Positions 1-53,315 of a DNA stretch of 53,315 nt are shown in pieces. The DNA lies in the IMG/VR virus record IMGVR_UViG_3300030519_000023, positions 1 through 53,315 of that record; one strand, 5' to 3'. Positions within the stretch are counted from its first letter, which is position 1, and the number at the start of each line of letters is the position of its first letter. The translations under genes were made by a program, and so were the position numbers. This DNA is from a virus. The notes beneath the pieces were generated by a model that searched no databases, was not told the origin of the DNA, and saw only the letters and a program-made list of their open reading frames with translations.

Positions 1-29
1 CAATAGCCGAGGATCAGCTGGGGCGTCAT
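1..29 (-). CDS. 5' end of a gene running off the left edge (uncertain)
   Basis: An ATG on the minus strand opens a frame reading MTPQLILGY before the window ends. It lies just after the stop of the neighbouring membrane protein, on the same strand as the whole lysis block. No good ribosome binding site is visible, so this could be chance. Nothing can be said about function from nine residues. Confidence 0.3.
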
Positions 30-34
30 CTAAA

Positions 35-397
35 TCAAACCACGGGGGCGGCCGGGGCCGCGGCGGAAGCGGCGGTCTTGGCAGCCACAGCAGCTTCAAC
101 GGCAGCTTCGAACTTCTGGGCTTCGGCCAAGGCCTTGGCAGCTTCGGCATCCGCCTTGGCTTTGTCGGCTTCGAAGTCAGCCTTCACCCGGGTGGAGACC
201 TTGGCCAGGAAGGACTCAACCCCATCGCCCAGAACCTCCGCGGCTGCCTTGATCTTCTTGGCGTCCGCTTCGGCGATGGCCGCCCCCTTCGCGGCATCGG
301 CCTTGAGGTTGGACCAGTAGTGGCCCAGGAACAGCGCCGCCAGGGCGACGAGAGCCCAGATGATGTGGATCAGGTTGGAACTGATGATTTCAGGCAT
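35..397 (-). CDS. small membrane protein with Ala/Lys-rich coiled-coil tail (lysis block)
   Basis: The protein has 120 residues. It begins MPEIISSN, followed by one clear hydrophobic segment (about residues 8-25, IIWALVALAALFLG). The rest is a long charged Ala/Lys/Glu helix, likely a coiled coil, ending in an Ala/Pro-rich tail. The start is chosen because GAGGAA sits six bases upstream; a longer frame exists but lacks a binding site. It is the last complete gene of a minus-strand lysis block (endolysin, holin-like, small protein, spanin-like). A single-span membrane protein here could be a second holin or antiholin or a lysis accessory factor. That role is inferred from position only, and no family is recognised. 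Confidence 0.7.
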   Translation of the reverse strand: MPEIISSNLIHIIWALVALAALFLGHYWSNLKADAAKGAAIAEADAKKIKAAAEVLGDGVESFLAKVSTRVKADFEADKAKADAEAAKALAEAQKFEAAVEAAVAAKTAASAAAPAAPVV

Positions 398-407
398 GAT
401 GGTTTCC

Positions 408-1079
408 TCAGAAGGTGATGGCGGCGCCAACAAGCGCCAGGGTTTGGGATTTGCCCCCGGCCATTGCCGGCAGGCCCTGCTGGATCAGCTCGCCCACCAC
501 CCGCACCCGGGCGATGTCCTGCTCCACGATGACGCCCACGGCCGACTGGCCTGGGGCATAGAGCAGCCCGGCGGCCCGCCGGTATGTGGGATGGATGGCC
601 TGGCGCAGCTCGCCCACCGCGGCGTCATCCTGGACGAAGGCCTGCCGGTGATCCTGGTCGGCCAGGGTGAGCTGCAGGTTCTGGGCCTTCAGGTCGGTGA
701 TGTCCTTGGCTTGGGCGGCGATCAGGGCATCCTTCGCCAGATCCAGCTCAGGAGGAACCGACGCAGGCTCAGGGTCGGGCATTCCAGGCAGGGGATCGGG
801 ACCAGGGGGGCGAGGAGCGGCCGCCCGCAGCCGCGCCACTTGAGCCTGCAGGCGGGAAACGTTTTGATCGTCGGTGGCGATGGCCGGGGCGATTTCCTGG
901 GCGGCTGCGGCATGCTGATCCCCCTGTTTGGCGGCGGCCTGGGACGCCCCCTGGTCCACGTTGGCCTGCTGGATGTGCGCTTGGTCCCGTTTGCCCTGGC
1001 TGTGGTCCCGGTACATGAAGATGCCGGCCAGCACCAGGGCGAGGCCGGCGGCGCCGATGAGGTAGCCCTTGCCGATCAC
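408..1079 (-). CDS. Rz-like inner-membrane spanin candidate
   Basis: This 223-residue protein has an N-terminal membrane anchor (residues about 6-22, YLIGAAGLALVLAGIFMY). A Gln/Ala/Asp-rich periplasmic coiled coil follows, broken by a Pro-rich stretch near residue 90, then a second helical part. The layout matches inner-membrane spanins (Rz type), which join an outer-membrane lipoprotein to disrupt the outer membrane in the last step of lysis. It is longer than typical Rz proteins and no lipoprotein partner is visible next to it, unlike in lysis cassette B. It starts with GTG, its first bases overlap the stop of the upstream 67-residue gene (GTGA), and AAGG lies about seven bases upstream. 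The role is inferred from topology and context. Confidence 0.55.
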   Translation of the reverse strand: MIGKGYLIGAAGLALVLAGIFMYRDHSQGKRDQAHIQQANVDQGASQAAAKQGDQHAAAAQEIAPAIATDDQNVSRLQAQVARLRAAAPRPPGPDPLPGMPDPEPASVPPELDLAKDALIAAQAKDITDLKAQNLQLTLADQDHRQAFVQDDAAVGELRQAIHPTYRRAAGLLYAPGQSAVGVIVEQDIARVRVVGELIQQGLPAMAGGKSQTLALVGAAITF

Positions 1080-1279
1080 TGGGGCGCCTTCTCGGTCAGG
1101 AGGACCTGCTTGGTGCTCAGGGCGTGGATCTGGTTCTTCAGACCGTTGCCGGGCATCACCAGGGTGGTCTCCGCCTCGAGGCAGCAGAAATTCTCATCTC
1201 CAGAGATGGATTTGACCTCCAGTTCCAAGGTGACGATGTCACCGGCCTGGATGAGGGTGCCGTTTTTGTCATGGCTCAT
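1076..1279 (-). CDS. small conserved phage protein, beta-rich
   Basis: The product has 67 residues and begins MSHDKNGTLIQAGDIVTLE. The pattern of a short leader, G-D-x-V-x-L and alternating hydrophobic strands resembles small KOW or SH3-like beta-barrel proteins often found in phage lysis regions, ending in a T-K-Q-V motif. No catalytic motif is visible. The gene is translationally coupled on both sides: its ATG overlaps the TGA of the holin-like gene, and its own TGA overlaps the GTG of the spanin-like gene. Function is unknown; co-expression with the lysis genes is the only clue. Confidence 0.7.
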   Translation of the reverse strand: MSHDKNGTLIQAGDIVTLELEVKSISGDENFCCLEAETTLVMPGNGLKNQIHALSTKQVLLTEKAPQ

Positions 1280-1602
1280 TGCTGATCCCCTTGAGGAAGT
1301 TGGTCATCCCGCTTGAAGTGGGCCGCAACGGTCCCACCCACAAGCAACGTCGCCAGAGACACCAGCACCACGCCGACGCCCTGTTTGATGTCATGGTCAT
1401 TGCCCTTGAGGATCTGGTACGCAGCCGCCCCGCAAAGCATCAGGAATCCCACCATCACCGTCTGGGTCCCGCGAACCAGCGCCCAGCGCTTCGGATCCTG
1501 CGGTCGGTCCTGCCGGATCAGATCCTCGAACCTGCCAGTCCGCGCCTGGGAGGTCATAGCCATAGGGGTTGCAGATGGCGCAGTCGCACATTCAAGCGGC
1601 AT
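1276..1602 (-). CDS. holin-like membrane protein (lysis cassette A)
   Basis: This 108-residue protein has a soluble N-terminus and two predicted membrane spans in the second half (around VMVGFLMLCGAAAY and VGVVLVSLATLLVGGTVAA), ending in a charged tail. It lies directly downstream of the endolysin and overlaps its last 11 bases, a typical holin position. Holins open the inner membrane so that endolysin reaches the wall. The start ATG inside the endolysin's 3' end is chosen because longer versions would be buried in the endolysin. The cassette B gene after the second endolysin has nearly the same length (106) and an identical 11-base overlap, which supports a shared origin. Holin function is inferred. 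Confidence 0.65.
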   Translation of the reverse strand: MPLECATAPSATPMAMTSQARTGRFEDLIRQDRPQDPKRWALVRGTQTVMVGFLMLCGAAAYQILKGNDHDIKQGVGVVLVSLATLLVGGTVAAHFKRDDQLPQGDQQ

Positions 1603-2086
1603 TCGGCACCGCCCTGGCGCGCACCAGCCAGCCGGCCAGAAACTCCTCATCCTCTGGGTGTGCGGCCTCGATCTCGTTGTAGCGCGCCACCGAGGCGTCG
1701 CAGATTTTCTGGATGAGGCAATCAGGGTCCTGGGCATTGACGGCCGCCTCTGTAGCAGGGCCGTACGCGCCATCGGCGTCTACACCCAGGATGTGCTGGA
1801 CCATGCGGACCTCGGTTCCCCCACCGAAGTTGACGCACAGATCCATGATTTTTGAGGCAACGGCCTGGCTCTGGATCCCATCAAATCGCCAGAACTCGGC
1901 TCGGTAGATCCGCTCCACGTCTGCGTCCGAGATGGCCCGTAGCGCGTCCTCGGTCATGATCCCGTAGTGCTGGGCCACCGCCAGGGTAATGCCATGCATG
2001 GTTGGGCCGCCTCGATCGTTGCGACGGTTGGACCAGCCTCCCTCGTGAGGGAGCAGGAACTGCAGCGCGGGTTCCAGTTGGGCCAC
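1592..2086 (-). CDS. endolysin, GH108 muramidase with peptidoglycan-binding domain (copy A)
   Basis: This 164-residue lysozyme-like enzyme is predicted to cut the glycan strand of host peptidoglycan at lysis. The GH108 signature E15-G-G-W-S-N followed by D-R-G-G-P-T is present, with Glu15 the expected catalytic acid. The second half (DVERIYRAEFWRFDG onward) matches the family's C-terminal peptidoglycan-binding region, and the length is usual for the family. It starts at GTG with GGAGG seven bases upstream. No signal peptide is seen, so a holin would be needed for export. A second copy at the other side of the virion genes is the same length and about 70% identical by hand count without gaps. 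This copy heads the minus-strand lysis block. Confidence 0.92.
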   Translation of the reverse strand: MAQLEPALQFLLPHEGGWSNRRNDRGGPTMHGITLAVAQHYGIMTEDALRAISDADVERIYRAEFWRFDGIQSQAVASKIMDLCVNFGGGTEVRMVQHILGVDADGAYGPATEAAVNAQDPDCLIQKICDASVARYNEIEAAHPEDEEFLAGWLVRARAVPNAA

Positions 2087-2130
2087 GGATAGCCTCCGGT
2101 CCCAGAATGCGGGGAGGAGGTCGGCCGGGT

Positions 2131-2149
2131 GTCGTCATGGGATGACGAC
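2131..2149. promoter_or_regulatory. perfect palindrome upstream of lysis cassette A
   Basis: The sequence GTCGTCATGGGATGACGAC is an 8-base perfect inverted repeat around a 3-base centre. It sits between the terminator of the early train and the GTG start of the endolysin. It looks like a dimeric-regulator operator or an RNA hairpin in the lysis leader. No clear -35/-10 pair is seen next to it. Confidence 0.5.
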
Positions 2150-2159
2150 GGAAAGGGCA

Positions 2160-2185
2160 TAAAAAGGCCCCCGGTGAAGGGGGCC
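2160..2185 (-). terminator. rho-independent terminator ending the small-gene train
   Basis: On the minus strand a GGCCCCC / GGGGGCC hairpin with a six-base loop (TTCACC) is followed by TTTTTA. It lies just after the last small gene and before the endolysin leader, so it should separate the early train from the lysis block. Confidence 0.8.
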
Positions 2186-2200
2186 GATCCGAGAACAGGA

Positions 2201-2437
2201 CTACTTGCGGTTGCGGAGATGGGTGCAGATCGGGCACTGGCACGGCGTCCAGGTGGCGCAGTAATCGGGCGGATCCTGGTGCAGCTTCTGCACTTCCAGT
2301 GCGGCATACTCCAGTTCCTCCAGACTCGCGACCCGAACGCGAAGGGCATCCAGCCCGCAGTCGCATTCCCGGTCCAGGTAGTGATTACAGAAGGCGTGAT
2401 GCACCGGCTCCATTGTAATTTCATGTTCGGTCGCCAT
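2201..2437 (-). CDS. small Cys-rich protein
   Basis: The product is 78 residues when started at MATEHEITM, which has AGGAG six bases upstream. A start 30 bases earlier (MSNPTNPG, position 2467) is also possible because its ATG overlaps the stop of a tiny upstream frame. Cysteines and histidines are clustered (HHAFCNHY, ECDCG, CQCPICTH), suggesting one or two metal sites. The family is not recognised. It is the last gene of the small-gene train before the terminator. Confidence 0.7.
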   Translation of the reverse strand: MATEHEITMEPVHHAFCNHYLDRECDCGLDALRVRVASLEELEYAALEVQKLHQDPPDYCATWTPCQCPICTHLRNRK

Positions 2438-2466
2438 GTTGGCTCCTGGGTTCGTGGGGTTGGACA

Positions 2467-2571
2467 TCAGCCTTTCGGCTTAGGGTAGGTGGGTGCGGAG
2501 CCCACCGTTTTCGGTGGGCTCCCTGGATTCAGGACTTTCTTGCCGGTGTGAACGGGATGGGGTTGCTTCAA
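2467..2571 (-). CDS. possible 34-residue protein
   Basis: A TTG start with AAAAGGAGG four bases upstream opens a 34-residue frame rich in Pro, Lys and Gly. It ends in TGATG, overlapping a potential start of the next gene. Its leader contains the same CCGTAACTGTCCA element seen before other genes in the train, which argues that the unit is genuine. A perfect 11-base inverted repeat (2497-2507 with 2512-2522) lies within the frame. No function can be suggested. Confidence 0.4.
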   Translation of the reverse strand: MKQPHPVHTGKKVLNPGSPPKTVGSAPTYPKPKG

Positions 2572-2590
2572 GGCTCCTCCTTTTGGACAG

Positions 2591-2743
2591 TTACGGTTTC
2601 GTGGGGTCTTCGGGACGAGTGGAGCAGAACGAGCATTTCGGGTCGCTGCACTTCGGCGTCCTCCAGCCGCAATCCGGGCACCACCAGGAATCCCAGCGGT
2701 CGAAATACTGCTGGTTGTTGTGCTTGCCGGGGCAATTCAGCAT
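2591..2743 (-). CDS. zinc-ribbon-like small protein
   Basis: The product has 50 residues (MLNCPGKHNNQQYF...) with Cys pairs in CPDCGWRTPKCSDPKC and FCS, the pattern of a small metal-binding ribbon. Two ATGs lie in the leader. The second is preferred because AGGAG is seven bases before it but only one base before the first. The leader is nearly identical to that of the gene at 3647-3979. The function is unknown; such proteins are common in early phage regions and may bind nucleic acid or protein. Confidence 0.65.
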   Translation of the reverse strand: MLNCPGKHNNQQYFDRWDSWWCPDCGWRTPKCSDPKCSFCSTRPEDPTKP

Positions 2744-2763
2744 CGTCATGCTCCTGGACAAGA

Positions 2764-3609
2764 TCATTCGTTGACGGCCTTCGGAATCCATGACCCCTCC
2801 GGCATTTCGTCTGGATCGGTTTCGAGGAAGCAGGAACAGGTGATCCCCGGCTGGCGGTAGCCGCCCTTGAACAGGCGGGCCGTGTCTGCGTGGCCGGCCT
2901 TGATGGCTCCATCCTCGATCTGCTCCGCGATGGCGTAGAGGTCGGGGTGGACGGCACGGAGGGCATCCCACTCCTTCTCCCGCATGTTCGGGCAACAGAA
3001 GCAGGAGGACTTACCCACCTCCACCTTCCACCGCCGGTTGATGATGTGGCACTCCTCACGGTTCATGTGCCAGGCCACCAGGGGATACCATGGCATTTCT
3101 GTGGTTAGGTCAACCTCGGGGCTGGAGCAGTAGCGATGTGCCGCTGCCTCAACCCGAGCGCGTTCCCCAGCGTCGTAGCCGATGGCCACGGCGGACCGGG
3201 GGAACCCATGTTCTTTGCGCCACTTTTGCATGGGCTGGATCTTCCACTTCGAGGTGCAGCCGGCCAGATTGTAGGCTTTGCTGGGAAGGTAGCCTGTGCG
3301 CAGGGCATTCTCATGGATGGGCTCGAAGGTGCCATCCTGCCGGATCCACCTGACCACCTCGAAGGGCCACCCCGCCTTGGCCGCCCAAGCGGCGAACTGC
3401 TCAACGGATCGGTAGGTCTCGGGAGTCTCGCTCCCGGTGTCCGCGAACAGGGTCCAGTCCGGGCGAAGGCCCCGCTCGAAGCAGCCCAGAGCCATAGCCC
3501 AGGAATTCGCCCCGGCACCGATGTTCATCCCCCAGGTATGCAGGGGTGGTAGGGGCGAGAAGATCGGCAGGGGCTCGATCTCGTCCAGGTTGAAAAGGGA
3601 ATCGCTCAA
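2764..3609 (-). CDS. PAPS-reductase/DndC-like adenine-nucleotide alpha-hydrolase protein
   Basis: This 281-residue protein resembles the phosphoadenylyl-sulfate reductase superfamily, whose members act on adenylated substrates in sulfur chemistry and in some DNA modification systems. Visible features are a hydrophobic strand then GAGANS where SGGKDS is usual, a typical DTGSETPETY motif, a CTSKWKIQPM segment, and late cysteines in SSCFCCPN and ITCSCF that could hold a cluster or zinc. The loop change makes standard ATP-pyrophosphatase chemistry uncertain. The start is probably TTG at 3609, with GAGG five bases upstream; an internal ATG at 3528 would cut the first strand. It sits in the early train beside a nucleotidyltransferase-like gene. 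The substrate is unknown. Confidence 0.75.
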   Translation of the reverse strand: MSDSLFNLDEIEPLPIFSPLPPLHTWGMNIGAGANSWAMALGCFERGLRPDWTLFADTGSETPETYRSVEQFAAWAAKAGWPFEVVRWIRQDGTFEPIHENALRTGYLPSKAYNLAGCTSKWKIQPMQKWRKEHGFPRSAVAIGYDAGERARVEAAAHRYCSSPEVDLTTEMPWYPLVAWHMNREECHIINRRWKVEVGKSSCFCCPNMREKEWDALRAVHPDLYAIAEQIEDGAIKAGHADTARLFKGGYRQPGITCSCFLETDPDEMPEGSWIPKAVNE

Positions 3610-3646
3610 GGGTGCCTCGGAAGGTTCACGGGTTTGGACAGGTGCG

Positions 3647-3979
3647 CTAGGTGCGCGGGGTGATGGAGAGGTCGATCCCAGACCGGCCCTCGTTGGGCGG
3701 GGCCTGGAGCAGCGGGAAGAACCACGCAAGGCGGCCGTGAGGCATGGCCTGGGGTGTGTAGGGGAACTCCGTCTGGTGGTTGAGCCACTTGACGCGCTTC
3801 CACATGGCCAGGGCCAGGACTTCAGGCGCCACAGCCTCATCCGTCCAGGGGATCGCCACCACATCCATGTCGTTGGCGAGGGAGCCGTGGATCGCCAGGG
3901 CATATCCGTTCTCTCGGGCCACCTCACACAGGCCAGCGTAAAGACCGGCGTAGGCGGGGGCGATGTTTGCGGTTTTCAT
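3647..3979 (-). CDS. nucleotidyltransferase-like small protein
   Basis: The product has 110 residues. The segment AIHGSLANDMDVVAIPW matches a minimal nucleotidyltransferase motif (G-S-x-x-x-D-x-D), followed by a conserved PHGRLAW block and an IDLS ending known from many small phage proteins. The family occurs widely in phage early regions but its reaction is not established. The start is the second of two ATGs, seven bases after AGGAG. It lies immediately upstream of the PAPS-reductase-like gene and is likely cotranscribed with it. Confidence 0.75.
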   Translation of the reverse strand: MKTANIAPAYAGLYAGLCEVARENGYALAIHGSLANDMDVVAIPWTDEAVAPEVLALAMWKRVKWLNHQTEFPYTPQAMPHGRLAWFFPLLQAPPNEGRSGIDLSITPRT

Positions 3980-3997
3980 CGTCATGCTCCTGGACAG

Positions 3998-4153
3998 TTA
4001 CGGGTGGCTGGGGGTCAGGACGATGAACCGGGGCCGGGCGAACCGCCGTAGCCCTCGGTAATCGCCTGGGGTTGGGGTGATGGCAAAGCCGTAGCCCCGA
4101 ACGCGAAGCCAGCAGCACCATCGGCAGAAATGGATTGCGGTTTGATGATTCAC
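3998..4153 (-). CDS. 51-residue basic protein
   Basis: A GTG start with GGGAGG a few bases upstream opens a 51-residue frame (MNHQTAIHFCRWCCWLRVRG...) that fills the space between its two neighbours. It is rich in Arg and aromatic residues and has a CRWCC cluster near the N-terminus. The upstream bases carry a variant of the TGTCCA leader shared by adjacent genes. No family is recognised. Confidence 0.55.
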   Translation of the reverse strand: MNHQTAIHFCRWCCWLRVRGYGFAITPTPGDYRGLRRFARPRFIVLTPSHP

Positions 4154-4177
4154 GATGCCTCCCGCATCTGGACAAGA

Positions 4178-4312
4178 TCAGGGCTTGTCGGGTTTGTCGT
4201 AGTGGACGTTGACGGAATTACAGTGGGGGCATTTATCTTCGGGGTCTTTTGCCCAGGTCCACCACTTGAACCCGCAAGTCCAGCACTTCATGGGTTGTTG
4301 GGGAGAGAACAT
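4178..4312 (-). CDS. 44-residue zinc-ribbon protein
   Basis: A very small protein starting MFSPQQPMKCWTCGFKWW, with C-x2-C near residue 9 and C-x2-C (CPHC) near residue 29. This is a complete minimal zinc ribbon. AGGAG lies six bases before the ATG and is part of a CTGTCCAGGAG leader shared with neighbours. It may bind DNA, RNA or a protein such as RNA polymerase, but nothing specific can be read. Confidence 0.65.
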   Translation of the reverse strand: MFSPQQPMKCWTCGFKWWTWAKDPEDKCPHCNSVNVHYDKPDKP

Positions 4313-4332
4313 GCGGATCTCCTGGACAGCCT

Positions 4333-4557
4333 CTACGGCTGAGGGTTTTCCTTCTGCCACTTCTCCCAGGCGGCGATGATGCGCGGGTTCTGGTGCCAGA
4401 GGTCGATGTCGTCGTTGGTGGTTTCGTTGGGATAGAAACTGGGACCGAAGTAGCGGTGATATTCCATCCAGATCCCGCGCCCCAGGTGGACTCGCCTGGG
4501 TGCCATGCAGATGACCCCAACGCGCTTACCGTGCTCTATGAGTGGGATGCAAGGCAT
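4333..4557 (-). CDS. conserved small phage protein
   Basis: The product has 74 residues (MPCIPLIEHGKRVGVICM...) with a central YFGPSFY motif and a Trp-rich C-terminal helix. The motif is familiar from small early phage proteins of unknown role. AGGAGG sits five bases upstream, inside the shared TGTCCA leader. The 107 bases between this gene and the next one upstream hold no frame or signal that I recognise. Confidence 0.7.
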   Translation of the reverse strand: MPCIPLIEHGKRVGVICMAPRRVHLGRGIWMEYHRYFGPSFYPNETTNDDIDLWHQNPRIIAAWEKWQKENPQP

Positions 4558-4664
4558 TGATGCCTCCTGGACAGATTCGGCCCTCGTTGAAGCCGGTGCG
4601 GGCCGGGCCGAAACCCGCGCCGGGGCTACATCGTTGGTTCCTAATCCCGGAATAGGATCGGAAC

Positions 4665-5000
4665 CTAAGCCGCCGATTGGGCCGAGGCTTCGGCCAGCCG
4701 CTTTTGCCGGGCAACCTTGAGGGCGTAGCGGTCATCATCCGCCTCAAGACACATCCCACATCTCGTTTTGCCCTTCACGGCGTTGTTCTTCCCGCACTCC
4801 AGGCAGATGCCCAACTTCTTCCATATCACCCGCATCCTGGCGATGTATTTATTGTCATACAGGGCCTTTTTGGCCTTACAGGCTGGGCATCGGACGCTCC
4901 CCTTATGGGGTTTCCCACATGCGATGCACTGGCCGGCAGCTTTCCGCCGCTCTCTCATCCGGCGGTGTGCCGCCCGGTCGGTGGTTAAGGTCCGCGTCAT
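4665..5000 (-). CDS. basic protein with paired CxxC zinc motifs
   Basis: This 111-residue, strongly basic protein has three C-x2-C-type pairs (CIACG, CPAC, CLECG) and a later CGMC, all followed by Lys/Arg-rich helices. This fits a nucleic-acid-binding zinc protein, HNH-like or recombination-associated in style, but no HNH catalytic triad is visible. The ATG overlaps the TGA of the frame at 4997, so it should be translationally coupled to the frameshifted gene upstream. The exact function is unknown. Confidence 0.7.
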   Translation of the reverse strand: MTRTLTTDRAAHRRMRERRKAAGQCIACGKPHKGSVRCPACKAKKALYDNKYIARMRVIWKKLGICLECGKNNAVKGKTRCGMCLEADDDRYALKVARQKRLAEASAQSAA

Positions 5001-5110
5001 GCCGTCTTCCGCTTCGGGGCCGTCGCTAGGGCCGGGGCCGGAGGGGTCGATACCTTCTCGGCAAACGTCCGGGCCTGGTCCCTGGATCCGAAAGGGCCAT
5101 GGATGGGGCC
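4997..5110 (-). other. likely C-terminal tail of the frameshifted gene (-1 frame)
   Basis: This frame reads GPFGSRDQARTFAEKV and then an Ala/Pro/Lys tail. It ends in TGA, overlapping the ATG of the downstream zinc-motif gene as ATGA. That coupling, and the ordinary helix-like composition, suggest it is the true end of the protein that starts at 5253. It has no start signal of its own. Confidence 0.45.
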
Positions 5111-5253
5111 AGGTTCTTCCCGTCCATTTCCGACATGAGGGTCAGCCAGTGGCCATGCCGGGTCTCCCAGCAATGAGCCACGGCCGACCGCCCAGCCATG
5201 AGGTGGTGTCCGATGCTGCCGACGACGGGAACCCAAGATAAGTTACTGGCCAT
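5026..5253 (-). CDS. small phage protein, apparently frameshifted
   Basis: The frame codes 75 residues from an ATG with GAAGGAGG seven bases upstream. Residues 1-53 look like a genuine compact domain (WVPVVGSIGHHLMAG, AHCWETRHGHWL, MSEMDGKNLAPSMA). The remaining residues are Arg/Pro-rich and unlike a protein end. A natural-looking continuation lies in the -1 frame and ends at 4997, overlapping the next gene's ATG. So the gene is either mutated, carries a sequence error, or uses frameshifting near position 5095. Confidence 0.6.
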   Translation of the reverse strand: MASNLSWVPVVGSIGHHLMAGRSAVAHCWETRHGHWLTLMSEMDGKNLAPSMALSDPGTRPGRLPRRYRPLRPRP

Positions 5254-5419
5254 GACGGGCCTCCTTCTGGACTTGATGCTGAAACTGGTCGGCCTTGTAG
5301 TTCTCCCAGACCTGGGGGAGGAGACAGAAACAGAGGACGAGGAGGCAAAGGCCGACGACCCACCACCCGAGTTCCCGGATGTCTTCCTCGGTCAGGGCGG
5401 GCTCGGCCTCGAAGCTCAT
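5243..5419 (-). CDS. 58-residue single-span membrane protein
   Basis: The short N-terminus is acidic (MSFEAEPALTEEDIREL). One hydrophobic span of about 20 residues follows (WWVVGLCLLVLCFCLLP), then a charged tail. The ATG overlaps the stop of the upstream gene (ATGA), with AAGGGG upstream, so translation is probably coupled. Small early membrane proteins can serve in exclusion or host takeover, but no evidence here points to one role. Confidence 0.65.
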   Translation of the reverse strand: MSFEAEPALTEEDIRELGWWVVGLCLLVLCFCLLPQVWENYKADQFQHQVQKEARHGQ

Positions 5420-5571
5420 TTCCACCCCTTGGCGACCACGTCGTCATGGATGGCTTGCCGTTTGGCCCAGTCGTCCACATGAGCCAGGAACGAGATGGCC
5501 TCCAGCTCGGGGCTCGTCACCCGGGGCGTCCTGGACCGACGTTGAAACAGGTTTTGGATGAAAGCGATCAT
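5416..5571 (-). CDS. 51-residue protein with membrane-proximal N-terminus
   Basis: The ATG is preceded by GGAGG. The protein begins MIAFIQNLFQRRSR, an amphipathic basic helix, followed by an acidic and then basic helical part. Longer readings upstream would include the UUCG hairpin and are unlikely. No family is recognised. It is cotranscribed with the DUF932-like gene and coupled to the next small membrane protein. Confidence 0.6.
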   Translation of the reverse strand: MIAFIQNLFQRRSRTPRVTSPELEAISFLAHVDDWAKRQAIHDDVVAKGWK

Positions 5572-5590
5572 GCCGACCTCCGAAGGAAGC

Positions 5591-5608
5591 GGGCCCCCGA
5601 AGGGGCCC
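5591..5608 (-). other. UUCG-capped RNA hairpin between genes
   Basis: On the minus strand, GGGCCCC-TTCG-GGGGCCC forms a perfect 7-base stem with the exceptionally stable C(UUCG)G tetraloop. No T run follows, so it is not a standard terminator. It lies between the stop of the DUF932-like gene and the start of the next small gene and may act as an mRNA stabiliser or processing boundary. Confidence 0.6.
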
Positions 5609-5618
5609 GGGATTGCGC

Positions 5619-6680
5619 CTACATGCCCCTGGAGACCAGGGAAGTCCATTCGGAGCCCTGGAGTGTCATCACCGAGCCGCCCATGTCCTGAAGCTCAATG
5701 GCGCGGTCGTAGTTCTGATTGCCGTTGGCGACCTGGGTGAGGCTATTCGCCAGTCCCCATCTCGTGTGGTCGCGCTCCGCCAGAAAGCTGTAGAGGACCG
5801 ACTTCTTCTCGGCGTCCCGGAGCTGGAATCGGGTAGCCACTTCTTCGACCACCAGTCCAGGATCGCCAGGAACCTTGTCGTTGGCCTTCTCCCGAATCCC
5901 GTCCAGGATCTTCTTGAACCCGTCCTCGCTGGTCAGGGTATTGAGGTGGTCCCGCATTTCGAGCCAGAAGGCTTGATCCATGGCCTTCTTGGTCTCGTCC
6001 TTGAGAACCGTGAAGTCGTCATTGTCGGCCAGGAGTCGGCCGCCCAGATGAGCCCGGGACTTGCCATACTCGAATCCGGTCATGCCGTTGGTGCAGCGAA
6101 GCCGCTTGAGCCAGGGCAGGATTTCGATCTTACCCATGCCGATCTCGGAATTCTTGATCAGGAAGCCACCCTGCACTTCATCGCCGACGCGGATCTCGCC
6201 GGTCAGGGCCGGGGTGACCACCTGGACATAGAGGCGGGATTCGGTCACGGTGGCCGATTCGACCTGGAATTCAGGGCTCCCCAGGATGACCGGGAGCAGG
6301 TATTCAGCCACCTCCTCGTTCTCGATCATCTTGTAGCCGTTACTCAGGACGGCGCGGGCGTTGTCCCCGAGGGTGCGAATCAGGCGGCGTTCCCCCTTGT
6401 GGTTGTCTAGGAGGCGGTTGACGTTGAGATGGATGAGGTCCGGGGCGTTCTCCCGGAGTTTGGTCATGAACCCCCTGGGAATGCCGAGATAGTCAGAAAG
6501 CTGGTTCCGGGCGTGATCGCTGGTCCTGGTGGCGACCGGGCCGGTGGAGTTCATCCAGGTGAGGTTCTGGTCCTCATCCATGCGGAGGTCGGTCGCCGGG
6601 ATCACGAAGTCCCGCTTGTTCTTGGCATTGTCCAGGATGGTCTGAACCAGGACGGGAATGGAGTCGCCTTTGATGGTCAT
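5619..6680 (-). CDS. DUF932-like phage/plasmid protein
   Basis: This 353-residue protein is of the type annotated DUF932, found in phages and plasmids. Typical segments are FVIPATDLRMDEDQ early, NQLSDYLGIP with PRGFMTKL, RTLGDNARAVLSNGYKMIEN, and a C-terminal YSFLAERDHTRWGLANSLT block. Family members often accompany replication or recombination genes, but no enzymatic activity is established. The ATG has AAAGG upstream. It follows the XRE regulator gene in the same direction and is probably made early. Confidence 0.75.
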   Translation of the reverse strand: MTIKGDSIPVLVQTILDNAKNKRDFVIPATDLRMDEDQNLTWMNSTGPVATRTSDHARNQLSDYLGIPRGFMTKLRENAPDLIHLNVNRLLDNHKGERRLIRTLGDNARAVLSNGYKMIENEEVAEYLLPVILGSPEFQVESATVTESRLYVQVVTPALTGEIRVGDEVQGGFLIKNSEIGMGKIEILPWLKRLRCTNGMTGFEYGKSRAHLGGRLLADNDDFTVLKDETKKAMDQAFWLEMRDHLNTLTSEDGFKKILDGIREKANDKVPGDPGLVVEEVATRFQLRDAEKKSVLYSFLAERDHTRWGLANSLTQVANGNQNYDRAIELQDMGGSVMTLQGSEWTSLVSRGM

Positions 6681-6714
6681 GGGTGCCTTTCAGGCTGGAC
6701 GTTGCAGCGTCCGA

Positions 6715-6963
6715 TTATTGGTTAACGGCCTTGTTGATGAAGGTGTTTACCCGGATCCCCTTGGAGAGCATGGAGATCGCGGCGTTGAGTGATTCGAGCT
6801 GGAGGCCCCGGGGATGGGTCTCGCCTCGTTCCCAGCGACCCGGGGTCGCCGGGGAAACCCGGATGAGCCTTGCGAATGCTGCTTGGCTCAACCGGGCGAG
6901 TTTCCGATACCGCCGGATCTCCGCCGGGGAGGGGATTACCTGGGGGGCGTGATTTCGGTCCAT
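6715..6963 (-). CDS. XRE-family helix-turn-helix regulator
   Basis: The product has 82 residues. The core reads IRRYRKLARLSQAAFARLI with S-x-x-T-x-x-R-W-E-R-G-E downstream, a classic XRE/Cro-type helix-turn-helix around residues 15-60. A short C-terminal helix may dimerise. The start is chosen for GAGG eight bases upstream; it overlaps the end of the preceding gene. It may control the promoter at 7718-7746 or the lysis and early trains. Antitoxin-like use is possible, but no toxin is evident next door. Confidence 0.8.
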   Translation of the reverse strand: MDRNHAPQVIPSPAEIRRYRKLARLSQAAFARLIRVSPATPGRWERGETHPRGLQLESLNAAISMLSKGIRVNTFINKAVNQ

Positions 6964-7226
6964 GGCGAATCCTCGTTTTCTCGGTAAAGGGCCAGCATCA
7001 GGGTCTTTTCGCCCAGGACCACGTTCTGGACTCGGGGATCGGGAGAAGGGGCCGCCGCGACCTCGTAGCGAACCGCCAGGATTTGCGTCACGGCGGGCCG
7101 GTCCTGGTAGCGGATGATCCGTTCCCACAGCTTTTCGAGGTCGGTGGTCTTGGCGTCCCGGATCGTGTCGATGGCATTGCCAGCCTGGATCTGATAGACG
7201 GCTTCGGGGATGGTCGCGGTGGCCAT
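6936..7226 (-). CDS. small protein of unknown function upstream of the XRE gene
   Basis: The product has 96 residues and is mostly alpha-helical in its first half (IRDAKTTDLEKLWERIIRYQDRP), then beta-rich (TLMLALYREN). Its 3' end overlaps the XRE gene start by about 28 bases. The helical-plus-beta size and its position next to a Cro-like regulator are reminiscent of RelE/HigB-type pairs, but no diagnostic residue can be named, so this is only a thought. Confidence 0.65.
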   Translation of the reverse strand: MATATIPEAVYQIQAGNAIDTIRDAKTTDLEKLWERIIRYQDRPAVTQILAVRYEVAAAPSPDPRVQNVVLGEKTLMLALYRENEDSPWTEITPPR

Positions 7227-7230
7227 TGGT

Positions 7231-7662
7231 CTACCCGACCTTGGTCAGGAGGTCTTGAGCCACGGCGCCAGAGAGGCGGGACTTGATGCCAGAGACCATG
7301 TTGGTCAGGTAGGCGATCTGCTGGGACAGGAGTTCCAGGGTCACCGGCTCATCCGCCTTGCGGGGATCTGTCACGAGGGCGATGGGCTCCGGGATGGGAT
7401 CGACTTCAATGGGAGCCATGACCTCAAAGCTGTTGCCGTGGCTCCCCGACCCGCGAATGACCCCAACGAGCCCCATTCTTCCGATAGCGTTGGCGATGGA
7501 CGAGACGGTGGCGCGGGGCGTCATGTATTCGTTCATCACTTCCGGGATGGAGGTCTCCAGGTGGACATGGAGCTGGGTCAGGGTGTAGATCCCGGGCGCC
7601 ATCGCCAGGATGGTGTCCGCCACTTTGTTGGCGCGGGCCTTCGAGAAAGGCTTGAGGTTCAT
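7231..7662 (-). CDS. winged-helix-like DNA-binding protein candidate
   Basis: This 143-residue protein begins MNLKPFSKARANKVADTILAM. Helices with TLTQLHVHLETSIPEVM and TVSSIANAIGRMGLVGVIRG look like a winged-helix fold, including the glycine turn before the wing. The C-terminus is a helical possible dimerisation arm. AAGGAG lies seven bases before the ATG. It is the first gene after the promoter at 7718-7746, which fits a regulator made early. The target is unknown. Confidence 0.65.
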   Translation of the reverse strand: MNLKPFSKARANKVADTILAMAPGIYTLTQLHVHLETSIPEVMNEYMTPRATVSSIANAIGRMGLVGVIRGSGSHGNSFEVMAPIEVDPIPEPIALVTDPRKADEPVTLELLSQQIAYLTNMVSGIKSRLSGAVAQDLLTKVG

Positions 7663-7717
7663 GAGATTGCTCCTTGCAGGGAGGGTTGGTTGAGTCGTCT
7701 TGCTGCTTTGATAACCC

Positions 7718-7746
7718 AATATGCGCCCGTGCCTGATACGAGTCAA
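7718..7746 (-). promoter_or_regulatory. sigma70-like promoter
   Basis: The minus strand reads TTGACT, 17 bases, then CATATT. It stands in an AT-rich gap and points at the winged-helix, XRE and DUF932 genes. The spacing is ideal, with five of six -35 and four of six -10 matches. Confidence 0.7.
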
Positions 7747-7759
7747 TACCTTTTGATAC
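7743..7759. promoter_or_regulatory. operator-like element overlapping the -35 box
   Basis: TCAATACCTTTTGA (7743-7756) is a partial dyad with TCAA/TTGA arms, lying over the -35 hexamer. The included TACCTTTTGATAC is almost the same as TACCTTTGATAC at 47097-47108 beside the repressor gene, suggesting a shared regulator. Confidence 0.5.
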
Positions 7760-7775
7760 TTTATTTTCGCATGTG

Positions 7776-8000
7776 CTACTTTTTAGCGCCGGAGGCAATG
7801 CTCTGGGCCTCCCGCGTCCATGCGTCCACGTTCCCATCGTTGAGGCCCTGGTTGCGGATCCAGTCCAATCGGCTTCGGAAATGGTCCGAACCGGATGCGC
7901 GAATTTGACGTAATTTGTCTCGGTCGCGTCTCAAGTCCGCCTCGATCCCTGCTAGGAGAAGACGGGCGTCATCCATGGGGTCCTTCTTTGGCTCTGCCAC
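7776..8000 (-). CDS. small charged helical protein
   Basis: The product has 74 residues and is highly charged (MAEPKKDPMDDARLLLAGIEADLRRD...), probably all helical. It starts with GTG six bases after AGGAG, right after the stop of the giant polyvalent gene, with which it may share a transcript. No family is recognised. Confidence 0.65.
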   Translation of the reverse strand: MAEPKKDPMDDARLLLAGIEADLRRDRDKLRQIRASGSDHFRSRLDWIRNQGLNDGNVDAWTREAQSIASGAKK

Positions 8001-8008
8001 GTCCGCTC

Positions 8009-11000
8009 CTATGCCGCTGCCGGATTCGCTTGCCCTGCCCTGGCCCGAACTGCCTTCAGGTCCCCGGCCAGCCCGGAGTCATCCTGGAAGCCATTGGGAT
8101 CCTGGAAAATCTCGCCCAGGACGCCCTTGCGCTTGATGCGCTCCATGTTGTTCTTCTCCCATGGGTGATCAGCCTGGAGAGTGATGCTCTCGACGTTGTC
8201 CTTCTGCCCCAGGCGCCAGATGCGGGCCGTCCGCTGGTTGTGGACCATGGCCGTCGACGGGATGTCGTGGTGGATGATGCACTTCCCATGCTGGAGATTC
8301 AGCCCGGTGGCGCCGGCATCGCTCATGACGATCACGTCGGCCTGTCCGCTGTCGAACCGGGCCGCCTTCGCCGCCTTGTCCTTGGAACTGTCCTTGCCGG
8401 TGAGACTGGTGGCTTTGATCCCAGCTTTCTCCATGGCCGCCTGAATCGACGCGACGGCCTCCAGGTTGTGGCTAAAAATGACGACCGGCTTTCCCTCGGC
8501 GATGCGCTCCTTGGCGATGCGAACATGCTCCGCCATCTTGCCGCCCTCGGGATCCAAGTTGATGATCCGGTTCATAGCCGATTCACGCATGGTCCCGACG
8601 GCTTTTCGCACCTTCTCGGCGATGGCCTGGTGGTCGGCCTCGGGCTTCCCGTCGAAGGACTTGGGTGCCAGCATCTTGGCCCATTTCACGGTGTCGGGGG
8701 CCCCGGTGCGGAGTTTCCCGCTGGCCAGCTCCACCTGGTCCACGGCCTGGTGCTGCTTGTCGGTAAGGGCGACCGACGGATTGGACTTGTAGCATTCCTT
8801 CCCTGGGTCGACGCGGCCGTTGAACCAGTACCGGGCCAGTTCCTGAGCCATGGACTTCTTTGCCAGGGGCGCGTCGTTCTTGTATCGCCGCATGAATTCG
8901 TCCTTCGACTCGGGCGGATACTTGTGAGGGTCGATCTTGTTCAGGTTTGACCAGACCTCCGACACGTCGTTTTTGAGGGGGTCGCCCGTGGCCATTACGA
9001 CATGCTCAGAGTTGTAGGAGTGGGCATCCAGCACCTTGCTCCAGGTGGAATCCTCCTTTCCATCCCGGTCCAGGGCGCCGTGGGCCTCGTCCACCATCAT
9101 GGCGTTGAAGTCGATCCCAGCCTTGATGAACGCTTCCTTGACGGATGCAGCGGCGTCCTTGGGGGATGCCGAATGCAGAAATTCCCTGGCACCCTCGGGC
9201 CCGCTGCCCAGGTGGTCGCCCAGGATCTTTAGGGTATCGTCCCGAAGGGTCTGGTGGGTCACGACGACCGCCTGCTGGTCGGGGTCGCGGTAGGCGGCCA
9301 GCCTCTCGTCGTAGCTCTCGCCCGGGGCGGCATGGACATGAAAGCCGCTGGATGGGTCGATGAACCGGATGGCTTCGGCGCCGAACTGGGCCTGGACGAC
9401 CGACGGGACGGCGATGATGCCCTTCTTGAGCTTCCCCTGCTGGTGAAGGGTCGTGAGGCTGCCCAGCATGATCGGGGTCTTGCCGCTGCCGGCGCCATAG
9501 AAAAGCCCCATCCGTTTGAGCTGGGTGATCGCCTTGACGGCCCTCTGCTGCTGGACGTATTTCCCGCTCATGTGGAGCCCGTCCTGGACGTTCACTGACC
9601 CCTTTCGCCCAGCAAAGGGCGCCGACGCGGCCGGCATGAGCCCCCGGATTTGGTTCTCCAGGGCAGTCCCAAGGTGGTAGCGTTCCCCGGGCGCCAGCTC
9701 GGGCTTCTCCCATGCGGCAGCCGGCGCCTCCTCTCTCCCGGGCTCCGGCTCCTCGGTTTCGTTCAAGTTGAATAGGGCCCCGTCCTGGACCTTTGCTAGG
9801 GCCTGGGCTGCCTTCGCCTCCTTGAGCTTGTCTCCGACCTTCCCCGCCCCGAACTGGCCGCCGCCCTTCTTCTGGAGCTTCGCCTGTTGGGACTTGCGAT
9901 CTGCGGCCAGGGCCTCGGCCTCCTTGTCTCCCAAGGTCATCTGGAGGTGCGCCTGGGCCCCGGAAATGTCGGCCGTCGCCATCTGGAGCTTCTGGCCGGT
10001 CAGGTGGTGGTAGTGGTCGTGGAAGGCTTCATTGAGCTGCCCCCGCATCACGTCCTGGATGGCGCCCTGGGCGAACTTGGTCCCACCCATCCGCTGGATG
10101 TAGCTGTCCCAAAGGGTCGGCTTGGTGGCGTCCTCGTGATATTCGGATTCGAGCTGCTGCCGCTTGTTGTTCCACTCCACCCATTTGTCCGACGCGGCTC
10201 CCTCAGCGTCGGCCGCGTCGTCGTCGCTCATGCCGGCGAATAGATTCATGGACTGGACTTCGGCGTTGGTCTTCTCGGGCTCGGGGCCCAGGTTGCCGAT
10301 GGCCTGGTCGAATTTCCACTTCTTGGCGTCGTCGCTGTTCGCCTTGCCGCCGAAGTGTTCCTTGTAGAAGAAGTCCCGGATGGCCGACGCGTGTTCGTGG
10401 GTCAGTTCGCCCTGGGGGATATAGGCGGCGGCCAGCCGGGGATCCTTGGCCAGTGCCCGGTGAAGTGCCTCATGGAAGTTTCCATCGTCCTGCACCCGCT
10501 GGCCCTGGAGGGTCGTTCCTGCCTCATTGGGGTTCGCGGCCATGTAGCCCTGCATCATGGGATCCAAGTCGGCTGCGATCTCGTGGGGGGCCCGGACGCG
10601 GGTCTTGAGCATGGGCTTCCCGTTGATCTCTATGGGCTTCCCGGTCTCCTTGTCCTTTTCCTGAATGGGCTGGCTCTTGGCGTCCTTTTCCACGACCCGC
10701 AGGGGGACCATCTCGTTCATGGCTGCGTCCCAATGAGCCTGAGCTTCCGGGGAGAGGTCCAGCTTGGCCCCGCCATAGACGCTGGCAACGATGTCCTCGG
10801 GTCGTTCCCCGTCGGCCAGCCGTGAGCCCATCCATGCCTGGAGCTTCCCCTTCACCGCCTCAGCGTCGTCTCCGTCCTGGATATCGTGGTGCCGCTGGAA
10901 TTCGGCGGGCTCCATTTCGGGGTTGGAATACCGGTCGGCCAGCCGATTGGCGAACCCAGCCGGGATCCAGTTGTCCTCATCCTGCTGGCCACCCTTGAGA

Positions 11001-13483
11001 GACAAGGCCACCTCCCTCTCGCCCAGGGCCGCGCAATCCACCGGCTTGACCATGGCGTCCATAGCTGCGCCCTGGGCGGTGATGACGGCCTCCCCGTCCT
11101 CGTGGCTGATCTGGTAGCTTCCCTCGGGCATCCCAAGGGCGGCTGCCGTCATGACTGCCTTCTCAGGGGTCATCTTGCCCAGAGGGATCTGGTACTCGTT
11201 CAGAGGGGTGGAGTGGAGGGCGGCGATCAGGGCAGCTCTCGCTTCCAGTCGCCCCAGGGCCCCGCCCAGGACCCGACGCGCCTCTTTCAGGGCCTCCACC
11301 TTATTCTTCTGGATCTCTACAGCGGCCGGGATGTCGTGAGCTACTTCCAGGAGTTCCTGGTCACATTGGGCAGCCTTGGCCCGGAGAGCCTGGGCGTCCT
11401 CGGTCACCTGGGGAAGCAAGGTCTCCTGCTCTTGGAGGTGGTGGTGCTCCAGAGCCTCCAGGACGGCTTGCTGGTCCTCGGGGCTGAAGTTCTGCCGAAG
11501 GGCACGGGCGACGACGTGGGCAGCCCCCTCGGGCCCCAGGCACTCAACAACGTCCCGGTCGATCATTCCCTGGCCCAGGGCCGCCAGGCCGACATCGTGC
11601 AGAAGGTCAAAGGCGCCGGCTCCCCGGCTCTGGTGCATTCCCTCCATTTCGCCGGTCTTGAACGGGTCGATGTCGCTCCCCTCGGGGAATCTCTCGCCCA
11701 CCTCCTCCAGGAATCCCTGGACGTGCTGGGTCAGGAGCTGCTCGTGCAGGGACTGGACCAGGGCTTCGTGTTCCTCGGGGGTGCCGACGGCCATCTGGAA
11801 CCCCGGCTCGAAGGTGATCCCCTTCTTGGCTGCCATCTGCTGTTTGTAGGTCGCCCGGAGTGCCTGGCGGGCCCGCAGGAGGTGGGCCAGGGTCTCATTG
11901 GACTCCAGGGATTCCTTCACGGCGTCACGCATGGCGGCGGCCTTCTGTGCCTGGAGGTCTTTAGTCGCCTTGTGAATCTGGATGTTCGCGGCCTGTTCCT
12001 CCGGGCTCTTGGGGCCCGTAGCCTCCTTGGGCGCCTTGCCTTCGGCAGCTTGAATCTCGTTCACGGCAGCCATCAGCTTTTCGCTGGTCATGCCGGCCTT
12101 CTCTGCCCGCTCGGCCAGCTTCTGGTTGTAGCCGGGCCCGGACTTGCCCTGGGTTTCCGAGAGGATGGCGTCCAGGTCCATAGGGGAATCCCCGCCGACC
12201 AAGTTGATCCCGCTGGCTCCCCGGGCCTCGGCGTCCAAGAGAACCTTCTTCTCTGCCTCGGCGACGATCTTCTTGGCCTCGGCCAGCCGGGCCCGGTGCG
12301 CCTCCTTGGCAACCTTGGGGTCGTCCTCGCCCTTGAACAGATCCTCATGGTCGCCGCCCTGGCCACCTGTGGCGGTTCCCAGGACGTCGTTGATGAACTT
12401 GTCCTCGGCCTGCTTGCGCTCCGCCCGAGCCCCGTCAGAGACCTCCCGCTCCTTGGCGAGGTCATCGGGTGACAGGCTGGCCTTCCGCTTCGCCTCGGCC
12501 TCGCGGCGGCCCTTGGCGTTGGCCCTGGACTCCTCCTTGTATTGTGCCGGGTTCTTCAGGCCATGCAGTCGGAGCCCATTCAGTTTTCCCTGGGCGCCAC
12601 CGATGACGCGGGCAGCGCCGTTGCTACCCTGGATCGGCTGGATGAGGAGAGGGTGGCCCTTGGAACCGGGCCCGTCGGGGTGCGCGGTAATCCAGTGGGC
12701 CCCGGCGGGGATGGGGTCTCCGCCCTTGACGATGGTGCGCCAGCCGTCACGCCGTCGCTGGTCCTCGGCGCAATGACAGCAGTTGAGCCCGTCGCCTTGG
12801 TAGTCCGGTGGCTTCGGGCCACCGCACCGGGCCTTGCAACCATCCGGCCTCGGGAAAATCCAGCCGTGCCCAGAATTAGGCATGTCGGGGTCCCAAAGCT
12901 GTAAGCCCTCTGCTTCGCTCTTGGCGATGGTCCGGGTGGCGTTCTCATCTGCCAGCCAGTCCTTGAAGTCGTCGATGGTGTGGGCGGCGATGGAGTGGAA
13001 GCCGTCCCAGCCCTTGCTGTAGTTGGCGAAGTAGGCAGCCTTGGCCTCCGCCTCGGTGTCCCATCCGATCATGACCTTGTGTTCATCGAATTCGCCAGAG
13101 AGCGGATCCACCTGATTGACGATGAAGACCGACTGGCTCTCCGGGTTGGGCCCGACAAAGCAATCCACCCCGTCCCCGTCTGCCCCGAAGGACCGCTTGC
13201 AAAATCCATAATGGTTGGCCATCTTGACCGACCACTTCGTCCCGCAGGAGTCAACCCCGCTTCGGATACTCCCGACGGGATTCTCAATGGCGATGGGGAT
13301 CCCCTGGACGACGATGTGCCCGCGCCGGCCGCCCTCCCGTGGCTCGGCCTTCCCTGCCTGTCGATCCAGATCTGGGGTGGTCAAGGGCTTGATCTTCAGG
13401 GCGATAGTGGGGGTCCAGCCGACGGGAATCAGCCACCCGGTTTCCCCGGATTCGTTATCGGTAAAGGGGATTCCGGCGTTCAT
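8009..13483 (-). CDS. giant polyvalent protein: pyrophosphatase-like domain plus SNF2 helicase
   Basis: This 1824-residue protein has an N-terminal inorganic-pyrophosphatase-like domain (about residues 55-180: ENPVGS, HYGF, DGDGVDCFVG, EHKVMIG), a domain known from phage polyvalent proteins. A Cys-rich patch and a W-I-T-A-H-P-D-G-P segment follow near residues 205-300, then a long Glu/Ala/Gln-rich helical middle. The C-terminus is a SNF2-type ATPase: Walker A GAGSGKT near 1333, DEAH near 1464, ATGDPLKND, ATGLNLQ, and QRTARIWRLGQ near 1755. Such proteins are thought to travel into the cell with phage DNA and protect or remodel it. The start ATG follows GAGG and is preceded by a 40-residue frame. 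Delivery is inferred. Confidence 0.85.
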   Translation of the reverse strand: MNAGIPFTDNESGETGWLIPVGWTPTIALKIKPLTTPDLDRQAGKAEPREGGRRGHIVVQGIPIAIENPVGSIRSGVDSCGTKWSVKMANHYGFCKRSFGADGDGVDCFVGPNPESQSVFIVNQVDPLSGEFDEHKVMIGWDTEAEAKAAYFANYSKGWDGFHSIAAHTIDDFKDWLADENATRTIAKSEAEGLQLWDPDMPNSGHGWIFPRPDGCKARCGGPKPPDYQGDGLNCCHCAEDQRRRDGWRTIVKGGDPIPAGAHWITAHPDGPGSKGHPLLIQPIQGSNGAARVIGGAQGKLNGLRLHGLKNPAQYKEESRANAKGRREAEAKRKASLSPDDLAKEREVSDGARAERKQAEDKFINDVLGTATGGQGGDHEDLFKGEDDPKVAKEAHRARLAEAKKIVAEAEKKVLLDAEARGASGINLVGGDSPMDLDAILSETQGKSGPGYNQKLAERAEKAGMTSEKLMAAVNEIQAAEGKAPKEATGPKSPEEQAANIQIHKATKDLQAQKAAAMRDAVKESLESNETLAHLLRARQALRATYKQQMAAKKGITFEPGFQMAVGTPEEHEALVQSLHEQLLTQHVQGFLEEVGERFPEGSDIDPFKTGEMEGMHQSRGAGAFDLLHDVGLAALGQGMIDRDVVECLGPEGAAHVVARALRQNFSPEDQQAVLEALEHHHLQEQETLLPQVTEDAQALRAKAAQCDQELLEVAHDIPAAVEIQKNKVEALKEARRVLGGALGRLEARAALIAALHSTPLNEYQIPLGKMTPEKAVMTAAALGMPEGSYQISHEDGEAVITAQGAAMDAMVKPVDCAALGEREVALSLKGGQQDEDNWIPAGFANRLADRYSNPEMEPAEFQRHHDIQDGDDAEAVKGKLQAWMGSRLADGERPEDIVASVYGGAKLDLSPEAQAHWDAAMNEMVPLRVVEKDAKSQPIQEKDKETGKPIEINGKPMLKTRVRAPHEIAADLDPMMQGYMAANPNEAGTTLQGQRVQDDGNFHEALHRALAKDPRLAAAYIPQGELTHEHASAIRDFFYKEHFGGKANSDDAKKWKFDQAIGNLGPEPEKTNAEVQSMNLFAGMSDDDAADAEGAASDKWVEWNNKRQQLESEYHEDATKPTLWDSYIQRMGGTKFAQGAIQDVMRGQLNEAFHDHYHHLTGQKLQMATADISGAQAHLQMTLGDKEAEALAADRKSQQAKLQKKGGGQFGAGKVGDKLKEAKAAQALAKVQDGALFNLNETEEPEPGREEAPAAAWEKPELAPGERYHLGTALENQIRGLMPAASAPFAGRKGSVNVQDGLHMSGKYVQQQRAVKAITQLKRMGLFYGAGSGKTPIMLGSLTTLHQQGKLKKGIIAVPSVVQAQFGAEAIRFIDPSSGFHVHAAPGESYDERLAAYRDPDQQAVVVTHQTLRDDTLKILGDHLGSGPEGAREFLHSASPKDAAASVKEAFIKAGIDFNAMMVDEAHGALDRDGKEDSTWSKVLDAHSYNSEHVVMATGDPLKNDVSEVWSNLNKIDPHKYPPESKDEFMRRYKNDAPLAKKSMAQELARYWFNGRVDPGKECYKSNPSVALTDKQHQAVDQVELASGKLRTGAPDTVKWAKMLAPKSFDGKPEADHQAIAEKVRKAVGTMRESAMNRIINLDPEGGKMAEHVRIAKERIAEGKPVVIFSHNLEAVASIQAAMEKAGIKATSLTGKDSSKDKAAKAARFDSGQADVIVMSDAGATGLNLQHGKCIIHHDIPSTAMVHNQRTARIWRLGQKDNVESITLQADHPWEKNNMERIKRKGVLGEIFQDPNGFQDDSGLAGDLKAVRARAGQANPAAA

Positions 13484-13490
13484 GGGTGCC

Positions 13491-13613
13491 TCAAAATTCG
13501 ACTTGCAATCCTGCTTGGACGGGGGCATATTTCTGGAGTGCAACAGGGGGGCGGAATATAGCCGGACCAATCCCCAAGTAGGCCCGTCCGAGGCTACCCC
13601 TTTGGCGGGCCAT
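13491..13613 (-). CDS. 40-residue coupled small protein
   Basis: An ATG overlapping the stop of the 215-residue gene (TGATG), with GAGG seven bases upstream, opens a 40-residue frame (MARQRGSLGRAYLGIGPAIF...). It ends two bases before the binding-site core of the giant gene. It fills the gap exactly, so it is plausible, though the small size leaves doubt. It is basic and hydrophobic. Function is unknown. Confidence 0.45.
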   Translation of the reverse strand: MARQRGSLGRAYLGIGPAIFRPPVALQKYAPVQAGLQVEF

Positions 13614-14260
13614 CACTTTGCCTCGGAATCGTTCTGGATTTCGATCACGACGCTCTTGGCTTCAGCCGTCTCCGTTGGCCTTGCCGCTTCCATTTCGTAC
13701 CCGGATACGACCCAGGTCGGAACGGTGTCAGTGGGAAGGGCCGGGTTGTCATAGAAGGGCGATAGGGTTACCTGGTGCTTCCCGCTGGTGGCCCATATTT
13801 GGGGCGTCGTGCTGGGGCGCCGGTTGTCTTTCCCTGGGGGCTCGACCTTCAAGTCTCCACGAACAAGGCATTCCGCCATCCCCCTCATGCAAGCCGCCAA
13901 GTCCTGCCCCCGTTTGGCCCGCTGGTCGATAATATGTTCCAGCCGCTCGTATTCCAGCCCGATTGGGCCAAGTCGCATATGCTTCGTGGTCATGTAGGGC
14001 GGGTGCCCCTTCCCTTTTTGGAGCTGGAGGATGGCGGCATAGGTCGCCTTGACCCGCTGATCCTCAAGCTGCGCGAAGGCGGCCTGATCAACCCACCGGA
14101 CACTGGCCTTAACGGGATGCAATCCGCCCTTCCCGTCATGGCTGAAATGCGCCCGAACCGTGACTGCCCGCTGGGCCTTTTCGATGGGGCGGCCGGAAGT
14201 CACGGCGTTGAAGGCATCCGTCAACAGGTGCCAGAGCAAATACCCACTCGGGGGTTCCAT
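13613..14260 (-). CDS. cargo-block protein, 215 residues, unknown
   Basis: It starts at MEPPSGYLLWHLLTDAF, where the ATG overlaps the TGA of the upstream gene. The C-terminal third is beta-rich and ends acidic. Segments such as KATYAAILQLQKGKGHPPYM and LEHIIDQRAKRGQDLAACM look like ordered helices, but no domain is recognised. It lies between a 181-residue protein and the giant helicase protein, all overlapping or abutting, so they are probably one operon with linked roles, perhaps virion-internal proteins. Confidence 0.7.
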   Translation of the reverse strand: MEPPSGYLLWHLLTDAFNAVTSGRPIEKAQRAVTVRAHFSHDGKGGLHPVKASVRWVDQAAFAQLEDQRVKATYAAILQLQKGKGHPPYMTTKHMRLGPIGLEYERLEHIIDQRAKRGQDLAACMRGMAECLVRGDLKVEPPGKDNRRPSTTPQIWATSGKHQVTLSPFYDNPALPTDTVPTWVVSGYEMEAARPTETAEAKSVVIEIQNDSEAK

Positions 14261-14805
14261 CAGTCCACCAGGTCGGTCTTGGGGTTCACTTTCTTCTTCT
14301 TGGGCTCGTCCGTCCCGGGCATGGCGATCTCTTTCCCGGGCAGTTTGAAGGCGTTCCCCTTGTGGGGGATGTCGGTGGCCTGGGACGACTCGGTGTCGTA
14401 GCGCGGCTCCTCCATGAGGCCCTGGCGGGTGGCCGTGGAATATGCGTCGGTGCCGAGCTGCCACTTCAGGAACCCATCGGGAAGGGTGCCCACACCGGGG
14501 ACATCGCTGGCGGCCTTGGCGATGGGGCGCTCTCCCTCCGGCGCCGGCCGACCTTCCTCCATCCAGTCCAGGATCCGCCCGGAGATGGCGCGGCCCCGGC
14601 GGCTGTCGCCCTGACTCGACTTGACGATGGTGCGGAGTCGATCCATGGGCAGCCCGTCCATCACGGCCTGATGAATCGCATCGGCAGCCCCGACGCTCTC
14701 GGGCAGCTCCTGGATGGACTTGGTGATGGCGCGGGGCGACTGTGACGCCATGGCCAGGGCCTGGATGGCGGAAAAGAAACGGACTTCGAGGGAATGGTTG
14801 TCCAT
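14260..14805 (-). CDS. cargo-block protein, 181 residues, unknown
   Basis: The start ATG (MDNHSLEVRFFSAIQAL) has CTGGAG upstream. The first 85 residues are helical with an S-S-Q-G-D-S-R-R-G-R-A segment. The tail is Lys-rich (EPKKKKVNPKTD) and may contact DNA. It is translationally coupled to the 215-residue gene. No catalytic motif is seen. Confidence 0.7.
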   Translation of the reverse strand: MDNHSLEVRFFSAIQALAMASQSPRAITKSIQELPESVGAADAIHQAVMDGLPMDRLRTIVKSSQGDSRRGRAISGRILDWMEEGRPAPEGERPIAKAASDVPGVGTLPDGFLKWQLGTDAYSTATRQGLMEEPRYDTESSQATDIPHKGNAFKLPGKEIAMPGTDEPKKKKVNPKTDLVD

Positions 14806-14822
14806 GACGGCTCCAGAATGGC

Positions 14823-15344
14823 TTAGAAGGTGGTGGTGACGACCTTCCGCCAGGTGTTCGTGGCAATGCAAATGCAGAGCTGTCCCGCATCGGCCCAAAT
14901 CTGACCCTTGATACCAGCGGCCGAGCTGTTGGCGGGAGCGGCAGAGACGAAGGAAAGAGGATCCGCTACCCATGCCGTCCCGGTGTAGGTCACGAACCCG
15001 CCGACGTCCTGGACGTAAAGATTCATTCCCGTCTTGGGCGCCATGAAGTCCCATTCAAAGGAGTAGGGATTGGGCTTACCATCCTTGACGATCTGAGGAT
15101 TGCAGATAGCCAAGTTGCCAGCCTGACCCGACCAAGCCCCGGTGGCGCCAGCGGGAACGATGTAGAGGTCGCCCTGAGTCGGCCCGGTGGGAGGAGTGGT
15201 AGTGGTCGCCGACTTGGGGCCACCATGCAGGAGGGCGTCCAGGATGAAGACCAGCCCGGAAATGTCCCCATTCAGAGGGACCGCCAGAGGCATCGCCAGA
15301 CTGGGGGAAACTTTGGTAGCGGGGGTGGTATTGATAACGGGCAT
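14823..15344 (-). CDS. DUF2793-like tail-associated protein
   Basis: This 173-residue protein contains the G-D-L-Y-I-V-P-A-G-A-T-G-A-W pattern, SFEWDFMAPKTGMNLYV and a Trp-rich end, as in DUF2793 proteins found near phage tail fibres and virion surface proteins. These are thought to be structural or carbohydrate-facing; no enzyme is known. GAGGAG lies six bases before the ATG. A 10-base inverted repeat covers the start codon and a site about 45 bases upstream, which could fold the leader. Placing a virion surface protein in the cargo block supports the idea that the block is late. Confidence 0.6.
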   Translation of the reverse strand: MPVINTTPATKVSPSLAMPLAVPLNGDISGLVFILDALLHGGPKSATTTTPPTGPTQGDLYIVPAGATGAWSGQAGNLAICNPQIVKDGKPNPYSFEWDFMAPKTGMNLYVQDVGGFVTYTGTAWVADPLSFVSAAPANSSAAGIKGQIWADAGQLCICIATNTWRKVVTTTF

Positions 15345-15398
15345 CGGGGGCTCCTCGCGGGTGGCGTAAAGCCCAACCCTGCCAGGAACCCCCGATGC
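15341..15398 (-). promoter_or_regulatory. inverted repeat enclosing a start codon and ribosome site
   Basis: GCATCGGGGG (15341-15350) and CCCCCGATGC (15389-15398) are exact inverted copies. On the mRNA the downstream arm contains the ATG of the DUF2793-like gene, with its GAGGAG in the loop, so folding would mask initiation. Confidence 0.5.
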
Positions 15399-15434
15399 GA
15401 ACCGCTAGGGCCAAGCCCTACCGTGCCCCTAATG

Positions 15435-15812
15435 CTAGGTTAAATCATCGTCGATCCATGGCCGAATCCGCCCCTTCGCCGGCTTCGGCGGAGCGAGGCG
15501 TGAACGCTGGAGGCCATTCATGCTGCTCCAGCACCCCATGTACGCATCGTGCCGGTCGTTCTCGATCACACTCCCCTTGAAGTTGGGGTAGTTCAGGGCC
15601 ATGACTTCCCGGGTCAGAGCGATTGCCACCTCCTGTCGGGAAATCAGGGTGCGAAAACGATAGTCGTGATTGGCAGTTTCCGAGACCTTAGCCTTCGGAA
15701 AGACTCGCTCTAGGTCACCCTTAACCCGGCCTCGGACCAGGAGCCGATCCTTGGGATCCCCGGCTGGCGGCTGGACGATAGACAGAAACGCATCATTGAG
15801 AAAAACCCACAC
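15435..15812 (-). CDS. conserved hypothetical protein (MWVF family)
   Basis: The product has 125 residues from a GTG with GGAGG six bases upstream. It begins MWVFLNDAFLSIVQPP, continues with LVRGRVKGDLERVFP and a YPNFKGSVIENDRHDAY motif. Proteins of this pattern occur widely in bacteria and phages and have no assigned activity. It is the first gene after the minus-strand promoter at 15854-15882 and so may be expressed separately from the Nudix-ADP-ribosyltransferase genes upstream. Confidence 0.75.
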   Translation of the reverse strand: MWVFLNDAFLSIVQPPAGDPKDRLLVRGRVKGDLERVFPKAKVSETANHDYRFRTLISRQEVAIALTREVMALNYPNFKGSVIENDRHDAYMGCWSSMNGLQRSRLAPPKPAKGRIRPWIDDDLT

Positions 15813-15853
15813 TCTAAACCTCCTCGAAAGCCGTTGCAGCGGCGGTATGTCTT

Positions 15854-15882
15854 AATATCGGCCCAAAGCGACCGTAAGTCAA
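15854..15882 (-). promoter_or_regulatory. sigma70-like promoter
   Basis: The minus strand reads TTGACT, 17 bases, then GATATT, the same architecture as the promoter at 7718-7746. It follows a terminator and drives the 125-residue gene and probably the genes down to the giant helicase protein. Confidence 0.7.
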
Positions 15883-15904
15883 GAATGGAATTGGACAGCA
15901 CGAG

Positions 15905-15922
15905 AAAACCCCCTTTCGGGGG
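15905..15922 (-). terminator. terminator after the Nudix gene
   Basis: CCCCC-GAAA-GGGGG followed by TTTT on the minus strand, immediately after the Nudix gene stop. The stem is short but GC-only, and a promoter follows, so it most likely divides the cargo block into two transcripts. Confidence 0.65.
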
Positions 15923-15927
15923 CGTTC

Positions 15928-17043
15928 TCAAAAATCCATGTCTTGCCAGAATCCAGTGGGTTCCTCGGGGGCGCCCTTGGGGGCCTTCGGCGGCGGGACG
16001 TATTTTGGAACCGGCCGAGGCCCAGCTCCCAGAGCCTCAGCCAGCCCGTGGTCGGTGGCCATGTTGAGGTAGTGGTAGAGGAGAGACCGGGGCACCAGGG
16101 AGACCGCCTGGCTCTCCCAACCGCAATCCGTTGGGGTTCCCCCGACGCGCCTGGCCGTGTAGTACCTGGCCGTCGTGGTGGTCCTCTGGACATCCTCCAA
16201 GAACCCGGTGATCTCCGCCTTCAGTCCGCACTCCTCGAATGCCTCCCGGATCGCGGTGGCCTGGAGGGCGTCGTCCCCGTCGACGTGGCCCTTGGGGAAC
16301 GAGCCCCGGTAGCCTCCGAACTGGTTGGTGGGATGGATAACCCAGACCCGGCCGTCGGGCTCCTCGATCACCAGCCCGGCGGCCGGCGCCTTCCCCTCGG
16401 GGAGGGGGGGCTCCTGAATGGTCGGGTCCTGGCCCTCAACCTCCATCCAGTCCTCGTCCGTCGTCGGGTGGTCGGCCCAGGGCGCCATGGCGACCCCGTT
16501 TAGGGACGCGGGGGCCTTCCCGCCCGGGATCCAGGTTGCGACGGCACTGGGGTCCTCCCAGGTGTCCGCCCCGGTGGCCTTGGACGGATCCTTGATATAG
16601 GCGTCATTCCCCTTCTCGTCCAGCTTGGGGTGCTTCTTGGCCCCAGGGTTGTGCTTGAGGAAATAGGCCAGTTGTTCCTCGGGGGTGTATTTCGGCTTCT
16701 CCGGGGCTCCTTCCGGCTTCGCCCAGGACCACTTCCCGGACGGGGCCTGGCCGGCGGAGTGCGAGGGGGCCTGGCCGGTCTTGCCGGGGATCTTGAACGG
16801 GGCCGACGTGACCGGCTTCGATGCCTGGGTGCCGAAGTGGTTGTTCTTCCACGGCTGGTAGCCGATCTTGTCGTCCGGGTTGACGTGCTTTGGCGGCGGG
16901 GCCGGCGCCATGTTGACCGGCTTCAGGTTCTTGGGGGCGGCTTTGGATGGCGGGGCCTGGGCGGCGGCCCGGGAGTCCTCATGCTCGGGGATCCAGACCC
17001 GCTTGCCGTTGAATTCGCGGAAGAAACCCTTGATCTCCCTCAT
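15928..17043 (-). CDS. Nudix hydrolase with N-terminal cargo tag
   Basis: This 371-residue protein starts MREIKGFFREFNGKRVWIPE, a version of the F/Y-R-x-x-N-G-K-x-V tag found on neighbouring proteins. A Pro/Lys-rich linker of about 200 residues follows, then a Nudix domain near residues 215-330. The Nudix box reads G-x5-D-x7-REAFEECGL, with Asp where the first Glu is usual. Nudix enzymes hydrolyse nucleoside diphosphates linked to another group, for example ADP-ribose, NADH or RNA caps; which one is unknown. Its operon partner is an ADP-ribosyltransferase-like protein, so ADP-ribose or NAD is a reasonable guess. The ATG overlaps the upstream stop (TAATG) after GGGGAGGGG. Confidence 0.82.
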   Translation of the reverse strand: MREIKGFFREFNGKRVWIPEHEDSRAAAQAPPSKAAPKNLKPVNMAPAPPPKHVNPDDKIGYQPWKNNHFGTQASKPVTSAPFKIPGKTGQAPSHSAGQAPSGKWSWAKPEGAPEKPKYTPEEQLAYFLKHNPGAKKHPKLDEKGNDAYIKDPSKATGADTWEDPSAVATWIPGGKAPASLNGVAMAPWADHPTTDEDWMEVEGQDPTIQEPPLPEGKAPAAGLVIEEPDGRVWVIHPTNQFGGYRGSFPKGHVDGDDALQATAIREAFEECGLKAEITGFLEDVQRTTTTARYYTARRVGGTPTDCGWESQAVSLVPRSLLYHYLNMATDHGLAEALGAGPRPVPKYVPPPKAPKGAPEEPTGFWQDMDF

Positions 17044-17504
17044 TACCCCTCCCCGGTCAGAAGGAATTTGATGGCACTCTTGACGGCCCGCTGGAGCATG
17101 AAGCCAACCCATTCCGGGTCCTCGTCTCCACCATGGAGATCATTCGCCGACTTCACGACCTGGGTAGCCAAGAACAGGAAGAATGCCTGGCCCGGATCCT
17201 GACTGGGTTCCTCGAATTTGACCGACCGCTGGGCCCTTACGTGAGCCCCCAGACGGTCGGGAGTATTCCATTCGGTGGCGTAGAACGTTGGGTCCTTCCC
17301 CATGAAGGCGTCACCCAAGACCGTAGCCTTCAAGCGAATGGCAGCCATGGCATCGTCCCTGGTTGCCACTCCTTTCCCGAAGGAGTCGTAATCCTTTAGG
17401 ACATCGGCCACGAATTTCTGAACGATGGCGCCCACGTCGCCCAGGTCATTGAGGGCAACCTTCCCTTTTGGCTGGTGGTCGAAGTTCAGCGAGTTTCCGA
17501 TCAT
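17043..17504 (-). CDS. cargo-block protein, 153 residues, unknown
   Basis: This mostly helical protein begins MIGNSLNFDHQPKGKVALNDLG, with AAAGGGG upstream and its ATG overlapping the stop of the 916-residue gene. The region YATEWNTPDRLGAHVRAQ and the C-terminal FMLQRAVKSAIKFLL helix are distinctive but not recognised. Tight coupling between the ADP-ribosyltransferase-like and Nudix genes suggests a shared job, such as chaperone, packaging partner or inhibitor of the large protein. This is inference from position. Confidence 0.7.
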   Translation of the reverse strand: MIGNSLNFDHQPKGKVALNDLGDVGAIVQKFVADVLKDYDSFGKGVATRDDAMAAIRLKATVLGDAFMGKDPTFYATEWNTPDRLGAHVRAQRSVKFEEPSQDPGQAFFLFLATQVVKSANDLHGGDEDPEWVGFMLQRAVKSAIKFLLTGEG

Positions 17505-20251
17505 ACCGTCACCCCTTTCTTAAACTGGTCAACGGAATCAACGAAGGTCGGGTCAGGAGGGAGCATGAGCAATTCGAGTTTCATCGTTTTCCCGTCAGAA
17601 GCCTTACCCTTGCTTAATATCATAAACCGCTGCCCGGGGAGGGTCGTGATCTCCTGTTCGCTGGACATGCTATGGGATCCGTAGGAATCCATGGCCTTGG
17701 CTCCTTCAGCATAGTGAATCTCCAGGAGGAGGTCGCTCCCGAAGTGCTTATGGCTGCCCCAGTCCTCGCCCTTGGAACAACACATAGAATCGGTATTCTG
17801 GAAAAGCAATCCCGGCTCCGCCTGTTGAAGCTGCTTGGCCATGGTAGAGGGAATGTCCATCCAGCGCCAGAGACGGGCCCCTTCGTGCTTCGGAATGGCG
17901 TATTCGTAGCTCTCTTTGATTGCCAATTTGATGTCAGTCCCGCCATAAGAAACGTCATTCCCTTTGAAGTGGTGATTAATCGAACCGGTGGATTGGACGT
18001 TGCTGATGTAGGACTTCAGGTTCTTCGGCATCTTCTCGTATTGGGAATAACCCAGTTTCGCCTCAGCCGGAGTAACGTTGCTTCCGGCGTTCTTGGGTCT
18101 GAAGTCTTCTGGGTTTGCCACGCTGCCAAGCAGCATGAAGTATCCGAGAACCTCGGAGCTATCAATGTTATCGGTGTTCTTACCGAACGGTTTGGATGGG
18201 AAGGCATCTGAAAGGCCAGAAACATCCTCTGCCTGAGCAAGGGAGTAGGTCTTCAGCTTCTCAGAACCAGGGTTTGCTACCACATCCATGTAGGCAACGA
18301 GACCGGACCAATACTGTTTGACATGAGTGCTGGGATGCTGTTCGATGGGGATCAGCTTGGATTCCCCAGTCCCCTTGTCGACTAGATGGACCTGTAAGTT
18401 CTTCAACCGAACCAGGTCCCCCTTCATGGCCGCCCGGTGGACCTCGGCGGCGGCCTCCTGATTCGCTTCGTTGACCTTTTGGGTTGCAGAAAGTCCCTTC
18501 CCTTGGCCGTTCCAGTCGAGGAAGTCGGGCGGCTTGGGAATCTGAGCTTTATCCACCGGGAGCCTCTTTGGGTCAGGCTTGGGGGGATGAGCGATAGCCT
18601 CGGCCTCCGGGAACTGCTTGGCGAGGTAGTTTTTCCGGGCGATCAGCTTGGCCGACAGGGCGGCCTTTTGGTTGTCGTCTCCGGGGCCAAAAAGCTGGAC
18701 TGCCTTGGCGATAACGTCGTCTGGCATTTCCAGTACCGGAACCATGCTCTGGTTCATCTCCTCCTGAGTCATGGAGCCGAAGACGGAGGCAGACTGGGGA
18801 TTCTTGACCGCATCCTTCAGTGTGTGGATCTCGGGGACAGTGTTCCCGAAAGCTGGCCCCTTCTGGCCGCCCTGTGCCCGGAAGTCCAGAGCCCCGCCGG
18901 GGTCGATCCGCACAGCCTTTCCGTCGGGACCGACCAGCAGGTTGTCATAACCCAGGCCGACCACATCCCAATTCGCCAGCCACGCGTCGGCGCCGAACCC
19001 TTCCTTGACCCCGGCTTTTGCCCCCAGAGCTTCCCCGTCGCCGACCTTTGCCAGGCCCTCTTGGAAAGCAGAGGCGATCCCAAGCTTTCCGTCCTTCTGG
19101 ACCAGCTTCACCTTGGGGGCACCGATGCCCATCAGGTCGTAGAACTTGGCGGCCAGCATTTCACTCTTGGCCTGATCCTCGCTCCCTGGGAACTTGATAT
19201 ACCACTTCTTGCCGAAGGCGTCCTCATACAGGCCACCCGGGTTCGATCCCTTCTGTGGGCCAATCTGCTTGAATGGGAACGCCTTGGGAAGCGGGGCTAC
19301 CTTGGGAACCACCGTGGCCGGTCCCTTCTTCTCGACCAGCTCCCACCGATGGTTAGCGTTCAGGACGTAGGTCTGCCCGTTCTCCAGCTTGGTATCGCCG
19401 ATCTTGGGCCCCGTCTGGTCGCCCATCCCCTTGAACTTGAAGGCATCCTTCCACGACTTCTTGCCCCACAAACCAGGGACCGCCGTGAAGGTCATATCCT
19501 TGCCGTCCGCCTTGAGCTTGATCCCGCCGTCGACGGCCGGGTTGTTGACGACAGAGTAGGTGTCGCCCCCGTACTCGAATTGCATTCCCTCTTTAACCTG
19601 GGAGAATGCGGGGTGCGACCCGATAGTCGGGGTCTTGTCCGCCTTGGGCTTGGTTGGAGCCTTCCCGACGGCCACCTGGGCTTCCAAGTGAGCCGCCAGG
19701 GCCAGGTATTCATCCTTGGGCACCAGGTAACTCTGCTGCTTCTTTTTGTATCCGGCTGGGTGCATTGCCGCAATGGCTTTGGCTACGGCCGCCTTCATCG
19801 GGGTGCCGTCGTCGTTCTTCTTGCTGACCATGAAGAACTTTCCGCTGGGCGTCGAGAGGTGGACGTAGAACCCGCCGAGGTTGGCAGAATGCCCCTTGCC
19901 GATGGCCTGGAGCTGATCCACAAGGCTGGGCTCGGCCGCCTGGGGCTCGGTCGTTGCTGGAACGGGATCCGGCTCCGGCTGCGCCTCGTCACCCCCAAAC
20001 ATCTTTTCAAAGTCCCGGTCCACGTCGAACGAAACGGCTCCATGCGGGGGGGCGGCTGCCTCTCGGGGGGGCTCGGTGCCCTTGGGTGCTATGGTGGTGG
20101 CACCGGGTTCCTTCGGCGACTCCTGGGCGTCGGGATACATCCTCGCAAAATCATCGTCCGTGGTTCCCTTGACCTCGTAATCCCGCCCCTTGACATGGAC
20201 GAGCTGGCCGTGGACGGTGCGGTAGAAGTCTTTCCCGTGATGGAGGGCCAT
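17501..20251 (-). CDS. cargo protein: kinase-like domain plus ADP-ribosyltransferase-like domain
   Basis: The protein has 916 residues. The tag GKDFYRTVHGQLVHV is at 6-20, then an acidic linker. A small module near 120-195 is followed by GDTKLENGQTYVLNANHRWE near 285-305. Residues about 335-470 look like an atypical kinase: YEDAFGKKWYIKF, an E in SEMLAAKFY, NWDVVGLGYDNLLV as catalytic loop and RIDPGG as metal motif. Residues about 730-895 resemble an R-S-E ADP-ribosyltransferase: R in LWRWMDIP near 797, DSMCCSKGED, and EQE in SSEQEITTLPGQRF near 868. Such enzymes move ADP-ribose from NAD to protein, often Arg. Family calls rest on motif reading only. It is coupled to the 153-residue gene. Confidence 0.75.
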   Translation of the reverse strand: MALHHGKDFYRTVHGQLVHVKGRDYEVKGTTDDDFARMYPDAQESPKEPGATTIAPKGTEPPREAAAPPHGAVSFDVDRDFEKMFGGDEAQPEPDPVPATTEPQAAEPSLVDQLQAIGKGHSANLGGFYVHLSTPSGKFFMVSKKNDDGTPMKAAVAKAIAAMHPAGYKKKQQSYLVPKDEYLALAAHLEAQVAVGKAPTKPKADKTPTIGSHPAFSQVKEGMQFEYGGDTYSVVNNPAVDGGIKLKADGKDMTFTAVPGLWGKKSWKDAFKFKGMGDQTGPKIGDTKLENGQTYVLNANHRWELVEKKGPATVVPKVAPLPKAFPFKQIGPQKGSNPGGLYEDAFGKKWYIKFPGSEDQAKSEMLAAKFYDLMGIGAPKVKLVQKDGKLGIASAFQEGLAKVGDGEALGAKAGVKEGFGADAWLANWDVVGLGYDNLLVGPDGKAVRIDPGGALDFRAQGGQKGPAFGNTVPEIHTLKDAVKNPQSASVFGSMTQEEMNQSMVPVLEMPDDVIAKAVQLFGPGDDNQKAALSAKLIARKNYLAKQFPEAEAIAHPPKPDPKRLPVDKAQIPKPPDFLDWNGQGKGLSATQKVNEANQEAAAEVHRAAMKGDLVRLKNLQVHLVDKGTGESKLIPIEQHPSTHVKQYWSGLVAYMDVVANPGSEKLKTYSLAQAEDVSGLSDAFPSKPFGKNTDNIDSSEVLGYFMLLGSVANPEDFRPKNAGSNVTPAEAKLGYSQYEKMPKNLKSYISNVQSTGSINHHFKGNDVSYGGTDIKLAIKESYEYAIPKHEGARLWRWMDIPSTMAKQLQQAEPGLLFQNTDSMCCSKGEDWGSHKHFGSDLLLEIHYAEGAKAMDSYGSHSMSSEQEITTLPGQRFMILSKGKASDGKTMKLELLMLPPDPTFVDSVDQFKKGVTV

Positions 20252-20254
20252 GGT

Positions 20255-22885
20255 CTACTCCATCTCTTTCAGTTTGGTCATGGCCTTTTTGGCGTAGCCG
20301 GCCCATTTCTGGCCGAAGTCGCCCCAGGACGGCCCTTCCTCGGATTTATTCGGGAGCCCCTGCTTTGCCTTGTGCCCGGCGACGAGCGCCAGGTGCTTGG
20401 CGTGTTGGACGTAGCTCTCCAGCTCTTTCTTGCTGGGGGTGTAGCCGGAGTCCTTGGTGATGGCGAGGTGGGTATCGCTCAATCCGTCCATGATGGGTTT
20501 GGTCGCGGCATCCCAGTCGTGTTCGTGCCACTTCTCCGAGGGAGGCTTCGGCATGAACGGATCGGGCTTGACTGCGACCTTCGGCGTCTGGCCAAGAGAA
20601 TCAGCCATCTTCCCGTGATATTCGGCCAGGGCGGCATGAGCCTTGGCGGCTGCGGTATGGCTGCTCTGGAGGTGCGCCGGCCCAGGCTTGATGGGGGTAT
20701 CGGTCAGGTTGAAGGAATTGCCAAGTTGGGCGTGATACACCCCAGCCTTCCCATGGGCTCCGGCCGCCTTCAGGTGTGATTCGGCATCTCCCATGTTCGC
20801 GGCATTGCCGGAGGCATACTGGGCAGCCTCGGAATAGGCGTGAGCATCACTGGCATGTCCGGTGGCCTCGGGGTGATGCGCCGTGATCTTTCCGGCGAGG
20901 TCCGAGATAGCATGGGCCAAGTCGCTGGCTCCGCCCGGGGTTGGATTATCTTTGAACCCGGCCCCGGCACCCTTCACGACGCCCCTGGCCTCCTGCACCT
21001 GGGGGTGGGCTTCTTCCCAGTCCAACACGTCGGTATCGGGCATGACCTGGGCGTTCTTGGTTCCCCACTCCTTGGCCGCCTTCTTGATGCTCTCGATGAC
21101 TGCGTTCCCAGAGACGCCCAGGTCTTTGGTGTGCATCTTGCCGTCGGCGAATTCATACCAGACCTTCCCGCCCGGATAGGAAAGGCCCGCCTGGAGGTGG
21201 TCCTTGGCGTTGAAGTAGATCCGATGCTTGGCTCCCTTGGTCCACTCCTTGCCGACCCCGGCCAGCTCGGCGACGGTGGGCATGGATCCCCCGCCCTGCT
21301 CCTCCGGGTGCTGCTCGATGGCCAGCTCCCAGTGGTGATTTTCGTTGAGGACGAACTGCTTCCCGTTCTCGGTCTTGGTATCGCCGACCTTCGGGCCGTC
21401 CTCGTCCGGGACCAGGGCGGCAGCATTGGCCGAATGCCAGCCCATTTGGTAGCCCTTCATGGCGTCGATGTTGCTCCCGACCGGGGCGCCAGGCTTGAGC
21501 TGGGAGTCCATGAAATCTTTGTTCTCGCTTGGGATCACAGAGAGCCCCTTGGCGTGAGCCTCCTGGCCCATCTCGTAGGCCGACTTGGGTTGGGCCGCAA
21601 GGTATGCGGCATCCCCGGCCGCATCCTCAACCTCGCCTTCGGCCTGTTCGATGGCGAATCCTACATGCTTTGCCTTGGCGGCAAGGTGCTGGGCGGCCTT
21701 CTCTTGGTGGTAGTCCTTCAGTTTCTGGCTGATCGGAAGGTCGGCGTCCAGGATGGCCTGGTGAGAATTGGCAGCCGCATCATGGGCAGCTACGGCCGCG
21801 CCATGCTCCGTGGAATTGTGCTTGGAACTCACGGCATGGAACGTGTCGGCTTCCTCGGATTGAGCCGAGGCCAGCCCCGCTCCCTTATGGTATTTGGCCA
21901 TCTGGTTGTGATAGGCGGCATTCGAGAAGTGTTCCTTCTGTGCGTCCCCTTCGCTACCAATCGCCACCTTGGCCTGAGCCACGGCGGCATCCTGATGGGC
22001 CTTTACGGCGGAATCGTGGGTCTGGACATCATCCGTCGGGGAATAGCTGTAGGCGTCGGCCTCCTCGCTGGCTTCCTTGGCTGCTAGGGCATCCTCGGAG
22101 ATGCCGGTCACCTTCACCGGCTCCGGCACGGGGGCCTCCTTGGGCACCTCTGCGCCATGGAGGACCGCCATGACCTTGGCCGCCACCTCGCCGCCGGCCG
22201 CGCCATGCCCGAAGAAGAAATGTGGAAAGGCCGAATCGTTCCCGTGGTGGACCGCTCCGCCCTGCTTGGGCTCCATGGTCTCGCCGGTCACCTTGTAGAT
22301 GGCCTCCTTGATGGCGTTGGCGTCGGCCTTGTTCGCCGCCCGGAGATACCAACCCTTGTTCTTGTTGACGCCCATGGCGGTGCGCTCCGCCAGGGACGCC
22401 ACCTTGGCCCCTTCGGGAGCATGGCCCTCGGTCCACTTCGTCTTGCCCTCGTGGACTGCGTAGTGGCCGACCTTCTTCCCCGCCTTGGCTGGGGGCTGGG
22501 CGGCATGAACCGCGTCATCGTAGGCTGCCACCGGGACCAGCTTGCCGTTGGACTCTCGGAAGGTGGCGTCATGGTGGGACTTGCCGATGGGCCTCTGTTC
22601 CAGGATCGTTCCGTTCGCCATGTGCTTCACTGGCCTGGTCGCCATGGTCGCGGCCAGGGGGCCCGACATGGCTCCCCCCATCGAACCGGCGCATTTGCAA
22701 ACCAGACTGGAGCCCTCGTCCGGGTCCATCCCGTCGTCCACGGCGTCATCGAACGCCTTCAGGAGGTCCCGGCCTTCGTCCACGTCCTCGGGCTTCCGGC
22801 AGAAGTTCTTGGGAAGGCATTTCGCCTTATAGTAGGCACCGGCTTTCATGGCCAGAGCATTGGCATGGTCCTTCTTGATGGCCAC
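20255..22885 (-). CDS. 876-residue His/Ala repeat cargo protein
   Basis: A GTG start with GGAGG four bases upstream. The N-terminus (residues 1-80) is helical with a Cys cluster (CLPKNFCRK, LVCKCAGS). A tag-like segment (HHDATFRESNGKLVPV) lies at 104-119, and a domain beginning ERTAMGVNKNKGWYLRA at 167 also occurs in the neighbouring 327-residue protein. Near 508 a GDTKTENGKQFVLNENHHWE module matches one in the 916-residue protein. Much of the rest is helical with many A-x-x-A-H-x-x-A-A repeats, suggesting a long rod or bundle. No enzyme motif is visible. A role as an internal virion or ejection protein is inferred. Confidence 0.75.
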   Translation of the reverse strand: MAIKKDHANALAMKAGAYYKAKCLPKNFCRKPEDVDEGRDLLKAFDDAVDDGMDPDEGSSLVCKCAGSMGGAMSGPLAATMATRPVKHMANGTILEQRPIGKSHHDATFRESNGKLVPVAAYDDAVHAAQPPAKAGKKVGHYAVHEGKTKWTEGHAPEGAKVASLAERTAMGVNKNKGWYLRAANKADANAIKEAIYKVTGETMEPKQGGAVHHGNDSAFPHFFFGHGAAGGEVAAKVMAVLHGAEVPKEAPVPEPVKVTGISEDALAAKEASEEADAYSYSPTDDVQTHDSAVKAHQDAAVAQAKVAIGSEGDAQKEHFSNAAYHNQMAKYHKGAGLASAQSEEADTFHAVSSKHNSTEHGAAVAAHDAAANSHQAILDADLPISQKLKDYHQEKAAQHLAAKAKHVGFAIEQAEGEVEDAAGDAAYLAAQPKSAYEMGQEAHAKGLSVIPSENKDFMDSQLKPGAPVGSNIDAMKGYQMGWHSANAAALVPDEDGPKVGDTKTENGKQFVLNENHHWELAIEQHPEEQGGGSMPTVAELAGVGKEWTKGAKHRIYFNAKDHLQAGLSYPGGKVWYEFADGKMHTKDLGVSGNAVIESIKKAAKEWGTKNAQVMPDTDVLDWEEAHPQVQEARGVVKGAGAGFKDNPTPGGASDLAHAISDLAGKITAHHPEATGHASDAHAYSEAAQYASGNAANMGDAESHLKAAGAHGKAGVYHAQLGNSFNLTDTPIKPGPAHLQSSHTAAAKAHAALAEYHGKMADSLGQTPKVAVKPDPFMPKPPSEKWHEHDWDAATKPIMDGLSDTHLAITKDSGYTPSKKELESYVQHAKHLALVAGHKAKQGLPNKSEEGPSWGDFGQKWAGYAKKAMTKLKEME

Positions 22886-22895
22886 GGGGCCTCCT

Positions 22896-23879
22896 CTACT
22901 TGTCCAGGTTCAACAGGGACTGCCGGCGAAGCTCCAGGGCGGCCAGGGCGATCTTGTCGCCGCCGACCCGGGACTTCTGCTTTTCCAACTGGCCCAGCCG
23001 GGCGTCGACGTAGGACTTCATCATCTGGCGGCTGTTGGCCTCGTCCTCCTGGTCCCCTTGGGCCTTGGCAACTCCCCGGTCTGCCTTGGAATATTTGGCC
23101 AGGGCTGCATTCATCTCGGACGCTGGGACCTTGGCATCACCAGCTTTACCCTTGTGGTAGCGGCTGGCCTCATGGTGGGCCAGCCATGCCTTCTGGTGCC
23201 CCTCGTTGCCCTCCGTGGGGGGATGGACCTTCCCGTCCATGTCCTCGTACCCATCGCTATCCTCGGTCGCCTGGTTATGGCTCATTTCGGCAGCCAGGTG
23301 AAGCGAATGGGCGATGTAATGGTCCTTCTGGCTCCCGGTACGGTCTGCCTCCTGCGATGCGCGGTGGGCCGTCTGTGAGTAGCCAAGCATTTCTTTTGCG
23401 TCACGCCCCTTGACGGCTTCGGCGGCAGCGATAGCTTTCCCGCTGGGCGACTCGTCGGTGACCTTCTCCGGCGCCTTCTCTTTGCCTTCAGCCTTGGTCT
23501 CCGGCTGGACTTCCTTGTCTACCGGCTTATCCAGCTCGGTCTTGGCCGGGGCGGATTCGCTCCCTGCCTTCAGATGGGCATGGATCGCCGTGGCGTCCTG
23601 GAGGCTGGACACATGATGGTGGTCATAGGCGCCGACCCGGCCGAAGTGGCTGGCCCCGGATCTTCGCTTCTCTGTCTTGATGTCCAGGTGCTTGGCGGCG
23701 GCCTCGATCTGTTTTCCGTCTTCGGCGTCGGATGCCCGGAGGTAGTGGGTTCCTGACTTGTGCTTGCCGATGGCGGTTCGTTCGTGCAGCTCCGCCGGGC
23801 GCCCCTGCCCTTCGCCACCCTCCCCCACGTAGACAGTCTTGCCATTGACGACGCGATAGTAGCTCTTGTGGTGGCTCAT
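22896..23879 (-). CDS. 327-residue tagged His/Ala-rich cargo protein
   Basis: It starts MSHHKSYYRVVNGKTVYVGE, the clearest example of the shared tag, with AGGAG six bases upstream. Residues 33-110 (ERTAIGKHKSGTHYLRA, later AYDHHHVSS) form a domain also present in the 876-residue protein. A charged linker follows, then helices with repeated His and Ala (HRASQEAD, HSLHLAAEMSHNQA, HHEASRYHKG). It is the first gene of the minus-strand cargo transcript, diverging from the capsid operon. It is probably a smaller paralogue of the 876-residue protein. Function is unknown. Confidence 0.75.
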   Translation of the reverse strand: MSHHKSYYRVVNGKTVYVGEGGEGQGRPAELHERTAIGKHKSGTHYLRASDAEDGKQIEAAAKHLDIKTEKRRSGASHFGRVGAYDHHHVSSLQDATAIHAHLKAGSESAPAKTELDKPVDKEVQPETKAEGKEKAPEKVTDESPSGKAIAAAEAVKGRDAKEMLGYSQTAHRASQEADRTGSQKDHYIAHSLHLAAEMSHNQATEDSDGYEDMDGKVHPPTEGNEGHQKAWLAHHEASRYHKGKAGDAKVPASEMNAALAKYSKADRGVAKAQGDQEDEANSRQMMKSYVDARLGQLEKQKSRVGGDKIALAALELRRQSLLNLDK

Positions 23880-23951
23880 CGGATACTCCTGAATCCCGAT
23901 TGGACCCCGAGCGGAGGGCTTCATCCGTTCCATACCCAGTGCTACCAGCCA

Positions 23952-23971
23952 CCTATGGCGTTGCCCATAGG
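23952..23971. promoter_or_regulatory. inverted repeat in the divergent gap between cargo and capsid genes
   Basis: CCTATGG and CCATAGG form a perfect 7-base dyad with a 6-base centre. It sits midway between the divergent starts at 23879 and 24006 and could be an operator or hairpin serving both late units. A TTGACT lies at 23992 on the plus strand, but no good -10 follows. Confidence 0.45.
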
Positions 23972-24005
23972 ACTTTAGGGTGCCCTTTACCTTGACTCTC
24001 CAGGC

Positions 24006-24866
24006 ATGGGCACCTCCGTTCTTACTCCCGGCCTGGAGACTCGCGGAAGCGGGGGGCACGGAGTCTGCCTACAGTTCGAGCGTTCCGTCTTCAAGGCCCA
24101 GGCCGAAGTTGAGGGTGGCCAGCGGGTCGTCTACCTCGAAGCCAGCACTGAAATCCGGGACATGCAGGGCGACCGGATCCTGCTCTCTGCCCTCGAAGCG
24201 TCCATTCCCTACTTCCTGAAATATGGCCGGCTCGACCTGGACCATGCCTCCGTTCTGGGGCAGATTCGGGGCGTCAAGGTCAACCCCTACGCTTTTGAAA
24301 TCGGGCGTCCTCTGGATGTGCGACTGCGTGATGGCTCCATCTGGGTCAAGGCCGCCATCTATACGGCCGGAGAGGGAAACCGGTTCACTGAAGCCGCCGA
24401 CCTTTTCTGGGACTCCCTTCAATCGAAGCCTCCCGTCATCTGGTATCCCAGCGTGGCCGGCGATGTCTATGCCGAAGAAACCACCTCCGAAGGTGGCCTC
24501 CCCACTCAGGAAGTGCGCGGCATCCGGTGGCACTCCATCGGCCTGTCCCGGACCCCGGTCAATACCGCTGTCGGTTCTGTCACCACCATGCCGGTTCGCG
24601 CCTTCGCCAAAGCATTCTCCGGCCTGGCCGACCTGAAGGACACCCTGGGCTCCCTGGCCCCCGCGCTGCCCTCTCGCGGCCTCGCCACGGCGGCCGGGAA
24701 GGTCCCTGGCGCCGATGACCCCATCTATATCCGCCTCGCCATGGACGCCCTCCTGGAGGCCACGGAGGCGGGTGGCCTGGATGGCTACCTAACCCTCGCC
24801 ACCGAGCGGGGAGTGCCCGCCGATGTGGCCATGGCCCTTCTCGTCGTCCTTCTCTCTCGTCGCTGA
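24006..24866 (+). CDS. capsid maturation protease-like protein
   Basis: This 286-residue protein opens the plus-strand head operon, directly before an acidic scaffold-like gene and the major capsid gene, the usual place for a prohead protease. The segment VVYLEASTEIRDMQGDRIL, then GRLDLDHASVLGQIRG with a candidate catalytic His, and a later W-Y-P-S-V resemble XkdF-like serine proteases that trim scaffold and capsid. The C-terminal third is a helical tail (about residue 200 on). The ATG has only a weak AGG upstream. The protease call rests on motif resemblance and gene order. Confidence 0.6.
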   Translation: MGTSVLTPGLETRGSGGHGVCLQFERSVFKAQAEVEGGQRVVYLEASTEIRDMQGDRILLSALEASIPYFLKYGRLDLDHASVLGQIRGVKVNPYAFEIGRPLDVRLRDGSIWVKAAIYTAGEGNRFTEAADLFWDSLQSKPPVIWYPSVAGDVYAEETTSEGGLPTQEVRGIRWHSIGLSRTPVNTAVGSVTTMPVRAFAKAFSGLADLKDTLGSLAPALPSRGLATAAGKVPGADDPIYIRLAMDALLEATEAGGLDGYLTLATERGVPADVAMALLVVLLSRR

Positions 24867-24882
24867 ACCAAGGAGCCAATTC

Positions 24883-25749
24883 ATGAGTGCCCTTTCCGAT
24901 CTGCAAACCGCCGTGCGCTCCATCCTCAAGGGGATCAAGGAGGATCCCGCCAAGAAGGTCGGCGGCAAGGCTCCCGTCCCGACCAATCCCGGCGATCCCG
25001 ATGAACTCCAGCCCGATCCCCGCGTCGGCGATGCCTCGCCCACGAAGGCCGATGCCACCAAGGCCAAGGCTGATGCGGAGCCTGAAACCGACGGCGAAGC
25101 GGATCCTGAAGCGGATCCCGAAGGCGAGGACGGCGAAGTCAACCCTCCCGCAACCACCAAGGAAGAAGAAGGCGGCGAAGGCGATACCACTACCACGGGG
25201 GAGGAGGGCGACGACCCTGAGAATCCCCAGCGCCCCGGTGCCAAACGTCCCGTCGCCAAGGGCTTCGATGAATTCGGCAACCGCGACCTGGAGCCTGGCG
25301 AAGTCCGGTCCCTCCTAAAGGCCCTGGAATACGGCGTCACGCCCCCCATGACCCAGGACAAGCTCCTGCACGAGGGCGAAAACCTCAAGGCCGTCCTGGA
25401 CGACATCCTCAAGTTCCTGACCCATGCCGCCCAGAAGATGGAAGGCCACGACGTCATCATGGGCGACATTTTCGCGGAGCTGGACCGCCTCAAGAAGGGA
25501 TCCGATGTCCACGACCGGGAGATTGCCAAGGCCCTGAGCCTTTATGGCGATCCCACCAAGGCCCCCGCCGAAGCCCCCCGCGCAATCTCCAAGTCCCTGG
25601 TCCTCCCCTCCACTCCTCCCGCTGCCCCGGCTCTGCCCGGAGCCGACGTGGCGAACGAAATCTACTCCGCCCTCAAGGCCGGAAAGATGACCAACGCCCA
25701 GGCGATGCAGCGGTGCCGGGAGACACGGGCCGCCGCGTCGGTCCAGTAG
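24883..25749 (+). CDS. scaffold-like acidic protein
   Basis: The product has 288 residues and a good AAGGAG site. After a short helical start (MSALSDLQTAVRSILKGIKE) there is a long stretch of Asp, Glu, Ala, Pro and Thr, apparently disordered. A helical C-terminal half follows (residues about 145-285: LLHEGENLKAVLDDILKFL, GDIFAELDRLKKGSDVHD). This composition and the position between protease and capsid genes fit an assembly scaffold that is removed during maturation. No domain is recognised by sequence. Confidence 0.65.
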   Translation: MSALSDLQTAVRSILKGIKEDPAKKVGGKAPVPTNPGDPDELQPDPRVGDASPTKADATKAKADAEPETDGEADPEADPEGEDGEVNPPATTKEEEGGEGDTTTTGEEGDDPENPQRPGAKRPVAKGFDEFGNRDLEPGEVRSLLKALEYGVTPPMTQDKLLHEGENLKAVLDDILKFLTHAAQKMEGHDVIMGDIFAELDRLKKGSDVHDREIAKALSLYGDPTKAPAEAPRAISKSLVLPSTPPAAPALPGADVANEIYSALKAGKMTNAQAMQRCRETRAAASVQ

Positions 25750-25800
25750 TGCCGCCTTTCAACCTCAACCCCTTTTCGGCCTAAAGGCCAGGAGTTACCG

Positions 25801-27249
25801 ATGGACGTTCTTTCGATCCTCGGCCAGTTGGCCGAAACTTCCGCTGATCCCCGGATCCGCACCCTGGTCAAGTCCCTGACCTCCACCCAGGCGGGCGTGA
25901 ACCTCGCGGCCCTGACCGGCGGCGGCGCAACGCGGGTGGAAGCCCTGGAGCCGGAACTGGCGACCGCCACCGTCCAGAATCCCCACTTCGTGCTGTTCAA
26001 CCTCCTGTTCCCCAACCGACACACGAGCTGGAGCCTGATCGACCAGCAGGTTGTCCAGGACGGCATCGGCGGATACCCCGGCAGCGCGGTCTCCAACGAA
26101 ACCGGCTCCAACCTCAACCAGCGCAACGGCGCCTACCACCGGGTCATCACCGAGCTGAAGGTGCTGGCTGAATTCGGCGGCGTCACCGTTCCCACCGCCA
26201 TGCAGGGCGCCCTTCAGCAGGCGGCCGGCGCGGCTGACTTCAACTCGGCCGAGCAGGAAATCTTCTCCGCCCTGTCCCGGGTCCTCCAGACCGCCGAGTG
26301 GGAGCTGATTTTCGGCGACCCCACCATGAGCCCCCTGGAATTCCAGGGCATCATCCCCGGTCTCCTGGCCAACGCCCCCCAGAACGTGCTGAACCTGGGC
26401 GGAATCGCCCTGAACACCGGCAGTCAGGTCGCCCCCCTCGCGGCCCGCATCTCCGGCTTCGGCTCCTGGGGCTCCCCCGACGCCCTGATCGTTTCCCCGG
26501 CTTGCAAGGCGGACTTCGACGGCCACCTGGAAGCGGGATACCGGGTCAACCTGGATGCCAACGTTCCCAGCACCACCCTGGGCGCGATGGTCAAGTCCAT
26601 CAAGTATAACGGCCTGGGCATCGGCAACGGCGTCCTGGATCTCTACCCCCATGTGTTCCTGGACGAGAACATGCGGCAGCCGGTGGAGAACTTCGCCGCG
26701 ACTGAAATCTCCGGCAACGCCCCGGCCTCCATGACCGGTGTCGCCTCCGGCGCGACCGGCTCCATCCCCGCCGGCACCTATGCCTACCGGGTGGAAGCCG
26801 CCGGTCCCGGCTTCGTGTCGTCCTCGGTCCTCGTGACTGGCTCGACCGTCGTCGTCGCCGCGACCAACCAGGTGGCCCTGACCATCACCCAGTCCTCGGG
26901 TGCGGCCGAGAGCTACTACAACGTCTACCGCTCCAGCAAGAACGGCAGCACCGCTTCCAATATGTGCCGGTTCATCGGGCGCGTGGCCAAGACCGGCGCA
27001 ACCACCGTGTTCACCGACACCAACGCCACCATTCCCGGCACTTCCCAGGCCATCATGCTGACCTCGGCCCCGCAGTATGACGCTCTGCGTCTGGTGCAGA
27101 TGGCGCCCCCCAGCAAGATCCCCCTCGCCATGACCACCCTCCAGTATCAGTTCGCGGTCATGTATCTGGCTTGCCTCCGGCTCTCCCTGCCGAAGAAGCA
27201 TGCCCTGATCACCAACATCCTGCCCTCCAACGCCACCTGGCTGCCCTGA
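25801..27249 (+). CDS. major capsid protein with Ig-like insertion
   Basis: This 482-residue protein has AGGAG before the ATG and is followed by a strong terminator, as expected for the most abundant product. The N-terminal part and the segments HTSWSLIDQQVVQDGIGG, QTAEWELIFGDP and LIVSPACKADFDGHLE fit an HK97-fold capsid of the type with long N-arm strands. Residues about 308-413 form a separate Gly/Thr/Val-rich beta domain (IPAGTYAYRVEAAGPGF, YYNVYRSSKNG) like an Ig or fibronectin-type fold, probably exposed on the capsid surface. The chain then returns to the capsid core (QYDALRLVQMAPPSKIPLAM). Assignment rests on order, size and pattern. Confidence 0.75.
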   Translation: MDVLSILGQLAETSADPRIRTLVKSLTSTQAGVNLAALTGGGATRVEALEPELATATVQNPHFVLFNLLFPNRHTSWSLIDQQVVQDGIGGYPGSAVSNETGSNLNQRNGAYHRVITELKVLAEFGGVTVPTAMQGALQQAAGAADFNSAEQEIFSALSRVLQTAEWELIFGDPTMSPLEFQGIIPGLLANAPQNVLNLGGIALNTGSQVAPLAARISGFGSWGSPDALIVSPACKADFDGHLEAGYRVNLDANVPSTTLGAMVKSIKYNGLGIGNGVLDLYPHVFLDENMRQPVENFAATEISGNAPASMTGVASGATGSIPAGTYAYRVEAAGPGFVSSSVLVTGSTVVVAATNQVALTITQSSGAAESYYNVYRSSKNGSTASNMCRFIGRVAKTGATTVFTDTNATIPGTSQAIMLTSAPQYDALRLVQMAPPSKIPLAMTTLQYQFAVMYLACLRLSLPKKHALITNILPSNATWLP

Positions 27250-27264
27250 GTCATCTGGCACCTC

Positions 27265-27300
27265 GGCCCGGGTGCCCCCATGGGGTGCCTGGGCCTTTTT
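27265..27300 (+). terminator. terminator after the major capsid gene
   Basis: A GC-rich imperfect hairpin (GGCCCGGGTGCCCC pairing with GGGGTGCCTGGGCC) is followed by TTTTT. Its position after the capsid gene would raise capsid mRNA relative to downstream genes. Confidence 0.75.
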
Positions 27301-27314
27301 GATAGGAGTCCCCT

Positions 27315-27794
27315 GTGTCCGATCCCACCACCGTCACCGTGGCCCATCAGGGCCGCCCCTTCGATCCCCCTGTCATCAATACCAGTGCGGGCCCGGTCAT
27401 CTTCTGTCCCAACCCGGATGGCGGAAACCTCTGGCTTGGCCAGGCGTCTCCCGACCAAGCGGCCGAGCTGCTCAATTTCCCCTTTTTCCTGGAATTCAAA
27501 GGCGCCACGCCGGCCCCCAGTGCGGATTATGCCCCCCTGCCCGACAAGACCTGGACCAAGCCCGGCATCGCCCAGTGGGCCCTGGAATTCCTGGACGTGA
27601 CCCTGGACCAGACCAAGACCAAGGATGCGATGCTGGCCGACCTCAAGACGGCTTCCGATGCCGTGGCCGCCGCCAGCGTGGCCGTCCCCGCTGCCACCCC
27701 GGATCCCACCGCCCCGAATGCTGCTCTGGCTGCAATCCAGGCTGCCGAGGTTGCCCTCCAGGCCGCCGAAGCTGCGAACACCCCCCAGTCCTAA
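27315..27794 (+). CDS. virion protein with Ala-rich helical tail
   Basis: This 159-residue protein starts at GTG six bases after AGGAG. The first 95 residues are compact and beta-rich (VAHQGRPFDPPVINTSAG, FFLEFKGA). The last 60 are a long Ala-rich helix with repeats of A-A-x-x-A. It directly follows the capsid gene, so it is probably a head decoration or head-completion protein. No family is recognised. Confidence 0.65.
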   Translation: MSDPTTVTVAHQGRPFDPPVINTSAGPVIFCPNPDGGNLWLGQASPDQAAELLNFPFFLEFKGATPAPSADYAPLPDKTWTKPGIAQWALEFLDVTLDQTKTKDAMLADLKTASDAVAAASVAVPAATPDPTAPNAALAAIQAAEVALQAAEAANTPQS

Positions 27795-27806
27795 ACCGGA
27801 GCATCC

Positions 27807-28580
27807 ATGGCCTTCCTGGTCACGCCAGCCTATCTCTTGGCAACCTACTTGAGTGGGCTGGTGACCCGGCTGCCCCAACTTGGCGAACCCGTGTTCGCTC
27901 CGTTCATTGCTGATGCCATCGCCGAGGGCCAGCTCCAAGTGAGCCGGGTCCTCGGTACCCGTTTTGCCCCGACCACCTTTACGCCCCAGTTCGACCCATA
28001 TGCCGATCCAGCCCTGGATCAAACTAACGGCCCGGCTGAATACGAGCCCTACTACCAGTGGCCCGGCTCCCTCCCGGGGGACGGCTTCCCGCGTATCAAG
28101 CCCCGGATCCGCCCCCTTCAGTCGGTCGTGAGCCTGATCCTCACCGTCCCTGGCACCCTCGTTTCCCAGTTCACCTTCGACCAGTCCTGGCTCCGGTGCG
28201 ACCGAAAGTCCAACGAGATCGTCATCGCCCCCGCGGGCGGGAACGCCGTCTATGCCCTCGCCTACGCTATGGGCGGCCTGGGGTGGCGGACGCCCCAGAG
28301 CTGCGCCCTGACCTATGTCGCTGGCCTGGAGCCCACCAACCCGGACTGGCCCAAGATCAACCGGCTGACGGCCATGAGGGCAACCCTGGCCCTTTTCCCC
28401 ATGATCTCCAGCATGATGAACCCCACGGCCATTTCCTCCCAATCGGCTGACGGAATCTCCCAGTCGCGCAAGTCGGGCTTCATCTTTTCCGACCTGGCTG
28501 AAAAGCTGGAGAAGGATTGCGAAGCCCTCACCAACGAACTCCTGGCGGCCTGGGATGGCCCCGGGCTGTTCGTGATGTGA
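27807..28580 (+). CDS. head-tail connector or neck candidate
   Basis: The product has 257 residues and GGAG before the ATG. It begins MAFLVTPAYLLATYLSGL, has a Pro/Tyr-rich central stretch, then an ordered segment (LSLILTVPGTL-like strand, QSWLRCDRKSNEIVIAPAGG, LALFPMISSMMNPTAISSQS). Gene order between capsid and baseplate genes suggests a neck, connector or tail-completion protein. No motif fixes the role. Confidence 0.6.
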   Translation: MAFLVTPAYLLATYLSGLVTRLPQLGEPVFAPFIADAIAEGQLQVSRVLGTRFAPTTFTPQFDPYADPALDQTNGPAEYEPYYQWPGSLPGDGFPRIKPRIRPLQSVVSLILTVPGTLVSQFTFDQSWLRCDRKSNEIVIAPAGGNAVYALAYAMGGLGWRTPQSCALTYVAGLEPTNPDWPKINRLTAMRATLALFPMISSMMNPTAISSQSADGISQSRKSGFIFSDLAEKLEKDCEALTNELLAAWDGPGLFVM

Positions 28581-28593
28581 CGGGAGAAAACCA

Positions 28594-30135
28594 GTGGGTG
28601 CCTATCACGACGTAGCGTTTTATACCTTCGAGATTTGGGATTCAAACCTCATCGGACAGGCTTCGCAAGCGGATCTTGCGGACGCCTTCTCCCAATCCGT
28701 CACCCTTCGGCTGGCCCCCCAGGCGTTCACCGCTGAACAGGGGTTCAGGGCCGACTTCGGGATCGACCTCGCAGGCAACCCCGTGATCGTGGAAGCCGGG
28801 TTTGCCCCGGGCCGGTGGACCATGCGGGGCGTCTTTGGCGTCGGTCAACAAGGGTTGAGGGATTTGGCCTCCAATTATGACCAGGGGCTTATCACCTTCG
28901 GGCTCGATAATCGCCTTGCCCTTCGGGCTCTTTTTCAGAATTATGCCGACTCCAACGCTGCGCTTCTAGCCCAGCAAAAACCTCTTTTGAAGATGGTTTT
29001 CATGGCCCAGTCGGGCGGCCCTTCGGAATGGAAAAACGAGGTATGGTGGATCCTTCCGGTCGGGATGCCAACCGATGACCGGACGGCCTCCAAGCCCCTG
29101 GATTGGTCCTACTCCCTCACCTTCTGGGCCCTCCAGCGGGTGGATCAGGTAGTGGCCCTTTCGGACCAGCTCAATGGAATGTCGATCACCGGGCTCCTGG
29201 CCGCGATCAAGGCTATCACCGCCGAGATTCAAAGCATCCAGACCCTGATGAATATCAGCCAGTGGCCCATCGTCCAGACCATCCAGGGAATCATCACGGC
29301 GGTCCAGGGGGCGATCAATGCGGCCCAGAATCTCAGCGCCACCGTTTCGGCCGACACCCAGGGAGTCGCGGACCTCCTCCGCACCGCCGCCTTTGCGGTC
29401 TCCTCTCTGACCCAGACCGTCGTCAATGCCACGACGCTCCCCGTCCAGGCCAAGCAGGATCTCATCTGCGCCCTGACCAGCATGAGGATCGCCATCGGCG
29501 GGGCTCTCCTGCCCATCACCACCAATGGCGCCCTTACCATCGCCCCGACGCCCCCGTCCCCTGTCCCGGTCATCCCCGGGCGGGACCTCCGGCAGATTGC
29601 CGCCACCGTCCTCGGCGACGAGTCGGCATGGTCCACCATCGCTGCCCTGAACAACCTGGTCTACCCCTTCGTCTCCTGGCCGGCGCAAGGCGGCTCCCCA
29701 GCTCTTTCGAGCGGATTGGTCCCCGGTATCGTCGCGGCCCCCGGCGCCATCCTCTCGGTCCCCTCTGCCGCCCAGGCTGAAATCTTGGACCCGGTAGGGC
29801 TCGACCTGGACCCGGACGGTGGGGACTTTCTGGTTGGGAGCCTCCAGAACCTCGTCAATGCTCTCAATCGTCGGCTCAATACGCCCCTCGGCTACCTGCC
29901 CCAGCATCCCTCCTACGGCTCCTTGCTCTACGCCTACCTGGGCAAGGGCTTGACCGTGGACAACGCTCTGGCTATCCGGGGCGCCGTCGCCCAGACCCTG
30001 CTCCGCGACCCCCGCGTGACGGCGGTGACCCAGGTGACCGTGGCCTGTGATAGCACGACGGGGATTATCACCCCCACCGCAACCGTTCAAACCATCCTCG
30101 GCCCGGCCAGTTTCGCCGTGACCGGCGGTTCGTAA
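28594..30135 (+). CDS. baseplate protein: LysM plus gp25-like domains
   Basis: The product has 513 residues, starts at GTG with GGGAG upstream. The N-terminal 200 residues form a beta-rich tail domain. A helical coiled segment (residues about 200-270) follows. The region near 325-360 (GRDLRQIAATVLGDESAW, AALNNL) matches a LysM fold, which binds peptidoglycan or acts as a baseplate hub adapter. The last about 110 residues (ALNRRLNTPLGYLPQHPSYG, then an iterated-strand end) match the gp25/XkdS wedge type. The combination is compatible with a fused baseplate wedge and hub adapter. It is followed immediately by the baseplate J-like gene. Confidence 0.75.
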   Translation: MGAYHDVAFYTFEIWDSNLIGQASQADLADAFSQSVTLRLAPQAFTAEQGFRADFGIDLAGNPVIVEAGFAPGRWTMRGVFGVGQQGLRDLASNYDQGLITFGLDNRLALRALFQNYADSNAALLAQQKPLLKMVFMAQSGGPSEWKNEVWWILPVGMPTDDRTASKPLDWSYSLTFWALQRVDQVVALSDQLNGMSITGLLAAIKAITAEIQSIQTLMNISQWPIVQTIQGIITAVQGAINAAQNLSATVSADTQGVADLLRTAAFAVSSLTQTVVNATTLPVQAKQDLICALTSMRIAIGGALLPITTNGALTIAPTPPSPVPVIPGRDLRQIAATVLGDESAWSTIAALNNLVYPFVSWPAQGGSPALSSGLVPGIVAAPGAILSVPSAAQAEILDPVGLDLDPDGGDFLVGSLQNLVNALNRRLNTPLGYLPQHPSYGSLLYAYLGKGLTVDNALAIRGAVAQTLLRDPRVTAVTQVTVACDSTTGIITPTATVQTILGPASFAVTGGS

Positions 30136-30144
30136 GGTGACCCC

Positions 30145-31416
30145 ATGACTGCATCCGCCTTCCAGGTCCGCGACTGGACCAGCTACACCCAGACCATGGC
30201 CTCGTGGATCGCCTCCAACCCGGGGCTGGTCCCGGGCTTCAATATGCCCTCCGACATGCAGACCGGATCCCTGGAGCGGGCCCACCTGGAGGCCATCGCC
30301 GTGGTCATGGAGGACTATGACGTGCGGGCAGACGGGGCCGTCGAATACGCCATCAACAACGCCGTCTACAATGCCTTCGGGTTCCCGGCCCTCTCTGCCA
30401 TTGCCTCTACTAGCGCCGTCGTCTTCTCCGCCCTGGTCGCGCCGGCCGTGAACATCGACATCCCCACGGGGACCAAGGTCGCCACGGCTTCAGGCGTCCA
30501 GTTCGTGACCATCCAGGACGCGACCCTCTCGGCCGGCGCCTTCAGCTCGGCAGCCGTCCCCGTCCAGGCGGCCACCCCGGGGGTCGCCGGGAACGTCCCG
30601 GCCGCCTCTCTCGCCCGGATCCTCTATCCCATTGCCGGGATTGATTCAGTCACCAACGGCCAGGCTACCGTGGGCGGGGCCGACGCGGAAACGGACGCGG
30701 CCAGGTCCGTCCGGTTCCAGAGCTGGATCAATACCCTGGTCCGGGGCACCAAGGAGGCCCTGGAATATGCTGCCATCAACGCCTCGGGCGCCTCCGTCGT
30801 GGATGCCCTTGCTGTCGAGCCTTTCCTTCTAATCCCGGCCCCGGCCGCTTTCGGGAACGTCTGGCTGTTCATTGACGACGGCCTCGGCACCGGAACCTTC
30901 ACCCCCCTCCTGGCCAACGGAACCATCGCCACCGCGACCTCCACCTCTCCGGTGACCGTCTCCAACCAGACCCTGATCGCCAAGGTTCTCAATGGGGGAC
31001 TGGGCCCGAATAACACCTTCATTCCGGGCTGGAAGGCCGCCGGAATTTCGGTGACCCTCAAGCCGGTCCCGCTATGCCCGGTCTACCTGACGGCTGCCGT
31101 GACGACCGCGACGAGCGCCAAAGGCAGGTTTGCGGCCATCCAGACCGCCCTGACCAATGCCGCCCTGACGGTGTTCAACTCCGTGACCATCGGCGAGACA
31201 GTGAGTTTCCACCAGCTCCTGGTCGCCCTCTCCATCGCCGACCCGGACATCATGAGCGTCAATCTCCAGATGGGAACCGCCCCGGGCTCCTACATCGCCC
31301 CCGGCATCGACATCGCATGGAACCCGAATGACCCGATTCAGGTTGGGTCCAGGTTCACCATGGAGAACGGGCTGGCCAGCGACAACAACACCTATCCCCT
31401 CTGGAACCTCTCATGA
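30145..31416 (+). CDS. baseplate J-like protein
   Basis: This 423-residue protein has the size and order (after a gp25-like gene, before hub and spike) of the baseplate J / gp6-type wedge family. Typical parts include an N-terminal helical segment with SLERAHLEAIAVVMEDYD, a central beta domain with IDIPTGTKVATASGVQF, then GGADAETDAARSVRFQSWIN and GTKEALEYAAI. Wedge subunits connect fibres and the central hub and change shape on sheath contraction. Its 3' end overlaps the hub gene by four bases (ATGA). Confidence 0.85.
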   Translation: MTASAFQVRDWTSYTQTMASWIASNPGLVPGFNMPSDMQTGSLERAHLEAIAVVMEDYDVRADGAVEYAINNAVYNAFGFPALSAIASTSAVVFSALVAPAVNIDIPTGTKVATASGVQFVTIQDATLSAGAFSSAAVPVQAATPGVAGNVPAASLARILYPIAGIDSVTNGQATVGGADAETDAARSVRFQSWINTLVRGTKEALEYAAINASGASVVDALAVEPFLLIPAPAAFGNVWLFIDDGLGTGTFTPLLANGTIATATSTSPVTVSNQTLIAKVLNGGLGPNNTFIPGWKAAGISVTLKPVPLCPVYLTAAVTTATSAKGRFAAIQTALTNAALTVFNSVTIGETVSFHQLLVALSIADPDIMSVNLQMGTAPGSYIAPGIDIAWNPNDPIQVGSRFTMENGLASDNNTYPLWNLS

Positions 31417-33467
31417 CCGCAACCCATTACGGCGTCCAGGTCCGGGTCTATCTGGATTCAGTAGGGGCCATCATCCAGCAGGGGGTGGACCGGACCTATT
31501 CCCTCAAGATGCTGGAAACCGGGACTTCATTCACCGACGAGAACGGAAAGGTCTATTCGGATCCCATTGGGATTTCGGCCATCGACACCACCGAGAACAT
31601 GCGGGGGCACTCAGCCGGGCTCTCGCTCATGATGGGCACCATCGGGTCCATGCTTCGGACCCGGGTGGAATGCCAGGACTGCTTGAGAATCGAGGCCAAT
31701 ACTGGCGCCGGCTGGCGATGCCTATTCGACGGATTCATCTCCGGGGCCTCCTGGTCCCGCACCTCCACTGTTCGGGGCTACTCCTGGCGGCTCCAGCTTC
31801 ACGCCGAAGGGCTCCAGCGACTATTCCAACAGGGATGGCTCAACTGGCGCGGCGCCCTGGCGGCCGGGGCATCGGACATCCTGACGGCCCAGGGAATCCA
31901 GATTCTGAACAATCTCACCCGGGACAACCTTTTCACCAACCCCCAGAAGTTCATCGGAATGCTCCTGAATTTTGGGGTTTCAGACCTCATGGGGCTCACC
32001 GGGAGGGACGGGAATCCCATCGCTCTCAACCAGTATTGGCAGCTCGGGAACTACGGCGCCACGGCCGGCGGAGAGCCTGACTTTGATGCATCCACCCCCA
32101 TATGGACGAATTCGATGGGGCTCCAGCTTTCCGCCGTCCTCTACTCCTACCTGGAGGCAGAGGGGCCCCTGTGGCAGACCATCGTCAACTGCTCCGAGCC
32201 GGAACTGCACGAGCTTTTTGTGACCTACCTACCCCTGGGTGGAGACGACTCGAACTCCGAAGTCCCGACCGTGGTCTTCCGTCCCATTCCTTTTCCTGGC
32301 CAGGCGGGCGACCCAGCCGAGGGCCAGGCTATGCCGGCGGGGATGTCCTATCCCGACGATTCTGGTTGGAGTGCCCTCCCGGTGCTTCTCCTGGGCGGGA
32401 CTGATGGTCCGGCCCCCCTCAGCGTCTCTGCGTCCAAAAGCGATGCGGAGCGGAAAAATATGTTCGTCTGGTCGATGTCCACGGCCCTGGACGGGGACCA
32501 GAATTCCATTCTCGGGTTCAAGATGATGCTGGGCTACTACCTGGACCAGAATTCCCTTCGCCGGTATGGGTTCTGTTCTGACCAGATCACCACCAACGTC
32601 TACGACCGAAAGAATGCCGACTGGCTTGGGCAACAGATTCCCCGCGTCCTGGGCCGGGCCGCCTTTCAGCGGGCCGCCCTCCCCTACCTCTGGACCCACC
32701 AGCGCCACTACCCCCTCCTGCCCGGGGCCCGCGCCGGGACGGTCCTTCAAGACTCGACCGACGGGATCTGTGGCTACATCACCTCGGTCTCCCACCAGAT
32801 ACAGGCAGGGGATCCCGGGTCATTCCGGGCCGCAACCACTCTCCAGGTCGAGCGGGTGGTAGAAGGTGCAGATGCTCCGGTCACCCAAAGTTCCTATCCT
32901 GATGCCGTCCGGGAATACCTCTGGGACCTCCAGCATTTCGATTACAAGCCCGAGGACAACCCGGCAATCCAGGCCATCGTCTACAGCGAGAAGGGGAACC
33001 CTACTCCGGCCAAGGGGTTCAACCGGGTTGAGCCATGGACGGGGGCCATCGTGGTTCCGGCCGGAGGGGGGCTGGGAGCCCTCCGAATGCGCGGGGTCCG
33101 GTGTGGCGTCCACAAGGCCGTGGATTATTCGATGCCCGTCGGAACCCCCCTGGTTGCTCCCTGTGATGGGCAGTTTTTGGGGTGCTTCACTCAGAAAGAT
33201 TCCACCGGGAACATGATCGGGGCTGGACAGTATGTCCGCTTCCTTGCCGACGATGGAACCCATCATATGTTCGCCCACCTGTCCGTCTTTCCAACCCTTG
33301 CTGCGGGGGCCCGGGTCCTCTGTGGCGTTACAGGACTTGGGGTCACCGGGATCACCGGCCACACGACCGGGCCGCACCTCCACTGGCAAGTCCTCCAGAA
33401 TCTTGGAGGGAAAGACCGAGTGCTGGACCCCCAGGCTTGGCTTGCAGGACAAGGAGCCCCGCTATGA
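31413..33467 (+). CDS. tail hub with M23 peptidase domain
   Basis: This 684-residue protein is coupled to the J-like gene by an ATGA overlap. Residues 1-530 are compatible with a gpD/gp27-type hub, a central part of the contractile tail tip. The C-terminal about 140 residues form a LytM/M23 zinc endopeptidase: the HKAVDYS motif near 566 supplies the first His and Asp ligands, MFAHLSVF follows, and GPHLHW near 655 gives the final His ligand. This should cut peptide cross-links to let the tail tube cross the wall. The residues expected for zinc binding and catalysis are present. The fusion places the lytic activity at the tail tip. Confidence 0.85.
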   Translation: MTATHYGVQVRVYLDSVGAIIQQGVDRTYSLKMLETGTSFTDENGKVYSDPIGISAIDTTENMRGHSAGLSLMMGTIGSMLRTRVECQDCLRIEANTGAGWRCLFDGFISGASWSRTSTVRGYSWRLQLHAEGLQRLFQQGWLNWRGALAAGASDILTAQGIQILNNLTRDNLFTNPQKFIGMLLNFGVSDLMGLTGRDGNPIALNQYWQLGNYGATAGGEPDFDASTPIWTNSMGLQLSAVLYSYLEAEGPLWQTIVNCSEPELHELFVTYLPLGGDDSNSEVPTVVFRPIPFPGQAGDPAEGQAMPAGMSYPDDSGWSALPVLLLGGTDGPAPLSVSASKSDAERKNMFVWSMSTALDGDQNSILGFKMMLGYYLDQNSLRRYGFCSDQITTNVYDRKNADWLGQQIPRVLGRAAFQRAALPYLWTHQRHYPLLPGARAGTVLQDSTDGICGYITSVSHQIQAGDPGSFRAATTLQVERVVEGADAPVTQSSYPDAVREYLWDLQHFDYKPEDNPAIQAIVYSEKGNPTPAKGFNRVEPWTGAIVVPAGGGLGALRMRGVRCGVHKAVDYSMPVGTPLVAPCDGQFLGCFTQKDSTGNMIGAGQYVRFLADDGTHHMFAHLSVFPTLAAGARVLCGVTGLGVTGITGHTTGPHLHWQVLQNLGGKDRVLDPQAWLAGQGAPL

Positions 33468-34471
33468 TGGGTGCCAATCTCGCCGTCGTTCATGCCCAGG
33501 TCCCCGAGCGCAACGGGGTCCAGGTGACGTGGCGCAACCTCCAATTTCAGGGGGCCCCAAACCCGTCGGATGAGGGATATGGTTTCGTGCGGGTCGGCAG
33601 CCAGCGGGCCCACCCGGCCCTCGGCATGGAAACCGACCTTCCTGCCGTTGGAGAACTCGGCCTGGTCCTCACCCTGGACGAGGAAGTGAGCATTTGGGTC
33701 TGCTCGGTGCCATGGCAGGACAACAACGCCATTTCGCCGGGCCTCACCCTGAAACGGCACGATTCGGGGGTCATCTCCCAGATCAACGCGTCCGGGGAGT
33801 GCCAGCTCGATTTTCCGGGCGGAATCTGCATCCGCACCACCATCGCCGACGAGCCCCTGATCATCCCCACGGGGAGCAACATCAAAGACCTGGGAGCCAG
33901 CACCACCAACTGGATGGCCATCGACCACCCTTCTGGCCTGTCCCTAAAGATCAGTCCCCTCGGTGACGTGGACATCACCGGGGCCAACGGGATCTCTATG
34001 TCGGCCGTGGCGCCCATCTCCATCCAGGGCTTCGGGACGTTCAATCTGTCCACCCTTCCCATGGCCGACAATCCCAACGCTGCCCTGGACTGGGGAACGG
34101 GCCCGAACGGCACCGGAATGGTCCAGCCGGTTTTGGATGTCACCGTCAATTCCGGCGGCAAGCTTATCCTGACCAGCGCCGGGGATACCGACATCACCGC
34201 GACGGGGGCACTCAATATCACTTCCACCGGGACAGCCACCCTCCACTCCGGCGGAAGCCTGAATCTGAACGCCACGGGTACCGTCAACCTCCAGGGCGGC
34301 GGGGTGCAGTTCGCCATGGCCGCCATCGTGGACTGGGCTACCTCCCATACCCACTCCGTCTCCGGCACCAGCGCCACGGGCGGGGCCGTCACGGGAACGG
34401 CCGCCGCCGCCTCCACACCACCCTCTGCGGCCTGCAAGTCGTCCAGTGCCCTCCAGGGCCTCCACGCATGA
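33464..34471 (+). CDS. baseplate spike (gpV/gp45-like)
   Basis: This 335-residue protein has AAGGAG seven bases upstream, and its ATG overlaps the hub stop. The N-terminal 110 residues resemble the OB-like domain of spike proteins. The rest is a Gly/Thr/Ser-rich repeat (SGGKLILTSAGDTDITATGA, HSGGSLNLNATGTVNLQGGG) typical of a beta-helical needle. The tail contains SHTHSVSG, a His pattern like metal-binding spike tips. It would form the puncturing tip under the hub. Four bases overlap with the next gene. Confidence 0.85.
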   Translation: MMGANLAVVHAQVPERNGVQVTWRNLQFQGAPNPSDEGYGFVRVGSQRAHPALGMETDLPAVGELGLVLTLDEEVSIWVCSVPWQDNNAISPGLTLKRHDSGVISQINASGECQLDFPGGICIRTTIADEPLIIPTGSNIKDLGASTTNWMAIDHPSGLSLKISPLGDVDITGANGISMSAVAPISIQGFGTFNLSTLPMADNPNAALDWGTGPNGTGMVQPVLDVTVNSGGKLILTSAGDTDITATGALNITSTGTATLHSGGSLNLNATGTVNLQGGGVQFAMAAIVDWATSHTHSVSGTSATGGAVTGTAAAASTPPSAACKSSSALQGLHA

Positions 34472-35301
34472 CGGACTTCTTCCTGACCCTCCCCAACGGG
34501 CTCCTGGACGCCTTGAAGCCCGAGATTCTCGCCATAGCCACCATGGTCCCGGATGAATTCGTCAATCTGGCCCATGCTGTCGGCGTGACGGCCTACGACG
34601 CCAAGGACAAATACGAGGGATACCTGGCCGGGGGCGCCATACCCGGCCGGGGCCAACTCAAGAAACCGGCGATCCTCAAGGGGCAAACCATCTGCCGCCC
34701 CCTGAATGCAATGGCTTGGTCCATCGGCCACGAGGACGACGCGGCCAAACGGATCGAGGAAGGGTCGCCGGAATACGACATGAAGAAGTCCCTTGCCACG
34801 GCGCCGAAGGCTCGGACAGCAAAAGACGGGTCGAAATACCTAATCATCCCCTTTCGCCACGGGATCCCTGGCACCCGAGGAATGCCGGCCATGCCCAAAG
34901 CTGTTTATAAGCTGGCCAAGGCAATGAGCTTCAGCCATCACCTGGGAGTGGTCGGCAGCCGTCTTTCCGCCACCGGCCACCAGGTCCCGCTCTTTGGCTA
35001 CCAGTGGGGTGACCGCTTAGGCAAGGGCCTGGCGCCCAAGTCGAAGCCCTGGCATGTGACCGACCCCTATGCCGGAATGGTCCGGTTCAAGGACGCCACC
35101 AAGGCCAAGACTGCCGCCGGATACATCACCTTCCGGGTCATGAGCGAGAAGTCTGCCGCCCGGTCATGGATCCGCCCGGCCCAGCCCGGCCTGTTTCCCC
35201 TGGAAACCGCCATGGAGCAAGCATGGGATGAAAACGTCCCCTACCTGGAAGCCGCCCTTTGGGAGGACATCCAGGTGAAGTGGGGCGTTCAGTCCGACTA
35301 G
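34468..35301 (+). CDS. baseplate-region protein, 277 residues
   Basis: The ATG overlaps the spike stop. Distinct pieces are KYEGYLAGGAIPGRGQLKKP, a basic middle with AKDGSKYLIIPFRHG, and MPKAVYKLAKAMSFSHHLG. The KYLIIPFRHG pattern is seen in phage head or tail proteins without a fixed role. It is the last gene of the plus-strand structural run and ends tail to tail with the fibre gene, the two stop codons sharing the palindrome CTAG. No enzyme motif is seen. Confidence 0.65.
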   Translation: MTDFFLTLPNGLLDALKPEILAIATMVPDEFVNLAHAVGVTAYDAKDKYEGYLAGGAIPGRGQLKKPAILKGQTICRPLNAMAWSIGHEDDAAKRIEEGSPEYDMKKSLATAPKARTAKDGSKYLIIPFRHGIPGTRGMPAMPKAVYKLAKAMSFSHHLGVVGSRLSATGHQVPLFGYQWGDRLGKGLAPKSKPWHVTDPYAGMVRFKDATKAKTAAGYITFRVMSEKSAARSWIRPAQPGLFPLETAMEQAWDENVPYLEAALWEDIQVKWGVQSD

Positions 35302-36587
35302 GTTTTGATGATGTAGAACAGGGCCACCCAGGGCGGCATGGTGTTGTGGGGCAGTCCGCCGCCAACATCGGTCATGGCGAGAGGCGGAGTGACGATGTTC
35401 AACTCCGTTCCAGACAGGTTGGTGTCATATCCCGCCGCCGTGGTCGTATCTTGCCCGGCAACAGAAATAGGGATCAGGCCATAACCAGTTCCGGTTCCAG
35501 TATTAGCAGGAGTGTGGTCATGGCTCGGCATCTGGGTCTTGGCGAGGGTGTTCTGTTCCTTGCCGTCAGAATTACCAAGGGCGTTGGTGTGCCCCGGAGT
35601 GTTGAGACCATCATCGCTGAGGCCCTGGGCAACCGGGGCATTGCTGGCGCCCAGGACGAACTGGCCCTGGAGGTTGGGAACCTTGAAATTCCCACCGCTG
35701 CCACCGAATATCGTTCCAATCGCGGCAAAAAGGGCGGGATAGGTGGCCGTCGGATAGGTCGTTCCATCGCAGAGAAGGTATCCAGCCGGAGCAATCGCCC
35801 CCGCGAAAGCGATCACTGAACCAGAGGGCTCGGACCCGTTGGTTCCGTTGGTTCCATTGGTTCCGTTGGTTCCGTTCGCGCCGGCCGCTCCAGTCGCGCC
35901 GGTCGCCCCCGGGACGCCCTGGATGCCCTGGGGCCCGGTCGCGCCCGGAGTAAGGCTGATGTTTCGGAAATGGGCATCCAGGCTTCCGAAGGTCTCCCGG
36001 GCGGTGATGATTTCCTGGAGGTAGGGATAGATGCTGGACCAGCGGCAGTCGGTCGGGATATAGGCGGATACCGTGGGAGTTCCACCACCGGTCGCCGGTA
36101 CGCTGACCTGAGCCAAGACGACCGGGGCCCCTCCGGTTCCATTGGGGCCCGAGTAGGAGGCCGCCAGAGTCGGAGGCACAGGGCTGGCTGCCGGAACACC
36201 TTCGACCACCAGGTAGTAGGGATACATACTGGCGTCCATGAACGCATTCGGCTGGCCGTTGGTCATGCAGTCGCCGAGGGTGCTGGCATCAACCCACTGG
36301 TGGCAGCCAACTAAGAGGTCAATCCGAGGCAGGGCACTGGCCGCCGGGACGGTGAAGTTGACCGGTGCATCCTCCTTGATGGTGCCGCGCCCCTGGGCAT
36401 CCGACCCGACCTCGCGCCAGACGAAGGTGTTCCGGTCACCGCCCGGGTTGATCGTCGCGGTCCAGGGCCCGGTCCCGGCAATGGTCAAGGCGCCCATCTC
36501 GAAGACCCCGGCCGGGAGCGGAACCGCCCGCTGAATAGAGTTGTCCGAAACCATCTCACCGAAAAGAATGCTTAATTGAGTCGCCAT
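35298..36587 (-). CDS. tail fibre with collagen-like stalk and collar domain
   Basis: The protein has 429 residues. An N-terminal baseplate-attachment part (about 1-200) is followed by a collagen-like stretch of Gly-x-y triplets (about 212-250: GATGPQGIQGVPGATGATG and four NGT repeats). Then comes a phage tail collar domain (PAGYLLCDGTTYPTATYPAL, GGNFKVPNLQGQFVLG) and a distal Gly/Thr-rich tip with PSHDHTPAN, ending PPWVALFYIIKT. Such fibres bind the host surface. The ATG is behind GGAG. It is the last gene of a three-gene minus-strand tail unit, convergent with the 277-residue gene. Confidence 0.88.
   Translation of the reverse strand: MATQLSILFGEMVSDNSIQRAVPLPAGVFEMGALTIAGTGPWTATINPGGDRNTFVWREVGSDAQGRGTIKEDAPVNFTVPAASALPRIDLLVGCHQWVDASTLGDCMTNGQPNAFMDASMYPYYLVVEGVPAASPVPPTLAASYSGPNGTGGAPVVLAQVSVPATGGGTPTVSAYIPTDCRWSSIYPYLQEIITARETFGSLDAHFRNISLTPGATGPQGIQGVPGATGATGAAGANGTNGTNGTNGTNGSEPSGSVIAFAGAIAPAGYLLCDGTTYPTATYPALFAAIGTIFGGSGGNFKVPNLQGQFVLGASNAPVAQGLSDDGLNTPGHTNALGNSDGKEQNTLAKTQMPSHDHTPANTGTGTGYGLIPISVAGQDTTTAAGYDTNLSGTELNIVTPPLAMTDVGGGLPHNTMPPWVALFYIIKT
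35836..35871 (-). repeat. 9-base tandem repeat in the fibre gene
   Basis: Four units of CCGTTGGTT, one with a single change, encode consecutive Asn-Gly-Thr triplets of the collagen-like stalk. In-frame gain or loss of units would change stalk length without breaking the gene. Confidence 0.75.
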
Positions 36588-36596
36588 GGGCTCCGC

Positions 36597-37445
36597 CTAT
36601 GCAATGGGGTAGTCGTTTCGTTCCTGGAGCTGGAGGGCACTCTGGACGGTCACGGTCATGTTCGCGGTCACAAGGAAAGCCGGGACGCCCAGAGCCTCAA
36701 AGTCCTCACCCTCGCGGTAGCTGATGGTCGGGTCTCCCCAGCCAAGGGTCCGGGCGGTATCCATAACCACCTCCATGGCTCCTCCCATCCATGGGCCCAG
36801 GGCCGACCGCTGTTCCGGGGTCTCGCACCAGCCGATGATGGAAAGCTGGAGGGTCCAGAGCTTGCCCTTGGTCAGGTTGTTGACGAAGGCTCCGGTCATG
36901 ACGCCCTGCATCATGTCCCCGACCATCACCCCCATGGGCACCAGGCCGTCGACCTGGACATTGATCATCGGCCAGCCGTGGGTATCCCGAGGGAAGGCCC
37001 GGGTGACCCGGAGAATTTTTCCCGGGAGGGGCTGGACGGTCGTTGCCACGTCCTTGATCCGATCCACCACCCAGTCCGCATCCCATGGGAATTCCCAGGT
37101 AAAGGCCGGGTTCAGGTTGTAGCCCGACTGGGAAACCCCGGTATCCCAAACGCCACCGGACTGAGTGAAGACGGTCAGAACGATCCCATTGGTCATCGGG
37201 GCGCCCCAGAAGGGAGCCACGGTCCCGCCCCCGTTGGGGGAATGGGCATGGGTGACGGTGGCAAAGACCGGAAGGGGGATGTTGATCTGGACCAGGGCCG
37301 GGTTGGGGTCGTTGTAGGCGATGGCAGCCACGGGCCCGATAAAGGCAACGATGGCCTCCACCTGGGCCTGGAGCTGGACCTCAACGATTCCAGCCCCACC
37401 GATGGCGAGGGGCGTCAGGGTCACAGCAGAGGCAGATAGGCTCAT
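36597..37445 (-). CDS. tail protein of the fibre operon, 282 residues
   Basis: It starts MSLSASAVTLTPLAIGG, with its ATG overlapping the stop of the 301-residue gene. It is beta-rich and full of aromatic residues (TWEFPWDADWVVDRIKDVA, GWPMINVQVDGLVPMG). The C-terminal segment with LTANMTVTVQ-like strands looks structural. It sits between a gpI-like tail protein and the fibre, so it is likely a baseplate or fibre-attachment subunit. No domain is recognised. Confidence 0.65.
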   Translation of the reverse strand: MSLSASAVTLTPLAIGGAGIVEVQLQAQVEAIVAFIGPVAAIAYNDPNPALVQINIPLPVFATVTHAHSPNGGGTVAPFWGAPMTNGIVLTVFTQSGGVWDTGVSQSGYNLNPAFTWEFPWDADWVVDRIKDVATTVQPLPGKILRVTRAFPRDTHGWPMINVQVDGLVPMGVMVGDMMQGVMTGAFVNNLTKGKLWTLQLSIIGWCETPEQRSALGPWMGGAMEVVMDTARTLGWGDPTISYREGEDFEALGVPAFLVTANMTVTVQSALQLQERNDYPIA

Positions 37446-38347
37446 GTCTGGGTGTACTCCCCAAGGGCAAACAGGCCACGGCACTGGGTTCCGGCGGCTT
37501 TGCGGCGATTCACCAGGGCATTCACCAAGGCCGGCGTGATGTGCTTGGATCCGATGGATTGGTCGGCATTCCGAACCAGGGGAATCTGGACATAGAAGCA
37601 CCCGGCCAAGGAGTCATCCCCGGCGGTGAAGCCCGGCGTATTGGCCGCCTTGGCGGGGGTGAAATTCTTGTTTCCGATGATCGAGGCAAGGGCAGGGTTT
37701 GCCGGACCGAAGGTGGAATTCAGGAACCGATGACCGCCAGTCTGGGCCGCCGCGTCCACGACGTTGACACTGAGCCCCTGGGGCAGCCCGAAGGCCGCAT
37801 TGATGACCAGGGCCAGTCCGTAGCTGGTCGTGGATGGGCGAGAAATGTCGGCCAGAATCCGAAGCGCATACTGGCTGTCGGTCTCCATCACCCAAACCGG
37901 GGGAGTCTGGGTCAAGTCCTGGTATCCCCAACGAGAGTTTCCCAGGGCACTCCCCCAGTCGTCCAGGTAGCCCCCAGAGGCGCCGGAAGCCGTCGATGAC
38001 CCCGTGGGCGGGGTTTGGCTTGCCGGGGGCACCACGAGGGTAGGAGTGGGATCGTAGGGAATGGGCGGGTTGATGTAGTAGCCAGTCCAGAGGGCGAACC
38101 GGGGATCCTGGCTCGGAGCCACATAGGCCGGGTTCGACATCGGCAGGAGGCTCGGGGAGACCGGCTGCTGATTGCAAGCCGCGCCGACCGAGAGCTGTTG
38201 CTCGAATGCCGTCGCCTGGGCATCCTGCCAATCCCCCAGAAAATACGATGCCGCGATGAGCCTCGCCAAAGGGAGGCCCGAAGTCGGAGGTGCCGGCGGG
38301 ATGAGCCGCGCCAGTCGGTCCAGGGTTAGCTGTTGTCCACTCGCCAT
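37442..38347 (-). CDS. gpI-like baseplate/fibre connector candidate
   Basis: This 301-residue protein starts with GCGAGG upstream. A Pro-rich middle separates a helical N-terminal part from a C-terminal ordered region with METDSQYALRILADISRPS and YGLALVINAAFGLP. That pattern (charged stretch, R-I-L-A-D-I, then a small helix before F-G) is compatible with gpI/DUF2612-type proteins that link wedge and fibre. It opens the minus-strand unit that ends in the fibre. The divergent neighbour is the sheath gene. The family call is inference. Confidence 0.55.
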   Translation of the reverse strand: MASGQQLTLDRLARLIPPAPPTSGLPLARLIAASYFLGDWQDAQATAFEQQLSVGAACNQQPVSPSLLPMSNPAYVAPSQDPRFALWTGYYINPPIPYDPTPTLVVPPASQTPPTGSSTASGASGGYLDDWGSALGNSRWGYQDLTQTPPVWVMETDSQYALRILADISRPSTTSYGLALVINAAFGLPQGLSVNVVDAAAQTGGHRFLNSTFGPANPALASIIGNKNFTPAKAANTPGFTAGDDSLAGCFYVQIPLVRNADQSIGSKHITPALVNALVNRRKAAGTQCRGLFALGEYTQT

Positions 38348-38476
38348 AGGGAAAGCCTCGCCCGGGAGGGCCCTTAGAAGGCCGAACCCCTTGTGTTAGG
38401 TGGCTCCTATCCCTATGCCCATGGCTCCGGGCGCCCCTCCTCTCTGCGAATCCTTGGGGATCACATGGAGGCGTTT

Positions 38477-40252
38477 ATGCCGGGCAACATTGGGCTTTTC
38501 GTGGGCGGAACCCAAGTGGTGCGGCCTTCCGTCGTCACCCAGATCAATACCAGCGCAATGGTTCCGACCAGCAATGGATCCCCGCAGATTGCCGGGTTCA
38601 TTGGTGCTTTCGACGGCGGCGTCCCCAACGTCATCATGACGTTCACCTCCCTGGCCCAGGCCATGGCGACCCTTCGCGGCGGCCAGGCCCTGAGCTACCT
38701 GGCGCGGATCTTCCAGCCTGGCGGCGGCAATGCCGGAGCCAGCCAGGTCTATGTGGTCCGGGCCGGCGCCCCGACTCAGGCCACCCAGGCGAACCCCTGC
38801 GGATTGACCTTCACCTCCCGGGACTTTGGGCTGCACACCAACGGCATCTCCGTCACCGTGGCCGTGGGCGCCGTCACTCCCTGGGCCGTCACCGTCGCCA
38901 AGCCCGCCGACAACTACTCCCGGACTTACAACGTCGGGGCTGCCCTGACCGTTTCCTCCAGTGCCGTGCTGCCCAAGCTGATCTTCGATGAAATCAACAT
39001 GCTGGCGACGATGCAGGAAAACGGCGTGACCGTTTCCACCATGACCTTCCCCATTGGGAATGGCGTCACCATCTCCCAGCTCATTCCCTGGATCAACGCA
39101 CGAGCCGGGTGGAATGCCGCCCTGGCGACCGGCGCCGATCCTTCGATGCCGTGCCAGTACATGGACAACCCGACCGGCGGCTTCACTATCGGCACCACCG
39201 CCACCCCCGTCACCGCGTCCCAGGGCATGGCGATCTACGAGATCAACCTGAACGACGCCCAGGTCACCGTCGCCCTCACGACCGGAAGCACCTATGCCGC
39301 CCTGGCGGTTGAAGCTGCCGCTCCCCTGTCCGGTGGCACCGGTAACTCCCAGGTGGTCCTTTCCACTGGAGCCGCTGGCGACTGGGCCACCGCCCTGGGC
39401 GTCATGGATACCGTGGACTGCGCGGCACTTTTCCTGGCCTCGTCCCTCCCCGCCGTTCAGGCTCTGGGATACCAGGACTGCCTGACCCAGCGCACCATCA
39501 CCCGGAAGCGATACCGGATCCTCTACACCGGCAACGCCCCGGCTGGGACCTCCACCCCGGAAACCTCCAACGTCGCCGCCACGGTCCTCAACGCCCCGAT
39601 CCTCGCCGGCCCCGTGGTCTACGCCTGGAACGGAACCGCCGGGCTCAACCCGATGTCGGGCCTGACCGAGCAGCTCGGCAGCCTCGGCACCGCCGCCCAG
39701 CTCTGCGGCATGGCTTGTGGCACGGGCCCCGCCCAGTCCCTGACCAACAACTTCCTGACCTCCTACGGCCTGGAATACCCCAACCCATCCGACGCGGATG
39801 TCAACGCCCTCCTCTTGGCGGGCATCACCCCCATCGTGACGGACCCCGTGACCGGGAACGCCGTGGTAGTCCAGGCGATCACGACCTACCAGGGCGGAAG
39901 CAACGTGTCCTTCCGCACCCTGGTCGGCCTTCGGGTCCAGGACGCCATCTCCCGGATGTTCAACTCGGTCCTTGCGTCCTTCGTCGGTGCCCCGCTCGAC
40001 ATGGCCACTGGCCAGTCGATCTACGCGACGTGCCAGAAGAACCTGGACGCCAACACCATGAGCCCCCAGAACACCAGCGGGTTCTTGACTCCTGGCTTCG
40101 TCAACGGGGCCGAAGTCCCGGCCTGGACCAACCTGAGCGTGACGACCGATGGGCTCCAGACCTGGTTTGCCAGCGTCCAGGCCCACCCGGTCTGCGAGTC
40201 GGACTACATCGACGTCTCCGTGAACCTGGTCCCCGTCCCGATCAACCTGTGA
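38477..40252 (+). CDS. contractile tail sheath protein
   Basis: The protein has 591 residues. The start at MPGNIGLFVGGTQVV is chosen because GGAGG stands five bases upstream; an ATG 12 bases before lacks one. Features are a long beta-rich N-terminus with many Gly/Ser, a middle domain (ARAGWNAALATGADPSM), and a C-terminal region with ALGYQDCLTQRTITRKRYRI and FRTLVGLRVQDAISRMF, ending SDYIDVSVNLVPVPINL in strands as expected for sheath. It precedes the tube gene, as in most myophages, and would contract to drive the tube. The minus strand also holds a long open frame here, which is a shadow. Confidence 0.85.
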   Translation: MPGNIGLFVGGTQVVRPSVVTQINTSAMVPTSNGSPQIAGFIGAFDGGVPNVIMTFTSLAQAMATLRGGQALSYLARIFQPGGGNAGASQVYVVRAGAPTQATQANPCGLTFTSRDFGLHTNGISVTVAVGAVTPWAVTVAKPADNYSRTYNVGAALTVSSSAVLPKLIFDEINMLATMQENGVTVSTMTFPIGNGVTISQLIPWINARAGWNAALATGADPSMPCQYMDNPTGGFTIGTTATPVTASQGMAIYEINLNDAQVTVALTTGSTYAALAVEAAAPLSGGTGNSQVVLSTGAAGDWATALGVMDTVDCAALFLASSLPAVQALGYQDCLTQRTITRKRYRILYTGNAPAGTSTPETSNVAATVLNAPILAGPVVYAWNGTAGLNPMSGLTEQLGSLGTAAQLCGMACGTGPAQSLTNNFLTSYGLEYPNPSDADVNALLLAGITPIVTDPVTGNAVVVQAITTYQGGSNVSFRTLVGLRVQDAISRMFNSVLASFVGAPLDMATGQSIYATCQKNLDANTMSPQNTSGFLTPGFVNGAEVPAWTNLSVTTDGLQTWFASVQAHPVCESDYIDVSVNLVPVPINL

Positions 40253-40262
40253 GGTAGAGACC

Positions 40263-40679
40263 ATGGCAAATCTGGCCACTCAGCAAGTCATCGGCGGCCA
40301 TACCGCCCGCATTCTCCTGAACGGGGCCGACGTAGGCTTCGTTCAGGGCCTCACCTGGAACATTGATGGCGGCATCCAGGAAGTCTTCGTCCTGGGTTCC
40401 GTCGAGGCCCAGGAACACCAGCAGACGCATTACAGCGTCTCTGGCGAACTGAGCCGCTACTACATCCGTAACATGATTGTGGACTCGTCCGCCCTGGGCG
40501 CCCGAACGGCCGCCGACATGATCAGGACCGGAACCTTCGACCTCCAGGTGATCGACACCACCTCGGGGCAGACCATCGAGACGCTGGAGAGCTGCACCTT
40601 GGCCACCCAGTCCAGCGGTGTCCAGGCGGGCGCCCTGGTCTCCCAGAGGTATTCCTTCCGCGCCCTCAAGACGAGGTAG
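40263..40679 (+). CDS. tail tube protein
   Basis: This 138-residue protein lies directly after the sheath, with GAGGTAGAG upstream. It begins MANLATQQVIGGHTARI and is a compact beta barrel by pattern (GADVGFVQGLTWNIDGG, HYSVSGELSRYYIRN, YSFRALKTR). Tube proteins of XkdM or gp19 type have this size and position and polymerise inside the sheath. There is no catalytic motif. Confidence 0.85.
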   Translation: MANLATQQVIGGHTARILLNGADVGFVQGLTWNIDGGIQEVFVLGSVEAQEHQQTHYSVSGELSRYYIRNMIVDSSALGARTAADMIRTGTFDLQVIDTTSGQTIETLESCTLATQSSGVQAGALVSQRYSFRALKTR

Positions 40680-40682
40680 CCC

Positions 40683-41084
40683 GTGGCCGAAGAAATCACC
40701 GACCCCATTCTCCGCGAAGCCGCCGGCCTGGATCCCAGGCTGGCGAAGGTCGGAGACAAGGACATCCTGAAGGCCCCCCGGTTTGAGTCGGAATTCGATT
40801 CCCCCGGCTTCCCGGCCCTTTCCGGCAAGGTCACCGTCCGCTATGCCAACGTCGGCGATACCCTCGCCATCGAGGCGCTGTCCATGGGCGGCGGCCGGTT
40901 CGCCGAAGCCATTGCCACCCTTCAGGTCTGCGTCGATTCTGCCCCTGCCTCCTGGTATCGGGCCTCGAAGGAAGGGGGGATTCCCAGCCTGGACCTGTCG
41001 ACCATTCTGGACGCGGAATCCCTGGTTGATCTCTACCAGGCATACTCCGCCTGGCGGTCGGCCTTTCGACGCGGCGGCAAGTGA
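40683..41084 (+). CDS. tail assembly chaperone, N-terminal frame
   Basis: The product has 133 residues and starts at GTG. It sits between tube and tape-measure genes, where tail assembly chaperones lie. It is helical with a compact beta start (SGKVTVRYANVGDTLAI) and a C-terminal helical part (ILDAESLVDLYQAYSAWRS). A second frame overlaps its end in the +1 phase and extends to 41334; a shift at TTT CGA (41064-41069) would give a 216-residue fusion. Chaperone pairs with one long and one short form are usual in long-tailed phages. The chaperone call is from position. Confidence 0.7.
   Translation: MAEEITDPILREAAGLDPRLAKVGDKDILKAPRFESEFDSPGFPALSGKVTVRYANVGDTLAIEALSMGGGRFAEAIATLQVCVDSAPASWYRASKEGGIPSLDLSTILDAESLVDLYQAYSAWRSAFRRGGK
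41064..41070 (+). other. candidate +1 frameshift site
   Basis: In frame, the codons are GCC TTT CGA CGC. A tRNA-Phe at TTT can re-pair with TTC one base on, with CGA slow in the A site; translation then continues into the second frame. It lies six codons before the stop of the first frame. Confidence 0.45.
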
Positions 41085-41112
41085 ATTCATCTGGAAGGAC
41101 CCATCCCACCGG

Positions 41113-41334
41113 ATGACGATGGTTTGGGAGGGGTCCAGGGCCCTCGGCCTCCACCCCTGGCACCCCGACGTGATGCAGCTCTCCCAGCACCAGCTCTGGT
41201 GGGCCATCGTTCAGAGCCGGGAAGACAAGGGGTTCTCGCCCCGGGGCCGGCGCGAAGAAGCCAGAGCCCAAGAACGTAGCGAATCGGTCGGAAAGCTCGT
41301 CGCCTGGGCCGACACCCATATTTCCGGGAGCTGA
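41113..41334 (+). CDS. tail assembly chaperone, C-terminal frame
   Basis: The frame continues open upstream but this entry gives the part after the first ATG (73 residues, MTMVWEGSRALGLHPWHPDV...). No good ribosome site precedes the ATG: AAGGAC is 12 bases away. The content (Trp-rich, then a highly charged helix) resembles the second part of tail assembly chaperones. Production by frameshift from the upstream frame is more likely than independent initiation. It ends just before the ATG of the 206-residue gene. Confidence 0.55.
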   Translation: MTMVWEGSRALGLHPWHPDVMQLSQHQLWWAIVQSREDKGFSPRGRREEARAQERSESVGKLVAWADTHISGS

Positions 41335-41337
41335 CCC

Positions 41338-41958
41338 ATGTTTGACACCCTCGCCTTCGACCAGCTCCTCGGCACTCCTGACCAGGGCTCCCGCCTTCTG
41401 TGGGCCCAGGCCAGGAGGTGCGTGTGCTTCGACCTGGACGGCGGGACGAACATCGCCTGTCCGATCTGCTCGGGCTCGGCCTACGTCTGGGAGGACTGGT
41501 CCGATGAATTCCGGGCCGGGATGGTCGGCCTGTCCGGGAGGGCCATCGAGAATCTTTCTCAGCGTTTCGGGCCCGGCATGGTGGGGGACGCCACGATCTC
41601 CCTGCCCCAGTCCGCCCCCCCCTATTCCTCGGCCACCCAGCGCGACCGGTTCGTGGCTCTGGATGCCCTGGACATCTTCGAGTGGAGCCTAATCCCCGGG
41701 GTCGCGGTCAAGATGCCGGTCAACGGGGTTCTCCTGGAGGCCCGGGTGATCGCCACCTCTGGCCTGTCCATGGTCCGGGTTCCGGTCCCCCAACCCGACG
41801 CCAACGAACGGATCTCCGTCACCACCCAAACCGTCGTGCGCCTCCAGGCCCCCCGCCGTTTTGAGGTGGTCACCGACCTGTCCCAGGTCCGGGCCATCAT
41901 GCCGGGGCTCCCTCGCAAAGTCCTGGTGAAGCTGATTGACGTAAGCGTGAGGTGGTAG
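41338..41958 (+). CDS. tail protein with Cys motif between chaperone and tape measure
   Basis: The product has 206 residues; GGGAG lies seven bases upstream. An N-terminal part carries CVCFDLDGG and CPICSGSAY, a likely four-Cys metal site. A beta-rich C-terminal part follows (LIPGVAVKMPVNGVLLEARV, RVPVPQPDANERISV). Its place before the tape measure suggests a tail-tip, tail-completion or head-tail joining function. The family is not recognised. Confidence 0.65.
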   Translation: MFDTLAFDQLLGTPDQGSRLLWAQARRCVCFDLDGGTNIACPICSGSAYVWEDWSDEFRAGMVGLSGRAIENLSQRFGPGMVGDATISLPQSAPPYSSATQRDRFVALDALDIFEWSLIPGVAVKMPVNGVLLEARVIATSGLSMVRVPVPQPDANERISVTTQTVVRLQAPRRFEVVTDLSQVRAIMPGLPRKVLVKLIDVSVRW

Positions 41959-41959
41959 C

Positions 41960-43840
41960 ATGGCCGAATTCCTGAAAGACCTCCATGTCCAACTCAAGGT
42001 AGGGGCCGACTTCGCCGAAGCCGAGGCCGCCAACGCCCAAGCCGTAGAGCGGATCAAACAATCCCAGGTCCAGGCCGTCTCGGGCGGTACCGGCAACTTC
42101 ACTATGGGCGCCACGACGCCCCACGTCCTCCCGCCGGCCCAGGGCCCCTTGTCTTCCGCCTACTCCATGATGGGCAACGCCGGACCCAGCGCGGGCATGT
42201 CGGCAGAACTGGCCAACGGCCAGGTGAAAGACCTGTTCCGGGAGCTGATCAAGGCCCTGGAGGGGAACACCAACGCAAAGAAGGATGGAACGGGTGGGAG
42301 CGAAGGATCCCCTGCCGGAGCAGGTGGCGCCCCTCCCATTGAAGGTGGCGCCCCTGGAATCACCGGTCCAGCCCCGGCCGGGGGGATCTTCGGAAGGAAC
42401 TCCCTGCATTCCTGGGAGGTTCAGCGGGCCATGAATGACCCCATGGGATTCGCTTCAGGGGCGATCATGGGCCCCGCGATGGCTAAAGCCGGGCGGCTGG
42501 CCATGATGGAGTCCGGGGGAGCCCTGGGAGAGATTGGGGCGGCTGGATCCATAGGGCTCATCGGGGGCGCCCTTTATGGGGGCTACAAGATCGGCGACAT
42601 GATCAACCAGGGAACCCTCTCTGCCGGAGAAAGAGAGGTTCAGAAGCGAATGCGGGACGCCACCCTGTCCTCCGGGGTGGGCCTGGACTTTCGCGGACTC
42701 ACCTTCTCCAAGGATCGCCTGAAGCCCGCCGATGGGCTCAGTGACAACTTCAATTATGACTATGCCCGCGAAGGGCTCCAGGGACTCGGTGTTCACCTGG
42801 GCGACATGGGCGATGCCGACCGGGCAGGGATGCCGGCCTTCATGTCCAGGATGGGTCAGGCATCGAATCAAATGGGCGTTTCCCGCGACGGCACGGCCGG
42901 GTTCATGGGACAACTTTGGGCATCTGGGGCCGGAGAAAAGACCCTCTCTGGATCCCAAACGATCCTCGAAAAAATCCGGGAAACCATCGAGGCCGGCAAC
43001 AAGATCGGAATCAAGGGGAACGACACTCTCCAGGCCGTCTCGTCCCTGATGCAGATGGAGCAGACCCGCTCCGGCGCCGTCTCGGGGTCCGTATTTGACC
43101 GAATGCGCCGAGAGCAGGAAGCGTTGGGAGATTTCGACAAGCACTCGCTGGGCGGCTCAAAATCGCTTGGGGTAATGAACGCGGCTGGAAACAACCATAA
43201 CGCCATTTTCCAGGGTGCAGAGATGGCCTCGCTCCTTAGCCCAACTGGCCTTACCGGTGCCGGAAAGGCGGCATGGCATGACCTCCCCCACAATAAGGCG
43301 CTCGATAGTCTGCCTGACTACGAAAAGGCCCAGATACTCATGGATTCCCCAGAGTATAAAAGAACATTTGGGGCAAAAATGCTCCAGGGATCGTGGGGAA
43401 AGTTGCCACCCATTGTCCAGAGACACCTCATGGGGCTCGATGGACAATCCATCCTCCAGGCCGACTCCTATCTTGCCGTGGCTCGGCATGGATTTAAGCC
43501 TAAAAAGAAGGACGGATCCTCCCTTGGCTCCGACTTCAATCAGGAACTCAATGAAACAGAACACCTATCGGCCTATGGTGGCCAAGTCAAAGAGATCGCT
43601 ACGTCGGGAGCCAGTGAACAGAGGCTTATGGGTCTTCTTCAATGGGAGGCCGAAAAAGCTAAAGCGGAACTCGAAGCAAGTAAGACGTTCAGTCAGGGCG
43701 TTGATAATTTTGGTGGTTGGGTATCACAGTTGACTGCTGGAAGCTGGATAGACCGAGCCAAGGCTGGCTTTGGGATGGCATTTGACCCAGGAGGGACGGT
43801 CAGGGGATGGATGCACAATGATCCAAACAAAAAACAATAA
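41960..43840 (+). CDS. tape measure protein
   Basis: This 626-residue protein follows the tail chaperone region. It is mostly helical, with a Gly/Pro/Ala linker near residues 105-155 and a hydrophobic, Gly-rich segment near 180-215 (GEIGAAGSIGLIGGALYGGY) that may insert into the host membrane on injection. The short repeats and helical rods are as expected for a protein that sets tail length; about 0.15 nm per residue would give a tail of roughly 90 nm (a rule of thumb, not a measurement). GC content falls toward the 3' end. There is no peptidase motif. Confidence 0.75.
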   Translation: MAEFLKDLHVQLKVGADFAEAEAANAQAVERIKQSQVQAVSGGTGNFTMGATTPHVLPPAQGPLSSAYSMMGNAGPSAGMSAELANGQVKDLFRELIKALEGNTNAKKDGTGGSEGSPAGAGGAPPIEGGAPGITGPAPAGGIFGRNSLHSWEVQRAMNDPMGFASGAIMGPAMAKAGRLAMMESGGALGEIGAAGSIGLIGGALYGGYKIGDMINQGTLSAGEREVQKRMRDATLSSGVGLDFRGLTFSKDRLKPADGLSDNFNYDYAREGLQGLGVHLGDMGDADRAGMPAFMSRMGQASNQMGVSRDGTAGFMGQLWASGAGEKTLSGSQTILEKIRETIEAGNKIGIKGNDTLQAVSSLMQMEQTRSGAVSGSVFDRMRREQEALGDFDKHSLGGSKSLGVMNAAGNNHNAIFQGAEMASLLSPTGLTGAGKAAWHDLPHNKALDSLPDYEKAQILMDSPEYKRTFGAKMLQGSWGKLPPIVQRHLMGLDGQSILQADSYLAVARHGFKPKKKDGSSLGSDFNQELNETEHLSAYGGQVKEIATSGASEQRLMGLLQWEAEKAKAELEASKTFSQGVDNFGGWVSQLTAGSWIDRAKAGFGMAFDPGGTVRGWMHNDPNKKQ

Positions 43841-43855
43841 ATGTGGGTATTTATA

Positions 43856-44257
43856 TTAAAAATCTCGGTCCAGTTTCCTAAATCCACCCTTTTCCCCACT
43901 CATATTTTTAATTGAATTTTCAGGAATATTATCCAAATATTTTATCGCAATATCTGCCGGAGTTCCTTTGGCGTCTGCGTCTGTCCACCAAGCATCAATC
44001 TCCTTGTTGAATTCCTTCTCTTTCTCCACATAGGAACTGCCCGCTTCCTTGAAGACCCGACTCATTTCCTCCGTTACCGTCAGATGGTATTGGGTTGCAG
44101 AAATATACTCGTATGATCCATTAGATGATAAAAAATATTGATGTATCTTTTTTGATTTTGCGTTATGGAACTCTGTAATAAGAAAATTTACGCTAATGCA
44201 CCATATGGTTAGTGCGGCCACAACCCCAAGCGCGACCTTTGCCCATTTCTTATTCAT
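43856..44257 (-). CDS. AT-rich moron encoding a membrane-anchored protein
   Basis: This 133-residue protein starts MNKKWAKVALGVVAALTIW. The N-terminal hydrophobic segment (residues about 6-24) is a signal anchor; the rest is a charged periplasmic or extracellular domain, ending in Lys/Asp-rich segments. It is antisense to its neighbours and much richer in A and T than its surroundings, with a promoter-like TTGCTG/GATAAT at 44277-44304 and GGGAG before the ATG. These are signs of a horizontally acquired moron, often expressed from lysogens to change the host surface or exclude other phages. Function is unknown. Confidence 0.75.
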   Translation of the reverse strand: MNKKWAKVALGVVAALTIWCISVNFLITEFHNAKSKKIHQYFLSSNGSYEYISATQYHLTVTEEMSRVFKEAGSSYVEKEKEFNKEIDAWWTDADAKGTPADIAIKYLDNIPENSIKNMSGEKGGFRKLDRDF

Positions 44258-44276
44258 GCCATCTCCCGATCTCCAC

Positions 44277-44304
44277 ATTATCCACAAGGCGACGCGCCCA
44301 GCAA
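44277..44304 (-). promoter_or_regulatory. promoter of the moron gene
   Basis: On the minus strand, TTGCTG and GATAAT are 16 bases apart and end about 20 bases before the gene's ATG. The -10 has five of six matches, the -35 only three. It is the only promoter candidate in the divergent gap to lysis cassette B. Confidence 0.55.
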
Positions 44305-44377
44305 TACCAGCGGGGTATCCCGTTGGACGACCGCCTCCCGGGCCGGGCCTTGCTCAAGGCTGGAGGTGGAGGGCCCC

Positions 44378-44872
44378 ATGGCCACGATTGAAGCGGCAAT
44401 GCCATTCCTTTTGAACCACGAAGGCGGCTGGAGCAACCGGCGGCAGGACCGTGGCGGCCCGACCATGAAGGGGATCACCCTGGCCGTGGCTCAGGCATTC
44501 GGCATCATGACTGAGGATGACCTCCGCAACATTTCCGACGAGGACGTGCTGCGGATCTATCGCGCCGGCTACTGGCGGTTCGATGGGGTGAACGATCAGA
44601 GGGTCGCCAGCAAGTGCTTCGACCTCTGCGTCAACTTCGGGGACGGGACGGAGCTGAAAATGATCCAGGTCATCGTCGGAGTCCCGGCCGATGGGCATTA
44701 TGGTCCCGCGACCGAGACCGCGATCAACGCCGAGGACCCGGACCAGCTCATCCAGGCTATCTCGGATGCTGCCGTGGCCAGGTATGAGGAAATCGTGGCC
44801 AGGAATCCCAACGACGAGGAATTCATGCGGGGCTGGCTGGTTCGTGCCAAGGACGTGCCGGATGTCGCCTGA
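44378..44872 (+). CDS. endolysin, GH108 muramidase (copy B)
   Basis: This 164-residue enzyme aligns without gaps to copy A (about 70% identity by hand count). It has the same catalytic Glu15 (NHEGGWSNRR), D-R-G-G-P-T, and a peptidoglycan-binding second half (IYRAGYWRFDGVNDQ, NFGDGTELKM). ATG is preferred over an upstream GTG because GGAGGTGGAGGG precedes it. It should cut the glycan strand at lysis. The holin-like gene downstream overlaps its last 11 bases, as in cassette A. The presence of both copies suggests either duplication within the phage or acquisition of a related cassette. Confidence 0.92.
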   Translation: MATIEAAMPFLLNHEGGWSNRRQDRGGPTMKGITLAVAQAFGIMTEDDLRNISDEDVLRIYRAGYWRFDGVNDQRVASKCFDLCVNFGDGTELKMIQVIVGVPADGHYGPATETAINAEDPDQLIQAISDAAVARYEEIVARNPNDEEFMRGWLVRAKDVPDVA

Positions 44873-45182
44873 ACCATGCCTGACCCCCGAGACCCCTATC
44901 TCCCCTGCCCCTACTCCGACGACCATTACGTCCCGCTGCCTCCAGGCACTCCAGAAGATCGTCCGGGACCTGATGACGGGGAAGGACAATACCAGCCATG
45001 ACCTGGGGAAGTATTCCTGGGTCATCTGCACCATCGCCATCATCGGCGGCTGGTATTGGCAGCTTGTCCATAAGGCCCCGAACATGAACATCAAAGACCT
45101 GGCCATCGCCCTTGCCGGAAATACCGCCTCCCACGGCATCGCCATCGGGATGAAGGGCTCCACCGAACCCAACCCGAGGTGA
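44862..45182 (+). CDS. holin-like membrane protein (lysis cassette B)
   Basis: The product has 106 residues, a Pro/Thr-rich N-terminus, one hydrophobic segment (YSWVICTIAIIGGWYWQL) and a second weaker one (LAIALAGNTASHGIAIGM). It starts inside the endolysin gene with an 11-base overlap, as in cassette A, where the protein has 108 residues. The C-terminal pattern (D-x-A...L-A-x-x-x-x-S-H-G-I-A-I-G-M-K) is compatible with a common origin, though identity is low. Function as a holin is inferred from position and hydrophobicity. Confidence 0.65.
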   Translation: MSPEPCLTPETPISPAPTPTTITSRCLQALQKIVRDLMTGKDNTSHDLGKYSWVICTIAIIGGWYWQLVHKAPNMNIKDLAIALAGNTASHGIAIGMKGSTEPNPR

Positions 45183-45184
45183 CC

Positions 45185-45541
45185 ATGCTCCCACTCAACG
45201 TCCTCCTGACCCAAGCCAAGGCTTACCTCAACGTGATCATCGGCACCCTGGTCACTCTGGTCGTTCTGGCCACCGGGACCTATATCGCCGTCCTACGCCA
45301 CGAGCGCAACGACGCCCGCGCCAAGGTCGCCGTCCTCCAGCCCGTGGTTGACGGTTACATCGCCGCCTCCAAGGCCCTCCAGACCCGCCTGGACGCCGCG
45401 AACAAGGCTCTCGGCGACGAGGATAAGGCATCCAAGGAACTGATCGCCAGTCTTCAGAAATCCGCCCCCAAGAATCCCGCCCAGGTCAACGCCTGGGCCA
45501 TCGCTGCCTCCAAGCGAATCGCGGCCGAGGCCAAAAGGTGA
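45185..45541 (+). CDS. i-spanin-like protein (Rz type)
   Basis: The product has 118 residues. The start ATG follows GAGG. A hydrophobic anchor (residues about 13-35, YLNVIIGTLVTLVVLATGTYIAV) precedes a charged coiled coil (RHERNDARAKVAVLQPVVDG, KALQTRLDAANKALGDEDKA). This is the topology of inner-membrane spanins, which contact an outer-membrane lipoprotein to join and disrupt the envelope. The next gene encodes a small lipoprotein, so the two are a likely spanin pair. The family assignment is by topology. Confidence 0.75.
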   Translation: MLPLNVLLTQAKAYLNVIIGTLVTLVVLATGTYIAVLRHERNDARAKVAVLQPVVDGYIAASKALQTRLDAANKALGDEDKASKELIASLQKSAPKNPAQVNAWAIAASKRIAAEAKR

Positions 45542-45544
45542 ATC

Positions 45545-45805
45545 ATGCGGCAACACTTCCTCTGGCTCTGCGTGGGGGCTTCCCTCCTTGTTGGGTGCAA
45601 CAAACCCCCGGTGGTGTTCCCGTGTCCGCCCCCTCCAGTCGTGACGCAACCTTCCCTTCGCACCGCGTCCCTCGACCCCCAGAGTTCCCCGGATCAGGTG
45701 ACGGAAGCCTACGTCCTGGACCTGGCCGATTGGGTGGGTTACGCGACCCAGCTCCAGGTCGCCCTGGACGCCTACCGGCCGGCGCCTTCCTTCCCGCCCA
45801 AGTAG
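45545..45805 (+). CDS. o-spanin-like lipoprotein (Rz1 type)
   Basis: The product has 86 residues. A signal peptide with lipobox LLVGC (Cys near residue 18) is followed by a Pro-rich region (NKPPVVFPCPPPPVVTQ) and a short helical tail. This is as expected for an outer-membrane lipoprotein spanin; the Pro-rich character is common in Rz1. It lies four bases after the i-spanin-like gene. Together they argue for a Gram-negative host. AAAAGG precedes the ATG. Confidence 0.8.
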   Translation: MRQHFLWLCVGASLLVGCNKPPVVFPCPPPPVVTQPSLRTASLDPQSSPDQVTEAYVLDLADWVGYATQLQVALDAYRPAPSFPPK

Positions 45806-45810
45806 GCGGA

Positions 45811-45993
45811 ATGCCCCTGGTCATCTCCCCACGGTTGACCATGCGAATCATCGAACAGTCGGCAATGCTCGACGCCGCCATGGCCATGCCGCGTGTCTCC
45901 GAAGTAGGACTGGAGGCTGCGGTAAGGGCCATGGAGCAATTTTCAGCAGGGCTCCGGGCCCAAGCGGAGGCAAGACGTGGGATCGGACTGTGA
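45811..45993 (+). CDS. 60-residue helical protein
   Basis: It begins MPLVISPRLTMRIIEQSAM and is a single charged helix by pattern. AGGCGGA precedes the ATG closely. Its 3' end overlaps the next gene by 17 bases. Not recognised; small size and short context leave doubt, but the uninterrupted spacing in the lysis operon supports it. Confidence 0.5.
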   Translation: MPLVISPRLTMRIIEQSAMLDAAMAMPRVSEVGLEAAVRAMEQFSAGLRAQAEARRGIGL

Positions 45994-46624
45994 GCGTGAC
46001 CACCGGGAGCTGAGGGAGGACGTGATCGACGCCCGCCTCGCCCTGGCAAACCTGACCAAGGACTTGGAGACGGTCAAGAATCTCCTCTCCAGCATGGCCA
46101 ACATTCTCCAGGACAACCTGGTGACCATCTCGGCCCATGACAAGGCCAGCATGGACTGGCGCGGGGTTCTCCTGACCACCGTTGAATCGGCCGTCAACCG
46201 GATCAATCTGATCGAGCGGGAGATTGACGAAACGAACCGGTTCCACGAGAGCTATGAGGCCCTCCGGGGCACCATCGAATCAGGGCTGGCCGATGTCTCC
46301 AGCAACCGGACCCTCCTGCTTGGGATCCTTGGAATGGCGCCCCTTGCCGACCCTCCGCCCCTCATTCGGGACTTGAAAGAGACCTTGGGCATCCTCCGGT
46401 CAATGAACGACCTGGCGCCCGACACCGGCCGGGCCCAGACCGGCCTGTCCTGGTGGTGGCCGCGCATCAAAGAAGCCGCCGCCCACGGGATTGTCCTCGC
46501 GTTCCTGGCTTTGTGCTTCAACCTGTTGCTGCCGTATTTGTCTTTGGCGAAAGAGGCGAAGACTGAGGCTCAACAGGTGTTCCAGCTCCCAACTGTGCCT
46601 GTAGCTCCGCTTCCACGGCCTTAA
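45977..46624 (+). CDS. membrane-anchored coiled-coil protein
   Basis: The product has 215 residues from a GTG with GGAGG six bases upstream. Two long coiled-coil segments (residues about 5-60 and 75-115) are followed by a C-terminal hydrophobic stretch (HGIVLAFLALCFNLLLPYL) and a Pro-rich tail. It resembles phage proteins of unknown role near lysis genes, possibly an envelope or lysis-regulation factor. Its 3' end runs 107 bases into the 3' end of the convergent repressor gene. Confidence 0.65.
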   Translation: MGSDCERDHRELREDVIDARLALANLTKDLETVKNLLSSMANILQDNLVTISAHDKASMDWRGVLLTTVESAVNRINLIEREIDETNRFHESYEALRGTIESGLADVSSNRTLLLGILGMAPLADPPPLIRDLKETLGILRSMNDLAPDTGRAQTGLSWWWPRIKEAAAHGIVLAFLALCFNLLLPYLSLAKEAKTEAQQVFQLPTVPVAPLPRP

Positions 46625-47030
46625 CCGTATCCATCACCCGATGGGCCTGGGCAATGACCTTTGCAAGGTCTCCAAACGTTAGGCCAGAGATGCCCGTGTT
46701 CTCCCATATGAGAATAAAGTTTGAAAGTTCTCTGGCTGCCACGACAAGGTCTATCAGGTCCGGGAAGGTGGCCGGGGCGGATCCAGGGATAGGGGCCTGT
46801 GTTGGCTTGGATATTGGAGGTCCGCCAAGCGGTTCTCCTGTCAACTCCTCAATCGAAACGTCCAAGGCCCTCGCTATTGCATAAAGGGTTCCCCCGTAGA
46901 CAGGGCCTCCTCCCTCCAAACGCGCCACGGTCGCCCGGTGCTTCCCGATGGCTTTTGCTAATTCCGGTTGGGTTATGTTCTTGACGGCTCGTAGCCGTTT
47001 CACCCTTGCTGCGACCGATTCCCAATCCAT
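46518..47030 (-). CDS. XRE-family repressor-like regulator
   Basis: The product has 170 residues. The N-terminal helix-turn-helix is clear (RLRAVKNITQPELAKAIGKH, then ATVARLEGGG). A Pro-rich linker and a helical C-terminal region (LIDLVVAARELSNFILIWEN) follow, which may serve oligomerisation; no LexA-like protease motif is seen. It is divergent from the early operon, beside operator-like repeats at 47046-47063, a typical immunity arrangement for a temperate phage. The ATG is preceded by AAGGTGAG. No integrase is visible in the window. Confidence 0.8.
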   Translation of the reverse strand: MDWESVAARVKRLRAVKNITQPELAKAIGKHRATVARLEGGGPVYGGTLYAIARALDVSIEELTGEPLGGPPISKPTQAPIPGSAPATFPDLIDLVVAARELSNFILIWENTGISGLTFGDLAKVIAQAHRVMDTVKAVEAELQAQLGAGTPVEPQSSPLSPKTNTAATG

Positions 47031-47045
47031 GTCTCACCTTCTGTT

Positions 47046-47063
47046 CAAATTTGATAATATTTG
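47046..47063. promoter_or_regulatory. operator-like repeat in the divergent regulatory region
   Basis: CAAAT and ATTTG arms enclose an 8-base AT-rich centre. A possible -10 for the repressor gene (TATTAT on the minus strand) lies inside. It is about 20 bases upstream of the repressor ATG, as expected for autoregulation. Confidence 0.5.
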
Positions 47064-47096
47064 TTTTTTCTTCTTGCACATCGTCTCGTTACGTCT

Positions 47097-47108
47097 TACC
47101 TTTGATAC
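47097..47108. promoter_or_regulatory. shared regulatory motif TACCTTTGATAC
   Basis: The motif is nearly identical to TACCTTTTGATAC at 7747-7759, one T longer there. It contains TTGATA, which could also be the -35 of the rightward early promoter, though the -10 candidates nearby (TACACA) are poor. Confidence 0.4.
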
Positions 47109-47148
47109 ATGAACTCCAACCGGGTTACACAACCCAACAAAATACCAC

Positions 47149-47177
47149 AAAAAAAGGCCCCGACTGCAATCGGGACC
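47149..47177 (-). terminator. hairpin terminator reading leftward, in the early leader
   Basis: On the minus strand GGTCCCGA / TCGGGGCC with a six-base loop is followed by seven T's. It would stop leftward transcription before the repressor region. On the plus strand it is an untranslated leader hairpin just before GGAGG and the first early ATG. Confidence 0.65.
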
Positions 47178-47197
47178 TGCTTTCTGGAGGCTTTCGT

Positions 47198-47467
47198 ATG
47201 ACGACTCCCCTTCATTCTAAGATCGAAAGCGTCGAGGCGCAACTGCCCCGTCGCACTCGCGGGCCTATCTTCGCTATCAAAAACGGAGTGATGGGGCTCG
47301 ATTTTGCTTGTGGACACTTCATTCCCGGCGCCATCAAGGGCGAGGAAGGGGCCCGCGTCAAGGATGCCTTGGCGATGATCTCCCCCTGCCCCAAGTGCTG
47401 GCCGTTGGGTGCCAACTTCCATCGAGCCATGGTCGCTGACGCGATGCTCCCGGCGGTGAATGCGTGA
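47198..47467 (+). CDS. first early-operon gene, small protein with Cys pair
   Basis: It has 89 residues, with GGAGG seven bases upstream. The segment FAIKNGVMGLDFACGHFIPG and later SPCPKCWP suggest a metal site or a small compact fold. Not recognised. As the first gene of the rightward transcript it may affect early regulation. Confidence 0.65.
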   Translation: MTTPLHSKIESVEAQLPRRTRGPIFAIKNGVMGLDFACGHFIPGAIKGEEGARVKDALAMISPCPKCWPLGANFHRAMVADAMLPAVNA

Positions 47468-47682
47468 AGAACAGGGACGCCATGAAGCTACTCGAAAGGG
47501 CCGAGCGACGTCTGAAGTCCTATCAAGGGATCGCCAAATACGCCATCGAGACGAAACAAGACGTTGTGCTGGATCCTCGGGAAATGTTTGAACCCGAAGA
47601 CGCTTCCCTCCTTCGAGACATCCAGGAAGCCATCTCTCAATCCAGGGGCGTGATGCCCCTTCCATTCGCCCAGGAGGCGTGA
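47464..47682 (+). CDS. small helical early protein
   Basis: It has 72 residues if started at GTG (GTGA overlap with the previous stop); a later ATG at 47482, with AGGGA upstream, would give 66. It is charged and helical (KLLERAERRLKSYQGIAKYA). No family is recognised. Confidence 0.6.
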   Translation: MKNRDAMKLLERAERRLKSYQGIAKYAIETKQDVVLDPREMFEPEDASLLRDIQEAISQSRGVMPLPFAQEA

Positions 47683-48551
47683 TGAACCAGGAACCGCTCC
47701 CCTTCGATGAGGGATCGTCGGCCGTCGAAGTCCTCGAAGCTGAATCGAACATCCACCCGCTGGTGAAAGTCGTCACCGACGCCACCACTCCCGAGGCCCT
47801 GGCCGAAGTCGCCGCCCGGGAAGCTGCCCCCCTGCTCTCCAAGCCGTTCCTGGCCGTCGTCAAGTCTCAGGCCGACTATGAGCTGAACGCTGCCCACATA
47901 GTGTCCCTGAAGGGCATGGAGAAGGCCCTGGAGGCCAAGCGGCTGTCCATCACGACTCCGCTGAATGCTACCCTCTCCGCCGTCAACGACCTTTTCCGGG
48001 GCCCCAAGGCGGACATCAAGAACGCCATCGCTTCCTGCGAGTCCCCCATGCTGGTTCATGTCCGGGAGCAGGACCGGATCCGCCAGGAATCCGAAGCCGC
48101 CGCCCGCCGGGTTGCCGCCGAGGAAACCAGGAAGCAGGACGAGGCCCGTCGGCTGGCGTCCGAGGAACTCCAGCGGGCCCAGGACGCTGCCCTTGCTGCC
48201 GCCAAGGCTGTCCAGGCCGAGACCAACCCGTTCCTGCGGGCCGCCCGCCAAGCCGAGACCGTCCAGGCTGCCGAGACCGTCCGGGTCGCCGCTGAAACGA
48301 CCGTTGCGGCCGTCCGGGACCAGCGGGCCATGGAGTCCAGCGTCCAGGCCGTGGCCATCCCCCAGGTTCGTGCGGCCGGAACCAAAATCAACCGGCCCTG
48401 GAAGTTTGAATACATCGACAAGGCCCTGATCCCCCGGGAATACATGCTTCCCAACGAACAACTGATCGGCGCCACCATCCGCACCCTCAAGGGTGACGCG
48501 AAAATCGCCGGGATCCGCATCTACCAAGACATCGCCATTGGAGGCAGGTAG
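47682..48551 (+). CDS. coiled-coil protein upstream of the annealing protein
   Basis: The product has 289 residues. ATG is chosen over the GTG three bases earlier because AGGAGG is then four bases away. The core is a long charged coiled coil (residues about 120-225: REQDRIRQESEAAARRVAAE), with short folded ends (IHPLVKVVTDATTPEALAE and KFEYIDKALIPREYMLPNEQ). Genes like this often lie upstream of RecT/Bet-type annealing proteins in phages (DUF1351-like). No catalytic motif is seen; it may be a partner or end-binding protein. Confidence 0.65.
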   Translation: MNQEPLPFDEGSSAVEVLEAESNIHPLVKVVTDATTPEALAEVAAREAAPLLSKPFLAVVKSQADYELNAAHIVSLKGMEKALEAKRLSITTPLNATLSAVNDLFRGPKADIKNAIASCESPMLVHVREQDRIRQESEAAARRVAAEETRKQDEARRLASEELQRAQDAALAAAKAVQAETNPFLRAARQAETVQAAETVRVAAETTVAAVRDQRAMESSVQAVAIPQVRAAGTKINRPWKFEYIDKALIPREYMLPNEQLIGATIRTLKGDAKIAGIRIYQDIAIGGR

Positions 48552-48553
48552 TT

Positions 48554-49621
48554 ATGACCACCGAAACCACCACCGAAACCACCGCTCTGGCCACCCGCCC
48601 GGCCCAGTCCGTCGAGACCGTCAAGATGGATATGTCCACTCTCCAGGGAATGGAAGCCCTCCAGCGGGCCGGGAACCTCCTGGCCAGCTCCACCCTGGTT
48701 CCCGAAATCTACCGGCGGTGGAAGGTCGAGAAGTCCGGGGAACGCACCGAGAACCCCAACGGCCTCGCCAACTGCGTCGTTGCCATGAACATGGCTACCC
48801 GCATGGGCGCCGACGTTCTCATGGTGATGCAGAACATGAACGTGATCGAGGGGCGCCCCTCCTGGTCCTCGATCTTCATCATTGCCTCTATCAACAAGTG
48901 CGGCCACTTCTCCCCCCTCCGGTTCGACATCACCGAACCCGGGAATGAAACGGAAGCGACCTTCAAATACGTCGAATGGGTGGACGCTGCCAACGGCAAA
49001 CGGCGCCCCGAAGACCGGGAAGGCAAGCTTGTGATCCGTCACCAGTCCTGCCGGGCCTGGGCCATCGAGAAGGCCACCGGAACCCGCCTGGATGGGCCCG
49101 AAATCACCATGCAGCTCGCCTTGGACGAGGGCTGGATCCAGAAGAAGGGCAGCAAATGGCGGACCATGCCCGAGGTCATGCTCCGCTATCGGGCTGCATC
49201 CATGTTTGGCAAGCTCTATGCCCCCGAACTCCTGATGGGTCTCCAGTCCAAAGAGGAACTGGAGGACATCATCGAGGCCGACGTGATCGAGGGGGAACCA
49301 TTCTCGTCACGGCCGCCCCAGCGCACCGCCCGCGCCCCCAAGGTCGCCAACGACCTCGGCTGGTCCATCGAAGCCATGGAGGAATTCGACGGGCTCATGG
49401 CCGAAGCCTATACCGCGTTCAAGGACGCCGGATACAGCACCGAATACACCACCTTCTCGGACGGATGGACCCCCAAGCGCGGCAAGAGTGAGGCTGTCGC
49501 CACCATCGCCGACCTCCGCAAGACCATCCAATCCCTGGCCAGCCCCGAGGCCCAGGGCGCGGCCCAGGAACAGCCGACCGGCGTCAACCCGGACTCGAAG
49601 CTCAAGCGGGACGCCCAGTGA
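48554..49621 (+). CDS. RecT/Bet-like single-strand annealing protein
   Basis: This 355-residue protein is of a type seen in phages in place of RecT/Bet, which anneal single-stranded DNA in recombination and replication. Conserved-looking parts are NCVVAMNMATRMGADVLMVM, IIASINKCGHFSPLRFDI, and SCRAWAIEKATGTRLDGPEI with MPEVMLRYRAASMFGK. The coiled-coil gene lies upstream; a winged-helix gene follows with a four-base overlap. No nuclease partner is recognised nearby. The assignment rests on motif memory. Confidence 0.75.
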   Translation: MTTETTTETTALATRPAQSVETVKMDMSTLQGMEALQRAGNLLASSTLVPEIYRRWKVEKSGERTENPNGLANCVVAMNMATRMGADVLMVMQNMNVIEGRPSWSSIFIIASINKCGHFSPLRFDITEPGNETEATFKYVEWVDAANGKRRPEDREGKLVIRHQSCRAWAIEKATGTRLDGPEITMQLALDEGWIQKKGSKWRTMPEVMLRYRAASMFGKLYAPELLMGLQSKEELEDIIEADVIEGEPFSSRPPQRTARAPKVANDLGWSIEAMEEFDGLMAEAYTAFKDAGYSTEYTTFSDGWTPKRGKSEAVATIADLRKTIQSLASPEAQGAAQEQPTGVNPDSKLKRDAQ

Positions 49622-49842
49622 ACCTCGTCGCTGATTCCGTCAAGATCCTCGGGCTTCTCCGGCAGTCCGGGGCCCTTGGCCTCACCGCTTCCGAAATCGC
49701 CGGATGGACCGGGAAAACCCTTACCGTGGTCGAGTCCCAACTCAAGTCGCTCCGCCGGCAGGGGTTGGTCAAGCGGACCACCCAAACGCGGCTCACCAAG
49801 GGGATTCAGGCCGCCATCTACCAACTCCCGGAGGCAGCATGA
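49618..49842 (+). CDS. winged-helix DNA-binding protein
   Basis: The product has 74 residues from a GTG overlapping the previous stop. The fold is visible as helix, helix-turn-helix and wing: VKILGLLRQSGALGLTASEI, TLTVVESQLKSLRRQGLVKR, and a short beta wing near IYQLPEA. It may regulate early genes or replication. Confidence 0.75.
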   Translation: MNLVADSVKILGLLRQSGALGLTASEIAGWTGKTLTVVESQLKSLRRQGLVKRTTQTRLTKGIQAAIYQLPEAA

Positions 49843-50231
49843 AACCGGAACCCATGGAATTTGATATGACCACCTGGACCTTCTCGGCGCCAGGCAAGGA
49901 AAGCAAGGTCATCACGGCGATCTTCCCGATGACCGAGCCCCAGGCCCGCGCCTCCGCCAAGCGGATGGGCTACGACGTAGTCTCCTTCTCTGCCTCTCGT
50001 AAGGTCAGCGTCGTCAAGGTGTATGCCGAACCGATCCCGACCGATGAGAAACTCCACCTCTGGCGCGTCATCGTCACCCGGGCCCAGTCCCAGGAGGTGG
50101 AGGTGGAAGCCGAGACCGAAGAAAAAGCCAGAGAGCTGGCTAAGGATGAAGCCCGCCCCGGCGACTGGGAATCCGATTCCCAAGACATCGAAGACATCGA
50201 AGACCTGGGCCCCGTGAAAGACGAGGAATGA
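49839..50231 (+). CDS. acidic-tailed early protein
   Basis: The product has 130 residues. GGAGG lies four bases before the ATG. The N-terminal half is beta-alpha (TTWTFSAPGKESKVITAIFP, RASAKRMGYDVVSF). The C-terminal half is a strongly acidic helix and tail (EVEVEAETEEKARELAK, SQDIEDIEDLG), which could mimic DNA. No family is recognised. Confidence 0.65.
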   Translation: MKPEPMEFDMTTWTFSAPGKESKVITAIFPMTEPQARASAKRMGYDVVSFSASRKVSVVKVYAEPIPTDEKLHLWRVIVTRAQSQEVEVEAETEEKARELAKDEARPGDWESDSQDIEDIEDLGPVKDEE

Positions 50232-50232
50232 C

Positions 50233-50508
50233 ATGGCTGAACTGATCGAATATCCCGCCCTACTCAACATGAGCCAGCTCCGCTCCGCCCTGAAGGGGAG
50301 GCTCCCGAGGGTTCCCGGCACCCGCACCCTTCACGCGGCCATCGACGCCGGTATGCCCTGGCACCCGGACCCGGTGGGCCGGAAGTTCCCGACCTTCGTC
50401 CTGGCCGAAATCTTGGAGTGGTGGCACTCCCCCAAGGTGACGACCAAACCCATCATCGCCTCCGACGTGGCCCTCCGTATCTCCCGTCGCTCCAGGAAGG
50501 TCAGCTAG
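50233..50508 (+). CDS. small DNA-binding protein (excisionase/MerR-like), copy 1
   Basis: The product has 91 residues with GAGG six bases before the ATG. The pattern LLNMSQLRSALK, GTRTLHAAIDAGMPWHPDPVG, and LAEILEWW is a winged helix of the excisionase/AlpA kind, where the protein recognises DNA through a helix and a wing. The next gene has the same layout, so the two are likely paralogues. It could regulate excision or direct replication proteins; no integrase is visible. Confidence 0.65.
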   Translation: MAELIEYPALLNMSQLRSALKGRLPRVPGTRTLHAAIDAGMPWHPDPVGRKFPTFVLAEILEWWHSPKVTTKPIIASDVALRISRRSRKVS

Positions 50509-50601
50509 ATGCTTTGTGTTACCCCCGGCATACCGCAATGCGCCACTGAATCCGACGACACGACTCCTGGAATTCTGGATCTCCAATCCCAGGAGTCGCC
50601 C

Positions 50602-50811
50602 TTGTCCATCGAACCCATGCTCAACATGAAGGGCCTTTGTGACGGCCTATCCATCTGGCTCGGCCGAAAGGTTATCCGGGATTGCGTCTATCGCCGGATC
50701 CAGATGGGAATGCCGCACCATATCGACCGGGGCAGCGGCCGGAAGCTCTACGTCCTCTCTGAAGTGCAAGCGTGGTGGACTCGGCCGGCGGACAACGCCA
50801 AGGCTTCCTGA
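50602..50811 (+). CDS. small DNA-binding protein (excisionase/MerR-like), copy 2
   Basis: The product has 69 residues. TTG at 50602 is the likely start because AGGAG is six bases upstream; in the same frame a longer reading begins at 50509 without a site. The sequence MLNMKGLCDGLSIWLGRK, IQMGMPHHIDRGSGRKLYVL and SEVQAWW parallels the previous protein. Both probably bind DNA by a small winged helix. Confidence 0.6.
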   Translation: MSIEPMLNMKGLCDGLSIWLGRKVIRDCVYRRIQMGMPHHIDRGSGRKLYVLSEVQAWWTRPADNAKAS

Positions 50812-50868
50812 CCCTCTCCTGAACCCATTCCCGGGCCCGTTTCTGGCTGGCCCGACGCGAGGTCTGCT

Positions 50869-51309
50869 TTGTCTTGGATCATCACCCTGCCCTCTACCCC
50901 CGTCTCTGGCAACGTGGTCATGCGGATGCACTTCCGGGCCTACCGAGAGGTTCTGAAGGGATGGTTCTGGAAGCTCCGGGCCGCCGACGGCTTCAAGGAC
51001 ATCCCTAAGCCGACCGGGAAGCGGAAACTGACCATCCAGATCCACGGGCTCCGGCTCATGGACAAGGAAAACCGGTACTTCGCATGTAAACCCATGGTCG
51101 ATGTCCTCCGTCCGCCCAAGATCGACGCCGGGATCTACAAAACCGGCGCCAAAAAAGGCCAGGTCTGGACCCGTGAACGGATCGGCCACGGCCTGGTGCT
51201 TGACGACGACGACGCCCACCTGGACCTCCAGGTTCCCCCCATCGAGAAGCTGCTCAAGGGCGGCAAGCCCTACATCGTCCTGACCTTTGAGGATATTTCC
51301 AATGGATAG
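50869..51309 (+). CDS. RusA-like Holliday junction resolvase
   Basis: The product has 146 residues from a TTG with GAGG six bases upstream. The arrangement of a beta start (LPSTPVSGNVVMRMHF), a basic segment, FACKPMVDVLRPPKIDAG and GHGLVLDDDDAHLDL fits RusA endonucleases, whose acidic residues bind the metal that cuts four-way junctions. The Asp cluster is present; the Lys before the second motif is at the usual place. It sits in the early recombination region with the annealing protein. Confidence 0.75.
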   Translation: MSWIITLPSTPVSGNVVMRMHFRAYREVLKGWFWKLRAADGFKDIPKPTGKRKLTIQIHGLRLMDKENRYFACKPMVDVLRPPKIDAGIYKTGAKKGQVWTRERIGHGLVLDDDDAHLDLQVPPIEKLLKGGKPYIVLTFEDISNG

Positions 51310-51697
51310 AGCCACCCTCCGCCTCCGGCTGGTAGTCGTTTTCTCCCACACCAACCTGCCCGCCTGTATCGTCGGAGAAACGGTCGATGCCCTCCTGGAC
51401 GAGCTGCCGTTCTTGGGCCGTCGCGGTCAGACCTGCCCGCCTCCGCCCAAGGGGAACTCCGAATACTGGCCCCTCCTCCTGGACTCGATCCAGATCCAAC
51501 TGGACCACCAGCGGTCCGAGACCGACAAGTTCAAGGCCATAGCGGAGGATCTGGAGCATCGGAACGACGCCGAACAGGAGCGGATCGCCGACCTGTTCGC
51601 GTCCATCTGCCTGGATGACCTCCTGGCCATGGCCGGTGACCCCAAGGCATTCCTGGACGCCATCAACCCTCCTCCCGTCGACGGGTGCCCATTTTGA
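51302..51697 (+). CDS. early protein of unknown function
   Basis: The product has 131 residues; the ATG lies inside the end of the resolvase gene. It has a hydrophobic beta start (LRLRLVVVFSHTNLPACIVG), a Pro-rich loop and a helical, acidic C-terminus (KFKAIAEDLEHRNDAEQERI). Not recognised. Confidence 0.65.
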   Translation: MDRATLRLRLVVVFSHTNLPACIVGETVDALLDELPFLGRRGQTCPPPPKGNSEYWPLLLDSIQIQLDHQRSETDKFKAIAEDLEHRNDAEQERIADLFASICLDDLLAMAGDPKAFLDAINPPPVDGCPF

Positions 51698-51704
51698 AAA
51701 ACCT

Positions 51705-52244
51705 TCAAGCGAATGGGCCGTCAAGATCAGGGTTCCTCCACCCTGTCAAAAACTCTACTCGAAGCATTGATTCCCACCTTGCCATGGCCCACCAATTCCG
51801 GTTGAACTGCCCCAGTTCCCGCAAAAGGAGAGATTCAAGCGAGGATTCGAGCCTCTCTCCGGCCCACCATCTCCGCCCGATGGACTGGATCTTCTCGGCT
51901 AGTTCTACCTCGACCACCGCCCAGAAAATTTCGCCATCGTCGTCTTCCTCACTGATCATCGGCAAGGACTCCCCCAACCAACAGAACGTCTTTCGCTCGT
52001 CCCACTCAAGGCGTTTCCTTTCCTTGGCCTGGGATCTCTCATTCCCGTATTTCTCCCACTTGGAACGGAATGCCTCCTCCCGGACTTTTACTTCTTCAGG
52101 GGTTCGTTTCGCCGCCTTTTCCAACGTCACCCGCAACTTGTCTCTTAGCTCAATTACCGCTCCTGGGCCATGCTCCGCAACCAGCCGGATAACCGCCTTC
52201 TCGAAAATTGGCCCCAAGTCCCAGGACTTTCCTGAATCACTCAT
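51705..52244 (-). CDS. minus-strand accessory gene in the early region
   Basis: This 179-residue protein reads against its neighbours. AGGGG precedes the ATG. The product is charged and Trp-rich (TPEEVKVREEAFRSKWEKYG, RWWAGERLESSLESLLLREL), unlike the Ser-rich reading of the plus strand. A possible -10 (TAGAAT) lies upstream with no clear -35. A single reversed gene in an early operon is often an added accessory gene, such as superinfection exclusion, anti-defence or defence. No motif indicates which. Confidence 0.65.
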   Translation of the reverse strand: MSDSGKSWDLGPIFEKAVIRLVAEHGPGAVIELRDKLRVTLEKAAKRTPEEVKVREEAFRSKWEKYGNERSQAKERKRLEWDERKTFCWLGESLPMISEEDDDGEIFWAVVEVELAEKIQSIGRRWWAGERLESSLESLLLRELGQFNRNWWAMARWESMLRVEFLTGWRNPDLDGPFA

Positions 52245-52317
52245 TTCTACCCCTGAAAAAGTTCTTGCATTCTACTCCAGGCTGCCTAATCTCGACCCTG
52301 GAGCTAGTCCCTCCTCA

Positions 52318-52441
52318 GTGGCGGTGAGTCGCCATCGTAAGCAGAAAATGCAAGGCGGCACGACGGCATCCATGCCGGGAGTGCTGGAAACACAAAACCC
52401 GCAAGGGGAATACCAGCAGGGGCCCACTGACCCCGGACTAA
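52318..52441 (+). pseudogene. small Cys-rich gene interrupted at an A-run
   Basis: A GTG start (MAVSRHRKQK) reaches GCAGAAAATGC, after which the frame turns into a Thr/Pro/Ser reading. In the +1 frame, after the A-run, the sequence CKAARRHPCRECWKHKTRKG is a natural continuation with Cys pairs, ending at 52441. Removing one A would join them. The gene is therefore broken, misread in sequencing, or uses slippage. No good ribosome site is near the GTG, so the unit is uncertain. Confidence 0.35.
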
Positions 52442-52523
52442 ACTCCCGGCCCAAGGCCGTTCCTGGGACTGAATACCCAAAATCCAGCAGGGTTAGTCCC
52501 CTGCTTATCAGTGAGGTGCCATC

Positions 52524-52736
52524 GTGAATGGCCTGAACCTTTCCCTTTCCCGGGAACGACGCGAGTCTGCCCCTTTCTTTGGGGGTATCCCGATGAACCA
52601 AGAACTCTCCGCTGCCCTGAAGGCAATTTCCCGGGCCCTGGACGGTGCCCCAGACCGCGACGTCATCTTCGGGTGCCAGGTCATCCTCGAAACCCTATGT
52701 GACGCCGACAAGGGCGTCCTGGAGGCCGTGGGATGA
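52524..52736 (+). CDS. small early protein
   Basis: It has 70 residues from GTG with GAGG seven bases upstream; a later ATG at 52593, with GGGGG upstream, would give 47. The C-terminal part (MNQELSAALKAISRALDG, DVIFGCQVILETLCDADKG) is a helical bundle pattern. Unrecognised. It overlaps the next gene by four bases. Confidence 0.55.
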   Translation: MNGLNLSLSRERRESAPFFGGIPMNQELSAALKAISRALDGAPDRDVIFGCQVILETLCDADKGVLEAVG

Positions 52737-52834
52737 CCTTCCCATTCTTTATCTACCTAGCCGGAGCTACAGCCACCCTCTTGGCTCTCTGTCTGATCGT
52801 GCTTCTGGTCTTCAAGGAGAAGCCATGGCGGTAA
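52733..52834 (+). CDS. 33-residue membrane protein
   Basis: An ATG seven bases after GGAGG starts MTFPFFIYLAGATATLLALC, which is almost entirely one hydrophobic span followed by a short basic tail (FKEKPWR). It overlaps both neighbours. Such tiny membrane proteins are commonly missed; role unknown. Confidence 0.6.
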   Translation: MTFPFFIYLAGATATLLALCLIVLLVFKEKPWR

Positions 52835-53315
52835 ATTCGATCTCCGTTCACGGGCTGGACCCGTGGGCAATCCTGGGCCTCGCTCCCCATTCCTCCCCCG
52901 AGGAAGTGAGCGGGGCCATGAAGCTCCTAGCCAAGGCCATCCACCCGGACATTCTCCCTCGTGGTGCCGCCCTGATGCAGATCGTCCAGTCTGCCGCTGA
53001 GGCTTGCCAGCATGGCGGGGCTTGGCCGGTCGCTCACGCCCCGATGTTGACGCGGCCGGGCATGTCCTATCCCCCGAAGGCACCGCCCGTCCCTCGGGCG
53101 CCCATGGCTCCAGAAAGGGGCGGGGCCCCGGTGTGGCGCAAAACCAAAAAGGGTGGCTGGACCAAGCGCATCCGCCCGGATACCTGGGTCAACGTCTACC
53201 TCGCCAAGGATTGCTCCGGCTGGCGGTTCCTGGGCCCCGATGCGGATGGAAACACATATTTCGACGCTGAAAATTTCCATTCCGCTGAGGCCGCCATGGC
53301 TGCGGCTGATGAATA
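52825..53315 (+). CDS. J-domain-like protein (partial, runs off the right edge)
   Basis: At least 163 residues. AAGGAG precedes the ATG. Residues about 10-45 (LDPWAILGLAPHSSPEEVSG, then AKAIHPD) match a J-domain, including the HPD triad that stimulates Hsp70 ATPase. A Pro-rich linker follows, then a basic Trp-rich segment and an open end. It might recruit host DnaK to replication or assembly, but the domain is short and the call is by motif. The overlap with the previous gene suggests coupling. Confidence 0.6.
   Translation, partial: MAVNSISVHGLDPWAILGLAPHSSPEEVSGAMKLLAKAIHPDILPRGAALMQIVQSAAEACQHGGAWPVAHAPMLTRPGMSYPPKAPPVPRAPMAPERGGAPVWRKTKKGGWTKRIRPDTWVNVYLAKDCSGWRFLGPDADGNTYFDAENFHSAEAAMAAADE

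Follow-up and report, generated by a model that had tools for sequence, protein, structure and literature searches.

What kind of phage protein carries a pyrophosphatase-like domain at one end, a SNF2-type motor at the other and about a thousand residues of chain between them, and where in the infection cycle would it act? The locus that raises this question lies in the window analyzed here, an entire virus record, 53,315 bases long (IMG/VR record IMGVR_UViG_3300030519_000023), in which a preliminary description had placed an 1824-residue polyvalent protein with pyrophosphatase-like and SNF2 helicase modules.

The gene and its coding status

The whole gene occupies 8009..13483 on the minus strand, and the plus-strand translation of the same interval contains several stops and no intact frame. 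The open reading frame covers 8009-13570 if a TTG start is used and gives 1824 aa from the ATG at 13483; the ATG is supported because the homolog L003 begins at the equivalent codon (MTTGIAFTD.. in L003, MNAGIPFTD.. in the record protein). Differences at codon positions 1, 2 and 3 number 331, 233 and 686 over the 1608 codons aligned with L003 (73% amino acid identity), and 417, 330 and 780 over the 1750 codons aligned with L087 (69% identity), such that the third position holds the most differences in both comparisons. These counts rule out a chance open reading frame, and the protein described earlier is therefore a real coding product, though of the minus strand. All of the motifs first read in it (HYGF, DGDGVDCFVG, GAGSGKT, DEAH, and QRTARIWRLGQ) are present, and their survival in profile alignment, on which the preliminary description had staked its assignments, is borne out, as the InPase, SNF2-rel_dom, and Helicase_C matches all score above the Pfam cut-offs.

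The N-terminal InPase domain

The InPase domain spans residues 54-177 (12953..13324, minus strand), as placed by Pfam, profile, fold comparison, and alignment. In the record protein the Pfam InPase model (PF18823) matches with an E-value of 5.7e-47 (159.4 bits, cut-off 26.8). A profile of 48 InPase rows, with a mean column identity of 44%, found 36 sequences in the PDB, of which the best is the portal 9b41 (“gp19 Portal”, E 4.1e-43). The other 35 are weaker (E 0.0056-1.7), and 32 of them are inorganic pyrophosphatases, counting 3i4q, which is named as a pyrophosphatase in the Foldseek list and not in the profile-search list; the remaining three are EXLX1, a ribosomal protein, and a queuosine-salvage protein. 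The predicted model of residues 35-330, which takes in the InPase domain and the small KLN module described below, has a pLDDT of 80.1. With this model, Foldseek gave pyrophosphatases in all of the best 50 of 171 rows (best E 3.3e-04), four of them at E ≤0.001 and with low TM-scores, while the best VIA match (Z 6.7, rmsd 3.6, 114 residues aligned) has a Z that is middling taken alone. Hence the sequence profile and the predicted fold both support a family I pyrophosphatase-like N-terminal part, as first suggested from its motifs.

The candidate active-site residues are E67, R74, Y92, D102, D104, D107, D133, E134, and K136, which we take to be the counterparts of known pyrophosphatase residues. 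Across 83 non-redundant, unpicked InPase rows, E67, R74, Y92, G93, D107, D133, E134, and K136 are invariant, while D102 is kept in 79 rows and replaced by E in four, and D104 is kept in 75. The full invariance of the acids that appeared in 11 columns of the earlier 48-row alignment, which was hand-picked from 84 rows, does not hold, as D102 and D104 vary over the 83. All six of D102, D104, D107, D133, E134, and K136 are kept in 75 of the 83 rows, including the record protein, and the set of acids and lysine is incomplete in eight (L024, L042, L049, L050, L052, L054, L068, and L070), where D102 or D104 is altered, mostly to E.

We considered whether the InPase might be a binding or docking module without catalysis, either in the record protein or in some members of the family. 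The eight incomplete rows and the wide divergence elsewhere in the domain are consistent with such a role, but the record protein has the full set and seven candidate catalytic residues are invariant in the 83 rows, and we regard this possibility as distinctly improbable.

The C-terminal SNF2 module

The SNF2 N-lobe covers about residues 1311-1560 (8804..9553, minus strand), with the Walker A motif GAGSGKT from residue 1330 and DEAH from 1465, and matches Pfam SNF2-rel_dom (E 8.8e-07, 28.7 bits, cut-off 24.9). The Helicase_C lobe follows at residues 1661-1759 (8207..8503, minus strand; E 4.5e-14, 53.1 bits, cut-off 23.5), with QRTARIWRLGQ at its end (residues 1750-1760). Both Pfam domains and motifs I, II, and VI of a SWI2/SNF2 ATPase are thus in place, and the C-terminal assignment made earlier stands as a predicted SNF2 ATPase. 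Inteins occur in this module in some relatives. Two lie within Walker A, between GxG and SGK (L003:11355-12452 and L124:4482-5489; Pfam Intein_splicing E 4.9e-11 and 2.8e-07, respectively, the latter under the curated cut-off), and a third lies at another site, behind the VKND motif of the N-lobe (L149:12559-13716; PF14890, E 2e-10).

The conserved core between the two modules

Residues 255-1310 (9554..12721, minus strand) form a conserved, mostly helical core as judged from alignment and a predicted model. It begins with a small beta module of the pattern WIT..GGxGGKLN (about residues 258-306; 12566..12712, minus strand), recognized in the alignment and the predicted model, for which we coin the name KLN and which is shared with a fusion of portal, InPase, and ADP-ribosyltransferase (ART). 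The profile phrog_62 matches the core and SNF2 module of the record protein together with an E-value of 1.6e-62 and the core alone with 1.3e-17, and all six core rows match it. On this profile evidence, the middle and the SNF2 module belong together in a single phage family, phrog_62, whose conservation extends over about 1000 residues. The preliminary description had left about 1000 middle residues unassigned, which is correct for Pfam, where nothing comes near a cut-off, and incorrect for PHROGs; the middle, which it suggested may hold new domains, is no private patchwork and belongs to a conserved family, and the first ~75 core residues look like a separable small module, as they are also found behind the InPase in L055. 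That protein combines portal, InPase, and KLN, with KLN directly behind the InPase, and has an ADP-ribosyltransferase-like end.

Searching IMG/VR with the alignment of six core rows yielded 111 related stretches, of which 80 were retained, and a single scan of bacterial genomes identified 13 core loci (ten proteobacterial and one each from Thermus, Calidithermus, and Neomarinimicrobiota). Residues W264, G296, G299, D642, R643, D835, and W839, among others, are invariant in a 54-row core alignment, the numbering of which is shifted by 254 relative to that of the protein. Across all loci, with repeat contigs counted, the core is matched on 91 ORFs, and the SNF2 module is also matched in all 85 of those with a full core, although in L124 only its first part is present even though the contig runs further. 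In the other six ORFs the core is incomplete: L108, L154, and L162 end with the contig, L137 terminates 95 bases short of the contig end, and the first module alone is present in L055 and L057.

The predicted core model is of middling quality (mean pLDDT 71.8, pTM 0.40) and consists mostly of long helices, with the small beta module first and a patch of mixed alpha/beta structure around model residues 509-556. Searches for a known enzyme hidden in the core were uninformative throughout. Pfam applied to the six core rows at E-values up to 5 gave only stray single-member matches (DUF6033, 0.0026; HD, 0.074; RQC, 0.099), neither Foldseek against the PDB nor a viral-structure search gave any match to the core model at E ≤0.001, and the best VIA match (Z 7.6) is in that tool's range for common arrangements. 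Tape-measure proteins ranked first in the viral-structure search, which we attribute to shared long helices. It should be noted that the lack of a fold match does not imply a new fold, because the mean pLDDT is 71.8 and the core was modeled whole rather than domain by domain.

Exchange of N-terminal domains

The placement of the InPase was surveyed in 54 loci, comprising 53 non-redundant relatives and L003. It is fused to the core protein in nine, encoded by a separate nearby gene in 16, and carried on a DarB-like methylase in one, and it was not found in 28, nine of which have less than 7 kb of upstream sequence. No second InPase was found in the nine fused loci within the available sequence. 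The InPase is an optional graft on the core-SNF2 protein. Indeed, Pfam applied to the N-termini of ten relatives found InPase in five, ART-PolyVal in L103, MuF_C in L148, LPD3 in L124, and no match in four. Such swapping of N-terminal domains is the behavior of polyvalent proteins as set out in the available text of Iyer et al. (2017; PMC5512222), where both InPase and SWI2/SNF2 are counted as polyvalent domains. The combination of InPase and SNF2 in one chain, together with relatives bearing ART-PolyVal, MuF_C, and LPD3, supports the polyvalent label that the protein was first given. The order InPase-core-SNF2 was not seen in the same text, and the record protein, in which the parts follow one another in an uncommon order, is a genuine polyvalent protein of a broad family that libraries label “DNA helicase”. 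A 6369-residue ORF elsewhere (L021:2298-21407) matches InPase-bearing and DarB-like PHROG profiles over its first 2901 residues.

Genomic context

The window encodes tail sheath and baseplate proteins, a head maturation protease (24006..24866, plus strand), and a major capsid protein (MCP; 25801..27249, plus strand), and is therefore that of a myophage. Profiles from Mecenats66 recognized no portal or terminase on it, nor did PHROGs in the 35 ORFs of the record that were scanned, and the record may thus be incomplete. The gene lies on the strand opposite to the protease and MCP genes, 10 kb away, and not between portal and protease.

The relatives are arranged differently. We compared 53 of them, non-redundant at 85% and drawn from 73 in which the core is nearly complete. 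In 42 of the 53, the same strand carries a prohead protease gene downstream of the core-SNF2 gene, and this holds for 36 of the 39 loci for which 3 kb or more of downstream sequence is available. The MCP follows the protease in 37, while 31 have a portal or minor head protein upstream and 24 have a DarB-like methylase-helicase at the locus. In the named phages PHB04 and Mecenats66 the portal precedes the core-SNF2 gene and the MCP follows it, and in Cumys both protease and MCP follow; Lalka8 is an exception, with baseplate genes next. Because the gene sits among head genes in related phages, its product probably travels in the virus particle and enters the host with the DNA.

A cassette is common to the record and L003 with its order kept, consisting of the genes at 17501 and 17043, a NUDIX gene, those at 15435, 14823, and 14260, the core-SNF2 gene, and DUF932. 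The L003 contig begins inside this cassette, and at its edge L087 has the first part of a divergently oriented protease-like gene. The NUDIX protein (15928-17112, minus strand; 394 residues) has its NUDIX domain on the C-terminal side (PF00293, E 6.9e-13) and places nucleotide pyrophosphate chemistry adjoining an InPase. The 916-residue protein of 17501-20251 (minus strand) has no Pfam, PHROG, or NCBIfam match at an E-value of 1; by eye, one stretch may resemble a kinase and the end an ADP-ribosyltransferase. Cross-matches show that this and the 876- and 387-residue proteins of 17501-24059 (minus strand), as well as their L087 relatives, have short repeated stretches in common. Elsewhere, 2764-3927 (minus strand) encodes a phosphoadenosine phosphosulfate reductase-like protein (phrog_424, E 6e-31; Pfam PAPS_reduct under its cut-off).

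A short peptide before the core

Between the InPase and the core is a Cys-rich spacer (about residues 190-253; 12725..12916, or 12725..12934 with RTIAK, minus strand) that is absent from L003. It is preceded by RTIAK (TIAK at 185-188) and ends in RTIVK, an arrangement that resembles an insertion bounded by a short repeat. The TIVK at residues 250-253 (12725..12736, minus strand), followed by G, lies just before the core and is the record form of a hydrophobic-K-[A/S/G] junction peptide, which we define as two hydrophobic residues, optionally one more, K, and then A, S, or G, located ≤25 residues before the KLN tryptophan. The peptide is present in all 38 loci whose N-terminus is short (500 shuffles gave a mean of 4.7 and a maximum of 11) and in all 14 whose N-terminus is long (shuffles, mean 0.8, maximum 4), which amounts to all 52 loci measured, three of the 55 being left out as the KLN tryptophan was not found in them; a narrower count gives 39 of 40. 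In the record model TIVKG sits in a stretch with confidence below 50. The peptide is missing from L055 despite its KLN module, which speaks against a tag.

A strict form of the peptide occurs at the N-terminus of 28 of the 53 core-SNF2 proteins, 11 of 24 methylases, and six of 11 stand-alone InPases (two of which, L095 and L108, have an identical N-terminus; there are 11 here and 16 in the placement survey because overlapping ORFs were thinned). By comparison, it is found in three of 118 other upstream ORFs, three of 117 in between, and none of 35 after the MCP, and in none of 22 proteases, 24 minor head proteins, 15 MCPs, eight portals, and four terminase proteins. In loci that have no core it is present in two of 229 other ORFs and in none of the 77 InPase ORFs, many of them giant, which excludes the tag as a property of the InPase itself. 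The record protein has no strict N-terminal form and only the inner K-G form. A match of the tag to phage P1 was likewise ruled out, as the exact motif is absent from the N-termini of DarB and the other P1 Dar proteins listed. Counts of a loose form of the motif also speak against a tag: it occurs in 18 of 100 other upstream ORFs and in 21 of the 89 that lie between the core-SNF2 gene and that of the MCP, yet in only two of 35 capsid proteins and in none of 11 portals and five terminases. The record head protease carries VFKA, but the loose motif says little in proteases because the family is rich in it along its whole length (62 of 122 internal windows). None of these tag counts translates into a probability, since the loci are related, each start was guessed as the first M, and the pattern was defined with the data already in view.

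We see the peptide as a new lead, possibly to a packaging or maturation signal; it could serve as an address tag or a docking motif, or be cut by a protease. The HK97 protease cuts after K. A more specific proposal is that the peptide, with two to four hydrophobic residues ahead of K and A, S, or G, is a common signal on otherwise unrelated head-cargo proteins in this group of phages, N-terminal on methylases, stand-alone InPases, and core-SNF2 proteins and left as an inner junction when InPase, ART, or MuF_C is fused in front. As such it might be a capsid-targeting tag or a prohead-protease site, in which case the fusion would be a polyprotein that is cut to free a pyrophosphatase and a SNF2 translocase in the maturing head. 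We consider this proposal rather unlikely.

Comparison with known systems

The closest named proteins are those of phrog_62, annotated as “DNA helicase”, from PHB04 (ATI15643.1; Bordetella), Mecenats66 (ORF61; Morganella), and the Thermus phages (Cumys_43 and Lalka8_42). They have the same core and SNF2 module as the record protein (24-32% identity) but no InPase, and their genes, unlike that of the record, are on the head-gene strand. The P1 protein DarB resembles the record protein in having a SNF2 module in a very large chain, and darB adjoins the portal and protease genes and is divergent from them, a divergence also seen in the record. However, DarB has an N6-methylase in its chain, while the record protein has an InPase and gave no Pfam match to a methylase, although the DarB-like protein of PHB04, used as a control, gave N6_Mtase (PF02384, E 1.8e-10). 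The record protein is therefore not a DarB. The portal-InPase fusions (gp19 Portal of PDB 9b41, and L055) have the same InPase subfamily, but there it sits on a portal, and L055, with KLN directly behind it, lacks the helical core and the SNF2 module and has an ADP-ribosyltransferase-like end instead.

According to the available text on polyvalent proteins, such InPases may act on pyrophosphate or infection-induced nucleotides, SNF2 modules that accompany methylases may guard injected DNA, and SNF2-type motors travel on duplex DNA without strand separation (PMC5512222). In the available parts of the P1 literature, the virion contains the Dar proteins, with ~40 copies of DarB per particle by bulk measurement, and a reporter is targeted to the capsid by the first 30 DarB residues alone (PMC9024508); the Dar proteins enter the host together with the DNA (PMC12810830). 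We found no description of the core-SNF2 protein as such or of the junction peptide in the literature searched, most subscription journals lying outside that search, and the accessible parts of papers on relatives (PMC11437467 and PMC9503643) make no mention of mass spectrometry.

A hypothetical role as head cargo

We now put forward a hypothetical mechanism in which the record protein is polyvalent head cargo, packed in the prohead and injected with the DNA in the manner of DarB but with no methylase; we would give it an even chance of being correct. Specifically, the phage would make the protein alongside its head proteins, pack it into the prohead, and eject it with the DNA. Once in the cell, the SNF2 module would track along the entering double-stranded phage DNA and might block or displace host enzymes such as restriction complexes, as has been proposed for DarB, while the pyrophosphatase module would hydrolyze pyrophosphate or a pyrophosphate-bearing nucleotide of takeover or defense. 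The long helical core would link the motor either to the head or to partner proteins. Our analysis establishes the gene and its modules, the conserved core, the head genes around it in relatives, and the swapping of InPase and other effector domains at the N-terminus; that the protein is packaged, injected, and catalytically active, what it acts on, and what the core does are inferred, and the antirestriction step in particular would be borrowed from DarB, which carries a methylase that the record protein lacks. Several observations weigh against this mechanism, namely the divergent position of the record gene 10 kb from protease and MCP (although P1 darB is also divergent from its portal gene), the baseplate genes behind the Lalka8 gene, the portal and terminase not recognized in the record, the 28 of 54 loci in which no InPase was found, and the middling quality of the core model.

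Two other roles must be weighed against this one. The protein might instead be an intracellular DNA helicase for replication or recombination that lies near head genes by an accident of operon structure, as the label of phrog_62 and its filing under DNA, RNA and nucleotide metabolism would suggest, and as the baseplate genes that follow the Lalka8 gene might also indicate. Such a helicase would be hard to reconcile with the protease downstream in 42 of the 53 loci, with grafts of ART-PolyVal and MuF_C that are not replication parts, and with a type of motor that moves on a duplex without separating its strands (PMC5512222); moreover, in the available text on Mecenats66, ORF99 and ORF109 are other helicases, presumed to be the replicative ones (PMC9503643). 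We therefore think a replicative role unlikely. Alternatively, the protein could serve the head itself and not be an injected effector, with a scaffold-like or portal-associated core, a SNF2 module that aids DNA loading, and an InPase that clears pyrophosphate. The adjoining protease and MCP genes in relatives would fit such an assembly or packaging role, as would the long helices of the core model and the presence of the InPase on portal proteins (L055 and 9b41), but the ART-PolyVal, MuF_C, and InPase domains at the N-termini of relatives are of types proposed, in the available text, to function inside the host once injected (PMC5512222), and on balance this role also seems improbable to us.

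If the injected-cargo mechanism is true, a large phage family now labeled “DNA helicase” would join the head-carried takeover proteins, and one pyrophosphatase would be seen to move among portal, methylase, helicase, and free forms. The short peptide before the core would then be a candidate address tag by which proteins are directed into phage heads.

Follow-up and report, generated by a model that had tools for sequence, protein, structure and literature searches.

A short tag recurs on large effector proteins beside phage head genes: a putative modular capsid-targeting header

The internal head proteins of phage T4 share a short N-terminal capsid targeting sequence (CTS), which is enough to package foreign proteins (PMC9026906, PMC5694885), and in phage P1 the first 30 residues of DarB suffice to send a reporter to the capsid (PMC9024508). 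In other phages, how the many effectors that are predicted to be injected are chosen for the head is poorly understood. The parts of the polyvalent-protein literature considered here predict packaging and injection for proteins with ADP-ribosyltransferase (ART), Nudix, RelA/SpoT, inorganic pyrophosphatase (InPase) and methylase-helicase domains, and describe no short header (PMC5512222, PMC9503650). If such a header could be recognised, unknown cargo could be identified from its sequence, and loading of the capsid could be tested directly in a phage that is in culture.

We analysed the virus record IMGVR_UViG_3300030519_000023, a stretch of 53,315 bases referred to here as the window. A minus-strand run from 23,879 to 15,928 codes, in this order, for proteins of 327 (22896..23879), 876 (20255..22885), 916 (17501..20251), 153 (17043..17504) and 371 residues (15928..17043), of which all but the conserved 153-residue protein carry a similar tag. 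The reading frames of the four tagged genes look real, as their third-position G+C is high and purine-rich ribosome-binding sites precede each start. Divergent from these cargo genes, on the plus strand, lie a head maturation protease (24006..24866; PHROG phrog_23555/1028) and the major head protein (25801..27249; phrog_752, E = 6e-55). An 1853-residue polyvalent protein (8009..13570, minus strand, as for the tagged genes) joins an InPase to a SNF2-type helicase (Pfam PF18823, E = 6e-47, plus PF00271 and PF00176); no tag was detected in it. Effector domains of the polyvalent set (InPase-helicase, Nudix and, by homology, ART) thus adjoin the head protease and major head protein of the window, and similar ART, RelA/SpoT, InPase, methylase-helicase and Nudix-associated domains are placed near the head genes of phages and conjugative elements in the portions of the polyvalent-protein papers used here (PMC5512222, PMC9503650). 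The order of the 916-residue, 153-residue and Nudix genes is that of ART, small protein and Nudix in Aeromonas ST4, Pseudomonas Dolphis, Morganella Mecenats66 and Yersinia fHe-Yen8-01. Two further minus-strand genes of the window encode a PAPS-reductase-like protein (2764-3927; phrog_424) and a member of phrog_1362 that weakly matches DUF932 (5619-6680).

The 371-residue protein is a Nudix hydrolase (PF00293, E = 6e-13, 49.3 bits against a curated cut-off of 21.1) whose nearest solved relative is the Ap4A hydrolase 3i7u; its tag is followed by a linker (about residues 31-106) and the Nudix domain (about 121-340). The 916-residue protein has a kinase-like (HipA-like) region and a C-terminal region that we call ART-like rather than a confirmed ART, because the assignment comes from homology to proteins annotated as ARTs in Aeromonas ST4 and Pseudomonas Dolphis and from R / S / ExE residues conserved in the alignment; searches of Pfam, PHROG, NCBIfam and the PDB gave no sequence match for this protein, and the homologous region of another locus (L139) has a weak HipA_C match, below the Pfam cut-off. 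The 876-residue protein has a conserved N-terminal domain and His-rich repeats. No Pfam match above cut-off and no PHROG or NCBIfam match was found for the 327-residue protein, for which the sole match in a viral scan was a contig carrying an identical protein. The first-pass annotation had placed a different module behind each tag, and several kinds are indeed present, but they are not all unrelated: the 327- and 876-residue proteins have about 80 residues in common (E = 1e-7), and the 916- and 876-residue proteins both contain a second motif, GPKxGDTKxENGxxxVLNxNHxWEL (E = 2e-10). This second motif corresponds to GPxEGDTKQGADGxLVFKNGRWHK in ART homologues (L004, L005, L006, L161, L164 and L165). 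His-/Ala-rich repeats of the type HxxAAxxHxxMAxYH occur in both the 876- and the 327-residue protein.

The segment that the same annotation had reported in four neighbouring proteins was found in place in all four, and the strict pattern [FYW]R..[NH]G[KQ].V.[VI] is matched by these proteins only among the six-frame stop-to-stop ORFs of the window. As the pattern had been derived from the same four proteins, an out-of-sample test was run as well, with a hidden Markov model (HMM) trained only on six tags from two other contigs (L008 and L009). The four proteins took ranks 1-4 among 502 window ORFs, a ranking that tests conservation along with chance because the two contigs contain orthologues; they scored 32.3 (Nudix), 26.7 (327 residues), 10.0 (916 residues) and 9.0 bits (876 residues), with the next window ORF at 5.2. 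Over 20 shuffles, the same HMM gave a best top score of 6.6 bits and a best fourth score of 1.4. A 322-residue ORF elsewhere in the window (40245-41210, minus strand) contains FRVQNGRQVQ at residue 65; its 5.2 bits with the NGK profile fall within the shuffled range, and the resemblance is probably due to chance.

In the Nudix protein the tag spans residues 2-27 (16963..17040, minus strand), reads REIKGFFREFNGKRVWIPEHEDSRAA and is the positional homologue of AHVKGYTRKDGTYVKPH in relatives. That of the 327-residue protein, SHHKSYYRVVNGKTVYV, matches the strict pattern and covers residues 2-18 (23826..23876, minus strand; NPHYRVINGKTVYV in the L008 orthologue), and that of the 916-residue protein, HHGKDFYRTVHGQLVHVKGRDY, covers residues 4-25 (20177..20242, minus strand; KHSKDYYRVVNGKLVHTSGH in the L008 orthologue). 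The 876-residue protein does carry an internal tag, KSHHDATFRESNGKLVPVAAYDD, which had been put at about residue 108; it spans residues 102-124 (22514..22582, minus strand) and stands behind another conserved domain. Three of the four tags therefore lie within residues 2-27, and the fourth, internal one has a conserved counterpart at the matching position of the L008 orthologue (LMKSYVHTHTRTLKNGKVIVIGQYNTKK). The motif is also longer than the 11 residues first proposed: its real length is about 25-30, with conserved flanks, (K/S)H before and (P/E)H(D/E)D(K/S)RAA after. Among relatives the consensus is LxK[AS]HVxGYTRKDGTYVxPHDDKRxAA, of which the window has a lengthened 'NGK' form.

The NGK form is found in the tagged proteins of the window, L008 and L009, and the KDG form in the other phages. 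A KDG-type profile alone, tried as a detector of the window tags, fails to recover them, and the intermediates in L008 and L009 are needed. These join the two forms in a series that runs from REVKGFFRNFNGKRVWVPEHDDKRAAAAP and IHVRGFFRFVNGKNVWVSPHQ (the L008 and L009 Nudix proteins) through GHVKGHVRNVNGKLVQVREHD (L008) and AHVKSHYRVQGGKVVYIHEYD (L009) to the AHVKGYTRKDGTYVKPHDDKR-like forms of most relatives. As we read the alignment, the window form is one residue longer ahead of the turn and two residues longer behind the second strand, which is what a lengthened hairpin would be expected to show. Two tags of the window, L008 and L009 set are irregular and have an extra residue.

To follow the tag across related phages, a KDG-type profile was built from Nudix N-termini, iterated once and searched in the 25,475 ORFs of the loci retrieved, where it gave 89 matches above 20 bits, with none in the reversed ORFs. 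The bearers are Nudix proteins, large kinase/ART proteins (with an N-terminal KKQVWIPGYTKRDGTPVAGH and similar tags), a SpoT-like HD hydrolase, an N6-methylase/SNF2 helicase and several unknown families. They include a fusion of PARP-like, Nudix and HipA-like regions, in which the PARP and HipA matches are below Pfam cut-offs. Six ORFs contain two tags each; in L139 the PARP-like region and the Nudix domain each have one in front. The complete genome of Bordetella phage PHB04 encodes three tagged proteins, among them a DarB-like N6-methylase/SNF2 helicase with an N-terminal tag (L163) and a SpoT-like HD hydrolase, which suggests injected control of (p)ppGpp. The gene of this hydrolase (L163:20170-20745, minus strand) lies between the portal and protease genes. 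In the complete genomes of Dolphis, ST4, fHe-Yen8-01 and PHB04, with about 497 annotated coding sequences, seven proteins score above 20 bits, in the cargo/head-gene region, and a tblastn search with the consensus tag matched 8 of 50,697 phage records, all from this phage group. In Dolphis, gp116 and gp119 are tagged, and the ART is gp117. Weak matches also turn up on plasmids, among them those of Xanthomonas, where the matching protein is small and hypothetical.

An AlphaFold2 model of the Nudix protein (26 sequences) predicts the tag to be a β-hairpin, with strands at residues 7-11 and 14-18, followed by a short helix at 24-27; the pLDDT is about 81 for the hairpin, about 80 over the first 20 residues and 64 over residues 21-30. 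It is mostly below 50 in the linker (residues 31-106), which is thus predicted to be disordered, and mostly above 90 in the Nudix domain. Among homologues, between 139 and 244 residues separate the tag from the Nudix signature, and conservation is high in the tag and drops in the linker, although part of this contrast reflects selection, as the rows were picked by the tag pattern. The variable spacing and the disordered linker led us to reject the idea that the tag is a piece of the Nudix fold. For a second tagged family (L120), a shallow model from 7 sequences has a mean pLDDT of 52.5, with the tag region below 50.

The tag is not the only header found on these enzymes. Among 87 Nudix homologues, 58 carry it, 26 carry a header with the pattern RWPxGxPxGGQF, none carries both and 3 carry neither, one of the three being cut at a contig end; these counts are approximate, since a Nudix query was used to assemble the set and the GGQF pattern is a permissive one. 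The GGQF header, which precedes Nudix, kinase and ART proteins of other phages, resembles the tag in its architectural place, in the modules that it heads and in its repetition at internal junctions, although the two are unrelated in sequence and never occur together on one Nudix homologue. The GGQF phages often have Nudix and kinase fused in a single polypeptide, with the header once before each. No description of it was found in the literature searched. That two unrelated short headers fill one architectural role is the most suggestive single result.

The first-pass annotation had likened the segment to a common address signal on the effectors, perhaps for packaging into the virion or for ejection with the DNA. 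The architecture of such a signal is well supported by at least five kinds of enzyme behind the tag, by its presence at fusion junctions, by the disordered tether and by the replacement of the header in other lineages. The core hairpin is not confined to cargo. Its peptide, GYTRKDGTYV, has matches at 73 loci in bacterial genomes, where the proteins are small, of exported type and in no case cargo, and 19 of the 22 viral loci that contain it lie outside this cargo family, most of these being of the exported-protein kind. A restriction of the core peptide to cargo is therefore rejected; the peptide alone is not cargo-specific. These occurrences, together with further NGK-pattern matches in viral contigs, which fall on unrelated proteins, are what would be expected if the tag were a generic small β-hairpin, spread by recombination as an N-terminal cap with no address function. 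We consider this improbable, because the full tag marks few proteins (the seven in four complete genomes), persists where the linker changes and never shares a Nudix homologue with the second header. The objection that the segment is a common hairpin is thus borne out for the core, but not for the full tag, which is confined to the cargo genes within this phage group. With the core peptide in such wide use, the distinctive features are the complete tag and its position on effector proteins.

On the small exported bacterial proteins (L168-L240) the recurrent motif is VxGYTRKDGTYVxPHxR, found behind a signal peptide or near the C-terminus; its core is identical to that of the tag, from which it differs in having neither the K[AS]H prefix nor the DDKRxAA tail, and its letters had no match in the literature searched. 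A core that follows signal peptides or ends exported proteins fits a role at the cell envelope, so that the tag may instead work at ejection or entry, in the portal/tail channel or at the envelope, while another signal directs packaging. The disordered linker would also be suited to threading. We nonetheless regard this chief rival as unlikely, given that the enzymes behind the tag are large and folded and are encoded near head genes, and packaging is the likelier step.

Within a genome, the tags of the Nudix and ART proteins are closer to each other than between genomes (p = 0.005, 14 pairs/genomes); for Nudix against other tags, within-genome similarity is not significant (p = 0.21, 9 pairs, two of which probably involve false tag calls). 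The Nudix/ART likeness hints at one docking site, or at gene-to-gene copying. Together with the split between NGK and KDG forms, it is the pattern that a shared docking site would produce. The tag might otherwise be a docking peptide for a common chaperone or partner, for example the 153-residue neighbour, with which it would build an effector complex rather than address the head; this family is present at 77 loci, and in the relatives examined, as in the window, its gene separates those of ART and Nudix. Bordetella phage PHB04 argues against it, for in its complete genome, with three tagged proteins, neither the 153-residue family nor Nudix nor ART was found. The 153-residue neighbour is thus unnecessary for retention of the tag, which weakens the candidate role of a docking peptide for this neighbour only, and we rate docking to a chaperone or partner as improbable.

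Virion association can be followed in Yersinia phage fHe-Yen8-01, in which the ART (gp129), a 159-residue protein (gp130) that corresponds to the 153-residue protein of the window and the tagged Nudix protein (gp131, with the tag from residue 2) are all annotated as particle-associated. Because this label covers 52 of the 136 coding sequences, primase and methyltransferases included, finding it on three of three has a p of about 0.05. In papers that use the term, it denotes detection in phage particles by LC-MS/MS (PMC6893735, PMC8309999), and we infer that the same holds for fHe-Yen8-01. The ART header is diverged in this phage and gp130 has none, so that packaging without this tag seems possible. 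The position of the genes near head genes, the class of injected effectors to which the proteins belong and the fHe-Yen8-01 annotation lend indirect support to packaging of the tagged proteins in the virion.

We favour, as somewhat probable, the reading of the tag as a putative modular capsid-targeting header, comparable with the capsid targeting sequences of T4 and P1. As a detachable module, it would direct different effectors into the phage particle for injection with the DNA: the hairpin, with its short charged tail and on its disordered linker, would dock at one common prohead site, whatever enzyme follows, with the scaffold, the portal or the inner capsid face as candidates. Binding to a common head component, and packaging as its consequence, are inferred from the architecture described above. 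Speaking against this reading are the breadth of the particle-associated label, the commonness of the core among exported proteins, the untagged InPase-helicase of the window and the lack of significant within-genome likeness between Nudix and other tags.

Like the tag, the CTS of T4 is a short N-terminal sequence on different proteins, and the T4 head carries an ART (Alt); the CTS, however, which gp21 cleaves, is about 10 residues long, whereas the tag has 25-30, a predicted hairpin and a long tether, and is sometimes internal, at module junctions. DarB of P1, the archetype of the methylase-helicase kind (PMC9024508 and the parts of PMC5512222 considered here), has its targeting sequence at the N-terminus, where the DarB-like protein of PHB04 also has its tag. 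The P1 Dar proteins have no common N-terminal consensus by BLAST (PMC9024508), in contrast to the clear consensus of the tag across many proteins. The letters of the tag had no match in the literature searched; the DGTYV/NGK tag appears to be undescribed, although such labels are already known in T4 and P1. It is a candidate means of loading chosen proteins into myovirus heads.

A broader and more tentative proposal, which we think possible but doubtful, is an interchangeable address code: unrelated headers (the DGTYV/NGK hairpin, RWPxGxPxGGQF and perhaps FAHQAGYxLxxGRW), each fitting the docking site of its own head, would be swapped onto one set of effectors and repeated before modules, so that effectors could join and split freely in evolution.

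The sequence FAHQAGYxLxxGRW, another hairpin-like header, begins some ART homologues, and RWPxGxPxGGQF is repeated in the fused effectors of L044, L048, L049, L059, L061, L064, L065, L075, L083 and others.

Follow-up and report, generated by a model that had tools for sequence, protein, structure and literature searches.

A phage protein with predicted HipA/CtkA-like kinase and ADP-ribosyltransferase domains in a conserved three-gene neighbourhood

The K-ART gene and its neighbours

The window, i.e. the entire 53,315-nucleotide stretch of IMG/VR virus record IMGVR_UViG_3300030519_000023 analysed here, encompasses genes for baseplate, gp25-like and baseplate J proteins together with one whose product carries InPase and SNF2 helicase domains (8009-13570, minus strand), and is probably derived from a tailed phage with a contractile tail. 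The gene under study, designated here as K-ART (Table 1), is an uninterrupted ORF with an ATG start, the product of which is represented by an N-terminal region, a motif of ~30 aa, a predicted HipA/CtkA-like kinase domain, a linker and a predicted R-S-E ADP-ribosyltransferase (ART). An ORF on the opposite strand (18437-20779, plus strand, 780 aa) was dismissed as a mere mechanical frame; the minus-strand frame is the real one, since its protein is matched by the relative L004 (67% identity over window residues 84-913) and by phage records. Five such records (ST4, Mecenats66, Dolphis, Jeremy and Touem01) displayed tblastn matches across both domains. The tblastn alignments of fHe-Yen8-01 and phiT5282EW with the window stop at residues 708 and 749, respectively, and the ART domain was found in both by means of an ART profile. 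Several carriers of K-ART relatives are isolated phages of 86-95 kb.

K-ART is preceded, within the same gene run, by a gene encoding an 876-aa protein that harbours a single copy of the ~30-aa motif. A motif related to GPKIGDTKLENGQTYVLNANHRWEL was observed in 42 of the 49 K-ART ORFs, as opposed to none of the 94 other kinase ORFs. Downstream of K-ART are located the genes for a small, predicted helical partner protein and a NUDIX protein; the latter likely starts with the ATG at 17043 (listed ORF 15928-17112), and thus overlaps the stop codon of the partner gene by one base. No known family was recognised for the partner, and comparison of its structural model with the PDB returned nothing better than an E-value of 0.48.

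Table 1. Features of the K-ART locus, with positions in the window and the basis of each assignment
Feature	Position	Strand	Basis
NUDIX protein	15928..17043	-	Pfam NUDIX 6.9e-13
Partner protein, 153 aa, predicted helical	17043..17504	-	ATGA overlap with K-ART stop
K-ART protein, 916 aa	17501..20251	-	ORF; relatives; model of residues 321-916
Predicted ART domain, residues about 714-906	17534..18112	-	VIA-align and Foldseek
E865-Q866-E867, ExE of arginine-type ARTs	17651..17659	-	Alignment rows
C824-C825-S826, at S-T-S site	17774..17782	-	Alignment rows
R796, first ART motif	17864..17866	-	R in 33/40, K in 7/40 rows
Segment 560-713, mainly helical, accompanies ART	18113..18574	-	Alignment and model secondary structure
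Kinase-like domain, residues 321-559	18575..19291	-	VIA-align of model
D450 of IDPGG, predicted metal-binding aspartate	18902..18904	-	75/75 rows; partly forced by search patterns
D429...N437 (NWDVVGLGYDN), predicted catalytic loop	18941..18967	-	75/75 rows each
K353, predicted ATP-binding lysine, strand end	19193..19195	-	75/75 rows
Motif of ~30 aa (GPKIGDTKLENGQTYVLNANHRWEL), upstream of kinase domain	19325..19417	-	Related-motif scan of kinase ORFs
Protein of 876 aa upstream of K-ART, same gene run	20255..22885	-	
Motif of ~30 aa, single copy in 876-aa protein	about 21308-21403		

Predicted kinase and ADP-ribosyltransferase folds

A sequence-only reading had proposed that a single protein combines the motifs of an atypical kinase with those of an arginine-type ART. 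Both motif sets are present, with the S-T-S motif reading C-C-S, and both folds were borne out by structure prediction and structural searches. The window's K-ART protein gave no profile match among Pfam, PHROG, NCBIfam and PDB sequences, and an AlphaFold2 model of residues 321-916 was obtained with a pLDDT of 90.4 and a pTM of 0.83. Using this model, Foldseek retrieved C3bot (6e-7) and CtkA (6.3e-5). A Foldseek search also yielded S4VPE6 (5.8e-5), a Pandoravirus dulcis protein with the database name 'Kinase VIP2 domain containing protein'; a BFVD match bears the name portal protein.

According to VIA-align, residues 321-559 resemble CtkA (Z 16.4, 214 residues aligned, rmsd 3.7), CotH (Z 14.4), PI4KIIalpha (12.9), HipA (12.3) and LepB (11.8). 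The kinase-like motifs are located at residues 348-354 (KKWYIKF), N427-N437 (NWDVVGLGYDN) and 448-455 (RIDPGGAL). The residues Lys-Glu-Asp-Asn-Asp occur in this order, which is also that of HipA, and their places match a strand, a helix and a loop of the model, as in the general kinase layout. The motifs exceed what chance would give: K353, E364, D429, N437 and D450 were retained in 12/12 (alignment A1), 65/65 (A4, distant members included) and 75/75 rows (A3), and N427 and W428 in 74/75 rows each, these counts being partly forced because the scan patterns hold N427, W428, D450 and, in the genome scan, D429. In the two large scans, rows were required to carry one of two peptide patterns holding N427, W428, D450, G452 and G453; K353, E364, N437 and the ART residues lie outside these patterns, and a pattern of the first scan, by which L003 and L004 were obtained, includes K353. 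In A1, ten of the 12 rows came from tblastn searches without any pattern, as did the more distant relative L158, in which all five kinase residues are kept.

Two results obtained with sequence profiles count against the kinase assignment: hhalign of the kinase family against Escherichia coli HipA produced a weak match (probability 2.2, E 0.022), and the kinase-family profile found no relative among PDB sequences, its best match, ribosomal protein L23 (E 0.22), being regarded as a chance hit. In the weak HipA comparison, K353 was aligned with a HipA lysine (K181 in the printed numbering). None of the 15 kinase proteins scanned reached the curated cut-off of Pfam HipA_C, below which L027 (25.7 versus 30.5 bits, 1.1e-5) and L013 (14.2 bits) were detected, and a profile search found no HipA_C in the window's virus record. 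No curated profile for the kinase family was found among the members scanned (NCBIfam on three kinase proteins). Taken as a computational result, residues 321-559 are predicted to possess the fold and key residues of an atypical kinase, which upholds the earlier assignment and refines it to the HipA/CtkA/PI4K-like type.

The ART part was aligned with C3bot (Z 12.7, 179 residues aligned, rmsd 3.2), VIP2 (11.8) and iota Ia (11.7), and a relative (L013) matches Pfam ADPrib_exo_Tox at 1.5e-8. Among rows having a residue at the position in question, E865 was conserved in 39/39 and E867 in 40/40, so that the glutamates named in the earlier reading, like the aspartate of its DPGG motif (D450), are indeed retained. 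R796 fills the place of the first-strand Arg, S826 is present in 38/39 rows, and position 824 is occupied by C in 25 and by S in 14 of 39. The helical segment that precedes this part is alignable from about residue 570 onwards in the eight ART-bearing proteins compared. By computation, residues about 714-906 thus adopt the predicted fold of an R-S-E (C3/VIP2/Alt-like) mono-ADP-ribosyltransferase and retain most of its motif residues.

Architectures and gene neighbourhoods of the family

Relatives of the kinase domain are encoded by 404 viral stretches and 61 stretches from bacterial genomes; the 80 viral loci studied are the best 80 of the 404 by likeness to the window, and K-ART proteins are therefore over-represented among them. 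The fusion of kinase and ART, which the sequence-only reading had regarded as unusual, is a widespread architecture, and other members of the kinase family are joined to phage head proteins, to ARTs or to NUDIX domains. Pfam scans of the 160 kinase ORFs covered 70 C-terminal regions (leaving out ten near-copy loci and tails below 60 aa) and 111 N-terminal regions, of which 32 contain Phage_Mu_F and three Phage_min_cap2; L111 and L112 consist of a minor capsid protein followed by kinase and ART domains. Most often, the kinase domain is preceded by a head or N-terminal part and followed by a variable C-terminal part (ART, NUDIX, HD or unassigned). It occupies the C-terminal end in the NUDIX-kinase arrangement (8/142 ORFs) and in the Streptomyces protein L014 (ORF cut at its left end), stands nearly alone in L058 (294 aa), and closes a long Streptomyces protein that also matches Gln_deamidase_2. 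The architecture count leaves out the 11 copies or near-copies omitted from the synteny count (L001, L002, L003, L015, L016, L018, L025, L032, L056, L072 and L084) and seven further loci, near-copies having been recognised by visual comparison of lengths and scores.

The suggested relationship with phage ARTs that are packaged, T4 Alt being an example, was likewise sustained by these head-protein fusions and by PHROG matches to 'Alt-like RNA polymerase ADP-ribosyltransferase' (phrog_802 in 13/75 and phrog_26651 in 7/75 family members). PHROGs named head maturation protease match 4/75 members, those named virion structural protein 3/75, and phrog_30632 1/75. The possibility that phrog_21789 and phrog_595 represent the kinase itself was rejected: across 31 records, overlaps of more than 30 residues with the kinase domain were seen in 0/16 and 1/29 places in kinase ORFs, respectively (three further places fell in another ORF of L091). 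Because of this near lack of overlap, both are considered to match head or ART parts; in 20/31 records, phrog_595 ('head maturation protease') matches a part of the kinase ORF that lies upstream of the kinase.

A gene for a helical protein of ~155 aa and a NUDIX gene follow K-ART in 39 of 45 testable loci, an arrangement also seen in the window and in Pseudomonas putida phage Dolphis; the ART is followed by a small gene in 40/45. Among the six exceptions, both partners are missing from L065, L081, L113 and L107 (the last nearly a copy of L081), L013 carries the NUDIX domain inside the K-ART ORF, and in L017 the frame of the small protein starts outside the limits used. The small proteins can be recognised as a single family of 53 ORFs (including copies), their identities to the window's copy being 14-59%, and the NUDIX relatives amount to 64 ORFs, copies included. 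Homology was used to identify the latter: a NUDIX-box pattern matched 1/160 kinase ORFs and none of the neighbours, apparently because the first Glu of the box is lacking. Of the 66 kinase ORFs without an ART-profile match, several are the NUDIX-kinase partner of the same locus and others carry ARTs of other subfamilies; the count of 0/66 therefore applies to this ART lineage. The homologues of K-ART, the small protein and the NUDIX protein in Yersinia phage fHe-Yen8-01 are all annotated as particle-associated, a label that also covers terminase and DNA methyltransferases and hence may include contaminants.

When compared with known systems, K-ART shares with T4 Alt and other Alt/VIP2-type phage ARTs the R-S-E type, a phage origin, Alt-like PHROG matches and a proposed injection with DNA; T4 Alt, however, is not known to have a kinase domain or the small protein-NUDIX neighbourhood of K-ART loci. 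The fold and the residue order are common to HipA/CtkA kinases, from which the K-ART kinase differs in falling below the HipA_C cut-off and in being part of a large phage protein. S4VPE6, to judge from its database name, is a viral protein that likewise unites a kinase with a VIP2-type ART. The MuF polymorphic toxins (PMC5576092) are head proteins with a C-terminal ART or other effector, comparable to the MuF-kinase-ART and Phage_min_cap2-kinase-ART relatives, whereas the window's K-ART protein is without a MuF match. The word kinase is absent from the main text of that paper, and its unnamed MuF-associated domain Ct_MAD might overlap the kinase domain. Polyvalent proteins (PMC5512222) similarly carry several enzymes per injected polypeptide, and the domains listed for them include both ART and kinase. 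In their kinase family, a conserved His precedes the catalytic Asp and the C-terminal subdomain is lacking (PMC5512222), whereas in the window's kinase N427 and W428 precede D429 and the CtkA match (model residues 1-239) runs through the C-terminal part, which rules out an assignment to the polyvalent-protein kinase as characterised there. HipA is not mentioned in the main text of PMC9503650, PMC5512222, PMC3482391 (first 300,000 characters) or PMC5576092, and no description of the kinase family or the cassette was found in the portions of open-licence literature consulted, including PMC7824862, PMC12226406 and PMC9503643.

Proposed role and alternative explanations

The preferred reading, with a probability of roughly 0.65, is that K-ART would serve a tailed phage as an effector of host takeover, carried in the virion, comprising two enzymes and capable of both ADP-ribosylating and phosphorylating host targets. 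K-ART would be packaged in the head and enter the host with the DNA, after which its ART would attach ADP-ribose to host proteins, presumably at an arginine-type target because of the ExE motif. The kinase would phosphorylate a host protein, with a lipid or the kinase's own partner domains as less likely targets; the NUDIX enzyme may clear or trim ADP-ribose or NAD-derived products, and the small helical protein may assist packaging or assembly rather than confer immunity. This reading has to accommodate the C-C-S in place of S-T-S and the Lys found instead of the first Arg in 7/40 relatives, as well as the fact that kinase-fold proteins may be AMPylators, glutamylases or pseudokinases, all of which count against it; the lack of a Pfam MuF match in the window's protein counts against head packaging. 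Packaging of ARTs and Nudix enzymes is reported to be frequent, particularly in myoviruses (PMC9503650).

Alternatively, the ART could be the sole effector, with the kinase fold serving as a regulatory or assembly module that does not act on host targets; we consider this unlikely, also in its specific forms, in which the module would bind ATP or phosphorylate the virion protein itself so as to switch on the ART after entry, or would tether the effector to the head. The usual position of the kinase domain between head and C-terminal parts is compatible with such a module, yet the domain also occurs at the C-terminus and nearly alone, and its five residues are kept even in distant members (for D429 and D450 partly by selection). 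That the kinase fold is active without being a protein phosphotransferase, and instead carries out AMPylation, glutamylation or the phosphorylation of small molecules or lipids, is a minor but genuine possibility, and compatible with the remainder of the preferred reading: kinase folds with such activities are known, and PI4KIIalpha and LepB are among the structural neighbours, whereas the closest neighbours include CtkA, CotH and HipA, which are protein kinases, in part according to their entry titles.

A role as a polymorphic toxin deployed by temperate phages against rival bacteria, with the ~155-aa neighbour as immunity protein, appears improbable. A polymorphic toxin gene is usually followed by its immunity gene (PMC5576092), as the ART is by the small gene, and both the wide divergence of the small proteins and the Gln_deamidase_2-containing Streptomyces protein would fit; nevertheless, the small proteins constitute a single family with a homologue annotated as particle-associated, and several carriers are isolated phages of the size given above. 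It is scarcely credible that the resemblances arose by chance in a structural phage protein without enzyme activity, as, notwithstanding the lack of sequence-profile matches, the model is of high confidence, with two fold matches and conserved catalytic residues. Highly doubtful, finally, is an extension in which K-ART, the small protein and the NUDIX enzyme would form one injected cassette that writes and locks ADP-ribose-derived marks: the ART would add ADP-ribose to host proteins, the NUDIX enzyme would trim it to phosphoribose, thereby blocking removal by host ADP-ribosylglycohydrolases, and the kinase would act on these modified proteins or directly on ADP-ribose. The kinase family, to which ART and NUDIX partners have been joined more than once and in both orders, would then be tied to ADP-ribose chemistry, partner-change counts being rough given a quick kinase-domain tree with 51/138 inner branches open.

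The component parts of K-ART are of known kinds, and injected phage ARTs are already known. Under the preferred reading, modification in the first minutes of infection would be of two kinds, the second being contributed by a widespread, unnamed HipA/CtkA-like kinase family that occurs in fusions with head proteins, ARTs and NUDIX domains, and the conserved three-gene cassette represents a compact, testable system for the question of whether ADP-ribosylation and phosphorylation are combined on the same host targets.

Domains of the K-ART protein

The 916-aa K-ART protein, which combines a kinase-like domain (K) with an ADP-ribosyltransferase domain (ART), is encoded by a virus record of 53,315 bases in which capsid, baseplate and tail genes are present, suggesting from gene content a contractile-tailed phage. 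Its minus-strand reading frame is the real one, as shown by relatives that match it, one (locus L004) with 67% identity across window residues 84-913, and others in 19 of 50,697 phage records searched by tblastn. In seven of these 19 records the match extends beyond the kinase part, ending at residues 885-900 in Aeromonas ST4, Morganella Mecenats66 and Pseudomonas Dolphis, Jeremy and Touem01, at 749 in Enterobacter phiT5282EW and at 708 in Yersinia fHe-Yen8-01; an ART domain was detected by profile in both of the latter. The kinase part alone is common to 11 Gordonia records and DSL-LC01. Some of the seven longer-matching records are annotated as 'ADP-ribosyltransferase', and no annotation among the matches listed names a kinase.

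Features of the window
Feature	Position	Strand	Remark
Phosphoadenosine phosphosulfate reductase-like protein	2764-3927	-	phrog_424 match, 6e-31
1853-aa polyvalent-type protein	8009-13570	-	InPase domain and SNF2-type helicase
NUDIX protein	17043 (likely ATG start) to 15928 (end)	-	
153-aa protein	17043-17504	-	
916-aa K-ART protein	17501-20251	-	
876-aa protein	20255-22885	-	
~30-aa motif, two copies	19325-19417 and about 21308-21403	-	
Major head protein	25801-27249		
Baseplate, gp25-like and baseplate J proteins	28594-31416		

An AlphaFold2 model of residues 321-916, built from an input alignment of 75 sequences, reached a pLDDT of 90.4 and a pTM of 0.83. Using VIA-align, residues 321-559 matched CtkA (Z 16.4, rmsd 3.7, 214 residues), CotH (Z 14.4), PI4KIIalpha (12.9), HipA (12.3) and LepB (11.8). 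For residues about 714-906 the matches were C3bot (12.7), VIP2 (11.8) and iota Ia (11.7); Foldseek returned C3bot (6e-7) and CtkA (6.3e-5). The sequence-only reading, which had proposed kinase-like and arginine-type ART motifs within this one protein, was thus borne out by both predicted folds, and the motifs lie where it had placed them (K353, N427-N437 and 448-455; R796, C824-C825-S826 and E865-Q-E867). In the model, K353 is located at a strand end, E364 in the following helix, D429 and N437 in the stretch ahead of a strand pair and D450 right behind this pair, the layout found in kinases. Pfam searches of relatives detected ADPrib_exo_Tox in locus L013 (1.5e-8) and HipA_C in one relative (1.1e-5, under the cut-off). 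Among structural matches in BFVD were L7TJZ0 of HSTV-2, which bears the name PI3K/PI4K catalytic domain, and R4T6E8 of HHTV-1, both haloarchaeal tailed viruses, as well as S4VPE6 of Pandoravirus dulcis ('Kinase VIP2').

K353, E364, D429, N437, D450 (the DPGG aspartate singled out from sequence), G452 and G453 are kept in 75/75 and, with distant members included, 65/65 aligned relatives. For four of these residues the counts are partly forced: D450, G452 and G453 lie inside a peptide pattern of both the viral and the genome scan, and D429 inside a pattern of the genome scan. The kinase residues are also kept in 12/12 rows of a smaller alignment (A1), ten of them gathered by tblastn, and all five catalytic kinase residues are kept in the distant relative L158, likewise from tblastn. 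Among ART domains, the EQE glutamates, also singled out from sequence, are invariant (E865 39/39, E867 40/40), S826 is kept in 38/39, and position 796 is Arg in 33/40 and Lys in 7/40 (L047, L049, L057, L064, L074, L075 and L078).

Partners of the kinase domain

Scans with A1 identified an encoded relative in 404 of 433 matched viral stretches, the best 80 of which were analysed further, and in 61 of 81 matched bacterial stretches. Own profiles detected 160 kinase ORFs in these collected loci, 59 of them also matching the ART profile. After removal of near-copies, the architectures of 142 ORFs were K-ART (52), K with unassigned C-terminus (34), MuF-K with unassigned C-terminus (16), K alone (10), NUDIX-K (8), MuF-K-ART (7), K-NUDIX (4) and others (11, including NUDIX-K-ART). 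Pfam assigned ADPrib_exo_Tox (18), ART (7), HD (7) and NUDIX (4) among 70 C-terminal parts missed by the own ART profile, and Phage_Mu_F (32), NUDIX (8) and Phage_min_cap2 (3) among 111 N-terminal parts. PHROGs named head maturation protease or virion structural protein match the kinase-flanking parts (head part, ART); the kinase domain as their target was rejected, with one partial overlap only. A quick tree built from 141 kinase domains required 16 changes in the presence of ART, 13 in that of MuF and 7 in that of NUDIX, so that the kinase seems to have swapped partners often, although these numbers are rough given weak branches.

Kinase proteins with a C-terminal NUDIX domain occur in Pseudomonas genomes (L114, L116, L121 and L135), including P. 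cerasi, P. tremae and P. syringae pv. cilantro. On a Streptomyces plasmid (L014, 1-6681), the kinase domain occupies the place of a toxin tip, at the end of a >2200-aa protein with a Gln_deamidase_2 match. On a Rhodobacter plasmid (L158, 3323-4720), it is fused to a Cys-phosphatase-like stretch, HCRGGLGRAG, and its gene is convergent to draG (ADP-ribosylhydrolase) and draT (ART).

A three-gene cassette

The minus-strand run is tight, proceeding from the 876-aa protein through K-ART and the 153-aa protein to the NUDIX protein; the K-ART stop and the start of the 153-aa gene overlap in ATGA, and the stop of the 153-aa gene overlaps the likely start of the NUDIX gene by one base. Besides the window locus, where both downstream genes are present, the count covered 45 K-ART ORFs, each with 2.5 kb or more of sequence behind it (window copies left out). 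A small protein of ~155 aa was encoded next in 40 of them, a NUDIX gene followed in 40 and both did in 39, and within the limits set this pair followed 0/66 other kinase ORFs. The small protein is helical by prediction (pLDDT 91.2); its model gave no notable match in the PDB, and 0/38 family members matched a PHROG. In several loci the NUDIX gene carries its own kinase-domain copy. A single protein of Pseudomonas juntendi plasmid p2463-1 unites NUDIX, kinase and ART; its gene is flanked by that of a minor head protein on one side and by capsid genes on the other. All three cassette products of Yersinia phage fHe-Yen8-01 carry a particle-associated annotation, as does the terminase.

K-ART and its 876-aa neighbour have in common a ~30-aa motif, GPKxGDTK...YVLNxNHxWEL, a related form of which (GPKEGDTKQGADGMLVFKDGRWHK) is found in 42/49 K-ART ORFs versus 0/94 other kinase ORFs. 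This motif may represent a packaging signal.

Proposed function

The available text of earlier studies covers packaged ARTs and Nudix enzymes of myoviruses (PMC9503650), polyvalent proteins with ARTs and a different kinase family (PMC5512222), MuF proteins bearing ART toxins (PMC5576092) and a lantibiotic-type kinase among toxins (PMC3482391); the word HipA is absent from these texts. Injected phage effectors are known as a kind, and our literature search found no description of this kinase family or of the three-gene cassette.

The K-ART protein possesses two intact-looking catalytic domains, its gene neighbourhood is conserved and its relatives include head-protein fusions. A kinase fold which solely regulates or anchors the ART is a weakened explanation, as this domain is also found at C-terminal ends and nearly alone. 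As a two-enzyme effector, K-ART would probably be packaged and then injected with the phage DNA, upon which the ART, arginine-type as judged by its ExE motif, would ADP-ribosylate host proteins, the kinase would phosphorylate a host target, and the NUDIX protein would remove or trim ADP-ribose products.
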